Shown here piece by piece: positions 1-64,000 of a stretch of DNA of 64,000 bases. The notes under the pieces are model-generated. The model saw only the letters and a program-made list of their open reading frames with translations, had not been told where the DNA came from and did not search any database. Position 1 is the first letter of the stretch; each line of letters begins with the position of its first letter. Origin of the DNA: Isoetes taiwanensis (taxonomy: Eukaryota > Streptophyta > Lycopodiopsida > Isoetales > Isoetaceae). The translations under genes and the position numbers were made by a program. The stretch lies in contig JAJEKV010000053.1 of NCBI GenBank assembly GCA_021234155.1, positions 6,044,488 to 6,108,487 of the forward strand, read 5' to 3'.

Positions 1-222
1 TGCGTACGGTACAACATTGCAAGTAACCCTCGTCCATTGGTTTCTTTCTTCTTTGTGATGTACAAGCTTTCTTGTGTAAGTCTCGCTTAAGGTTTTCACT
101 AGCAGGAGCTTTGAATTCGAACATAGAGTCATGTCGCTTTGCTACATCGTCGTCTGAGAGATCAACATCAGGTGTTTCTTCGTCCGACATGGGAGGAATG
201 GATGATATACTAGTAGATGCTG

Positions 223-1404
223 TGATAACACACCTAGGGGATTAAGGGATAACATAATTTTTTTTACTCTTAACATCAGGTCAGAAATATTTAAAAGAAT
301 TGCAATGGTTGGGAAACAAATTGAATACGAATGTCTATACTAAGGTACGGTAGATATCTGAGGAAACTATACTAAGGTACGATAGATATCTGAGGAAAAT
401 AGAGGTAATATCTGAACTAAAATAGCATATCTATGATTAGAGGAGATAAACTAGATAAGAATTTGTAAGAATAGGAAGATATTTCTTATAATTGAAAAGG
501 AGAGGATATTTTTCTAATTTTAGAAAAGACAGATAGCATAAAAAAAAGGCAAACTTTAAAACATGATAACTCGGCGAACGATTATCAGAATGGAGCGATC
601 TTAAGCATCCTGGAAAGCCCTCGGAGTCTAGTTTTAGAATTGGGGTGACACTCTCATAACTCCTTACGGTTAGAGAGATATCGCAGAAAAGGTGGACATG
701 GGTCAGATAAGACTGCACGTGGAAGATCCTTTGGTGGGTAGCCGAAGCCGGATCTTTGGAGTTTCTGTTGGTTTGGAGTCATCTTTTTTTTTTGTTTAGT
801 AGTTTGTTGAAAAGTTTACATGTATTATTTTGTTATTGATTCTTTGTGTTTGTGTTTGCAAATATAATAAAACATTAAAGAATGAATCTGTATGAAAGAA
901 CCCGCCCCTTTGTCGTTGCCGAAGGGCTGGGCGGTAAAGCAACGTGCATACCAGGTGATTGATATGTGAACGTATAGTCATGTCCAGAACGATATACGTG
1001 TGAACCCGGGTGAGGGATTGATCATCCCTGAATCACAGTAAGTTATAAGAAGATGTTCTATGTGTGACTAACATTTGTGTGCCTATTGTCTGTGTGACTA
1101 ACGATTCACCTCAGGTTAAGGTAATAGTTTACCCGCTTAGTCCTTCCCAGGACTAATCCCACCTTTCTCTTCGTCCTTCTTACAGAAGAGTTAGTAGCGA
1201 AGTGAGTTTTGCGCCACGAGAAGGGTGGGATAATAGCCAAGATGTCAAGGCATAGATCTTCTAAAGACTAAAAGTAGTTTGAAACTCGGATTTTGAGTGT
1301 CAAGGACAATTGTTACCTCATAATAAAAGAAAGTTATATATTATTTTAGTTCCAATTACTTCTCTGTTTGATTTTCAAGTGTTAAACGCCTTAGGAGCGT
1401 TTCA
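223..1404 (+). repeat. 5' LTR of the first LTR element
   Basis: This 1182-bp copy begins TGATAACACACC and ends GAGCGTTTCA. It differs from the 3' copy by scattered substitutions and by one extra base near its start. The ORFs inside it recur in the other LTR and are not taken as genes. Confidence 0.85.
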
Positions 1405-1825
1405 TTTGGTATCAGAGCCTAGGTTTCCGATTATTAACCATAGTTGGTTATTGGGCCAAAGACCATTAAAAGTCATCAATATTGAAATTATGGGAAACCA
1501 AGAAGGAAGAAACTCCTTGGGAAGTTATGCAGCCGAGACATCTATCGTGGCCAGCAACGGGAAAAGGGAGAGTTCAAAATTTAGTTTCCATATTGTAAAC
1601 CTAGTACTAACTGTGAAATCCCCAAACATTAGTAGTCATCCAAATTAATCTTAAATGTTGTAGTGGTAAGTGTAGTCAACCCCGAAGGGTATATGGAGTG
1701 GAACATAGTTTTAGATATGTCTTGTACCTTGGATATCTTGGTTCATCTACAGAAATTAATGACTTGCAAGGAATTTACAGATTATCCCCATGAGGACATG
1801 GGTAAATTTTTAGTATGAGAGAATA

Positions 1826-3006
1826 TGTAACACACCTAGGGGGTTAAGAGATAACATAATTTTTTTATAATTAACATCATGTCAGAAATATTTAAAAGAA
1901 TTGCAATGGTTGGGAAACAAATTGAATACGGGTGTCTATACTAAGGTACGGTAGATATCTGAGGAAACTATACTAAGGTACGGTAGATATCTGAGGAAAG
2001 TAGAGGTAATATCTGAACTAAAATAGCATATCTATGATTAGAGGAGATAAACTAGATAAGAATTTGTAAGAATATGAAGATATTTCCTATAATTGAAAAA
2101 GAGAGGACATTTTTCTAATTTTAGAAAAGACAAATAGCATAAAAAAAAGGCAAACTTTAAAACATGATAACTCGACGAGGGATTATCAGAATGGAGCGAT
2201 CTTAAACATTCTGGAAAGTCCTCGGAGTCTAGTTTCAGAATTGGAGTGGCACCTCTCATAAGTTCTTACGGTTAGAGAGATATCGCAGAAAAGGTGGACG
2301 TGGGTCAGATAAGACTGCACGTGGAAGATCGTTTGGTGGGTAGCCGGAGCCGGATCTTTGGAGTTTCTGTTGGTTTGGAGTCATCTTTTTTTTTTGTTTG
2401 GTAGTTTGTTGAAAAGCTTACATGTATTATTTTGTTATTGATTCTTTGTGTTTGTGTTTGCAAATATAATAAAACATTAAAGAATGAATATGTATGAAAG
2501 AACCCGCCCCTTTGTCGTTGCCGAAGGGTTGGGCGGTAAAGCAACGTACATACCAGGTGATTGGTATGTGAACATATAGTCGTGTCCGGAACGATATACG
2601 TGTTAACCCGGGTGAGGGATTGATCATCCCTGAATCACAGTAAGTTATAAGAAGATGTTCTATGTGTGACTAACATTTGTGTGCCTATTGTCTGTGTGAC
2701 TAACGATTCACCTCAGGTTAAGGTAATGGTTTACCCACTTCGTCCTTCCCAGGACTAATCCCACCTTTCTCTTCTTCCTTCTTACAGAAGAGTTAGTAGC
2801 GAAGTGAGTTTTGCGCCGCGGGAAGCGTGGGATAATAGCCGAGATGTCAAGGCATAGATCTTCTAAAGACTAGGAGTAGTTTAAAACTCAGATTTTGAGT
2901 GTCAAGGACCATTGTTACCTCATAATAAAAGAAAGTTATATATTATTTTAGTTCCAATTACTTCTGTGTTTGATTTTCAAGTGTTAAACGCCTTAGGAGC
3001 GTTTCA
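1826..3006 (+). repeat. 3' LTR of the first LTR element
   Basis: This 1181-bp copy begins TGTAACACACC and ends GAGCGTTTCA. It is collinear with 223-1404 over its whole length. Confidence 0.85.
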
Positions 3007-3833
3007 GGTTGGGTGTGGGGAGGTCTTGGATGGAACTGATTTGCTCTCTCTTGGAAAAAGTAGTCGAGGTTGGTGACATATTTGAGCTCCTGAAGTGTCA
3101 TAAAACACAGGAGTTGCATGGCACTGACTGCTCCCACTAAGAGTAGTATCAGGTAGCGCGACGGATGGTGATGGAGTGACTTGCGCCCGGGGAGGCTATC
3201 TATGCTGGACTAAGGGAGACGGACTAAAGCAAACTAAAGGAGGGAGTCTGAGCTCGTCTTCGGGTGGTGGAGTGAACTGAATGGGTGGAGGAAAGTTGCG
3301 CTGTTCTGTGGGATATGTTGGAGTAAAATGCATTGGTGGGGGCAAACGACGTTCAAAAGCAGGAGATGGTGGAGTAAATTGCACTGATGGTGGAAGACGA
3401 CGTGTACAAACGGGAGGGCTGGGGCAATGAATGTCAGAGTCAGAAGTATCCTGGCTAGCATTAGCTTCTGAAATATTCGTAATAGGATTAGCTTCCATTG
3501 CCATTGGGCAAGGTGTGAAAAGCATGGGAGGAGGGAGCCTGCGAGCAGGACGGGGTGGCTTAGACGCTCTCTTTTCTCCGGCCATTATGAGCAAGTAGAC
3601 TCAGACAGTATAAATTTATACCGTGTGGTATAAATTTATATGAAATAGAAGCATAACTGGTGATGGACTGGTATAAATTTATACAGAGATGGTATAAATT
3701 TATATGAGACCAGGGATAGGTTCAATACGCTGTACGTTTTATACGGAATACGTATGAATTGTATGGTACGGCACATATTTGCCGTATAAAACGTAAAAAA
3801 TACGGCAAAAAAAAATTCCGGCGTCAGAAGATT

Positions 3834-3912
3834 TTCGCGTACGCGAAACCTTCTAATTCGCGTACGCGAAAGTTTTTTCGCGTACGCGAAACAGTGAAAA
3901 TCGCGTACGCGA
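3834..3912. repeat. Cluster of four CGCGTACGCG palindromes
   Basis: TTCGCGTACGCGAA is present at 3834-3847, 3857-3870 and 3877-3890. A fourth copy, TCGCGTACGCGA, is at 3901-3912. Spacing is 20-24 bp. The sequence is self-complementary and CpG-dense in otherwise AT-rich DNA. Confidence 0.85.
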
Positions 3913-4039
3913 AAAATATATATATATTTTTTTGAAATTCAAATTCCGGCGTCACAGTCGAAACCTTCTGATTCAGCAGACTGGAAAGTTTTTCAAAGTC
4001 GCATAAAAGCGGAAGGTTTCACGACGCTTAAAAATATAA

Positions 4040-4154
<115 letters not shown>

Positions 4155-4597
4155 ATTCAAATTTCACAGACGCTTGAACCTTCATTTCAGCGTGGCGAAA
4201 GTTTTTTCACAGACGCTATTACGGAAGGTTTCGTCTGTGAACCCCCAAAAAAAAAAAAAAAAAAAACAGAAAATTGTTTTATCGGCTTTGCCATTGGGCG
4301 ACGCGAAAAAAAAATTGGGCAGACGCTTTCATCGAAGCTTACAGACGTCTGTAAATTTTTTTCCTACCATGAGGTTTTTATCGTTAAATCGTATTTTATT
4401 AAAAATCGTATTTTTGACTTTATCGTCCGTGAATTTTAATTTTTAATGATAGAACCTATCCCTGTATGAGACCGTATACGGATCGCTATGGAAAAATGCT
4501 ATACGAAAACATACATAGCAGAAGTACTTAAGGGCGGCGGGGGCGCGTCCATTTCATGTATATGCTGTTTAGATTCGAAGGCGCTCGCGATCCGCCT

Positions 4598-4603
4598 TAT
4601 ATA
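4598..4603 (+). promoter_or_regulatory. TATA box of the ParB-methyltransferase gene
   Basis: TATATA lies in a GC-richer stretch 50 bp upstream of the ATG at 4653, a normal TATA-to-start distance for a short plant 5' leader. Inferred from sequence and position. Confidence 0.5.
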
Positions 4604-4736
4604 CTCGCCCCTATTTGCTCCTCCGAACAACTATAAGCAAGTCTATACAGACATGGCCAAGTAAGTCTCCAACCTGAACCTTTTTAGTTCTGCATTTCTT
4701 TCAATCTCTTTACTGTGCTTCTGTCGTCTGTCTATT

Positions 4737-5203
4737 CGTATGATTTAATACCGAGGCCTCTCTCCCTTGGTATACATTTATACAGAGGAGGTGATCTCTC
4801 AGTATAATTTTGCCTCGGTATATATTTATATTGAAAGAACAAGAGCGGGATAAATGTATCCCGACAGAGGCTCAAACAGTATAAATTTATATTGTGAGAA
4901 CTCTTGCGGTATAAAACTCTTGCAGTTCCCTCGCGGCCTCGCGGTATAAATTTATACTGACTCGGTATAAATTTATACCGAGAGAGTTCTGCAACGGTAT
5001 AAATTTATATCGTTTGTGCACGGGCGGTATAGAATTATACCGCTTGAGCCTCTTTCGAGATAAATTTATCCTGTCCGTGTTTTTTCGGTATAAATTTATA
5101 CCAAGGCAGAACTCTCGCGGTATAATTTATACCGAGAGACCGCCTCCTCTGTGTAAATTTATACCAAGGGAGAGAGGCCTAAATAATGGTATGAAATCAT
5201 ACG
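4737..5203. repeat. 467-bp imperfect inverted repeat filling intron 1
   Basis: The left arm starts CGTATGATTTAATACC and the right arm ends GGTATGAAATCATACG. The arms pair across the whole interval around a centre near 4970 (for example GAGGCCTCTCTCCCTTGG against CCAAGGGAGAGAGGCC). The arms also contain about a dozen copies of the GGTATAAATTTATACC-like palindrome, so small hairpins are nested in one long hairpin. The block lies in the intron 4661-5366 and would fold in the pre-mRNA. Confidence 0.8.
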
Positions 5204-6465
5204 TTTTTGGATAATAGTGGTGTGTTTTAGAGGCTAAAGCCACCGAAAAGGGTATAATAACTCCACATTGAGGTCCTTTAAGGCGCCATTTCTAGGACTA
5301 TAGTTAGAAATGTTGAGATAAATTCAATTTTCGTGAAGTTAAAGAGTTATTTTTATGGCTTTTCAGCACCAAGCTTGTCTTTAAAGGCAAAGGTCAGCAG
5401 TCGTCTGTGAAGCCACAATCCTATGAACTGAAGGGTGTTACATGGTACGTGCACAGGGGAGCGAGAGAATGCTACCCCACTGACGTGTACCTGTACCTGT
5501 GCAATAAGACAGGAAGGGAGAAGTTCAAGCCTGAGGATTACTACCCCGCAGGCGAAATGACAAGCTTGACATCCACACTAAACGAGAACGAGATAGAATG
5601 AACTGTGTGAACGATGAAGGAGACATCGAGTACATTCTGAACAACAGAATGTTTCGAATTAGCATGTGCAAGCCAAAACGAGTACATCTCGGAAAACAAC
5701 AAGCTTGGGTATGTAAGTGTGCGTTGTTCCTTCTGTTCTTCATGTCTTCTCCGTACAAAATTTATACTGACATCGGACTAATTAATCATCCTTACTATAG
5801 GATGTAGTAGACATTCTATCTTTAGTGACTCTTTGTGACGAGCGTGTTATGGTCAAAGGCTTGTGGTACCCACGTGCTAAGGAGGACGTGGAGAAAGAGA
5901 GCGAGCTGGAAGAGGAGGAAGAGGTGGGAATGAAAGGGAAGGGCAAGAGGAAAGCCCTGGTTTTGAAAACACAGGCTACGAAGAAATACAGAACCACAAA
6001 GGCCTTGACAATCGAGGAGTCGGCAGAAGCACTTCAAAAGGCTTCTGGGGTCGATATTGTTTTGAAACCCTCAGACAGATCAAGTGCTATCCTAAAAAGG
6101 GTTAATGAGACAAAGCTTTTGAAGCAAACAATATCATTGACACTGAGCGCGATCAAGAGGCCACCAAAAAATGAGGATGGGGTCAGAGTGGTTCAGGTGA
6201 GGAAGTTGTACGCGGCACATGTGGCTATCCTGAAGAGAGAATGCGAAGAAATCCACATGCACATGTGTCTCACTTGTTGTTATGGTAGGTAGAACGCAGG
6301 TCCAGGAGCTCAGGCACTACAGGAAGGCTGACTTCGAGGACTACACTTATTATGTACTTGGTGGCACACACAGGAAAGAGCTATCTAAAGAAGAAAGCAT
6401 GAACGAGGTCTAGAAGACCAGTGGAAACCCATATATACATGGAGTTGACAGACGAAGAGGCTAAA

Positions 6466-7219
6466 TGATACGGAGCGGCTCGGGGGAGAGGTTCAAGGCA
6501 CAAGGATCCAATGGCATGGGCATGGCTTATGGAAAGAAATAATAAATTGACCAAAATATCTTTGTTACTAAATTGTTGTGAACTGGCTGATAACGGCGGT
6601 CGAAATGGCAGTCACGAGTTACAGCCTAAAACCTCCCGGACTTGATCCAGAACTATTCTAAACAGATCGTCTCCACCATATAGGCTACCGGATTCCTTGA
6701 ACGTGCTGGGAAAAGGGATGATCCAAATAGAAAAAGGCAAATCTGCAACCGAAATTATCCTACCTATTCTTGGCTGCCTTTTCATGAACCAAATCTGTTA
6801 AAAGGGGAAAAAGGACCGTCCATCAATCTGTATAAAGAGATGCGAAATCCTGCATTGAATCCATCTGATCCCAGCCTAGCTCAAACTACCGCCTCTGATT
6901 GTAGCATCGACCCCTGCTCTGAACTTGTATTCCCGCCAAAGCCTTCTGAAAACCTTGCCATAGCCACTGCTGCCAGAACAAATTCCCAGGCAGACTTGCT
7001 GCTTCAGGGGACATTGGATCTTTGTTGCACACAAGATAGCGAATTCTTGTGCTTGGGCCCGGTTGGGTGGTTTGAAAGTGTGCTCCTATCAGTTGTCCAG
7101 GCATTGTGCCGGTTGTTTATCTCTGATTAATATAATCTTGATCTCTCTTGTTTACTCTTTGCATCAGTGTTGAATATAAACTGGGATTTTACTTCATTGC
7201 AATATCTTCATTCGTATCA
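6466..7219 (+). repeat. 5' LTR of the gag-only element
   Basis: A 754-bp copy bounded by TG and CA. The 96-codon ORF inside it recurs in the 3' LTR and is not a separate gene. Confidence 0.93.
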
Positions 7220-7260
7220 AGTGGTATCAGAGCCTAGATTCTATTTCCATATCCTGTGCA

Positions 7261-8469
7261 ATGGCCAACCGCTTTAATATCTCTGATCAACAGTACCAGC
7301 AGGCATTAAGAACTGCGGATTTTATAGCCAAGCAAATTGCTAATCAAATTGCTTTGCCACCGCCTACATCTGAGCAAGATTATCAAACCAAGTTGGAGCA
7401 AATAGCTTTGCTTTACGGATTCTTACCTAGCAATTCCCAGCCTCCACTTCCAAATCAACCTCCACCTGTTAATCCGCCGCCGCCTACGAATTCCCCGCCA
7501 AACTCTCCAAATCCAGTTAATGCTTCTGCCAGGATTAAATGGCTGCAGAAAGTGGAGGGCATGCCGACTTTCTCAGGGGAAAAAAGGAGTCGCCCTACAG
7601 TCATGGGATTCTTAGCTGCATGGGAAAGTTTTTTTGAACGAGTTGGAGCCACTGAGTTGCAGAAACTTCAGGCAATGGATAAATATCTTACCGATGTAGC
7701 CCGAATTTGGTGACAGGGAAGGAAAAGAATGGCCCCAGTGATTAAAATATGGCAGGAATTTAAAAGAGCCTTCGAAAGCCATAATTTACCTGCAAGCTAC
7801 TTTGTAGACCTCCTAAGGGAATGGGATATATTCACACAAGGAGAACGAGAGTCTGTTTATCAGTACACAAGCAAATTTAACCATCTGTCGGTTCTAATGG
7901 AAGGTCTCAGTGATAAAGAGTTAACAAGGAAATATATTTCTGGGTTAAGGGATGAGTTGTATGCAGAACTCAGGCTCATTGAACTCCAAACACTGGACGA
8001 GGCGGTACGGAAAGCCGAAGCCGCAGAAAGAAAGTTTAATCCCAAGGGAGCCAAATATGACATATGGGAAGGTTACCCCCGGGAAAATAATGGCAAGCGT
8101 GACACGGATAAGGCGAGCAATAACGGAGCAAAAAGAGTTAGATTCAACGATGATCGTAGAGACTCGAATAACAGGAACAGGGGTCCAGAACAGCGTATGA
8201 CTCAAGAACGGGCAAATGCACCAGAAAGAGGTTGTTATATATGTGGTGGACCTCACTTCAAAGCTTCTTGCCCAAAAAGGCAGACACCTACAGACAAGCC
8301 TCAAACTGAAATTGAAGTTCCCAGGAGCAAGGAAGACAAAGGAAAAGTGTTAATGCATACTATTGCAGAAACATCTGACAGTTCTCATGGGAAAGCTGAC
8401 AAAGCTGCTGACAAAGCTGCAGTCAGGGAGTTTGAAAGAAGTCGATTAACTATCGGTCATTTATCTTAG
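7261..8469 (+). pseudogene. gag: Retrotransposon Gag with CCHC zinc knuckle
   Basis: The frame opens with ATG at 7261, 27 bp after the primer-binding site, and runs 402 codons to 8469. It is interrupted by one in-frame TGA at 7711-7713, where a tryptophan is expected after ARIW. A proline-rich N-terminus precedes a retrotransposon Gag core of about 190 residues, including the KEL...YISGL...L...EA pattern. Near the C-terminus there is a single CCHC zinc knuckle, CYICGGPHFKASC. Such proteins package element RNA into virus-like particles. No pol region follows. Confidence 0.85.
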
Positions 8470-8872
8470 TTTGGTTTGAGTTTTAGTAGGTTATGCATAG
8501 CTATTTGAATGTATGAGATTTTTTTTTGAATAAAATGAAATTTTTATTGTTTCCTAGTGGAAGGAAACTATCTTTCTTGTTAGAAAGGGATTTACTTTCT
8601 GCCCGAGTAGGGGGGGACAACCTACTTGGAATATCAGAAAGGGCTGGGAATGCCATGACTGTTCAAGTGAGGGACGCCTACTTGAAGGATCAGCATGGAG
8701 ATTTTTCTGTCCAAGCGCGGACCCTGCCTTGAAGGATCAGAAAAAGAACATTTCCAGGGAAAAGAGATTGGCCTTAAGAAGGGAAGGACCAACACACCTC
8801 TTTTCATGACAAGGGTTTTCTTTCAGGGTTATAGAGCGATCGAGGTCGATCGACTGAAAGAAGGGAAGGACC

Positions 8873-9626
8873 TGATACGGAGCGGCTCGGGGGAGAGGTT
8901 CAAGGCACAAGGATCCAATGGCATGGGCATGGCTTATGGAAAGAAATAATAAATTGACCAAAATATCTTTCTTACTAAATTGTTGTGAACTGGCTGATAA
9001 CGGCGGTCGAAATGGCAGTCACGAGTTACAGCCTAAAACCTCCCGGACTTGATCCGGAACTGTTCTAAACAGATCGTCTCCACTATATAGGCTACCAAAT
9101 TCCTTGAACGTGCTGGGAAAAGGGATGATCTAAATAGAAAAAGGCAAATCTGCAACCAAAATTATCCTACCTATTCTTGGCTGCCTTTTCATGAACTAAA
9201 TCTGTTAAAAGGGGAAAAAGGACCGTCCATCAATCTGTATAAAGAGATGCGAAATCCTGCATTGAATCCATCTGATCCCAGCCTAGCTCAGACTACCGCC
9301 TCTGATTGTAGCATTGACCCCTGCTCTGAACTTGTATTCCCGCCAAAGCCTTCTGAAAACCTTGCCATAGCCACTGCTGCCAGAACAAATTCCCAGGCAG
9401 ACTTGCTGCTTCAGGGGACATTGGATCTTTGTTGCACACAAGATAGCGAATTCTTGTGCTTGGGCCCGGTTGGGTGGTTTGAAAGTGTGCTCCTATCAGT
9501 TGTCCAGGCAATGTGCCGGTTGTTTATCTCTGATTAATAGAATCTTGATCTCTCTTGTTTACTCTTTGCATCAGTGTTGAATATAAACTGGGATTTTACT
9601 TCATTGCAATATCTTCATTCGTATCA
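8873..9626 (+). repeat. 3' LTR of the gag-only element
   Basis: A 754-bp copy, collinear with 6466-7219, followed directly by the CTAAA target duplication at 9627-9631. Confidence 0.93.
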
Positions 9627-9979
9627 CTAAAGTCATTGACGTAAGCTACAACCTCAACAATAACTTCAGGTTGAAGATGCTGAGCCTTATAGATAAGATC
9701 CGCTTCATGCACAGAGAGTATGCCGAGTTCAAACAAATGCATGGAGAGGACTTCACGAAGCAGAAGAACAAGCTCCAAGAACTTTGTGAGGCCTGTGTGA
9801 CTGAATGTTGGCTGAGCTACAATTCTGATAAGAATCCCCACATGGCAGTGAAGCAGTAAGATAACTACTTTCAACTTGCTTTCAGAGATGGCCAAGTAAG
9901 AACAATTATAGCCTTTACTTTCCTTTCAATTTAAGTTTGTTTCCACATCGTCTAGAACATGTCGATCAGATGGAAACCA

Positions 9980-10245
9980 ACGTGCCTCCAGTATAAATTC
10001 ATACAGCGGCCACTGCCGCTTGAGTTCATACCCTGGCATGGAGCGGTATAAATTTATACCGTGGCATGGACTGGTATAAATTTATACCGTGACCTGGAGT
10101 GGTATAAATTTATACTGGTCCATGCCACGGTATAAATTTATACCACGGCCTTCAACGATATAAATTTACACCGTTGTGTGGACTCATATAAATTTATACC
10201 GCGGCCTGAAATGGTATAAATTTATACCGTGGCCTGGACTCTGAC
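9980..10245. repeat. Array of GGTATAAATTTATACC palindromes in an intron
   Basis: About nine exact or near copies of the 16-bp palindrome occur with a period near 28-31 bp (exact copies at 10045-10060 and 10073-10088, for example), separated by short GC-richer spacers such as GTGGCATGGACT. The block lies in the intron 9896-10308 of the ParB-methyltransferase gene. Several spacers are themselves complementary (CATGGAC and GTCCATG), so the array can also fold on itself. Confidence 0.88.
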
Positions 10246-11289
10246 TCTAGCATCGTTGTACCACAATAGGCCATTTGCACTGAGCTACTTGTCTTCAACT
10301 TTTAACAGGTGTGGGATCTACAGGAAGGAATATTCTGTATATTCGAAGATGGTGAACTTAAAGAGCAAGCCAGCACCGCTGGAAAAAAACCAAAAAAAAA
10401 AAAAACTGAAATAAAATAAAAAAATATGAGCATAGTACCATGGACACAACTACAGGGCCTGAAGAGCAAACAAATTTTTGTGCGGCTCTTAGAAAAAGTT
10501 GTGGCCAAAGAATTTACTCTCCATGAAATGGCAAAGGAAGCTAAGATGTAAGCAGCATTTACTATGTAATGTTCTTTTTCCCTTACTTTGCCTTACAATC
10601 TCTTTCTCTTTGCAGTCAGAAGGATGTTGTCACCTTCCAGTCCAGGTTAATGAAGCAACTAAACCTAGAAGACTGGGAAGAGTGCAATCTTCTTTATCCA
10701 ACTTGTACGACAAACAGCATAATCAGAGAACACGCAGTGAACTTCAGTGGTTAGGTGAGCTTTGTAGAGAACATGTTTTGTCTTCGTGCCTTTGTCTTAC
10801 TGTTCACTTACAGAACAAAAAGAAAGGCCTGCCAGCAGGCTTTTTAAACCTGGTTCGGAGGGCCAAAGAGGAACGGCAAAGACTGAAGGCCATTGAACAG
10901 GAAAAGCAAGTCGCGTCAAGCAGCTTCAACAATGGCTATGAAAGATTTACTACATTTGGCTAGGGCTGCTTGTACAAGATTGTACAAGGTGACTGCACTA
11001 GGTTGGGGATTGTGGTGGACAAGCAGAACTTCACATTGTGTATAGTTGACATTCCATACGGCTTCAAGATTAAAGACAGCGCCTTCGATGATGAGGCTTT
11101 CACACATGTGCAAGTACGAGCTTTTTTGGATGGCCTGAAGGAAGTCACCCTGTCAGCAAATTGGCGGATTATTATTTTTCACTCCGACCTGCAGACAATG
11201 TCAGTGCTCAAATCAATTGGAGCAGTCTGCAATGCCGGCTTCGAAAACTGCATTTAGTAAGCTTTACATTCCTTCACATTCTGGAATCC

Positions 11290-11455
11290 TACGGTATAAA
11301 TTTATACCGCGGATGCCCTGCGGTATAAATTTATACGCCTGTTGCCTTGGGGTTAAATTTCTCGCCAGAAACTTGCGTTTAAACTTATACCCTGGTGTCT
11401 TGCGGTATAAATTTATACCATGAGAACACTGGCCGTATAAATTTATACCGTTTGC
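11290..11455. repeat. Second intronic array of the GGTATAAATTTATACC palindrome
   Basis: Five copies, some degenerate, with a period of 27-31 bp, inside the intron 11257-11494 of the same gene. The unit matches those in intron 1 and in the intron at 9896-10308. Confidence 0.85.
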
Positions 11456-12177
11456 TTATTGCTTTTAGCTTACAATTTCTTTTTCTGCTATCAGGCTGAA
11501 GACTAACGTCAAAGGTCATGGTGGTGGTCTGCGTTTAGTCAGCTGCTTTGAGCACTTTCATATAGGATATTACAGCACGGACACCAAAAACACCATGGTG
11601 CATTTTAATACACAGAATGAGAAGTCTCCGCCATGTAATGCATTCCAATTCCCAGTTGTCTTGCAAAAGCTGAGAGACCCACAGAGACAAGGCGATGTGG
11701 TGTTCCACTACCAAAAGCCTCAAAGGCTTATTAATAATCTAATACAATGTTTTTCTCGCCCGGGGGACTGGGTTCTAGACGCTTTTCCTGGAACTGGCAC
11801 CACCGCGATTTGTGCACTTAAGCAGGGACGTAATGTGGTGTCAGTTGACATAGACCCAGATAAGATCAATTTCATCAGGACCAGAATAAGTTCCTATGAG
11901 TCCTTTCCTGATGAAAATGAGGAATTGGGAGCAAAGAATGGTGTTGGGGATGTTAAAGGCACCTACACAGAAATCCAGACTCCAATCACGGGAAGAAAGG
12001 ATGAGGAGGTGGGAGTTTGTGGATCTGGAACCAGTAGAGCTAGAGCCCGTCAAACAGCTTGTTCTAATAACATTAGAATCAGAAGCAGGTGTCTCTGGCT
12101 TTGTGGCCTCTCAAAAAACAGATCCAAAGGGAGACGAGAGTCCTGTGGACTGGGAAGAACCACCTCCCCTCATATAA

Positions 12178-12714
12178 ATTTAAACATACGTTTCAATTTT
12201 AAAATGTTGGTATATACTTTTACGAGTATTGCACTACATTTTTTATAAACTATGTACAAAAGGAATATAATATATTCATGTAAGATTTTTGAAAATGGAA
12301 GCTTGGAACTGTATCTTTAACAATGTTTAATTAGAACAACTTTTTTTGCTACATAATTTCTTCTTCTTCTTTTTTAAGTTCCACTTTAATAGCATCTGCA
12401 TTAATTATGCAAAAAGGCACTTTAATAGCATCTACATTAATTATGCAAAAAGGCACACTGTATTTGTTGTATTTTCATCAAAAAAAATTTGCTGGATCTC
12501 CAAAATTAGAGTTCTCCTCCTCAAAATTATTATTTTTTTTTTCATGCCTTTTTTTTTTCAAATCAAATAGCTGTAAAAATGTTACTTTTTGTGGGGTATT
12601 CTCAACACTATGTGCTCAACAATCTATCTTGCTCCATATTTTGTCTCTTTTTTCAAATTTTCAGAATTTACAAAGGAATCTTTCAAATGCACTTTTTAAA
12701 TAAGTGTGTTTCAT
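12178..12714. other. AT-rich intergenic DNA
   Basis: T-rich low-complexity sequence follows the methyltransferase gene. A 29-bp direct duplication (CACTTTAATAGCATCT...) lies at about 12384-12450. No coding signal was seen. Confidence 0.6.
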
Positions 12715-12990
12715 TTAAAACCTTGTTAGATGGCTAATTGCTTCAAAGAATGTCTGATGCACACAATAGATAAGAACTAGGTTCAGATCAGCTTCTGGTA
12801 ACCCTAGGTTAACCTGTATATAGCCCCCTGCTTTTGCCTCTTCCTTATAGATGGCTACTGCCTCCTGCAGATTGAATACGTGTTGATTTGCTGGCCTGAT
12901 TGGAATCCCTTCAAACTTCGTCCAAGATTTGTTCAGCAGCTCGAGGTACATCGACCTCTGCCTTTCTTCATTGGCCCACAAATCGCGACC
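12715..12990 (-). pseudogene. Terminal exon-like coding fragment, unrecognised
   Basis: On the minus strand, a splice-acceptor-like AAATTTAG is followed at 12990 by about 90 open codons to a TAA at 12715. The composition is balanced and protein-like (GIPIRPANQHVF, AVAIYKEEAKAGGYIQV) and GC-richer than its surroundings. I do not recognise the product. No partner exon was found upstream on this strand, so it may be the last exon of a broken gene or a fragment moved by a transposon. Confidence 0.35.
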
Positions 12991-15820
12991 CTAAATTTCA
13001 TGCTTTTTTAATTTTCTTTAGAAAAGTTCGTTGCCTTTTTTAAAATTGGCCTAGATATTATATGGAGTGGTTCATACAATAGTTTTTTTAAATTTGGCTT
13101 AGATATTATATAGAGTGGTTTATAGAGTGGTTTGACTTATAAAACCATGCACAAAAATCCCCAATTCTTAATTAAAAGTTCTTTTCCAACGAAAATTATG
13201 GTAAAAAGTATTTGCCAACGTAATCTTATATTACAAATAGACAAACAAATGTGTAAATAATAATAAAATGTATGCCAATATACATAATAATAATATGTAT
13301 AATGTGTTACTGCAAATTTAAAGATGGTTTGCAAATTTTGATGCAATGTACATATGCTCCTTTAGTTTGGTGTCTACTCATTTTGTTCTTTTGATCCGAG
13401 TTCAATTAACTCTCTTCTGAATAAACTTATTGGACTATCTTTAGGTTGCAAAACCTTCATGCCATAATGTTATGTATGAGAATTTCTTCATTCGATTTCA
13501 AATCGCATTTGATGAATGAGGTTTGTTGCACATACTTTTGGCGCTGCACTTGGGTTTAGGTATCAAAACTGTTCTTTTCTATTCTTTTTTGCATAAGGTG
13601 GTTCTGCCATTAAGTTTTTCTGCATATGGAGTCATTGGCATGTATATTCTTCTATTTATTTGCCATACATTTCGAGGAACAATATTCTGGCAGCCACTGT
13701 GCTCTAATATCACCATATCATTATAATAAATTTTGTATGATAGAAATGGAATAACAACCCTCAAAAGCAAAAAAAATCTGCGGATTAAACTAACAAATTC
13801 TAAGAGGTTCAAATGGGTTCAAGACAGAAATATAATAAGAATACTTTGTGAGGTCAAGAATATAATTATAAGAGATACTAGTAAATGTGTGCCCGGCGTT
13901 GCCGGGCTAATGCCCTGGCATGTGTTTTTACTATGTGTAATTTTCGACAACAGCACATAGCACATGTTGATATTGGCAAGAATGGACATTATTTGTTTTT
14001 GTAATTACTTTTGTTTTTGAAATTGTCCAATGACATTATCATCAATACATTAAATTTGAGTTCACGGATTTCATTAGAGAAAATAATGCTCAAAATACAA
14101 AACAAAACTTATGCTCAAAATTAGGAAAGACAGGTCCAAAACTTATGCTCAAAATGTCACCCTTAGAAGTAGTTAAGTACATCAACAAAAAATAGGTACA
14201 AAAATGCAAAACACAGAATTTTGTCCTGATTCATTGCGTACTTTAGTTCATAATGGAACTCTACATATGCATCTCCATATGGCGCACATCACCAACCTAA
14301 TATTGTACTTTTTTTAGATGCTCCCTTGATATCTTCACTTCCTACAGATAACATCTTAGTCGGGGTAAAAGTGATAAATGCACGTGCGAGTCATTGATTT
14401 GAACTGCCCACGATGTCTTAATGACTATCAAGCACGTGAACGACTCATCCCGAAGATAGGCTCGTATAACGACATCAGATACCGCCTCCGGCCAAAACGA
14501 TTTGTAGACTCTAAGATGCGCTCCATAAGTAGGGGCATGTGTGTCTGACATTTTGTAGAGGTATGTGATATAAGATCATGCCAAGGTAGTTTTAGATATG
14601 TCTCCATGTAATGTGTGTATATTCACACGGGGGGTGACTCCGGGCAACGAGAGCTGTTGGATAGGCATATTCACCCCTTATTCCTTAATCTATACCGTAC
14701 GTAAAATTCCTCGTTTGTGGGGTATGCAAGTACAAAATTTGCTATACTGTATAACAAGATTCGCAAAATACTATAAGATTTCAAGCGGAATACTATATGG
14801 TGTTGATTTCGTACGTGCAAAATACAATTATGAGGGCTCTCGCTGCCCTACGTCAACCCCCGTGTGAATATGCACCCAAACCAAAGGGGGTTTAAGGGGG
14901 ATTTTAATTTAAATGTGTTGGACCCAATGTTTGTGTTAATTAATGTCAATGATAGTTATGTGTTGGTTGTTAATGTCAATGGTTGTTATGTATTGGTTGT
15001 TATGTGTTGGGGGATTTAATTTTTATATGTTGGATGTTAATGGTTTTTGTTGCAAAAAAAAAAATTTGGCCCCTTCGGGACCTTACGTCACCCCCCCCAG
15101 ATGTGACAAAAATTTTAGAATTCAAACCAGGAAAAAACTAGAATTCATTTGAGGCTTTCATCACCTGTAGCTTTTGAATTTGATCACAATAAAACAAATA
15201 GAACATAAATAAAAGTTACCATAAAGATAGAGCAGATTGATCCCATTATTCTGAAAGTCATAAAATTTATAACACAAAGAAAACCCCCTGTTATTATGCT
15301 ACATATTGTTACTTCCGCTACAACTATTTCTCTTTCACAATGACACCATTGTTTATTAATCCATATGATTTTGGATGTTCCATCTCTAGCAAAGGTAATG
15401 CATGATTCAGCTTATGGTTCGATTAAACTTCCAAACCTACAATATAAATGCATTCTTGTGGCCACTGTTTGACTGATCTGCATGACATGGAAAAGGGCAT
15501 GGAATAATCCGCCTGTTGTGTGCATAAGAATCCGCTTGTTGATTGAAGCTAAAGGCTGGCTGCTATGAACAATCCGGCAGCCAGGAATATCCAAGAGTTG
15601 GAAGCAAACAGAGGGCCTAAACTTGAATCTGCAGCAAATCTTAGGAAGGAAACAAAAGGGATTTTTGCAGCACTACATTGTAGAATCAGGAAACCAATAC
15701 CTTGTAAAACAAAACATTATGCTAACTGAAGAAACATTAAAAAACAAATACTTTTGTAAGTGTGAGCAAAAAATCCATCTCGTGGTAGTAAAATCCACTC
15801 CGGCAATAAGAATCCAACAG
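12991..15820. other. AT-rich DNA with a Helitron end; no gene recognised
   Basis: This 2.8-kb stretch is mostly AT-rich. It contains the Helitron 3' end at 13878 and a 70-codon minus frame (14342-14551) that could be coding but has no support. There are also two mononucleotide runs near 15050 and 15095. Unseen 5' exons of the hAT gene at 15821 could lie in its last kilobase. Confidence 0.5.
13878..13907 (-). mobile_element. Helitron 3' terminus
   Basis: Read on the minus strand, this is a GC hairpin GCCCGGCAACGCCGGGC, a short spacer, then ...TTTACTAG followed by host T. A hairpin about 10 bp before a terminal CTAG inserted between A and T is the standard Helitron 3' end. The element body would extend toward higher coordinates. 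Its 5' end (TC on the minus strand) was not identified. Confidence 0.65.
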
Positions 15821-17723
15821 GGCTTCTGGTAGTGGACTACGACGCTTTCTTCAACCTAAGAAGCTTGGCCAGCAGGAAATAAAGAGGCTAATTGATCCAA
15901 AAAAAAAAGAGGCAGTGGATAGACAGGTTGCTAGATGGTTCTATCATGACCACATCCCGTTTCGTGTTGCTAGGTCTGATTTTTTCCAGGCTATGGTGCA
16001 AGCTATTGCAAGTTATGGGCCAGGTTATGAGGCACCTAAATATGAGGATATTCGCACAACATTCTTGGAGAGGGAAAAGCAAACTATGCATGAACTTTTG
16101 TCGGATATTAGAAGCCAATGGGCTGATTTTGGAGTCACCCTCATTTTTGATGGATGGACGGATAAGAAAGGGCGTCACATTGAAGGTTCAGTTGCCTATT
16201 GTAGAGGCAAAGCATATTTCCTCATGTCTCATGACATATCTGCTTCAGGAAAAGGGGCCTCAAATTTAGCATCTACATGGAAAGAAAGCATTTTATATGT
16301 GGGTGCACAAAATGTTGTGCAAATTGTATGTGATGGAGAGAATGCCAATCGTGCAGCTGGACGTATTATTGAGGCGGAGTTTCCTCATATCTTCTTTTGC
16401 CCATGCATTGCACATTGTCTCAATAACTTGCTCAAAGATATTGGCAGCCTACCTGAAGTTGCGGATTTGGTGCAAAAAGGAAAGTCTTTGGTTACATTTG
16501 TGAATGGGCACACATCTACCCGTGCACACTTTCAAAGGCTCACACTTGCAAATCACAACGGTAAGACTTTGCTAAAATATTGTGAAACTAGATTTGGTTA
16601 CAATTTCATCATGCTTGAGAGATTGCATGATTTGCATTGGGTGTTGAGGTCATTGTTTGTTGATGATGTCTTTCGCAAGAGTCCACCTGGACGCTCTGCT
16701 GCAGGAAGGGCATGTAATGCTATTGTTTTTGATGATGCATTTTGGAAGAAGGTTAAACATCACTTGGAGGTTGTAGAGCCAATTGTTTTGATGTTGCGCC
16801 TTGTTGATGGAAATGATCCATGCCTTGGTAAGGTTTATGAAGGGCTTGACAGGATGAATGAACATATTATGAAATTGGAGAAGGATGCAACAAAAGCCGC
16901 GGAGTTGGTGGCAATGTGCAATGAAAGATGGAATAAATATGAGTCCCCAATTCAAGCTGCTGCATTTTACTTGGATCCTGAGTTCCAAGGACAAAAGCAA
17001 TGGACGGATCCCGCTATCTCGAGGCACTTTAATGACGTGCTTAACAGGATGGTTGATGATGCTGATAAGAGATTGAAAATAAGAGAGCAATATGCAATTT
17101 ACAAGAAGAAAGAGGGGAGTTTTGGAACCTCGGATGCGCAAGCGGCTCGCTTTAAATTTGCATCCGCACTTTGGTGGGAGGAATATGGAGGGGATACACC
17201 TGAATTGCAAGCAATGGCGGTTCGCATTCTTAGCCAAGGAGCGGCCTCCTCTCCACTTGAGAGGCTTTTTAGTGTCTTTTCACATGTGGCAAGTAAGAAA
17301 AGGAATAGACTTCTTCCATCAAGAACATCGGATTTGGTATTTGTAAGTGCAAATTTGAAATTGATTCAATCTCATAGGCAAGTGAGAAGAGAGCCTTATA
17401 TTGGCTTTGCAAATAAGGCATCTCTTCCAGAACCACAAGAATGGAATGATGATGATGGGGAAGAGCAAGAGGTAGATGAGCAAGTACTAGTGCAAGAGGT
17501 GGATGGCATGGGATTGGCCCTTGGCAATGAGAATGAGATTGATGTGGAAGAAGAGGAAGGAGATAATGATGACGATGGCGATGATGACAAGAATGATAGT
17601 GACTATGATGTTGAGGAAGATACGGATGCAACTTGTTACGTCTCGCCGAATTACATTCGTTCTTCACAACCAAATGTTCGTTACAGGGATTCTGGCACGA
17701 ATCCATATTCCATGCGTTACTAG
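15821..17723 (+). CDS. hAT-superfamily transposase (3' exon)
   Basis: An open frame of about 634 codons follows the acceptor-like AATCCAACAG at 15811-15820 and ends with TAG at 17721-17723. The first in-frame ATG lies inside the conserved region, so upstream exons are likely missing or unseen. The N-terminal third matches the DUF659 pattern (TLIFDGWTDKKGRHI, QIVCDGENANRAAG, CPCIAHCLNNLLKDI). The C-terminal part has the hAT dimerisation signature (SSPLERLFSVFSHV and NRLLPSR). A long acidic tail rich in D and E follows. No BED zinc finger is visible, though full plant hAT enzymes usually carry one. There is no internal stop or frameshift, so it could be expressed. TIRs and target duplication were not resolved. 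Confidence 0.85.
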
Positions 17724-17948
17724 TACTCTCTAACCTTGAACATTATGAACTTTTGATGTCATGCTATCATTTAGTTTCACATTATGTTATGTTCTTTGTT
17801 ATAAGTAAGTAAATCTCAAAGTTTATTGCTCTAAGTATGAGGAATTTATCATATGAGTTGTTTAATTAGCAAATATGCTATTTTGGACAAGCATATTTCA
17901 GATGATATTGTATTGAGTATGCCATATTAATATTATGAGTTAGTGTAC

Positions 17949-17994
17949 ATTTTTTTTTTTTTTTTTTTTTTTTTGAACTTGCCGTTTTTTTGGC

Positions 17995-18025
<31 letters not shown>

Positions 18026-18230
18026 AATTTCCACTTGCCGTTTTCATTCCGTTTTCGTTTTCGGTAACTATGATGCACACATGCACACACATGCACACAT
18101 GCACTTGCACTTGCACTTGCACTTGCACAATACACATGCACATGTATATACATGCACATGCACATGCACACACATGCACATGCACATGCATACACATGCG
18201 CAGTGTTCATGCACAAACACATGCAGAGGA
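17949..18230. repeat. Compound microsatellite: T-run, (CGTTTT)n, (CATGCA)n
   Basis: A run of about 25 T is followed by CGTTTT hexamers (about 17995-18062). A long CATGCA/CACATG/CTTGCA tract follows to about 18230. The ORFs across it on both strands are low-complexity artefacts. Confidence 0.9.
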
Positions 18231-21200
18231 AGACAACAACCCTCGGATTGTTCCAACCAACGAAAATCAACGGCCCATAAAGGGTGCACTCTAGAAATAC
18301 TATTTAGTACACCTCAACGAATACAACAACGAAATCATAGAAAAATTATGTGAAAAAGCGTATAAAAATCTAAAAGTAACCCCCTGTTATTGTGCTACAT
18401 ATTTATGTTATCACGCCTAAAGTTTATTATTATATGTAGAACCATGTTTTAATCCCAGATGCTTAACCCCATCGGTTGTTTATAGAATATTGGCATTAGC
18501 GTTGTGAAAATAACATTAGAAGAGGAGTATTAATAGTGCTTATATTCAACGCAATGATCACTTTGAAGTGATATTTGATTGACTCAAGAATAATAGTGTA
18601 TTGAGTCATTAACCAACATACAATAAAGCAATGTCCCTGGAATCTCAAATGTAATGTAATCCTTGAAAGCTTATGAATCCAATGTAAGAAGAATATTATT
18701 TTCCTCACCATGGTCAAAAGGTTCAACTTGCAATAGCGTTACGTCGAAACAAACATGCAATTGCAAGCAAACTTGTCACACCTTTTGTGGAATTTAAAAG
18801 GAAAATGACCAACTCATTGCATTAAACCAAGTTTGTTTTCATTGCTAGTATGATTTACCCAAGAATATATCAATGGAAATAGTGAACTTACTTGATATAT
18901 TTAGTGCGTTGATAAAAGGCATTTTTTAGGAATGTTCAAGAATTTGGTACGTCATTGGCGGCATTGCAAGAAATTATCTAACAATACCAGCAATTCTCTA
19001 AAACTACCATGCCACTTGCTCCTCAATCCTATTTACTCTGAATATCAGTGCTTGGACGATGGCACCATCTTTATCACATGTGAGTCTCTAACATAAGGGG
19101 AGACAAGTCTTTTAAATGGCAAAGAGATAGGACAAAAAAGAAGCAAGAGGAACTAGGAACTGGATGGGCTAGAAGAGAAAAAAAAGTAAGCAAACACAAA
19201 GAAAAAAAGGAATCCGGCAACTTGAACAAAAAGAGATCTACCATTCAAAGGAATAAGGCCACAAAATCCATATTATTTATTCATATAAATGGATACTAGT
19301 AACGGTGCCCGGCGTTGCCGGGCATAGCTACATTAAAATAAATTAGAAATAGACATTACATAGGTCGTTAGTGTTCAATTTTGATTTTGTTGGACTTCTT
19401 TTAAAAGTGAAAATGTTACATAACTCTCTCAAGGCAACAATTTAATGGTACATGTACCACTAATTATGGGTAGATGGCATGACCATATATAATGTGGCAT
19501 TATAGATCACATGTAGGCGTAGACGTGCTATGACTATAGAGGGAATAGGTGATACAACTTACATAGGGTAGAGGACTGCATTAGCTGTAGTATTTTAGTC
19601 ATAAGGGGAAAGACATGGCACTAAGTCTGACAGTCCACTTCCCATGTTTTTATGTGCCACCCAACTATAGTGTTTGACTACTTACCTAGTTCTTCAGACA
19701 GCATAGCCGCACTACTAAACATTTATAAATCCTAGATATTGGTGTTGGCGTAGATGATATGTTCAATATAAAATACCAAGCTAAACTTAGGTTCCCACGT
19801 ATATTAAAGTTTGGAATCCTAAAGTTGCATCCCAAATGTGTGGGAGTATATCTTATAATCAAGATGGCATTGGAGGTGCTGCCAGCTAGCGTGTGTGCTC
19901 AATACCATCATGTTGCACATAGGTCTTTTAAAGTTCAATCGATATTGCATGCGTGGAACACTTTCTCATGATTTAATTATTTCAAATCGAGATTGGATTG
20001 GTGTTCATTGACTGAGAATATAAATAATATGCTACATTTATTCTCACGAATGGAATCCTACTTTATGACCACGATAGCTTGTGCATGATATAAATTGCAC
20101 TCTCGATATCTGATATCTGAATATAGGTTGTTCTATAGATGCTCGTAAGATATAAAGGATCGCATGCTCAATAGATATCTCATATGCATCTGTGCCTTTC
20201 ATGTGCTTTATATGCATAATCATCTTTCTTTCCTTACGTTCCTTGCTCTTGGACCTTATATTAATTGATTATAAAACTCGTCATTATTTTATAGATTGAT
20301 GCCACTACATACATTACATGCTAATGCAACAAAATGGCATAGATGTGGAAATAGAATGTCGGCTTCACATATACAGATTCGGAAAATGTAGGTATGCTTT
20401 AACTACATCTAACTGGAAGTTCTAATTTTGATATGGTGTTTGCTATATCTAGTTGACAGCACCTCCTGTGGCATAAAGTTGGTTTCCCCTTTCATGTAAG
20501 GAATGTTAGCATGGAGAGATGAAGAGATGTACGTGTGAGACATGAACAAATGTATTGTTCATCGACAAATGCTTACCTTTGTATCAGCCTTCTGAATGTT
20601 CAAGAAATATAAGTGTTTCTTATGTCATCAGTTGTAAATTTATTGTACATGCTAGGAAGTAAAAAGCATGAGATGCTAAGAAGCAAGCAGGTAATCAGAG
20701 ATATGGAACTGCAGATTGGTAAACATATGGACACATAGAAATTCAGTGCTCAAGCTAATTGCTGTAAATGAAATAATGGTATGACTCTTTAATAATGATT
20801 CTAACTGCTTTAAATGTAATAATGGCATGACGCTATAATAATGATGTTTGCATCTAGATGATAATAACTTGGCCAAGAACCGCTTGCAGATAAATAACCT
20901 CTCGCTACTTGGTGCTGCTGCTCACCAAGTGGACAGTAAATAAGCTTTCCTTATATTGATTAGTCCAGAAACTTAGAACTCAAGTTTACGATTTAAGGGA
21001 AAAAAAGTGCAGATTTAAAATAGGCTACGCCTTGGATGACATACTAAGCAATAGAAAGCAATAGATAGCCTGTGGACTTTCACATACATTGATTAGTAAA
21101 TCTGTGACACAATCATGGTAAAGTGCAAAAGGAGTAATTTTTTTTATCATTCCCCTGAACGTTGCATACTTGAGTCATTCCCAATTCATTCCAAATAATC

Positions 21201-21513
21201 CAGGAGATTGTAAACTATTTATGCTTAATTTGTCCAATGTCAAAGGCAAGAGCAGCTCTACAAAAGGAAAAGAGGATACGAAAAACCCTATGCTAAGAGG
21301 GACTCTTGACATGACCTATTTCCCCCGAAAGTGGTCGCAATGCCATACCTAGGTGGGAAAATAATTTCAGGCTATTTGTTAAACTGATAAAGGGCTTTGC
21401 AGACGTCATTGGGTGCAAGGAAAATGCAAGGGCTAAATCAAAGCTTGAATCTATGCTTGGAACCTATGCAATAGCCCACAAACCAATCAGTGGCAATCTG
21501 TCCTTGTCTATGA
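18231..21513. other. Non-coding, AT-rich DNA with a Helitron end
   Basis: Apart from the Helitron 3' end at 19296, I see no coding signal, structural RNA or strong repeat in this 3.3-kb stretch. All ORFs are short and lack protein-like composition. Confidence 0.5.
19296..19323 (-). mobile_element. Second Helitron 3' terminus
   Basis: The same hairpin as at 13891 (GCCCGGCGTTGCCGGGC at 19307-19323) is set beside CTAG at 19296-19299, in the same orientation. The two ends share the hairpin but have different spacers, so they belong to one family of elements. The 5' end was not found. Confidence 0.65.
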
Positions 21514-24500
21514 TCAGAGATCTGACAAAATAGGAGCTTGAAGTAGACCTCGAAGATAATCACCAACCTCAAGACTTTTAGTAATGTGTCGTTGAATATT
21601 CCAAGCACTATCTGCAGAAAAATCATAAAGGGCAAGTTATAAGAGTTAAGAAACATTAACAGATAGAGGAGAATAGAAATGGAGCAGATCAGAAGTAGCA
21701 GCCATAAAAGCTTAGATCGATGTGGCAAAAATGACAATAATTCTTTTGCTCCACCACCAACCCAAGACAACTAAATTGTTTGTGAACCTACCAACACCAA
21801 ATTGGTTTAGACGACAAACTTCATGAGCTAGATGCATGTGTCATCGTGTTTTATGCAGAAAATATGATTATAGCTAATCTTCAAAAGCATGTAAGTTTGA
21901 AACTATGGACATGAGTGTATTTTCAAGTATGGAATAAATAGGCAAACTTACGTTATTGATCAATGAAAAACATTTCGTTATAGCCAGGATATGAAAGAGA
22001 AGGTTAACCTGCTCATTATTGACGTAATCTTAGAACACATGCACCTAAATAAATGCACCTAGCTATGTTAGGATTTATCATATTACTGAGAAAGAAACAT
22101 TCTTCAGACATCGAGAAAGAAACATTCTCGTACCTATGTTATAATGGCACCTACTAAGTTATCGTCATTGAGCTCTGCCACGCAGCTCAGTTGTAATATC
22201 ATTGCAGTTAGTACATGCCACGTAATATCACCTGATAGGGCCCATGTTAGTCCTCCATCAAGCATTTTTTCATCAAACAATAAAGAACCCTGAATAGAAA
22301 GAAGATGACTGACTTCCCTTGTAAGACGATCTGTGGAGAGTTTGACCTAGAAAAAAGAAAGCAGACTTTCATTTTGGTATGCTATAATAAATTGCAGTTC
22401 CATGGCCACATTTATAAGAGCTGATGGCCTTTTTGAGAAGTTCATCCATTCATGCTTTATGGTTTACAAAGAAATGCATGATTCCAAGAATCCCATTGCT
22501 TGTCAAATGAAGAGTTACAATAAAACTCATATGAAGTAAAAGCAGGGTATTGCTAGTAAACCCTAGTAAATCATGTGCATGACCATGATAGACATAAGTT
22601 GTTTGTATTGACAGGAGGACCAAAAGGTTCAAACTACTCACCTGGTTGGTGATGGAAACTGAATAAGTAAATAAGTTGAACATTGATATCTGCAGCACAT
22701 GAAGAGAGCAGCAACCTATTGTTAAGAAAATGCATTACATCATGTGTATTGCATGACATGTTAGATACAAAAGTAAGATCACAAAGAACTTACGGTCTCA
22801 GTTGATCGAAGAAGCTCCTCACACATGCAAAGTTATAGTGCTCCTCCAAGTGAGCTTTGAATTCCCGCTTGAACAGTCTGTTTAAAGAAATGATAAACCT
22901 TAAAAATGGCAAATATTAAAACGTATAGTTGTTGTAGCTCTACTGCCAGCATCTAAAAAATACTTTAAGATGATTGTCTAGCGTAAGAGAATTAGAACCA
23001 TAGGTCTGAAGAGAGTTTATTCTAAAACCCAGAAAATCTTCATCATGAAGAGCTGGAACAATACAATAAAATTGCTTGCCTATGGACAGGCTTGCCTCTA
23101 TGGCACAACGACCAAGAGCCTACTGCAATAGGCATGAAATTTGCTGAGGAAAAGAACTAACTGGCGCACAGAATGGTCAGTTCACATCTTCTACATCAAT
23201 ATGACTTATTAGACAAAATAATTTTAATGCCTCGTCTTTTCCTTGGAACTGCATGGCCCATTTCGTGCAATCATGTTAGAAAAGACTCACCTCTTCCTGG
23301 AAGAAATAATGCTTTCTAGATACAAAAGAAAGAAAGAAAAAAATGCATGAAGAATGGAAGATAAATGAATTTGGTCATGTCTTAACTGCATACAATGCAT
23401 GAAGAATGGAAGATAAATGAATTTGGTCATGTCTAGAGAAGAGAACTGCATGCCGAAAGGGGTTTTCCTTAGAGAAAGAACTAACCTGCTAATAATACTA
23501 CAAAAGAAAAGAAAGAGAGTTCTTCCCCATCCATGGCAGGACGAAAGCTTGTGATGGATTAGAACCTAGGCCAGATGATTGGAAATAAATGCACCTAGCT
23601 ATGTTAGGATTTATCATATTACTGAGAAAGAAACATTCTCGTACCTATGTTATAATGGCACCTACTAAGTTATCTAAGTCGAGGAAATAGAATCAGAGTC
23701 ACATATTGAACAATAACATGCGATCATAAGTTTAGGAAAAAATGAAGTCCATAGAAAGGTTACCACGGTGGTGTCAAATAGAAAGGTTGGAAAAAATCCA
23801 TCGATAGTCGGCAACTTTACTAACCGAGAAAACTTGCATGACGCACCTCCTCAATCGCATTGGGTGATTACGATGTGCCCTTTGTGACGCTTTGATTATC
23901 AGCTTGTGGATTCCAGTCCCGCTCATAGAAAATCACCGCAAAATATAGACCACATTATTCATGAAAATCTGTACATTGCATAAACCAGCTTCTTCCAGAA
24001 CCATTCAACAAAACATCACTATAGCCGTTGCTTCCAAAAGAAACGACAGAGATGAAAGGTAATCCATATCCTAAGGCATCGTTCGACCGGTGGAATGCAC
24101 TTGAAATACATGTCGACTCGGTTGGTCCAAAAGTCTGCAGATGCCATCGCCAGCCCATCCCATAGCTGGAGCTGAAAATTTCTAACAAAGAAGATGATTT
24201 AGGCTTTTATACATGGTCGGGTCATGCATCCGAGGCTATATGACAGATCGTATGAAGAAATAGATGACCTCCTCTGGCATGCTTTGGAGCCATGGCAGAA
24301 AAAGCAAGAAATCAACAAACCCAAATAAGCAAGATCAGCCCCATCAAAATGTAATGTAATCGTATTTTCTCGCAAGTGACTTGAGATACATTCTTACCGA
24401 AGGATTTTGAAGCAGATAATCTTTAGTTCGCTAATGCAAACCCATGAAACTCTTTTCGAAGACGGAAGTTTGCATAACCGATGCGTAATATGAAAATATC

Positions 24501-25748
24501 GGCCATGCCACCAATTCTTGCTAGATTTGTGGAGAGAAATCTCCTTTCTCGGATATGCATGCCGAGATCTTCCGACAGATAAAGAAGATCTAGCCGTCTC
24601 CTCACACATGAAGAAGGGCAATCCGAACCCTCGAACCCCTAATTTTTAGTCCAGTATTTCTTTTTTTGTTCATCTCATTTTTGGTTCATCTGGAAAAAAT
24701 TCCGGCAAACAAAAAACCCCAAACCATAGCAAAATAATCTAAAGAAAAAATCTAAAAAGTTTTTGGGGTTGCCGGAAAAACCAAATTTAAACAATAGATA
24801 TGGACTCAATATTGCATGCATTTTGCTTTGCCTCATGCCCCTATCTAGCTTGATGCTGCAACCCCTGGTTCCTCTAGGCCTTAACATCACAATATGCTAC
24901 CCAGTTCCAACAAAGCAGAACACTCGGAATATGATATGTACCAACTCATACTATCACTGTAACTTGATCATCCAAAAGTTGTAAAATAAACAGGATGTCC
25001 AAGAAAAAAAGAACATAAACAGATTGGCATAAATGTGATGGATTTGAACCATCAAGTCACCTCTAGTTCTATTCAAATGAAGTAAAAAAGCTACTTAGTT
25101 GCCTGACATCAATAGTTATAGCATCTTGCATAGTTGTATCATGTATGGAAGCAACAGAAAAGAGCAAATAGAAATTAGTATTGAAAGCTTATCGAGACAT
25201 GCTTTTAGGAATCAATTTGAGACTAAGTAACCACAATGAAGTGAGGACTTACAAACATAAACAGAAAAGTCATTACCTGCAGAATGGCTAAGCAACAGTT
25301 TCTGGATCACAAATGCCACCATTTAAAGCAAAGATCACAGTTTCTGAGAGAGACTCACCTCATTACTAACCTTGAATTCTAACAAATGTCAATTGGATGT
25401 TAATATTGCAACAGATCAAAGGCAGCTATAACGTTGACAATTGTGGCCAATGACCTTTAAGCTATACACCACTTCAATAAAATGCCAGATGCTGCCAGTA
25501 TGCCTTTCTACGGTTGAATATATGAATACCTGGTAATACAAATGTAATTTTATATTCTTACCTCATCGCACATTTGGTTATCATGGTATCTGCTGAAAGA
25601 ATATGCAGGAAAATATGCAGATCACGCCTTGGATCTTTTTCTCTTAAAGGAACTCATAAAGATTTGAGCTTTAAATGCCCTCCACCATTCTAGACTTCAT
25701 AAAATAACCTGCAAAGCCATCTTCAGTGATGGAAAACCACCAGCCAGC
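21514..25748 (-). pseudogene. Scattered exons of an unrecognised minus-strand gene
   Basis: Several minus-strand intervals have proper acceptors and donors and protein-like content: 25709-25748 (GWWFSITEDGFA), 22794-22877 (REFKAHLEEHYNFACV), about 22642-22690, 22134-22346 (DRLTREVSHLLSIQGSLLF and a TAG next to a donor), and 21514-21611 (SAWNIQRHITKSLEV, ending TGA). The last looks like a genuine C-terminus. I do not recognise the product, and the phases between exons were not all checked. Part of the 22134-22346 exon and its 3' flank is duplicated at about 23584-23675. Either a real gene with long introns or a decaying copy. Confidence 0.4.
22049..22163. repeat. Partial duplication, also at about 23584-23675
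   Basis: A stretch beginning AAATAAATGCACCTAGC recurs near 23584 with one internal 23-bp difference, covering the 3' part of an exon-like interval. A local duplication. Confidence 0.75.
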
Positions 25749-28559
25749 CTGTTAAGAAAGAGAGAATTTGTATACAAAACAATACAAAAAGCATATAACA
25801 CATGACTTATTGCGGTGCATAAGGAGTATAAAGTAAGATTGAGAAGGATCCTAAAGTGAGCAAAATTAAACACATTGCCAAAAATGAAAATCCAAGAAAT
25901 AAAACTTTGGCACTTACTGCACAATGATGCAATTGGACAAATTGATACCTATTAATAACGTACACAATATTATCATAGTTCGCACCATGGAAAATGGTAT
26001 TTCGACTGCAGTACAGAACCTTTTTCGATATTCATCTTCTTATTGAAGTCCATAAATTCTGGACTGCATTGAATGGGAAAAAAAACGACATGTTGCAGAT
26101 AGCAGATAAAAGACATGCATGAGTAGCAGAATTGAATGTCAAAAGAGGACCTGAAAAGTAGAGATACTCATAAAATTTAAAGATATGAATAAATCTGTAG
26201 AACAAAACTGAAAATTTGACGCTTTCCAGATATGACCTCAGATCCAAAACTGAGTTTGATCCTAAAATAGGCGAAACATCACCAAGAAGCAGAATGTAAG
26301 CTTTGTTAAAGTACCAAATCATACTGGTCAAATAAGGCCCTAATCACAAATAAGTCATGACTTGACAACAAATTACCTTTCTAGAGAAGATTCCAAGTTG
26401 TCACACCACATCTCTTTGGATAAGCCTCTGCCTTGAATGCCTAAAGAAAACGACAATGATACTATGAATTCATGGTGTCACAAACTGGCATCACATCTAT
26501 ACTTGCATAGATTAGCACTATTAGAAGGATTTATCATGCGACCAAGAACCCAACCTTCAGTTTGAAGAATTGTTTGGGGTGCTTGCCCTATGTAACCATC
26601 CACAAATCAAGAATAATAATGCTGATTTGAAGCTAAAGTTGCTGATGGATAGCTTCTGTATACAAATAACCTCTATGTCTTTTCATTTGCGTGGTTGGAG
26701 TGCAAATTGATAAAACCCTGCACATAATGCACATATAAACATGTGAAGAGACTCGGATAAACACCTGCAAAAGACTGGAACTATAAATCACCTGCAAATC
26801 TAGAAAACTCCCAACTTTACTCTTTCTTTCTTGTCTATGTCGATTACGAACAAAGCTCATGCATTTTGCTGATTTGCATGTTGCAGGCCCTTGCATGCCG
26901 TTTGAAGGTAATATTTTGCTTTTTTCTATTCCTTCCAAGTGATTTAGCACTAACACAACTATCGCAGCTATATACTCTGATCTTTCACAGCCAGCCAACA
27001 TCTAAAGATGATTCAATCTCGATTTTACGGCCAATACCTTGCCATAACATTTTACAAATGATATTCCAAGTGATTTACCCCTTTTTTTCTTCTCCTTCAG
27101 CCCAAAATCTTAGTCCCTGCACAACTTGAGCATAGGTTTAAGGAAAACTGGCATCAGCAGAAATGTTAGTAGAATGACCATCCTAGATCCGGCCATGGCC
27201 GCTCCAAAACTCCACTGCAAAACCTAAACGTCACATTTAGAGGAGGGAATCGATCCCGATGAGTAGCTGAACCCAAATGGAATAATAATTAAAGGAAAAT
27301 AACGTCTCCAAAATTACCTCTGCCGGATTTTCAAATCTCTGATCACGAAATTCCGCTTTTTTGCTGGATTTTAGTGTCTACAGGCGGCCGGAAAAAAGAG
27401 GACACACCCCCAACTGCAACTGAAGATGTCAACACTCCAAATAGGGATTGTGTCAAAAGTTGTAGGGGGTTTCCATGGCAGAAGGGAGACAACTTGAACT
27501 CCATAGCCAGTGATATGATTATTTTTCCTATAGAAATGTAGGAACACTGGCAACCTAGGTTATACTGTGGCAATGGGCCCCCAATGCCTCAAGACATGCT
27601 GGAATGAGAAGAGAGTTCAATGGCTAGCCAAATGGAATATACAAGAGCACAGGGCATACATGTGTAAACAGAAAAGGATCAGCATAGCTTGAGGTAGTAC
27701 CTTGGTGCTTGCTTCCTCAGTAAGCTTTGGGATGTCAGTGCCATTGAAGAGGTCAAGACAACACATTACCAGCACCACATAAGCTCCACATTGGAAAGGG
27801 GTCCGCAATGCTACATATGTACCCATTTGCCCATGAAAAAGTGCAGTCTCATCGCTTTGGTTCGCACAAGTGCACGCCGTCTTCGAATTGAGGCATGCAA
27901 ATGGATCAGGGAGCCATGCTAATATAGGCTTTGTTAGTGCTGCCAAGTGGGAGCCATTGAAGATGAATGTCACACTCTTCAGAGCTGTCTGGCATATGGT
28001 CAAATCCGAACATATTATGTTGAGTTGGTTAGGCCCATCCAGCCAGCTGCTACATATGATATTGAGCATGGGTTTATTACAGTTGCTGGGATCATACCTT
28101 CAGGAGGTCATGGATATGCAGGCTCAGGTATGTCCCCAGGCATTCACTTAATGTGTATATATTTCATGATGTATATTTGTATAGTTTGTTACCATTCTTA
28201 TTATTGCCACAATTTTCAAAAACCCTTTGGGGCAGGGGTTTCTTAATCCAGACAGTAATACATTTGCTGCGCTCCTTTATTGACTCCCATAGGCCGATTG
28301 GTCTCCATGGACAATGAAAACCATTTAATTCAATTCAATTCAATTCAATTAGAAGACTGCATTGGCACCTTCAATTTTTCTATACAAAAATGCACATACA
28401 GAATTATTATGCAAGCAAACATGTGCAAAGCCAAAGCAGAAAACACCTCTATGTGGCCGCATATTACTTTTCTCATATAAGTTCAAAATTCTATTACAAA
28501 TACTCAGATGTGGATAGGTTGGATCCATATATCGATTTATATGATGACATTCAATAGCA
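25749..28559. other. No gene recognised; possible exons only
   Basis: This stretch holds mostly intron-like DNA. A minus-strand frame (27617-28069) ends near a donor-like CACCAAG|GTAC, and an overlapping plus-strand frame (27947-28246) also looks protein-like (TYDIEHGFITVAGIIP). I could not decide between the strands. A short AATTC microsatellite is at about 28326-28350. Confidence 0.35.
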
Positions 28560-29200
28560 CAAATAATAGGAGCACATCATTCTAGGTAGGGACTTTGATG
28601 CATATATATGAACAGAGTAATCAACAAAGTTCCTCTTCAATGATATGTTACAGTTTCATATGGCAGAAGACTTTTAGTCACCCACGTCGGACAATAGAGA
28701 CCATCTTGTCATGCGATTAAGAAGGTGGTTTCTTTACATATGCAACATCTTTGACTTGCTTATCTGCAATAGTCTCATATAGTGGCCATCCGTCTCCTTC
28801 TATCCCACTTTCAGGTTGTATGCAGTCAAACAATACGAAGCCTTTCTCGAAGGAAAGAATGTATAGTACATTGTGGAGAATCAATGGAAAATATTCTACC
28901 TCCTTGATCGTCACCCTAGAACATTTTGGAGAAGAGTACTGTAGAAACCTATGTAACCTGCGTGCAACATCTCTTCAAAACAGTGGATGAAGTACCTGAT
29001 GCAACTTTCTTCGACCCTAATGGGAACCAACACAGATGGATCCAACATTAGTTATAACAGAGACAGATGCCGCTAAAGGCTTGCAATATCTCGCAAATGG
29101 AAAGGCCTCAGACTTAGATGGCATGCAGACATAATTGTTAAAGTGGGTTGGATTACAGATTGTCCCCATCCTGGCTAGTTTGTTCAATAGGGCACTTCAA
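28560..29200 (+). pseudogene. LINE remnant: endonuclease end and reverse-transcriptase start
   Basis: Broken plus-strand frames carry fragments resembling the end of an apurinic-type endonuclease (GRDFDAY, then DNRDHLVMRL). About 450 bp later comes the pre-palm segment of a LINE reverse transcriptase (LQYLANGKASDLDGMQADII, compare the common KAPGPDGI pattern). Several stops and shifts separate them. Inferred from motif order, with no full domain. Confidence 0.4.
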
Positions 29201-29959
29201 CAGCCACATGCATACTCTGCTCAGGCACCAACACACAGTCCACTGCACTAGATCTGCCCCTTGGTTCCTCCTGCCTGTAAGTGCGCTTGTGGGAGAATGG
29301 CCACTGTGCCAGCCCATCGCAAATTACCGAGTTAAAGATACCGTAGAGCAAAAGCAACTACCTACCACCGCATGTGACCTAATTGCCACCTAATACCCAT
29401 GGCCAAGCTCCTTTAGGGTGGCGCAGCTGTAACATATTGTCAGCCAAGGGGTCAAATTTCGTGGGCCATTGCAACCCCATGCGTGTTACATTGAAGTCTC
29501 TAAGAAGTATGTCACTGCATAATTGCTTGTGTTACTGTATGTCATCATATAGATCGACATAGGGGTCCAGCCTATCTACATCCGAGTGTGTGTGATAGAA
29601 GATTTTCTTGGCATGTGGGAAGTAGCAGGCTGCCACAAAGAGAGGGCTGCCACTGCAGTTTTGCAAGCACATCCACAGGTACTGGTTGTGCATGTCTGTC
29701 TTGCATAGGAAGATTGGTTGTGCCAGGGCTGTCTGGTAATAGCAAGCAACCTTCCCCTATCCCAGCTTTCTTGTGCATTTATTGAAGACTACGTAGTGCT
29801 GGTATCCTGGCAAGTCAAGAAGCTTGTGTCTTGCATGCTCCCATGTTGCCATGAGAAAGATGAGGTCCATATCTGCGGTAACCAAGTGAGACTATCTCCT
29901 TTCTGCTATAGAAAGCCCCAACAATTCTAGGAGACAAACACAAGGATAAAATTCTTATT

Positions 29960-31500
29960 TGTTAGCAGGACTCTGCAGCTGTAGATTCAGTGGTGGCAGC
30001 AGAAGGGGGCGGTAGAAGTGGAAGCAACATGTGGCATGCGTGCAATGGAAGGTGAGGCAACCAGAGCAGGGCGTGCGGCTAGTGAAGTAGGGATATGGTC
30101 AGAAGCAGTCGGGGCCTCAACAGAAGGGCCCTGATGGTTTGCAGCATTCACAGCAGCGTTTGGCAGCCGAAAGATCTGCATCTTGCCCTGATCAGTCCTG
30201 CAACATTCCCTTGTCTGCGGACGCTCTTAACTTTGGTCAGGTCGTGCTTGCGATTTTCCTATTGTGCTGGAGTAAAATCTCAATCAATATACATGGCGAC
30301 CCCCTTCAGCTGCTTGCCCTAATGCAATATAGCTGCTTGCACTTGCACATCTGCAACCGTGAATGTGACCATCAGGTAGCAATTAGGGCACTGGGCACCA
30401 TGGAAGCTTGCCTTAACAATGCGCACCGGCATATGGAACATCATTCAGGCGAGGATCAACTTTTGGAGAGGAGCTAGTTGATGAGGTTCTCCCCTGCTTC
30501 TTCTGTTAGGCCACGTACGATCACATTATAGATTCTGCATCTGAGCTCCTGGGTCAACGACGTAGTAGATGCTATTTGCAGTCTGCGGGGTGTGAGATGT
30601 GGCCTACGCTGTGATGGTGGTAGCATGGAAACAGCTTGGCGGTGCAGCAGTTGGCAGCCCTTACTTACGTCGCGCGGGCTTTTGAATGTGTGGATTGCCA
30701 GGTCTATGCAGCGGCCTCTCCTTCCCAAAGTCGAGAGCTTATCTCTTGCTGGAATTCTTGCTGCCTTGCCAATTCATGTATGCACTACTGCAGTTGCTCG
30801 TGAGCCTCTTGCATGGAAGCCCTTGCGTTGTTGGGTGACAGCTGCACGTAGCTCCTTCACCTTTAGATCTCAAGCAGCAAAGCTATGCTCTAGTTTCTGT
30901 ACGCATGAGTCAAGTGCAGGCTTCACTACCAAGCCATTACTCATGTTTCGACTCTACTGAAGGGCTCTTAGCTATGATTGGGTCTCTTCAAATGTGGCCT
31001 AAACCCTTCGCACCATAGCAGCGGTCTCCACACCTTCCAATCGAAGACAGGAGATGGTTGCCATCATCTCCTGCTCATAACATTGCTTGTCCTGTATCAT
31101 GGCTTTTATGGTGGTGGATAGGGAGTCCATGTGGGCCTGTAGGTCAGCAAGGCCCTGATTGTCCTGCTTCCTTTCGAGTGCGCCAAGAAGATGTTGTCTT
31201 CCATCTGCTGTGTGCAGATCTCCATCTCTACAACTATTTGTTTCTCCGTAGTCAATTGGTTTCTGAGTACTTGGGGTACTGAGGACTGCATCTCTTCTAT
31301 CAGGCCTATAATTCGGGTATTGCTACTCTCAATTCTCGCCTCAAGTTGTTTCCAGACCTCCGTTAATGCTTGATGTGTCGCCGGATCTGAGCAGCAACCA
31401 ATTGCCTGCTGAACGGTCTTTGTTGATTGGGCCTTTGCTTGTGCCTCCCTTCCCATGGAAGAGGCTTTCCCTTGCTTTTGCTGTCTAGTCTGGCCCATTT
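29960..31500 (-). pseudogene. LINE ORF1-like coiled-coil/RRM protein, decayed
   Basis: The minus strand has a frame from 31498 to 31106 rich in charged residues and heptad-like Leu/Ile (VWKQLEARIESSNTRIIGLI). It is followed by decayed sequence and then a frame at 30728-30474 ending RIYNVIVRGLTEEAGENLIN. That last piece resembles the RRM start of LINE ORF1 proteins. Multiple stops and frameshifts are present. It lies opposite in strand to the LINE fragment at 28560-29200, so the two may come from different copies. Confidence 0.35.
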
Positions 31501-32678
31501 TCGTGGTGACTCGTCCACTTGTTCCTCGCAGCAGAGCTCGTCATGCGAGGGGTTGTCAAGTTGCGGGTGTGCCTGGGCATGGGACTGGGTCTGGGGTTGG
31601 GTGTGGTTTGATGGGTGTCTCCATCCAAATTGGGATCGGAGGAGATGACTATATAAGTCACCATATATACGTCGCCATGGCTGTTTGGGATTGCGGGATG
31701 AGGTCCACATAAATTAGGGCAAAGCAAAGTGTTGCTCATAGGGCCTTTGGATGTTTAGAATCTAGAAAGAGGACTTAAAAATGTCATTTGCACAACAATT
31801 TAATTTGGGCCATGGGAACCTAGTGAGAGTAGGCAAGATCTTCTCGCCAAAGGTTAAGCGGCGCCACTAGCGAAGACCCTGCCGAAAACAGGCCGGAAAG
31901 AAAAAATCGGTAGCAAATTTCAAACCCTTTTTCTCGTTGTCCTGAACATTTCTTCCCGACGAAAATTACTCCTTCCGGAAAATGGTGTAGAGACGAACGC
32001 TGTTGCACGACATCTTAGATAAAGAATTTGTTACAAAAACTGCGAATCTTTTGTACATAAATTTGAGGGAACATTGTCCTCCTGTGGTCGGCTGCAAGTT
32101 CCAACTTAAAGTAATTCAAGTTAATGGCCTGCTACATTCTACTATTAAGTCAGAAACGGAAGCAGCTGGTTCAAAATACAGAACAAAGGAATCCAGCAGT
32201 TTTGCTGAAGAGCTGAAGCTACTGTGTAAAAAGGGGAGATTGAATGCTGCAGTTCTTATTTTAGAATCTATGGAGCAGCGAAGCCTTCAAGTGGATGTTT
32301 CTTGCTATACTAGTATCTTGGTAGTATGCTCAAAAACGAAGTCCCTGTACAAAGGAAGGCAAGTCCATGCATATTTTGTCAAAGCTGGATTAAATCCAAA
32401 TATTTTGATATCAAATGTCCTTATTGACATGTATGGCAAATGCAATTGTGCAAAACAAATATTCGAGACAATGCCTGAGCGAGATGTTATTTCATGGAAT
32501 ATAATAATTTTGGGTTATGCCAGGGATGGTGATGTTAAACAAGCCATGAAGGTCTTCGGACAAATGGTAGATGATGGTTTGAAGCCGAATGGGGTGACAT
32601 ACGTTTTGAGTGCATGTGCTGGATGGTTGGAACTGTGCAAGTATGTACATAGTCAATTTGTTAATAGTGGAATTGATG

Positions 32679-32694
32679 CCCGGGGGTGTCACTT
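32679..32694 (+). repeat. Left terminal inverted repeat of the 17.5-kb element
   Basis: CCCGGGGGTGTCACTT, exactly complementary to 50133-50148. Similarity stops after 16 bp. Confidence 0.92.
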
Positions 32695-33195
32695 CTATAT
32701 ATATGGATACGCCATGTGCGTTACGAGGGTCCAAAAAAACCCCTTCGTATACGGAATTTCTCTAAGAAAACCCCATACCATACGTTTTAATGTTTCCAAC
32801 TTTTATCTATCCCATATCGTATTTATACCGCTTATTTTTTGTAATATTGATGACCCTTCTTGTATAAATACAAATTCAACTTAACACATCGCATACCCCT
32901 TATCATATAAATACGAAGATGTTAATAGAGGAGAATATATTAAAATGAGATGTTAAGAACATTTGTTCTAGTATAAGTATTTCTTAAAAAGGTACAAGGT
33001 AACACAAAAACTTTGGGAACAATCTACCAAACTCCTAGTCCCAATATGCCACTTGATATATCTTTGTAATGGAGCAATCTGAAATGCCAAAAACATACAT
33101 ACATTTCAAGTCAATTTGAAATAAATAAGGCAATATTATAACAATTTGAAAAATCAAAACTTACATCTTATATAGTGGAGGGCATAGCGCAACTC

Positions 33196-36100
33196 TATCC
33201 AAGCTTTTGCTTCCCTGCAAGATAAGTGAAATAATTAACAAATGAATTTACTTTATCAAACATGTTAAACACATACCATCTATGGTTGCGCCATTCACAA
33301 ACTTATCAAGCTGGAACCTATCATTCACATCCAACTTATATTTATCTGTCTTTGGGTCATATGTCAAACATACAAGTGAGATGATCGATTCAAGTTCAAT
33401 AACTTGATTATCGGTCAAGTCATAAGTGAACCATGTGCAACCCGGCGTCAATTTTTCATGTTCAGCATACCAAGCAAGGTTAAAATGTACATTGTATGTT
33501 GGTCTGTCACTCAAATCAATAGGTTCTCTACTCTCTTTCCATATATTACCCACTTTTCGTCTCATGCTCAGCACCCTACCTATGTACCAACCTTTATGTG
33601 TAATCCTGCTCGCACATATTTGCTTTCCTTTTCTAACTGAACGTTTTCCTTTTTTTATACTCACATCTTCTTCTGGATCTATGTCAAAGAGCACAGCACA
33701 ATCCGAACCAATTCCTATTGATGTCACTGCATTTATTTTCTTTTTGGATGACGTCAAATATGCTTGACTTTTCACCCTAGTTAATCTATCCTTAGAAAGC
33801 CAAGGATTACAATTCAATTGGCTCACCAAAGTGGATTTACAAATCTGTTTTCCATCTATATTCACTCTATAATCAATCTTCATATCATTAGGGAACTCTG
33901 TCTCATCCAACATCTCATCAAACACATGCCTTAGCTCTGATTCTGCAGCCACCTCTTCACTCTCTTCAATGTCATAATGATCATGTCCAAGTTCTATACT
34001 TGTCTCCACAATATCTGTCTCATCCCCTATATGGTTGCTCTCCAACTGTGTATAATAATCAGGATGAAAGTAATCCTCATATACCCAAGGCATGTCCCAC
34101 CAATTCCTTCCATTTTTTTTACTGCATACAATTCCAACTGCACTGCACAATTCTTGAGCAATTGAAAATCCTTCTTTTAAAGCATCCACTAACTTGGAAT
34201 TTGTGCTTATAAGCTCATAATTGGAGAGATCACAAACTATTTCTTTTCCATCCATGTCAACTTTCTTTTCTAGCTCTTGCCAAATATGTTCCTGTTTTGC
34301 ATGTGCCTTTGGGAAAAGCAACTCTGACAAACTTTGAAATTCAGCTACACGATTCAATGCACTTGAACTCTCTAGCAAATCTGCTCCGCTGTAACATCTT
34401 TCATTTCTCACCATACCTCCAATTTTGGAAAAGAAATTTTCACAAACATCAGAGCCTGTAGATTCTAATGGAACAGCAAGATGCCCAAAATTGTCTCTAA
34501 AATATGTAATCAATAGCACAACATAGTGGCATGAGATCTGAATGTCCATAAAAGTTTGCTGAACAAAATTTTTGGATATACAGTGTTGATCATGATCTAT
34601 TAGCCACAACCTCCATAACCTAACACATATATTAGTTCATGTTAATTGGGTATGTTGTTTGCTTCCTTAAAAATAACATGGAAAATGCTAAATACATATT
34701 CAAAAATACCTGAAGAAAAAAGAGACAGTTGAAGCAGCTTTAACTCGATCACGCAAACCCATGGTAGGTGATAGAAAGATGTCAATATACAGTGCCACCA
34801 CTGAAAGATATGTTTCCGTACCTAGGGTTCTCATTGGTGGGCCATTCAAACCGTTACGAAGCTTTTGTAGACACATTTGTACTTTCCTAGATGCAATGCG
34901 TTGGGCTGCTCTCCAATTCTGCCTGTCTTTTCTTTCCACATCATTCAACTCTAATCCATGTTCACCTTGACAATTATCAAAAACATGCCAGACATCATTC
35001 AAAGTTACAAGGTCATTTCCAAGGTATAGTCTCCTTGATGCATTATCCATTGGGTTTATGAGTTTTTTTCCATTATGAATGAAATCCTGATCATGCAACC
35101 CATATATGCTTCCATCTTCCCTTATACTTGCATTGAAAATCATTCCTTCCCATGGTATGGCATAGCAACAATTCTTGCCTTTATGTGATGTGTAATCTTG
35201 GATCATGCAAGCTCTACGTCTTGCATCCCCGTCAGATGCATGTCCTATTAGTGGCCCTATTATGGATCTTAGATGAACATCCCATAATCTTAATATCTCC
35301 TCCCATTGAGATCTCACATAAGTGTGGTCAAACCTATTGCAAGTCAATTGCACTACCAAAACTAGCTTTGGCAACTTCACATGTAAAGGGTTAACTATAA
35401 GCAATGACATTCTTTTCAAAAGCTTGAACAATGTTATTATAGCCTACATCACTGGAGCCAACATATACAACAAATGATGCATCGCATTTGTGGTTTTCCT
35501 TGTTACCACAAAAACCAATCAAGCAATCATCTCTAGCAAGCCAATGAATTGATTGCTTGACCACAGTCTCATCCTCGGCTACTATTACTGGTACACTGCC
35601 TTGTGACAACTGTAATTTGTGCATATATTTCATGTATGTCTTTCCAAGATGAATAAAAGTTTGTTCTTGTATGCCAAGCTTATAGACAAAACTTTTTCTT
35701 GTAGATCTTCGGGTCGTAAAAATGCTTGGACCAGCAAAATTGATGGACAAGAAATTATGCATCCTAGTGCCTCCCCATATTTTAATTGTTTCAAAAAGTG
35801 CCTTTGTAGTGTCAGTGTATCTTTTGCTCTGACCTGGCCGAATGATATTCCGTGCAATATCTGTAAGAAAAGTCCACAACCCTTGCCTCCCATCAAACTT
35901 ACCTAGACGATGAGCCTCTACTATATCATGGCAGAACTTTTGCACATCTTTACGGTTCATAGATTCTGCCAAAGTCCCATGCAAAGATCTTGCCCGCATT
36001 GAAAGTGCAAGAGCTCTTTGTTTACTGAACCATAACTCTCTCTTTAACTTCCTTACCTCCATCCTTGCCGTTCTAGCTAATTTGGCTATTTCAGTATTTG

Positions 36101-38730
36101 TCAAATACTCTACTCTAATCCCTGTCTCTGTGCTTCTCGTACCCCTTGCCTGTTTACCTTCATGTTGTCTTTGAACCCTCATGTGAAAATCCTTTTCCTT
36201 GGGAATAGAGGCACAAAATGAGCATTGCAAATTCTCGAAACACTTTCCATCATTTGAAATCCTTGTACAATTGACATGCCTAAATGTCCCTTTAATTTCA
36301 ATAATTTCTCCTTTATATTCAAGCCTACCCTCCAACTTAGGCTCACAATACCATTTATTTCCAGCTTTGGATTCGTCCAAGAATGGTCTTAAATCTCTTA
36401 GAGTGTTGCCGTAACGATATTTCATTTGGTAGAATCCCCAACATAAATATGGTAAACATGGTGACTCTGAAAAGCATAGAGTAGGCTACCATTCTAGAAC
36501 TTTCTTGTAAACTTGCAAATATACTTAAAAAATATTGCAAAATGATAGTAGACTTACGAGTGCTTGAAGTCGATGCCACTTCCTTTGTTTCGGATGAAGC
36601 ACCTGCATGTTATTCCATAATGTTAAATGAAGCCTATGGAACTATAAAAATGTAGTACACATTTGTAATTCCATAATCGCATCGATCCGAGACATCGGAT
36701 CGCCATTCTAGAATGGGACGAGCATGCATGTCATGCATGCATGCGGGCGGCGCATGCCCGTTTTGGGTTGGGAGTTCGCTATTTCAGGCGCGTTTCTGCA
36801 TCCACGTCTCATCGGCGCTTCCTCTTCTCTCAGCAGTACCTTATTCTCTTTGAACCCACCCTCCCCCCCTTCTTTGTTTATTGTACAAGTTCTGTTTATC
36901 ATGTTTTTCCACCCGCTGGGTGATGCTTTTTTTCCACCCGCTGGGTGATGTTCTCGTTTGTTGTGTTGGTGATGTGCAGGTACAGGTTGGCGAGCGGCAT
37001 CCGTTTCGACTTCTCCATGCGGGGGTTTTTTGGGAGCGATTCTATGCCTTACGTTTGTCTAAGCCCCTTGCCGAAGGCTTATCACTAGGGTTTTTCCTCG
37101 AAAACCCGAAAGGGCGGGGTTTTTTAATCCCGGTGATAAGCTTTCGGCAGGTACATCAGCCACTCATCTATTAGCATTGTATTTTTTTTGGGGTCCAAAT
37201 GATATAATTGGATTTTCCCTTTATTTTTCGTGGGTAGTTTGCATGTGTGCGGCTACCCACTGTCCACCATTGTAGAAAATCTGCTGAGATGAATGAGAAG
37301 CCTATCTATCGGGCGCTTTGTTGGTTTCTTGCGAGTCCCATTCTAGAATGCATGTTAAATGTTATTCCTTAATGTTGACGAGGCCTGTAGTTCCTATAGT
37401 TCCTATAGTGCTTATAGTACATTCCATAATTCCTATAGTAGTCGACAGTGAGTGTTATTAAAACTATAAATACACATTGCAAAAGTTAAACCCCTTGGGT
37501 TAGTATTGAAAATTGTTTTAAACCCTTCGAAAGTAGAATCTCACAGATAGAACCTGGTGCCGGATTGGACATAGGAGTGCCGGATTGGACATAGTGAGTG
37601 CCGGATTGGACAGACTTGTTGGATTAAACTACTACTTGCTGTGAATGGACAGACCTGGAGTGGCCGGATTGTGGTGGTCGGACCAGGCCTGGTACTATCG
37701 AATACTTGAAAGAACATACACCAATTAGACAATATTTCAACTGAACAACATAGATAAGCTATTCATTCACTATTTCAACAATGGTCAGAATTTAATATTC
37801 AAATATCCGGCTACTACACGAACTTCGTTTCACCATGCCGACATGTTTCCGACCTTGGTATTCACCCCTTAATCACGTCCGATCAATCTGCTAGTCATTC
37901 TCGTGTCCAATTTCTATTGAACCGTAATCCATAGGCATAGTCATGCTGCATGTTTATTTGAATAGCTAGTCTAGTAAGATAGTAAGGTGTCCCCTAAACA
38001 AAGAATATTACATGAATCTTGATCAGTGCACCTTGAACTAGCTGTAATTCCTGTGCATTTTTCCTGTATAATTCTCACTACTATATAAGACTATATAATC
38101 GATCCACAAAGACTTTATGACACTCAACGATGCCCAAATGAACAGTGCTTTTGTCTATGTGAACATTGCTTTTATCCAATTTAGTGAGTTCTAGGAAGCA
38201 CCAGCAAAACTTAAACCACTTTGGCAGTCTTGAATATGCCACAGAAAACATGCTGTAAAACCTCTGAATAATGGAAAGTGAAACGTCCATGCTAAAAACG
38301 CAGAAAACCTCTGAATATAGGAAAGCAAAACATGCAATATCCAAATAAACCAAGTAAACAGACATGGATCAACAGAACTAAACCAAGTAAACCAAGTAAA
38401 AAAGATTCTTCAGTAAACCAAGTAAACCAATTCTAACTCAATCTTTTCATGCATGTTATAACAAATGGTACCTCGTGTAACGAAAGAAAACAAACTGAGT
38501 TGCTTTGGGTCTGCTACATCCTTCCTTGGACGACCACCAACATTATTTCCTTCCTTCTTTTTGATCTTTTCCTCAAGCGCCATTGCACTTCTGACGTGCC
38601 TGGATGACTTGATGTGCTCCTTTAAATTGAAACAAAGATCACCAGCACGTGGAAACAATGCCAAAGTCTTCAAACATACGCGGCAAATTATGTTTATGTC
38701 ACTTACACAAGGCCCCCAAAAAATAACTCG
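33196..38730 (-). CDS. Candidate transposase of the 17.5-kb element, zinc-finger N-terminus
   Basis: Exons on the minus strand join in phase: a zinc-finger exon to 38472 (CRVCLKT...HIKSSRH, a C2H2/BED-like C-x2-C...H-x5-H), then 36602-36558, 36466 to about 35400, about 35431-34710, 34619-33267 and 33216-33196. Junctions such as R|G-A-S-S-E and FFFR|LWRLW are seamless. A second Cys pair (CSFCASI) precedes a long body. Candidate acidic residues lie in AEDETVVK, HASDGDARRR and GSDVCENFFSKIGG, an order compatible with a DDE/RNase H-like enzyme. A C-terminal part of about 450 residues is unplaced. One 1-nt frameshift seems to lie near 35400. No start codon was found, since the zinc-finger exon is open back to about 38800. 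The product would bind element ends and cut DNA in the nucleus, by inference. Confidence 0.65.
36603..37060. other. Intron DNA of the candidate transposase gene
   Basis: Most of 36603-38471 lies in one intron of the minus-strand gene. It holds the palindrome CATTCTAGAATG near 36702 and a related site near 37340. There is also a duplicated TTTTTCCACCCGCTGGGTGATG (near 36905 and 36928) and, near 37558-37610, three copies of GTGCCGGATTGGACA. No separate gene was seen. Confidence 0.5.
37067..37150. repeat. Foldback hairpin inside the transposase-gene intron
   Basis: CTTGCCGAAGGCTTATCAC and its near complement GTGATAAGCTTTCGGCAG flank a 40-bp loop that contains a GGGTTTTTCC/CGGGGTTTTTT pair. Arms are about 22 bp with one mismatch. 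It could be the remains of a small foldback element or a structured RNA. Confidence 0.7.
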
Positions 38731-41076
38731 TATTCATAATCATGATGGAAACCAGTATAATGGTGGTTTTTAGTACATGCAACTCGTAATGTCAATGAAA
38801 ACTAGATGACTTTTATGGTTTTGTAATATCACTACTAGTTAGATCATAGTTTTTTTACTAATTCTATGTCTTACACTAGTTTCTTAAAATTATTGCTAGT
38901 TTAGGAGGTGATTTTTGAGCCTACATTGTCAATATTATAATCTACGATGATTTTACATACTGGTTAGCATGATCAGATACATGGTTTTAACCTAGTTTCA
39001 ATCCTCCCAAGCTTTTCTTATTAGTTCAAGAACCATGTTTAATTTTGGAAGTGTGTTATATGTTTTTGGCACATGCCTATTTATAATGCATGTTAGCAGG
39101 CTATTATGTTGGTTTATGATGTTGTTTTTTATACAGTTTTTTCAATCCTTAAAATCACTACGGACTTTGAGCATAATTTCTTATATGAATTAGTAATTCC
39201 AACGATTATATCTATTTTTGCACTCCTTTTAGAGCATGATCCTTATTCGTAAAACTTATGTTATGTACATCGACTTGTCTACTGGTTGCATGGTGTGGTC
39301 TATGTTTTCTACCATTATATGTAGCATAGTTTTATGTTGGGCCAAGTGTATATTTGTACTTATAGTTGCCAATGTATTCTTTGTGGTATAGTATTTAGTA
39401 TCCATAGAGTGCACATTTTGTATGAGGATTATTTTAAGTGTTTATCATGCATGATTTAGAGGTCCCTTGCATAATTGGAGTGATAAGGAGCTCTAGAGGT
39501 ATGGTGTAGATAATAACCCTTTTGCTACCAACAATGTATCTTTCTAGTGAAAAAAACTATTCTATTCTATTCTATTCTATTCTATTCTAGTGAAAGTTGA
39601 GGTCATAACTGACTTGTGACAGGGATATCTAGTGTCCTAATGCAAAACTCTATATAATGTTATGTTCATAAGTTGTTCCTTCCTTATAATTAGCAATGTT
39701 CAATTGTAGATGAATGGCCAGAGAAACAATGTGGTGAATCGATGATACATTTCTCCATTCTCATTTCTAATTAACCTTATTTTAGAAGTGCGTATATCAC
39801 TTAGCCAAACCGAACTTACTAAATGTCAAGAAAGTACATAAGATCCTTTTTTTAAACTCAAACAATATTCATACCCATTGTACCATCTAGCAAAAGGCAA
39901 TAGATGTTCAGATATTGAACTTACACCTAGGCAGCAACTTAGAATAAAACATGCTTCACTTTCATGTAATAAAGAGTTATGAGAAATGCAAAAGCAATCT
40001 TGAATTCAAAGCATGATCCTAATTGCATATATTCACATTATATTAACTTCTAGGGGAATGGAGCTTGCTTGTCTTTGGCTGAATGTAGATGCCTAGTTGG
40101 CAGTTCTTATTTATACTCTCAGATCTGATCGGATCGCCAAGAAATCATATGAGCTCTATGAATAACAATTTTCCTTGGCACTGTTTCATTCGATCGATTC
40201 AAAAGGACCTATATTTAGCTATAAGTATCAATGGTCATATGAGCACCAACAATTTTCTCATGAAATTGCTAGGTCAAATATGCATGAGCATTCATTCATT
40301 AAAGAAATTCGCTAGATCAAAGACTCATAATGACGCGATCGTTGACCTTCAAGTCTAGAATCCCATCACAAATATATGACTTTGTTATTTTTTCAAGCCA
40401 TGATACAAGCCATTCAATATAGTGGCGACAACTCACATGTTTTTTTTTAAGCCATTATAAATATAAGCCATTTAACATTTTGGCGACACAACCGACACTC
40501 AAGAATATTATCAGTGTTCAGCGCTAGGCTTGGAACTAAGTTTTACCGCTCCATTTTCGCTTAACTAAGTTATAATATTTTATGATGAAGCACCAGACAC
40601 AAGTATTATAATTTGCTTGGAGAAATTGAATATTTTTAAGCAATAAAATATTGATACATTTACTTACTATAGCAACAGGATTGTAATAAATTTATGGAAG
40701 GGACAAGTTTCAATGGTTGCAAAACACAATTTATTTATCATTCCAACTCTCTCAAATTAATCTATTGAAACCTTTTTACATTGTTCTCCATATCTTCGCC
40801 TACATCACACAGAGCAACATGTCATTTCCGAAATCCAGCAATAGGTTTAGAGCATCATGTTATTTCCGAAATCCAGCAATAGGTTTAGAGCATCCGACGA
40901 TAGAATAGCTCGGATGTAGCATGCTTCCAAAGTTGAATCTGGACCTGTCACTAGGTTATTCACTTTTGAACCTTAGTCCTTAATTTTAAACAATATCAGA
41001 AGGTTGAAATTTCAACCATGTACTATTAAACATCAAATGCAATGTGCATATGAAATACTTCGGCGATCAATCTGTT
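38731..41076. other. AT-rich DNA within the 17.5-kb element
   Basis: No coding signal was seen. A TTCTA pentamer run lies at about 39555-39590, and a 41-bp tandem duplication (ATTTCCGAAATCCAGCAAT...) near 40818-40890. Confidence 0.5.
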
Positions 41077-42945
41077 GATCCCACCGTTCAAATGGTAGCT
41101 CATGTCCTAAGAAACGTCTTCGAAAAGAAAAAATGGCCATCCCCCGCAGGGATGTGACAAGCCCCAAATTTTCCCCTTTCTGACGTAGGCAGGCGACGGG
41201 GAAATGAAGTGTCACCCCAGTTCGGCTGTTCTGATAAGCTTGAAATGCAGTTTTGACTTCGTATATGAGTTCAAAGCATTCAATTTACTCTTACACCAAT
41301 TAGTAGGACCAACAGAGCCAAACTCGACTCGCCATGGGCAATTACTAGTGGACCTTTCGCTCAACATGCTCGTCCCTGCCTACTAGTGTAATAAACATAG
41401 CATGCAAGTTTGGAACTGGTGCCTGGGAGGGGTTTTATTGTTCTCCATTCCTTCGAACCCTCGAGAAAACCTTGCACGCAAGCTCTCAGCCACTTCAAAG
41501 GCAGGGAGGGCTGCCAAAACGCAAACCCTACAGATTTTGTAGGGTTTAAGTATCCGGGTACCAAAGATGCTCCATCTGCTAATCCCACCGTTCAAATGGT
41601 AGCTCATGTCCTAAGAAATGTCTTCGAAAAGAAAAAATGGCCATCCCCCGCACGGATGTGACAAGCCCCAAATTTTCCCCTTTCTGACGTAGGCAGGCGA
41701 CGGGGAAATGAAGTGTCACCCCAGTTCGGCTGTTCTGATAAGCTTGAAATGCAGTTTTGACTTCGTATATGAGTTCAAAGCATTCAATTTACTCTTACAC
41801 CAATTAGTAGGACCAACAGAGCCAAACTTGACTCGCCATGGGCAATTACTAGTGGACCTTTCGCTCAACATGCTCGTCCCTGCCTACTAGTGTAATAAAC
41901 ATAGCATGCAAGTTTGGAACTGGTACCTGGGAGGAATTTTATTGTTCTCCCTTCCTTCGAACCCTCAAGGAAACCCTGCATGCAAGCTCTGAGCCACTTC
42001 AAAGGCAGGGAGGGCTGCCAAAACGCAAACCCTACAGGTTTTGTAGAGTTTAAGTATCCAGGTACCAAAGATGCTCCATCTGCTAATCCCACCGTTCAAA
42101 TGGTAGCTCATGTCCTAAGAAACGTCTTCGAAAAGAAAAAATGGCCATCCCCCGCACGGATGTGACAAGCCCCAAATTTTCCCCTTTCCGACGTAGGCGC
42201 GCGACGGGGAAATGAAGTGTCACCCCAGTTCGGCTGTTCCGATAAGCTTGAAATGCAGTTTTGACTTCGTATATGAGTTCAAAGCATCCAGTTTACTCTT
42301 AGACCAATCAGTAGGACCAACAGATCCAAACTCGACTCGCCATGGGCAATTACTAGTGGACCTTTCGCTCAACATGCTCTTCCCTGCCTACTAGTGTAAT
42401 AAACATAGCATGCAAGTTTGGAACTGGTGCCTGGGAGGGGTTTTATTGTTCTCCCTTCCTTCGAACCCTCGAGGAAACCCTGCATGCAAGCTCTCAGCCA
42501 CTTCAAAGGCAGGGAGGGCTGCCAAAACGCAAACCCTACAGATTTTGTAGGGTTTAAGTATCCAGGTACCAAAGATGCTCCATCTGCTAATCCCACCGTT
42601 CAAATGGTAGCTCATGTCCTAAGAAATGTCTTCGAAAAGAAAAAATGGCCATCCCCCGCACGGATGTGACAAGCCCCAAATTTTCCCCTTTCCGACGTAG
42701 GCGCACGACGGGGAAATGAAGTGTCACCCCAGTTCGGCTGTTCCGATAAGCTTGAAATGCAGTTTTGACTTTGTATATGAGTTCAAAGCATCCAGTTTAC
42801 TCTTAGACCAATCAGTAGGACCAACAGAGCCAAACTCAACTCGCCATGGGCAATTACTAGTGGACCTTTCGCTCAACATGCTCGTCCCTGCCTACTAGTG
42901 TAATAAACATAGCATGCAAGTTTGGAACTGGTGCCTGGGAGGGTT
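41077..42945. repeat. 504-bp tandem repeat, about 3.7 copies
   Basis: The unit starting near ATCCCACCGTTCAAATGG repeats at 41077, 41581, 42085 and 42589, an exact 504-bp period. The last copy is cut at about 42945. Copies differ by a few percent. Each unit holds the same 60-codon plus and 75-codon minus frames, which I take as by-products. The repeat is confined to this element. Confidence 0.95.
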
Positions 42946-42949
42946 TAAT

Positions 42950-43616
42950 CTAAGCCATTTAATAGCACCTCATAATCTCAACCCTTCGGTGTTCCTTGCT
43001 AAGATATGCAGTTGCTGAATAGACACCAGCTGAAGCTAACCCAAGTCCGCCCATCATATCCACAAGAGACGCTATGCCTTCAGCCAAATATAAGAAGCAC
43101 CACAAGGCAATGCCAAAAGTTTTGCCAGATGTTCTGGAAAAATCGCTTTCCTATAACGAACCAAAAATGTTTAGCAAAATAGAAGCTAAAGTCAAACATT
43201 CTAAGACTTGATAGAAAGAACACTGCAAGCCTCGTTGTTCAGGAACTCGGGGCGTCGAAGCAGAGCATGGATCATATTTAAATCCATGAAATCTTCCTGG
43301 GGATGCATGTGGGTTTGGGAAGGGGATTTAAAACAGGCGAAGCAAATAGAAAAGCTGTGGTCTGCGCGGAAGCATTGTATACACTTGAATCCGTTTTGGA
43401 GAATGAACCTAGAGCACATATCACATATGGGTTTTGTTGAGATAACATAGAACATGGCCGTGCACTCTTCAGAGATATAATGTGGCAGGAACACAACCGG
43501 CTTACCTCGGGCACAAATCCCTTCAAGAAGACTTCTGTTGGCTTCTGATTTCGGCAAGATGCCCGCACTAATTCGTATGCCTTGCTATAAGAAGCATGGA
43601 ATTCAAAGACAAACAC
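42950..43616 (-). pseudogene. Captured ZZ-type zinc-finger gene fragment
   Basis: The minus strand holds an exon-like frame with the ZZ pattern CDMC...CIQC...CFAC...HMHPQEDF, four zinc-binding pairs that normally mediate protein contacts. Upstream in another frame is YSKAYELVRASCRNQKPTEV. Downstream an acceptor TTCGTTATAG leads into a hydrophobic exon (FGIALWCFLYLAEGIASL and GLGLASAGVYSA) of the same or a neighbouring gene (42950-43153). Frames are not continuous, and no start was identified. Its position inside the 17.5-kb element suggests a host gene piece picked up by the transposon. Confidence 0.55.
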
Positions 43617-44189
43617 AATAGATCAAGTTAGAAAAGCCTGTTGGTCGGAACTGCATATCCATCCTCAAGAAAAACCGCTGCCTGCCTCTTGCATAGAACC
43701 AACGAAGATGAAGGAAGCAAATCGACACCTATCTAGCCAGGAATAGCAGCATTCGCCATCTGCGGCCCGCCCATGTGAAGCGCAGCCCTCCCGACCACAC
43801 AAATGCAGGAATCCAAACCCTAGATTCCCCTGTTTGGAATCTTGGGTGCCAGCATCAGCTTATACGATATTTACATACGGATACCAAACCATGCAAAATC
43901 TTATGTTACAAAAATACGAGATTATACATTTTAGGCGTAGGACTTGGCACTAAAGTTGAAAGGCTTAAGATAAAATAGGTGGATCACAGGGGAAGTTATC
44001 AGCCATATGACAGAATAGGGCAAATAAGGCAACGGGAGGAAGCAGATATGGCGGAAGAGTGCAGGTGGATCTCGGATAGAAGGATATCTTTTGGAAGAAC
44101 CAAGGTTTGCAGGCAAAGTAGAGCAAAAAGCTTGTGCTGGATTCATAGATATGACATAACTTTCTTGCAAATCCGGCCTTTGTTGTGCA
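43617..44189. other. Possible 5' flank of the captured ZZ gene
   Basis: GC-richer sequence at 43650-43830 looks like the upstream or leader part of the minus-strand ZZ fragment. The rest holds only short frames without support. Confidence 0.3.
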
Positions 44190-44395
44190 GGTAAGCATAG
44201 AAAAGCAGAGCAAATACACGGCTATGGCGATTTCCTGGCAAATCCGGCATTTTTTGTACAGGTAAGCATAAAAAAGCAGAGCAAATACATGGCTATGACG
44301 ATTTCACGGCAAATCCGCATTTTTTGCGGTGTAAGCATAAAAAAAGAGCAAATACATGGCTATGGCGATTTCCTGGCAAATCCGGCATGAAATAA
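44190..44395. repeat. Three tandem copies of a 65-70-bp unit
   Basis: The unit GTAAGCATA(G/A)AAAAGCAG...GGCTATGGCGATTTC...AAATCCGGCAT occurs at about 44191, 44260 and 44330 with small indels. Each copy opens with a donor-like GTAAGC. Confidence 0.8.
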
Positions 44396-45960
44396 GGATG
44401 TGGGAGAGTAATGTGCTTTGGAATGCCTTTGGTAATGGTTTTGAAGCTACATTTTCCTTAGAATTTGGAACCCTTTATAAAGAACACAAGGCTCAAGGTC
44501 CCGAAAGTAACGGTGCTAGCGACGCCCGGATGAGCGACCAAGCGGTTAGTCTTCTTTATTATTTGTATGTATAATGATGTTTTACGTGAAGGTTTATCTC
44601 TATTGCTGCTTCCTTCATGTTGTTCCCCTCATTAGGACAATGCCTCGTGAAGAAGATGAAAAAATAGAAAACGTCAATTCATCATTGGGAAGAGCAAGGT
44701 GCTTAGTTTGATGCTAAAAAAATTTGCAAGTCAATCTGAAACAAAGAGTTGGATTTTGTTGGGTAACAGAATTCTAGCATTTAATTTTCGAGAAATTACT
44801 TGCCCATAAATGGAAGTAAAGTTTGCAATAAAAATGTATCTGCAAAACTGTCAATCCCGCCTTTGAGGACTAGGTCACTAGGATTAAGTTGGGCTTCCAT
44901 CTTAAGTGTAATATGATATGGGAGCTATAATGAGAGTGGCCTCTACTACTGTCACCTTCACAAATTTCACATCTCTTCTATTTTACGCAAGCATCCGCCT
45001 TTTGTAGGACTTGACATTTCATTTTATTCTTGTCCCAATTTAAATATCTTAAGAAGTTTACAATTAAAATGCATCTTCGGGGCGATGCTTTTGGGACTAG
45101 GTTTCAAAGAAACAATTAGAATTGTTGTCAATTCCAAACTTCATAGAATAAAGTTTTCATAAATAATATGGCTACACTGTGGGCGACCTCTCGGATGGGG
45201 GTGTGGTAGATTTAAATTGTGGCTTCGGGTCCATCGGCAAAAATACCTTACAAGTTTAGATTGGCGAGGATTTGAATGGAAATGCAAAGCTTAATTCAAT
45301 TAGGAGCAAGGGAGAATGAAAAATTATATATTTGAGAAATATATCCAAGTGGTCTTTGAGTGTCAATGTTAAATCGATGGTCAATTCAATGCAAACCAAG
45401 CTTCTTGTTCCATTGATATGCTTCTAGCATGCAAGTAGATATTAGAGAACTACGAACTCTCTATGTTGCTTGTTTATTAATTACTTGAACATTGTAATTT
45501 GAGTAACTCCGACTTGATCCCCGATGTGCAAAAGCGCGGTTAGTGTAGAGAACCCAATATTGACCAAGGATCCCGATTCGGGCAATGCCGCAAACCAGCA
45601 ACATAGCCGAGAACGGAACTCTTCCTCCTCCTCCCTCTTCCTCCTCCTCCTCCTCCTCCTCCTCCTCCTCGGTCTCAACCACGCAAAACCCCGACCGGGG
45701 TGTGCGTGAGAAGCGATCATTATTCCTTTGCACCCCACGACTTTAACTTATCCGGCATTTGGGCTAGATCCAAGTGGCGGTACTCATATGAAATGCCCGA
45801 ATCTCGGTCTCCGGGTTCACGGTTGTCAAACTTGATGGTAAATAAACATGACGCAGCGTGCATTCATGTTTAAGAACATTACATGTTCTCAAGATTCAAT
45901 TGTCTTGTCCCGTTGTTTGCGGCATTATGGTACGATCCAATGGGAAGCTATTATCGCCAA
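44396..45960. other. No gene recognised; contains a (TCC)n tract
   Basis: Low coding signal throughout. The trinucleotide run at about 45622-45669 generates poly-Glu and poly-Arg frames that are artefacts. Confidence 0.5.
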
Positions 45961-45964
45961 CTTT

Positions 45965-46366
45965 TTAGATCGGTACGGATGGTGATGCGAGATTTTTGCC
46001 ATTCTTGACAACAAAACTGGGGAACAAGTTTCGCAGACCCGACCATATTATTTTCTTGCAGATCCGCCGGACTGAGACGAACGGGGACGAGCATGGATTG
46101 GATGCTTGAATTCGTTTTGCACAGAAACCACCATGTTTTTTCTTGATGGAGTTTGCAGATGCAGGGATGAAACGAGGTATCTTCTCTGCACATCTTTTGG
46201 CCATTTGAATTGTTTCTCTTGCAGGTAAAATCCACCAAAAATTTGCTTCCGAGAATATATTCGGCTTTCTCGGACTATGATTTGCATCATTCGATAACAT
46301 GAATAAGTATGGATCTTTTAGAAAATATCTCTTGCTACACCCGCTCTTGCTCTTCAAACAAATCAA
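45965..46366 (-). other. 133-codon minus frame, uncertain
   Basis: An ATG frame with mixed composition and several Cys and Lys/Arg residues overlaps two other minus frames of similar length. No domain was recognised and no splice signals support it. It may be another captured fragment or chance. Confidence 0.15.
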
Positions 46367-46369
46367 GAA

Positions 46370-46616
46370 CCGGGATTCATATGGGGAAGAAGAGACCGCT
46401 CAAATGAGCGGTTGTCCCTAAGCGGAACCAACTATTATCCATAAAAAAATGACAACTCAAGTATACCATTTCCAAATTATAGAAAGAGGTGTATGCCTGA
46501 TATTATTGTACTTTTATATCAAAATTCAATGGAAAAAAAAAATTGAGCATCTTGGTCTTCTGTAGTCTTTGCTTTTGTAATCAAAATACCGAAAATACCG
46601 ATAATAAGCAAATTTG

Positions 46617-46650
<34 letters not shown>

Positions 46651-47293
46651 TTAAATGAACCATATGCTGAAATAATACTAATTAATAGGAGACATCACAA
46701 TTTAGAATCATATAAAAAAAATCATGAACCCTCAAATTTTATTACGCTAATACATGAAGGTTGAATATGATGGTCTCTTATCGTATTACCAAACTTCTTG
46801 CCACATGAAGCACAGTAAGGTTGATATCATGGAAAAAAAAAACACACTAGTTTTTGACATTATCATGGAAGGAAAATATCTAAACCAAGCATAGTTTTAT
46901 TATTGATAATTAGTCACTATAAAATACCATAATAATTATACACTAAAATAACAAAGATGATTAATCGCTGTAAAATATAATACTAAATATGCACGTAAAA
47001 TTACAATGTCAATAAACCAAGGATAATAGACGTGATCAAATATCATTCCGATAAACGTGATAAATTAAGCAGTAGCACATATCATATATCCAAGTTGTCA
47101 TAAAAACTAGCTATAAATTATCATCTTTCAATACCATGTGAAGAAACACTATTCGTATGTCATGTTACTAAACTGCATTGATGAACTATATGGTATAACT
47201 AGACATGATTTGTAAACTTTTTGGCCCACATACCGGTATTGATTTTAGGAGTTGGTTTTTACTACGAAATCATTAGAAAAAGATCATACTAAT
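46370..47293. other. AT-rich DNA with an A-run
   Basis: No gene was seen. A run of about 27 A lies at 46621-46647. Confidence 0.6.
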
Positions 47294-48169
47294 TCAATTT
47301 TGGGGGCCTTGTGTTAGATTTGCGTAACCATTTACCGTAGCTTCATAGAGCTCAAAAGGAACACCGGTTTCCTCAACAACCTTAGCTACTTCCATCGACA
47401 AACATGAATCCACCTCAGCTTTGTTTTTTTCTTGGATGTTCTCAGCTGCAGAGTTACTTTCTGAACAAACTTTCGTGTCTGCGTTTTGGTGCTTGCGCTC
47501 ATAATTTTCAACATGAGATCTAGTCTTACAATGATGTTTTACAAAATTATAAATTGTGTCATGATTACCTTTTCCATACTGCATATCACACTCTATGCAC
47601 CAAACATATAATTTGGCCTGTCCATTCACATCAACAGACATTATCTCACACTGATCTTTCCTACCATGATTCCAATAATTATCGGTCATCTTTTGATTCA
47701 AGTCTCTTTGCCATTTCATAACCTGTGCCTTCCTCGCTAGCTTGCTTTGTAATCTGCTCTCAACTTTAACATGAGCACTACTAGCATCAACCGCCTTATT
47801 AACTTCCTCTACATCGTCTTCATCTCCTTCATCCTTGACCTCTATTATATCTGATTTTCTGCTCTCAGGCTGCAACAAAACAAGAGACTCATCTATACTT
47901 GGCTTCACCCTTTTCTCCATTTGATGATCCACGAATTTGACATGTATCTCATCCCCTTCGAAAGTGTACTTTTGTTCTTGCTTTGGCGACAACTGCAATC
48001 CTCTGTCGCCAAGGAAAACCCAACTACAGTCTTCAAGTAATTGCAGCTCATCACTCTCAATCTCTTGCCGCAGCTCAGCATATGTTGCTCCTTCGCGTAT
48101 CTTGACAAATCCAACTTCTACGCTGCCGCCTCCATTTGCCAAGTAAATATACACTGTTTTGTGATGCAT
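47294..48169 (-). CDS. Ubiquitin-like/zinc-finger protein of the 17.5-kb element
   Basis: An intact 291-codon ATG frame runs to a TAA stop. Residues 1-80 (KTVYIYLANGGGSVEV...YAELRQEIESDEL...SWVFLGDRGLQL) have the spacing of a ubiquitin-like or PB1-type beta-grasp fold. An acidic linker follows, with a possible SUMO-interacting stretch (SDIIEVKDEGDEDD). Residues about 190-225 form a zinc finger, CIECDMQ...FVKHHCKTRSH, close in layout to the finger at the N-terminus of the candidate transposase. No membrane segment or signal peptide is visible. It is on the same strand as the transposase gene and inside the same element. An accessory DNA-binding role is inferred. It could instead be a captured host gene. 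Confidence 0.6.
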   Translation of the reverse strand: MHHKTVYIYLANGGGSVEVGFVKIREGATYAELRQEIESDELQLLEDCSWVFLGDRGLQLSPKQEQKYTFEGDEIHVKFVDHQMEKRVKPSIDESLVLLQPESRKSDIIEVKDEGDEDDVEEVNKAVDASSAHVKVESRLQSKLARKAQVMKWQRDLNQKMTDNYWNHGRKDQCEIMSVDVNGQAKLYVWCIECDMQYGKGNHDTIYNFVKHHCKTRSHVENYERKHQNADTKVCSESNSAAENIQEKNKAEVDSCLSMEVAKVVEETGVPFELYEATVNGYANLTQGPQN

Positions 48170-48620
48170 AGCCTGATTTTATTTCATCAAAGTTAGTAAC
48201 TAACTCATGAGTTTATCTAATCAAAGTATTATAGAAAAATATCCTACCTCTCTACTCCGGATGGTGCTCATGATCGTGTATAAAAAAACTGGTTTTAATT
48301 GAAATTGAGGTGCCTGCATTCATTGAAAAAGCATAAAATAAGCATTTTCAGCATATGAACTGGTTAGCAGTTAGCATGTACGGATTTTCTTATATTGGTT
48401 TTGGTTAAGTGTTGTGTTGCACAAATTGTTTTCCACATGCTTTGCACAATTTTGGGTTCAAGTTCAGTGTAGGTCAATGCTTTTGCAGCAGGGGGGCTTG
48501 GATATCTAGTCCAGGGAGAATTCAAGCTGTCCTACTGAGATGAAAACCTCACATGCACCAGTTAGCATGTATTGTGGAAGGTTCCAAAATATTGTCATGG
48601 GAAGTGTCTTTTGAGGCTCA

Positions 48621-48929
48621 TCAAGCAGTCATTGCCACTTTCAGCCTTCTCAATTCAATCAGAGCTGCAGGTGTTATAGCCAAAGTGGAAATAATTTGTC
48701 CAACTCCAATCCTTTGTAGTAAGGTCAAGCCCCTTTGATGGCCTGTAAATCTGCGGATGAAGGGAACAATGTATTTGTCATAAAGTGGCAGGAGAATGCA
48801 AATGGTTAGTGTGATAAATAATGAAAAGGATGCTGCTGGGATCTGAAAGTGCGATCCGATGTGCCGATCCAGTGTCTTCCCTTGGCTAAGAAACATAGTT
48901 GCAACTTGCGCAGGGACCCAAAGAAGCAC
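48621..48929 (-). pseudogene. Captured NPF (NRT1/PTR) transporter fragment
   Basis: One open frame of about 100 codons matches the C-terminal half of plant NRT1/PTR family proton-coupled transporters. It has FQIPAASFSLF, a hydrophobic segment TICILLPLYDKYIVPFIRR, then RGLTLLQRIGVGQ and AALIELRR. These are hallmarks of helices VII-IX of the family. The rest of the gene (full proteins are about 550-600 residues) is absent on both sides and the frame ends TGA after KVAMTA. It lies inside the 17.5-kb element, so it is read as a transposon-captured piece. Confidence 0.8.
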
Positions 48930-49308
48930 GTGATCCCTTCCCTGCCTGCACAGTTCTCAGCCTTTCAGCTCCCTTGCAACATTCCAATCTTCCTTTTAAT
49001 CTCTTCCCCCTGCAACTTCTAGTTTTCCCTGCACAATTCTCTGCCCTCAGTTTTAAATGCCCCTGTTCCTTCACCACAATTCTTGCCTCCTTTTCCAGCA
49101 ATCCCCATACACTTCTCTATATATTCATTCATCCTTTTTACCAATTCTTCACTCTGCACCCTCACTCCTCGTATTTTTTCTTCAAGTTTCTTCCCTGTTC
49201 GAATCTTCCTTTCGCAGATTATTCTGTATTTAGAACATGAATATGAATGCTGCAGGATGCATGCTAGCTTGATCATCATCATTTCCATCACCATTTTTGC
49301 AGTGAAGT

Positions 49309-49704
49309 TTGTTTCATGCTCTTGTCTTTATACCAGGAGTTGCTTCTAATGTGCTTTGTTCTTCAGCAAGTTCTTCAACAAGTTCTAGCCTTACAATTCT
49401 TGCTCTTGCCGAAAACCATCTATCAGGACCCATCCCATCAGAATTTGGCATGCTTTCCAATCTGCAAAGGATTCTTCTCTATAATAATAGCTTGGAGGGT
49501 ACCATTCCCAAGAGTATGCTAACAAATTGCACCAATTTGAAAGGTTTATATTTATCATTTAACAATTTATCGGGTTCTATTCCTAGTGAAATCGGTAGAC
49601 TGCAGAACCTAGAGAGCATTAACAGAGCATTAGGAACATTACCAGATGCACACACGAAGAAGCCTTGGGGTCTTCAAGTCCTCAGACCACTACTAGACGT
49701 TTGA
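49309..49704 (+). pseudogene. Captured LRR receptor-like protein fragment
   Basis: The plus frame contains two to three plant-type leucine-rich repeats: LTILALAENHLSGPIPSEFG, LQRILLYNNSLEGTIPKSM and LKGLYLSFNNLSGSIPSEIG. An upstream Ser-rich stretch and a non-LRR tail ending at 49704 complete the frame. Full LRR receptor kinases have many more repeats, a membrane span and a kinase, none present here. It is the fourth host-like fragment in the 17.5-kb element, on the strand opposite to the transposase gene. Confidence 0.75.
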
Positions 49705-50132
49705 CGTTTGCTCTCCAAAGTCTTTTCCTGCAAGAAGACAATGCAAATCACCAATAAATGTCAATATAAAACTAACAAAAATGCATTTGCTGTGAGATTG
49801 CAACAGGTAACGTGATCTTACCTAAGGGGCCGAATTCAGGATATTAAAGCTTAGTTAAGAATGGGTAAATTATGAATCTAAATTCTTTCTTTGAATAGTT
49901 GATCTAGTTGATCGAAATGAAAAATGGCCAGCTCCCTTCCTAGCTAGCTCTGAGTTAAGCAATCAACCCATCTCGTGCCATACGAGAATTCCTATCCCGC
50001 CATCACCGACCCCTCATCGTACGGATATGGTTTAAAAACCAAAATACCTTATTTTACTAGTACGTATACGACACGTAAGACCCAAAAAAAAACCCCTTTT
50101 CGTCCACGCACGTGGTACATACGAATTATATT

Positions 50133-50148
50133 AAGTGACACCCCCGGG
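50133..50148 (-). repeat. Right terminal inverted repeat of the 17.5-kb element
   Basis: AAGTGACACCCCCGGG, the exact complement of 32679-32694, followed at once by the AATTGATG duplication. Confidence 0.92.
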
Positions 50149-50195
50149 AATTGATGGTGAGATCTTTGTTGAAAGTATTCTTGTTTCTATGTATT

Positions 50196-50412
50196 TGATA
50201 AATTTAGGAGATCAAGAAGATAACTACAATGCACAATATATTGAATAGAACAGAAAAACTTGGTTGAACAGGCTTCAACCGTAGCCTAGATATATGCAGA
50301 CTCTATGAACAGACACGACTCTTCATGAACTCATGCGACTCTCTAGATTAGTGCCATGTCATATGATGACGTGGCTAATATAGATGAGGTGGAGGATTGA
50401 TATATTCCAACA
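50196..50412 (-). repeat. 3' LTR (minus orientation) of the LEA-carrying element
   Basis: 217 bp, no difference seen from 52552-52768. Confidence 0.95.
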
Positions 50413-50437
50413 CCCTCCCTCAAGACGAACACCTCAA

Positions 50438-52510
50438 CTATCCAAAGTCATCATGTCCAGGTTGATGCGTGAGCCATCTTTGGCGTTTTCTGCATTTTCT
50501 AATGTTCTTCCGAATGTTCTTGTTCTTGGAATATATATCAGAAAGTTTTCTCTTCATGTATGAATTTCTCCTTTCAAATTCTCCAGTTTCAGCTTGCGGA
50601 ATTTTATCAAAAACATTTACAACTTCTGGGAACATCAAATTCATATTACTGCCTTCCAAGATTGATTGCATCATGTCTGGATCGTCTGCAAATTCGTAAC
50701 ACATATCCCAAAGATCTGCTTGCTCTCTTCGACATGCTAAAGGAGTCATCTCTTCTTTCACATTCTTAAGCATGTCATTCCCTCCCTTAAGCAGCTAAAG
50801 ATTATGCCATTATAACTCAAATGGATACCTTTGGAATTAGTTTCTTTATCTTTATCTGCAATTTGAGTCTTGGGCCCTCCCTGAATCTCTGGATCTTCAA
50901 TTTGGACTGGGCCCGTGGAGAGCTGTGCGTTATGAGCAGCAGCATTGATGTCTTCTACTGCCTCAGATGTGCTGCCATGTGCTTGATCCATAGGTCTATT
51001 GCTCAATATCTTCATGGTTCCCCTGGCATTTATCTGTAATTTAAATAAATTTGGATCTCCAGTAGCGTGACCAGCATTGCCCTTTGCATAGTCTGCAGCC
51101 TCTCTAGCGTTCCTTTGGCTTTCATCTTTGGCTTGGCCAGCCTTCTCCTTTGCACTATCTGCATATTGACGAGCTCTGTCCTTTGCAGCCTCGCCCGTAT
51201 CTTTTGCACTTTGTGTAGCTTGGCCAGCCTTATCCTTGGCAGCATCATAAGCCTGACCAGCCTCCTCCTTTACGCCCTCCTTAGCCTCCTCTGTAAACTC
51301 CTTTGCAGCGTGAGCTTTCTCTCTTGCACTGTCAGAAACCTCTCTAGATAATTGTTTGGCATCTTCTCCTGCACGTCCACTTCCGTACTTGGCAGCTGCA
51401 CCCTTTTCATTTGCCATATCTGTAACCTCTCCTGCTTTCTGATTGGCCCCTTCTTTATTATTCAGACGGATTGGGTCATCTGCAGTACTGCCAGCAGCCC
51501 CAATAAGAGTCGCCTGAACTTCAATATTGTGCCCATTTTGATCTTCTTTGACAATTTGATTATCTGTAAGGGTGTCTTGCATCAGGGCAGTGTCTTGCAT
51601 CAGGGCCCCATCAATGCAAGAAATTTCGTGCAAGCAGCCACTGCATTTGGCTCTAAATTGCTCTTCTGCTTTAGTATCATCTGGAATGTCATTTAAGACT
51701 GCAATCTGGGCGATGTGGACTTCAAATCCGACCTCCTCTGGGTCCTTCTTAAGGATTGGGTCTTCTGCAGCATCCTTGCCTACCTTGCCATAATTTATTA
51801 GATCCCTTTTCATCTCCAACGGAGGGATTTCTTGACTGGACTGGTACGTGAAGACATTAAGGTCTTCAATGGCCATACAATCTGTTTTATTATCATTTCG
51901 GAAATGCATCTCTGTCTTAATCCTTAGGAATCCAGGATCTTCAAATACTTCTTCTGAAGCCTTTTTTGACGGCTTTTGCAGAATCTGTTACAACAGCAAC
52001 AGCCCTTCTGCTCTCTTCCACATAATTTTGGCAAAGGACTTCGAATTGGGCTATGTCTGCTTCGTAATTGAGGTTATCTGTACTCCCATCAAGATTGGCC
52101 TTGGCTCCAAAAATAGGAAATGCCTCCCTTTCTTGGCCTTGTTCTTGGTCTTCGATAGCCTCTTCTAAGCCATCAACGGCACTTGCAAGAGGTGCTCTGA
52201 ATTCTGGGATATCCATCGTGCGCTTCTTAGCTTTGTGAGATTCAACGCCGACCCTATCAAAGTCAGATTTGCCTACAACCTCTTCAACGGCCCCTTCCAT
52301 CACGGCCCCTTCTTTGACATAACCGCTCCTGGCATTATCTCTCCCCTCTTCCGGAATACAGGAGGAAATAGGAAAACATGCAGTTATGCAAGTTTTGTAT
52401 TTTAATTTGAATACCTTAAATCTCTTGGACACAGCATTCCGTTTCTTCTTCCTTGAAGTCTTCTCTGGTGTAGGCGGTTTCCCTGTATCTCTATCTGGCT
52501 TCTCCTCCAT
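50438..52510 (-). pseudogene. Captured group-3 LEA-like protein gene
   Basis: Three consecutive minus frames read as one gene: 52510-51941 (MEEKPDRD...), 51909-50758 and 50773-50438. A single-base shift in an A6 run near 51965 separates the first two. A GTATCC...TTAAG mini-intron (about 50770-50830) may join the last two, and a possible intron lies near 52400. The centre has about ten 11-residue LEA repeats (AKDKAGQATQSAKDTGEAAK and similar), amphipathic and Lys/Glu/Ala-rich, as in group-3 LEA proteins that stabilise membranes and proteins during drying. A Cys-x2-Cys (AKCSGCLHEI) is unusual for LEA proteins. The C-terminal part is not recognised. Retained introns point to capture from genomic DNA, not from mRNA. 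Confidence 0.7.
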
Positions 52511-52551
52511 ACTCAGGTTCCAAGATCAAGAGCCTACAGGCTCTGATACCA

Positions 52552-52768
52552 TGATAAATTTAGGAGATCAAGAAGATAACTACAATGCACAATATATTGA
52601 ATAGAACAGAAAAACTTGGTTGAACAGGCTTCAACCGTAGCCTAGATATATGCAGACTCTATGAACAGACACGACTCTTCATGAACTCATGCGACTCTCT
52701 AGATTAGTGCCATGTCATATGATGACGTGGCTAATATAGATGAGGTGGAGGATTGATATATTCCAACA
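52552..52768 (-). repeat. 5' LTR (minus orientation) of the LEA-carrying element
   Basis: 217 bp, no difference seen from 50196-50412. The tRNA-Met primer-binding site adjoins it at 52539-52551. Confidence 0.95.
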
Positions 52769-54887
52769 GTATTCAAAATGTGGAGCTGTTGAACATGCCC
52801 GTCATGTATTTGACAGAATAGCTAACAAGAACATTGTTTCATGGACCTCAATGATATCAGGATATGCTCGTAACGGCCATGGTAAGGATGCCTTCAATCT
52901 CTTTGTAAGGATGATATGGCACGGATTGAGACCAAATGAAACAACATATGCTAGCCTTCTAGGTGCATGTGCTGATATGACCGACCTTCAATTAGGAAAG
53001 TACGTCCATGCACATCTTACCAGGCATGGATTTGATTCAGATCTTTTTATTCAGAATACTCTTGTTAACATGTATATCAAGTGTGGAAGCCTTGAGGATG
53101 CCCAACAAGTGTTCAACAGGATGTATAATTCAGACGTGGTGTCATGGACTTCATTAATTGCAGGACTTGTCGAAGATGCCAATGGAAGAGAAGCTTTTAG
53201 GCTCTTTATGGAAATGGAGAAGCTGGGGTTTGCGGTGAGATAAAGTTACTTATATCAGTCTTCTCAATGCATGCTCCAGTTTAGGGCTTTTAGGAGGGGG
53301 CAAGTGGGTTCATGCCCACATGATGAGGACTGGAACTGAGTTCAATGTCTTTGTAGGAAGTGCACTTATAAACATGTATGCTAAATGTTTGAGCATTAGT
53401 GAGGCTTGCCAACTTTTTCAAATGATGCAAAAACACAATGTTGTTTCATGGACTTCCATGGTTACAAAGCTACGTTGACAATGGAGCCAATATGGAGGCT
53501 ATTGATCTCTTCGGGAAAATCTTTGCAGCAAGACTTGAAACCGGATAATGTAACACATGCAAGCATCTTGATTGCATGTGGAAATTCAGGAGCTCTTGAG
53601 TATAGTAAAAATATCCATCTACATCTTCGGAAAAGTATTCCCGCATTGGATGCATCATCAACAACACACTTATTGATACATATTCTAGATGTGGAAGCGT
53701 GGGAGATGCTTTCTTAGTGTTTAATAGCATGGTCGTGAAAGATAGGGTTTCTTGGAATGTAATTGTGTGCGCTTATCTTTGAACATGGTGATGCCAAGAC
53801 ACAGACTCTTGAACTGTATCGAGGGAAATGCAGAGGGAAAGCTTCAAGCCGGATAAAGTAACATTTACTTCTATCCTTGGAGCTTGTAGCCATGTTGGAT
53901 TGGCGGATGATGGACATTTTTACTTTGTTTGCATGAGCCAAACGTATGAGCTTAGCCCGATTGTTTGAACATTATGCTTGCATTGTTGATCTTCTTGGAC
54001 GCGGGATGCTTGAATGAAGCACATGACTTTATTATTACAATGCCATTCAACCCCTGCTTTGTAAATTGGACAACGTTTTTTGGTTCTTGTAGAACATATT
54101 ATGATACAAGGCTTGCAGAGTACGCCATGGAAGAAGCCCTGGTAGCTCCACCGTACAACTAACGTGTGAAAAAACTATTGAAGATATGTTGGATGTGTCC
54201 ATGCAGAAAATCGTGGAAACGAAAAGCATGCCCATTTGAATTTCTACTATATTGATATCCATAATGATTGCAGGGTATGTGCAGCATGGGGAGGGCCTTC
54301 CTGCTCTTGAACGTTTTAAAAAAATGCAAGAGGAAGACATAAAGCCAAATACAATTACGTTTTCAAGCGTAATTAAAGCATGTAGCAGCTTTGGACGCAG
54401 ACACCAACCCAGGCATATTCATGACCAAATTATTGATTGATGGTAAACGTGGTTTGGATGATGTTATATTGAGTGGTCTCATCGATATGTATGCCAGGTG
54501 TGGGAGTCTGGATGAAGAATGTTGTGAAGGTTTTGATCAGTTGTCAAAATGAGATGTTATCTTATGGAGTGCAATTATTGCATGACATGTACAACATGAA
54601 ATGGTCTACCTGATTTAAAACTTTATAAGGAAATACAGTAGGAGGGTGTGAACCCAGACATGGTTACCTTTCTAGTATTATGAAAATGAAAATGAAAATT
54701 ATACACTATCTGGTAGAGACCCTGCGTCTATGAGACGAAAACAAATACAAAAGTAGGTACAAATTATTCTTGTCCTTTTATATGAGATTCTCGCGCATAT
54801 AACAACTCATGTAAGTATGCTTGTAAGTATGCTGCTATTTTACGTGAATTCTGTAGATTGCCACTGATTACATGTTATTGTTTGCAG

Positions 54888-55930
54888 ATTGTTCGTGGAG
54901 CTGTGCTACTTCCTCATGGTAATGGCAAGGTTAGCAGACATTATTATTTAGATATTTGGCGATAGAAGTTTAATGAGATAAGGAATACAAGTACAGGTTG
55001 TGAGGGTTGCTGTATTTGCGGAAGGTGCTGCAGCAGAGGAAGCAGAAGCTGTGATCTTATTGCCAAGATAATAGAAAGTAAGTACACCACCACTTTTTAC
55101 ATACGTCATGGATTCATCGCCACCAGAAATTTTAGTACGTCTTTGTCCTATCTGTATCATTCAGCAGTTCTTGTGAGGGAAAAGATTGATCAAGACAAAG
55201 AACTTGTAAAATCAAAGGGGTTTCATGGATTACACGTCAATGCATCAGTGATTCTTGTTTCTACATTCTCTTCTGATATCCCTGCATGAGATGGTGTGTA
55301 GGATGAAGCATGAGCGTTTCACATTTGTAAAAAATGCAAATGCGTTGCACAATCCACAAGCATAAGTCTTTTGACCACTTGAATTTACTCAGGTGGTGGA
55401 AAAGTAGATTTTGAAAAATGTATCGCCACACCTGCATTGATGCCGAAACTCAGCAAGGTAATACCTTATTTACAAACCCGAGACCTCTTGTTTTGAACTA
55501 ATGTGCATAAGAGCATAATTCAGCTAATTGGTGGAATCTTGTAAGGTTGCTCGTATACTAGGTCCAAGGGGACTTATGCCTAATCCCAAAGTAAGAATTA
55601 GATATTAAATTGCTGCTTTTGTTGCCTTCTGGACACTAAGTCATGGTGTGTATCCAGGTTGGTACCGTAACAATGAATGTGGGCGAGGCAGTAAAAGCTG
55701 CGAAGCATGGGAGAGTAGACTTTAGAGCAGACAAGACTGGAATCGTACATGTTGGACTTGGGAAGGTAAACAAATGCCGCTGGTTGGAAGAGAATATAAT
55801 GTTTTGCATGTTTTTTTATGGAGAATTTAACATGTATTGGCAGGTTAGCTTTGGAGAGGAAGCCCTTCAACAGAATGTTGCTGCGTTTGCTGGATCACTA
55901 CTGGCAGCTAAGCCGGCTGGCTTAAAGAAA
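54888..55930 (+). pseudogene. Organellar ribosomal protein uL1 gene fragment
   Basis: Exons with standard borders encode uL1 in order: 54888-54929 (VRGAVLLPHGNGK), 54997-55077 (VRVAVFAEGAAAEEAEA), 55393-55457 (DFEKCIATPALMPKL), 55546-55590 (ARILGPRGLMPNPK), 55658-55765 ([18 protein letters not shown]) and 55844 on ([19 protein letters not shown]). This is the bacterial-type L1 of plastids or mitochondria, which forms the ribosome's L1 stalk. The N-terminal exons are absent, since PPR remnants lie just upstream. A deletion in the second exon removes the GADVVGG segment and shifts the frame, and the C-terminus is lost after GLKKS. It is a partial copy. Confidence 0.85.
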
Positions 55931-55990
55931 AGTGCATATTTTCATACATCACTTCATTACCTTTTTTAGCCGTTGGCCTTCCTACTTCTT

Positions 55991-58588
55991 TTACTCTTCC
56001 ACATCCTTCTTCTTATAATAATGTGGCGCGATTTCAAAAAGCCAATCAGGTTTCACCTCAATAACCTGGCGCATGTATTTTTTACTTGTGAGAACCAGTT
56101 CATGATACAGGACCCATCTGGGTAAAACCTGAGAAAGCCCAGAAGCAGGGTGTATATAGACTGTCTGGGCATTTTTTAAGGTCCGATAACTCCCATCTTT
56201 TTGCAACTTTGCAAAGTTGTAAAAATAACCTGAGGTGATTGCCTTTTTTATTATATCCACATCATTTGAATTGCTTGTTAAATCAATCTCCACTCTACTC
56301 AGTAATCCTTCCAGTTGATCCTTTATGTCACGAGCCTTTTTCAAACTTCGAACTTGGATGTAGTTCTCATAGCACCATTGTGTCGAGTAGTTTGTCTCTT
56401 TCCAGGATTCAAAAACTCTCAGTAGTGCAATATGATCCCCTACATCACCAGAATGAAAATTCATCCTTGCATTATCAGCATAAACCTGTTTATCCTTAGG
56501 ACGATAAAATATAGAACTTCCTACTGAAAGCATTGCACATATGGTTATGATTTCTTCTGAACATTTATATGTATCTGAGGCAATTATCATCTTTGACAGC
56601 GGAGGATCCAAGGGAAATTCTGCCATTTTCCTGCCCAACAATGTCAAATTTCCGCGACAACCTAAAGCTCCTAACGCATAAAGCTGCTCCATAGCTTGTA
56701 AAAGCATCGCAGAAGATGGAGGATCCATATAATCGAAATTAACCAGATCATTAATACCTATCTTCTTTAGCATCAAAACGACATTACCAAGACTAGTCCT
56801 CTGGATTTCTGGGATGGTGTTGTCATCCAGCTCATTTTGGAAAGCCCAAACAGTGTAGAGCCTAAAGCATTTACCAGGTGATGTGCGTCCTGCTCTTCCA
56901 GCTCTTTGCATTGCTGCAGCTTTTGAAATAGGAGTGACAGTTAAACATTCCAAGCCTGTACGTGGGTTGTAACTTTTGATCTTGCAAAACCCAGGATCAA
57001 TCACATACTTGATACCATCAATTGTGAGAGAAGTTTCTGCAATGTTTGTCGCAAGTACAACTTTTCGAGCACCTTCTGGTGTCGGTTCAAATATCTTTGC
57101 CTGTAAGTCAGATGGGAGATTTGCATAAATTGGACAGATGATCAATTCTCCAACCCTTGTGCCCAGACCTCTTGTTTTTCTTCTAAGACTCTCTTCTGCA
57201 CATTCTATTTCCTCTTGACCACTAAGAAAAAGTAGAACGTCTCCTGCTGGTTGAGTAATGTGTATCTGCAAAACTGTGATAACTGCTGCGTCCATGTAAT
57301 CTCCTTCTGGTGCTTTTGTATGCAAAATGTCTACTGGATATTTCCTTCCAGGAATTTTGAAAATGGGAGCATTATCAAAAAACTCGGAAAATTTGTCAGC
57401 ATCCAATGTTGCACTCGAAATGAGCAACTTTAAATCGGAACGAAACCTGGAAAGATCCTTAACTAGACCGAAGAGAATATCAGTAGACAAAGTTCTCTCA
57501 TGAGCTTCATCCACCATAATAACACTATAACTAGCAAGGTCAGGTTCACTAAGAAACTCACGAAGAAGCATCCCATCAGTCATGTATTTAAGCATGGTCC
57601 TTTCAGATGTGCAGTCTTCAAACCGGATTGAATAACCAACTTCGTGACCAAGTTTCACCTGCATTTCCTGAGCTACACGAGATGCAACACTCATAGCTGC
57701 CACTCGCCTGGGCTGTGTACATGCAACCATGCCTTTTTTAGTGTAGCCTGCTTCATAAAGATACTGAGGTATCTGTGTAGTTTTTCCAGACCCAGTATCC
57801 CCAACAATAATAAGGATTTGATGAGCTTCAACTGCCTTTAGCAACTCTTCCTTATATCCATATATGGGTAGGGTCTTCCTGTCCTCCAGAAGCCTTCTGT
57901 GATCAAATTTACAAGCTAATTTAATATTCTCCTTAAAGTTCTCGTCCATATTGTCATTCCCCTGCAACTCTGTCTGTATGAACTCAATTTGATCTTCAAA
58001 GATGTAATCACATCCTTGAAGTCTACTTTGACTAGCAGCTCCGAATTTCATAGTCGTCCTTCCTATTTGGTACTGCTCCCAAGCATCTTGTTCAGCAATA
58101 GGGTTTGTATTCTCTTCTGTGTCTAGATTTTTATATCTCTTTGAAAGAACTGCAAATCTTCTATCCTGCCTAACTTGTTCATGCTCATCATATGTTTCAG
58201 GCATCTTATATCTTACAAGTTCATCTAAATCTTTTGCCCTTGACTTCGCCAAATCATATAACTTCTTCTTATATATAAATTCCTTTTCTTCACTGGCACT
58301 CAACTTCACTCCCTCGAACATGTATTCTTCATCCTTAAGTGCATCCTTAAGCTCATCCAATTTTTTTCTTTCCCGCATTTTGAGATATTTCACCCTAGAC
58401 ATCTCTCTCAAAAATGGCAATTTATTATGGTCCTGCACAAGTGCCTGAGACATCACGTTCGTTTGTTTCTTTGCTTTCTTACACAATTTGAGTCCTGCGA
58501 TCTTCTTTGTGGCGCTTTGATCCCTCTCCTGCAATCTCTGCTCAAATGCATTCCTTTCCTTCTCATCCTGATCTATAGCTCCTTCCAT
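55991..58588 (-). CDS. PRP2/DHX16-type DEAH-box splicing helicase
   Basis: A single 865-codon frame starts at ATG 58588, just after an in-frame TAA, and ends TAA at 55991. Motifs run in order: GDTGSGKT (about residue 263), [12 protein letters not shown] (about 360), SATLDADKF (about 392), [21 protein letters not shown] and QRAGRAGR (about 561). Winged-helix, ratchet and OB-fold regions follow, to YYKKKDVEE. The N-terminal coiled part fits PRP2 (yeast) / DHX16 (human), the ATPase that remodels the activated spliceosome before the first splicing step. Full-length plant and animal forms are about 1,040 residues, so some 170 N-terminal residues are missing. The absence of introns suggests a retrocopy, though no poly-A remnant or target duplication was found. 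The frame is fully intact. Confidence 0.9.
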
Positions 58589-59520
58589 TTACTTTGTTTC
58601 TGATACGGCTTCAAAACTTTATAGCAAAGCAATAATCACAGAGTGAGTTTTATCGTGACAAATATAGCAAAGTCAGGTCGATTCGTTGATGCGGTCGGCC
58701 AGACGCTTTGCTCCCTCTGCATACTGCCGCTGCCGCCATGATATAAGGCTTGGACAAAAGGTAAAAAGGTTCGATGCCCACCTTTTTCCAAAATATCTTA
58801 TCTAGACTAGATAGAGGTTCGATGCCCACCTTTTTCCAAAATATCCCTCCTCGCAGAAGTCGACGCCTGGCTGTGGGCGATGGCAAGAACTTCGACGGAT
58901 GGAAGCCCTGCACTTTGAAGGCGGCTGGGCCTGGAGCAGCCCCAAATCCGGCAGCCCCAAACCCAGGGACTTCGACTTGGAGCAGGTGGTTATTTCTTCA
59001 TCCCTTTTCTTTTAATCTGCCAGGGTTTTCCTTGGCCTGCCGGTGGGTTCAGCCTAGGGTTGGTTCGTTTGGGCCTCGACAACTGGAGCTTTGTGGCGTG
59101 TTGCCAAAATTGATCAGCCAATTTGCAGCTCTCTTGCTCTGGCAGCCAAACAGTCGCTCTGGTCTGAGGAAACCATTCCGGCTGGATTTATGGCATGAAT
59201 CTGTGGCCGCCATCTCCATTTGCAAGTCAGAAGCAGAGAATCTCACATTGTGACGACAGAGCATTTTTAAGAGCAGAAAAGAGGGAGATTTGAAATTTGA
59301 ATGTGTCAGGTTGTTAATCATGAATTTTTTTATATTTTCCATATAGATGTCATGCTGGTGATTTGAATTTAAGCTTTTCATGCCAGCGTATCTGCTGGGC
59401 CTACTGTATGTTGACTAGCACATCCAACGCTATAACCCATGGGAAATGTGGGAATCAGCTGTTGAACTAGAACTGAATTTATGGTTTAATTGCAAACAGT
59501 TGGCAGCTTTCTCATTCGAT
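58589..59520. other. Upstream region of the helicase; duplicated 30-bp motif
   Basis: GGTTCGATGCCCACCTTTTTCC...AATATC occurs twice (about 58768 and 58817). A GC-richer 160-codon plus frame (58774-59253) has no recognised domain and may be chance. The region could hold the helicase promoter. Confidence 0.3.
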
Positions 59521-61539
59521 ACTGTTCCCAATAGGGGTGAAAGTGTATTGTTGATGTACAGGATACACAAAACTGATTTTTTCATAGTATTTTATAATAT
59601 TTATTTCTTCCATTTCCAGGTATGATTTTCTGCAGTATTTTTGAAAAACTTCGCTCAGTAGGTTAACTGAGGAGCAAACATGTCTCAATCTTACAAATAT
59701 TTGAAGAATATAGTTTGATCTGTATGACAGCATGGCCATCAAATGGACGTAAAACAAGCTGAAGATCATTGAACATTTTTAGCTAACTCACAAATGCAGA
59801 TGTGTATTCAGTTATCATTGAACATTCCTTTTCTCACTTCAAGCGAATCTGCAAATTGCAGAATAAAGTATTAGAGACAGAAGCTTCATGCAATGGGATA
59901 TGCTACAAAAGTTGCATGACTGAGTTAGCTGCAATCAGGCGCCATCTATGCAATTTAAATATTTTGCATGTTGGCTACCAGGGAATCACTGAAAGAAGAG
60001 GATAATAGTTGTAGCACATGTCAGTTTTAGAATAATCCATCTTTAGAATGATGGCATGTATGCCATGTTAGCTATATGCTCGGTGATCTCTCTCAACCCA
60101 AAATAACGAGGAGCAAATGCATGAGACTTTCTGCACAACTAACAAACGGACATCTCTACAAACTGATCATTGAACATTTCTACAAACTGATCATTGAACA
60201 TTTTTAGCTAACTCACAAATGTAATCCGACAAACATTCTAGACTGGACTGATGCAAGAAAACAGATAGATGCACGAAAACTTACAGACTGGACTGATGCA
60301 GAGCAAAAAGCTATAATGGTTTTTAATCCATAGGTTAGAATTGAGATCGAAGTGTTTGATAACTGGGTGAACATTGGTTTTGTGCTGTTCTAACTGTGAA
60401 CAACAAACTATTTGCACACCCATGATGCCATAGTGGCCATGAGAATCGTATTCTACATAACTTGTGTGCAAAGAAGTTGTAGGGTTGAGGACCTTATAGT
60501 TAAATCTAGGGAAGTGAGGATAAAAAACAAAAATAGGTACTTTAAGCATTGCAAGGTACTGTTGTAATGTTGTACACTTTTATCATTCTATAATAGAATA
60601 ATTTATACCCTTCTTCATTCTATAGGGGGCCAATGAAGCCCACTTCGAAAATGAAGTTAAAAAGTTGCACTATAACTATCAAAAGTTGCATTTAATGTTT
60701 GAGCAAGGGCTTTTTTCATGATAAAATACTTTAAGGGCCTACCATGCTTTGAACTCATATTGTTTTTAGATATTCAAAGTCTGATATTGAAACATGCTTA
60801 GATAAAGGGTGTAACTCTGTTACCTTGAAATGTTCTATAACGATGTTTAAGTTGTCATTTATATAGAGATGATACAAAGATAAGCTAGACCCTTGCAAGC
60901 TAGAAATGAGATAACAAGCAGTTATTTGTAGAGATGGCTACCACTTCCTTCCTTCCTTCCTTCCTTTTTGCAAGTAAAAAGGTTTTGTTAATGAATGCTA
61001 TTGATCCATGATGGGGGGTTTAAGCCCCATTTTGCAAGCCCATAGCTGAGATCCTTTTTGACTTGATACAAAATCTACTTTGCCATGAGTTGGGTAAGAG
61101 AAATGTCCGCAGCGGCCTTGGCCGCCGCGATAAATTTCTTGTCTAGATAGATAGTATAAGACCCTTTTTCCACGGTAGTCTTATCTCTAAAAGTCACATA
61201 TTTTATCAAATGATGTTTGGCCACTTATTGTCTTAAAAGTAAATCATTTTTCCAATATTCATTTATTAATTTCTTAAAAGGCTTTATTAATTTTAACCTT
61301 GAACCTTTTTCTCTTATACGTACACAACAATTAGTTTTTGATGGAGGCTTTTAGTCTTTCTTTCTCTTTCTTATGCTCTACAGCTGCTCCCCCGAGCACC
61401 ACCATATCAGTTTCGTGGACCTGATAGACAATTGCCCAACTTCACTAACTACATCATCCTCATACGTCCCTTTTATAATATAATATAGAAGTAGTTGAGA
61501 CCTTTATTAAAAGGCCAACGATTTTAATAGAAAGTCCAT
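59521..61539. other. No gene recognised
   Basis: AT-rich DNA. It includes a short direct duplication (CTACAAACTGATCATTGAACATTT, near 60157 and 60179) and a CCTT tetramer run at about 60948-60966. No coding support. Confidence 0.5.
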
Positions 61540-62170
61540 TTCTTAAAGGCTTGAAGTCTTTATCCTGGTGTACCCAAATTGATGATATTTTGCTTCATCT
61601 TCATTTTACTCGTAGTCAAGCAAATTCGAGCCTTTATTTCTGCCTTCAGCCTCATCCTCGCATTGTCTTATGCTATGTAGATGATCTACTCATTGTGCCA
61701 TCCTTAAGCGAGTTCTCAAGTACATTATTACATGTGCTCTTTAGCTGAGACTTCGATATCAAATCATCACAGATATGACTCCTCTACATAGATACTCCAA
61801 TGCCAATTGGGCTAGTGACAATCACGATTGCCGATCCATTTCTGGATATGTTTTTATACTTGCTGGCAGATACATTAGATAACACAAAAGCTGAGTACAT
61901 TGCAGTGAATTATGTTTCCTGTGAAGCTATTTGGCTTCAACGTCTCTACACCGAAATGCACCTTCTTTTGACTCCATCTCAACTTTGATTCACGTCGATA
62001 ATCAGAGAACTGTGGCCATAGCTCAAAATAAATGAGTCAAACACATCGAATAAGTTTCATTATGTTCAAAATTTAGTTTCTAGTGGCATGCCTCAATTTC
62101 TTTGTTATCCAACCACAGTAATGCCTGTTGATATCTTCACCATACCATCCTAGGGGGATCATGCCATCAT
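61540..62170 (+). pseudogene. pol: Ty1/copia polyprotein remnant (reverse transcriptase and RNase H)
   Basis: At 61551-61748 the frame shows the copia reverse-transcriptase end: FTRSQANSSLYFC followed by LCYVDDLLIV. At about 61800-61990 come RNase H pieces (NHDCRSISGYVFILAG and KAEYIAVNYVSCEAIWLQRL), then a decayed tail with CKF-like sequence. Frameshifts and stops separate the parts, and everything upstream of the palm is missing. It sits just 5' of the LTR at 62235, in the order expected for the 3' end of a copia element. Confidence 0.8.
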
Positions 62171-62234
62171 CCTCTTCTTCAAGTGAGGGTTCTTCATGTA
62201 ATGATCAAGATTCCATCATGACACTGAATGAGGG

Positions 62235-62491
62235 TGTTGAAGAAAGAAATGACAAGTAATAGTCTGATAGAATCCTAATATTGGATAGTTTGTTAAATAG
62301 TTATATCAGATAATTATATCTGTCTATTCATGTCTAGATGTGGCATACTACTATAAATAGGAGTGATATTTTCAAAAATAACATGCACCTTCCAGTTCTT
62401 ATATGCGCTCCTGTGCCATCATTCTCTTGAGTTGCTCTCTACCTTCTTCCTTGTTTTTCTCTCTTTCAAGTTTCTTGACATAAGAATATCA
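62235..62491 (+). repeat. Probable 3' LTR of the copia remnant
   Basis: Starts TGTTGAAGAAAG right after a purine tract GAATGAGGG and may end at AAGAATATCA. It contains a TATAAATAG promoter-like site (62353). No second copy is in the window, so the right boundary is uncertain. Confidence 0.55.
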
Positions 62492-63900
62492 TAAGCCAAA
62501 ATAGATGATGCAAATGCTCCCAATTCTACTTGAAAAATCAAGGATGAATGAAACAATCCCAAGCATCCACTGTGCAGACCAATGTAAAAGAAACTATTTA
62601 ATCATTATGCAAGAAGTAGATGGACAATTCACCAATTAATAGTGCTATGACCAAGGAGCTTGACATACATAGTAGAAAACTAGTTCTAGATGGTGCTTCT
62701 TTCATCTCCAACAGAAAACTCTTGCACCATTGCTGTTATATTTCCAGACTGCTCATATTTGGAGCTACAGTTAATGCTTGTGGCATTTTTCTACTATAAA
62801 GATGCATGTGCCAAGGATAGATTATGTACAGTTTTCTTAAAATCTATATATATTTTTTCAAAAAATATATTTTGGAAGTGTAAAAAGTGTTTTTGCCAAT
62901 TTAATACCCCAACCCCACTTTAAAAAAAAAAAAAAAAATGATGGATGCGACTCCGACGGCGCATAGACACATGTAAAAGTAAATGGAAAGCAGCCGGAAA
63001 CAGACGTGGCTGTGACATTATGAGGCCATATAATCCACACAAGCGGCTGCCAGATTCTCGATGCGGATGCGCCTATTCTAACCCTGGTGATTGCACAATC
63101 CTGAAAATGTAATTGCCAAAGATGCCTTGGGCTACAACCAGGAGCAAACGTGGTCAAAAGAAAATTCCATTACTCATTACCCTTATCAAAAATCTCATTT
63201 TCGTAGTCGCATCTAGTTGCAGAACACAGATGGGGCAACTTCGTGGTGTCCGCGATGATATGAAAGTGCGGCCGTAAACAAGTTTTGTGGCCGAAGGAGT
63301 TGCAACTTGCGGATGCACGCTTTATATGACGTCCGCATAGATGATATCTAGCGGCCGCATTAACTTGCGGCTGTGGTAATGTGGCTGTGTAGACGCCATG
63401 AGTTTAGCGCTGCCGCAAGTCCACCTTGAAGTGATCGTATAATATTCTGATTGTGCATCTACAGAGTTGCCAAACGCAGATGCCAAGTTTTTTACTCAGC
63501 CGCATTCCTGAATATTCGTGTTCATGACATTTTTCGACAATTTTCTATTGGCCATTTTTTCACGTATAAAATGTGTAAATTTGCAAAAAAAAGAGGAGCT
63601 TTCATACATTTCATACCTTTTTCGTGTTTTACGTATGCAACTTCGATCAATCATTGGCACGTGCAGTTATGCATGAACTATTGTTGCCAAAAGGTTGTTT
63701 TAGCCATTAGAGGTTTTTTGGGATCACTTATTGTGCCTAACTCGATGCCAACATGGAAATCGAGCGGCAAATAAAAATGCGAGCGCGTACAACCTTTTCT
63801 TCATCCATGCATACTTTCCCGTGCGAGGCATCATCAAGGTACAAGTTCGGCATTTTCCTTACCTACTGGCCCTAGAGGTTCGGTGGGGGGGAAGCAATAA
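62492..63900. other. No gene recognised
   Basis: Includes an A-run at about 62922-62938. A region near 63240-63420 has several GCGGCCGCA-like and ACTTGCGG-like short repeats. A 107-codon plus frame (63451-63774) has no recognised domain. Confidence 0.45.
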
Positions 63901-63946
63901 TTACAAATTATTCCCGCACTTAATTACTGCCCAAATGTCTGGGGTG

Positions 63947-63953
63947 TATATAA
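63947..63953 (+). promoter_or_regulatory. TATA box of a gene beyond the right edge
   Basis: TATATAA lies within GGGGTGTATATAAGTACC, followed by a C/T-rich leader-like stretch to 64000. The layout is that of a plant TATA promoter reading rightward. The gene itself is outside the window. Confidence 0.45.
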
Positions 63954-64000
63954 GTACCTCCAACCTTCCCGAGCCGCCCGTCTTTTCGCGCCTCTCAGTC

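Follow-up and report, generated by a model that had tools for sequence, protein, structure and literature searches.

A P-like transposon copy with a BAH-like tail in a PPR gene of Isoetes taiwanensis contains a nested element and pieces matching host loci

The window, the whole stretch of DNA analysed here, comprises 64,000 nucleotides of the Isoetes taiwanensis genome (GCA_021234155.1, contig JAJEKV010000053.1, positions 6,044,488 to 6,108,487, forward strand). A preliminary description of the locus, made from the letters, correctly placed in a PPR gene a transposon with terminal inverted repeats (TIRs), an 8-bp target site duplication (TSD), base-exact limits and host pieces aboard. The insertion site and the element ends have the following features.

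31991–32678, plus strand: left part of the interrupted PPR gene, continued in frame at 50157–50195 and 52774–53240 (excision join)
32671–32678: left TSD copy, AATTGATG (sequence read)
32679–32694, plus strand: left TIR, CCCGGGGGTGTCACTT (exact repeat)
49635–50148, minus strand: right-end region, common to other long family copies (copy comparison)
50133–50148, minus strand: right TIR (exact repeat)
50149–50156: right TSD copy, AATTGATG (sequence read)

The 16-bp TIRs are exact and inverted at the two ends, and the 8-bp duplication that flanks them is perfect, both as previously claimed. The TIR 16-mer has only two matches in the window when up to three mismatches are allowed, compared to a mean of 0.16 in shuffled sequences, and 1 of 100 shuffles reached two. 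Weak similarity between the ends extends to ~43 bp, and the chance of a matching 8-bp flank is ~2e-5 from base composition. The proposed in-frame PPR join after excision was confirmed and extends across a neighboring LTR-type insertion at 50196–52768; removal of the transposon and this insertion leaves one open PPR frame of 398 aa. The available text of PMC8566536 reports many PPR genes in I. taiwanensis. The LTR-type element has two identical 217-bp LTRs (TGATAAATTT...CCAACA) and the TSD GTATT, and is probably young because its LTRs are identical. It contains an antisense LEA_4-like ORF that scores below the cut-off.

The transposon encodes a transposase on the minus strand.

47314–48169, minus strand: N-terminal coding region, first part, with zinc finger 1 (WCIEC...H-x5-H), start codon inferred (ORF, alignment)
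38410–38705, minus strand: N-terminal coding region, second half, with zinc finger 2 (ICRVC...H-x5-H) and a GRPRK stretch (ORF, alignment)
35391–36485, minus strand: transposase ORF with the first catalytic Asp (AEDET, 35571–35573), overlapping the next ORF in another frame (ORF reading)
34710–35443, minus strand: transposase exon part with the second Asp (GHASDGD, 35225–35233) and a D-x2-H motif (~35075–35086) (ORF reading)
33277–34619, minus strand: exon that encodes the C-terminal part and the helix bearing the catalytic Glu (DVCENFFSKIGG, codon ~34441) (ORF reading)
33308–33736, minus strand: BAH-like C-terminal domain, residues 301–443 of ORF 33248–34636 (fold of the window ORF; also in relative P0002)
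33195–33214, minus strand: short final coding exon with the stop TAG (splice sites by eye)

The gene model consists of ORF 36485–35391, ORF 35443–34710, an intron, 34619–33277, a second intron and the last exon, with splice sites placed by eye, and it omits at least one short exon in the interval from 38.4 to 36.5 kb. The two halves of the N-terminal region, rejoined across the insertion described below, align with the N terminus of the long relative P0021 across both zinc fingers with a score of 135, obtained against the whole of P0021. Shuffling the first 300 residues of P0021 200 times gave a mean score of 37 and a best score of 63. This alignment rules out a separate zinc-finger protein. 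Thus, the transposase-like protein of the preliminary description stands, and its second zinc-finger protein is the N terminus of that transposase. The two ORFs near 35.4 kb lie in different frames, a frame offset in this copy. The nested insertion and this offset break the copy at two places, so it is unlikely to make transposase and, judged from its coding sequence, looks disabled.

The C-terminal domain was assigned by fold. Of the 31 top VIA-align matches for the window ORF, 30 contain a BAH domain, and relative P0002 has the same C-terminal BAH-like domain; the BAH fold is assigned from these VIA-align matches. A Foldseek search with the C-terminal ORF of the window returned no hit at E 0.001, and the Pfam BAH profile matched neither the window ORF (E 1) nor any of 63 family members (E 0.1). 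The domain is called BAH-like rather than a BAH domain because this profile does not match. Its best fold matches are the BAH-domain histone readers EBS, SHL, ORC1b and AIPP3; unlike them, it is fused to a transposase, and it is a predicted reader. The tail might instead be a DNA- or protein-binding beta-barrel that does not read chromatin, which is a serious possibility and the less probable of the two. The near-uniform BAH matches of the window ORF argue against the beta-barrel, as do two distant relatives whose C termini are reader-type domains of other kinds (P0205 with PHD, P0057 with Tudor). No BAH-transposase fusion is described in the titles and abstract beginnings covered by a literature search, 'P superfamily' has 0 occurrences in the papers listed by a further search, and the available text of PMC8566536 and PMC10541799 names no such elements. 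Novelty in print is unproven, and the family may be catalogued in Repbase, which lies outside these searches.

Other copies were sought in the whole genome of 1,658,258,908 bases in 1,110 contigs (1.66 Gb). The exact TIR 16-mer occurs four times, twice at this element and twice bounding a second element at C1095:3211160-3214012, so a second copy with the same termini, whose absence would have counted against the preliminary description, exists. The C1095 element is 2853 bp long, lies in the opposite orientation and has its own exact TSD, ACATGGCT. It is an internal-deletion form that corresponds to window positions 50149–48048 at 96.3% identity and 33417–32679 at 98.4%. The available text of PMC7776569 describes internally deleted P elements that retain both ends. 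Genome searches with the two ends gave at least 41 matches for the left 500 bp (40 scored out of 350 candidates) and at least 40 for the right 449 bp (40 scored out of 190), each count including this copy. Of 30 left-end loci, 9 have a right terminus nearby whose outer flank repeats the 8-mer of the left end (eight exact, one with one mismatch) when three changes are allowed in the terminus and one in the 8-mer; this pairing procedure left 21 of the 30 unpaired, including this copy and the C1095 element. The nine paired short copies, among which L030 and L032 are one site, measure 321–608 bp and are MITE-like. A 36-kb end pair (C1042:10301779-10337927) has the matching 8-bp duplication GGAAAGAG at both ends. 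The C1100 copy has CATTTGTG at its left and a damaged right end, and the C1081 copy has CATTTGTG at its right end, the same flank as C1100. The flanks of the C1087 end pair disagree, the left ending in GTGCAATT and the right being GATGTAAC. The shared family terminus, read by eye, is CCCGGGGGTRT. The genome search with the element ends, suggested earlier as a check, thus finds them at tens of loci whose 8-bp duplications differ.

The transposase core (245 aa) has at least 151 matches in the genome, counting the window copy (150 scored out of 770 candidates). No stop interrupts 23 of the first 30 matches, and some lie in open frames of 600–757 aa. These open-frame matches make mobilization of the broken window copy in trans plausible. 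In the sister copy C1100, an insertion of ~4 kb (L066 1864–5885) with the ends AAGTCATATTTAATTA / TAATTAAATACGACTT interrupts the transposase gene. Two pairs of family copies, L010/L013 and L011/L015, have the same flanks, which points to segmental duplication and not separate insertions.

By fold comparison of a relative, the catalytic core groups with that of the P element and is an RNase H DDE core with an insertion domain preceding the Glu helix. The 8-bp TSD of the P superfamily is found at the window element, the C1095 and C1042 copies and the short copies, with the C1087 pair as the exception. The preliminary description held that the protein fits neither hAT nor P obviously; the fold of a relative places the core with P, although THAP is missing. 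The THAP (C2CH) profile matches neither the window ORFs nor any of the 63 members, a set that includes many fragments; P0195 and P0196, both long relatives, have no match either. The fingers, read by eye, are C-x2-C...H-x5-H. The available text of PMC7776569 reports THAP as restricted to animals. The family is named P-like and not P element sensu stricto because THAP was tested and not found. In comparison with Drosophila P and its superfamily (P, Galileo, THAP9), it has two C2H2-type fingers in place of THAP, a BAH-like tail, the TIR start CCCGGGGG, long relatives of 1122–1530 aa and a plant host. In the P superfamily the insertion domain binds GTP, through residues listed in PMC7776569.

The family could belong to another superfamily with 8-bp TSDs (hAT, KDZ/Zisupton or Novosib) or to an unnamed one distinct from P, which is improbable. 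Novosib makes 8-bp TSDs. For hAT and Zisupton, TSDs of this length are reported in the available text of PMC12730594. The C2H2-type rather than THAP fingers, the C-rich TIR start and the lack of a P-named relative favor such a placement, as do weak direct P profile scores, with PF21787 (P-transposase) matching 4 of 63 members, all below the cut-off. The P-transposase profile PF12017 exceeds the cut-off only in the distant member P0205. The hAT superfamily shares the 8-bp TSD and an RNase H core with an insertion domain; its C-terminal dimerization domain is not among the families that match the 63 members (E 0.1), whereas the same profile library detects this domain in a hAT ORF of the window. 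KDZ/Zisupton shares the 8-bp TSD, and at the level of Pfam profiles no match of this type appears in the 63 members (E 0.1). The missing KDZ or Novosib entries in the fold lists are no evidence either way, and sequence searches of the PDB found no transposase. By fold, duplication length and behavior, the family works like a P element, and we classify it as a THAP-less, BAH-tailed P-like lineage. The hAT ORF (15810–17720, plus strand) encodes an uninterrupted 637-aa hAT-type transposase with DUF659 and the dimerization domain. P0205 combines a P-type HTH, a PHD finger and a C48 peptidase-looking stretch, the last seen by eye only.

The middle of the 17,470-bp unit is a second element.

38703–38705: left copy of the TTA duplication of the nested element (sequence read)
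38706–47313: nested element of 8608 bp with the 16-bp TIR CACAAGGCCCCCAAAA, within the transposase coding sequence (TIR, TSD, empty site)
41067–42946: 504-bp tandem repeat array in the nested element (repeat finding)
43201–43584, minus strand: zinc-finger-like piece in the nested element, a weak ZZ_ADA2 match below the cut-off (profile search)
47314–47316: right copy of the TTA duplication (sequence read)

The coding sequence 48169–47314 (minus strand) breaks off at CACAAGGCCCCCAAAA, and the same 16 bases appear inverted from 38706. Once 8608 bp are taken out together with one TTA, the reading frame continues from ...VNGYANL into SDINIICRVC... without a shift. The C1100 copy, which has TCA at this position, is an empty site that reads through uninterrupted (...VNGYANLSDINIICRICLKTL...). 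The initial 500 bp of the nested element are found at no fewer than 39 further loci at 90–98% identity (40 of 473 candidates scored), and 38 of the 39 listed begin at its base 1. No transposase was recognized among its ORFs scanned. Its CAC start and 3-bp TTA would presumably fit CACTA or PIF/Harbinger. Because the insert has its own ends and an empty site, the 17,470 bp resolve into an element of ~8.86 kb plus the 8608-bp insert. The single 17.5-kb element of the preliminary description is therefore abandoned, and the tandem repeat it considered private to that element belongs to the insert. A gene-carrying mega-transposon, evolved and moving as a single unit, is very unlikely: the ends and TSD do enclose all 17.5 kb, and the 36-kb C1042 pair suggests that large units may be mobile, but the nested TIRs and TSD, the in-frame join, the empty site in C1100 and the recurrence of the nested left end at no fewer than 39 further loci largely rule out a single unit. 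An assembly artefact at the ends has a negligible probability, as the ends are present at tens of loci and the duplications there differ, the C1095 copy with its own TSD speaks against an assembly join, and no N occurs anywhere in the window.

Pieces that match other host loci lie near the right end.

48427–48912, minus strand: POT/NPF transporter gene piece (PTR2), matching C1034:8271.6-8272.4 kb at 95–97% (profile and genome match)
48906–49339: piece matching C1028:14815985-14816420 at 95.6% (genome match)
49335–49614, plus strand: LRR gene piece (49335–49375 and 49385–49614), matching C1084:609 kb and C1060:4547 kb (profile and genome match)

A further 41 bp at 48379–48419 match the C1028 locus. 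The LRR piece is 97.6% identical to the C1084 locus over 41 bp and 99.6% over 230 bp, and C1060:4.547 Mb is alike. At least three host gene pieces had been claimed; the POT transporter and LRR pieces are recognizable as such, and the third, which matches a host locus, is at most a putative gene piece. The LRR part is common to the C1042 and C1087 copies, and the C1100 and C1081 copies do not resemble this one in the stretch that separates the coding region from the shared right end (49635–50148). The matching loci are the presumed donors. The POT/NPF piece lacks ~290 bp of the C1034 locus at a short-homology junction that, by eye, has no GT-AG. Such a junction suggests gap repair rather than retrocopying, and an internal deletion is more likely than a spliced retrocopy. 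As in gene capture of the Pack-MULE type, host-locus pieces lie near an end; in contrast, the transposase and TSD are not MULE-like and the capturing copy retains its transposase gene.

The element is best explained, with a probability of roughly 0.87, as one disabled member of a multicopy family of cut-and-paste DNA transposons with a single P-element-type DDE transposase, N-terminal C2H2-type fingers and a C-terminal BAH-like domain. In the proposed mechanism, the zinc fingers would bind the element ends, and the RNase H core would excise the element and insert it into a target cut with an 8-bp stagger. Target choice may be biased via chromatin by the BAH-like tail, and the host pieces were probably acquired when gaps left by excision were repaired. 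At some point the transposase coding region received an unrelated TIR element, flanked by 3-bp TTA duplications, and this insertion roughly doubled the size to 17.5 kb. Transposase could come in trans from other copies whose open frames are longer.

P elements are a founding model of DNA transposition and are best known from animals. The family could tentatively represent, at slightly less than even odds, a deep and largely undescribed P-type branch in seed-free land plants and some animals that was amplified in a lycophyte, in which C2H2-type fingers replace THAP and a chromatin-reader tail, BAH-like here and of PHD or Tudor type in distant members, directs insertion according to histone marks. 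A large THAP-less P-like plant family with a reader-like tail would reveal the essential parts of the P machinery, and it allows a direct test of whether a cut-and-paste transposase chooses its insertion sites by chromatin. The locus illustrates that a 17-kb gene-carrying element can arise through nesting and capture, and not as one unit.

Elsewhere in the window, near-identical ORFs at 6684–7127 and 9091–9534 (plus strand) flank a gag-like ORF at 7180–8466 (by eye) and are possibly retroelement LTRs. A flanking DEAH helicase is 70–71% identical to moss, liverwort, fern and conifer proteins and 68% to Selaginella. Its best-scoring relative, P0075 (73% over 62%), is labelled Ixodes scapularis and is possibly a contaminated or chimeric record.
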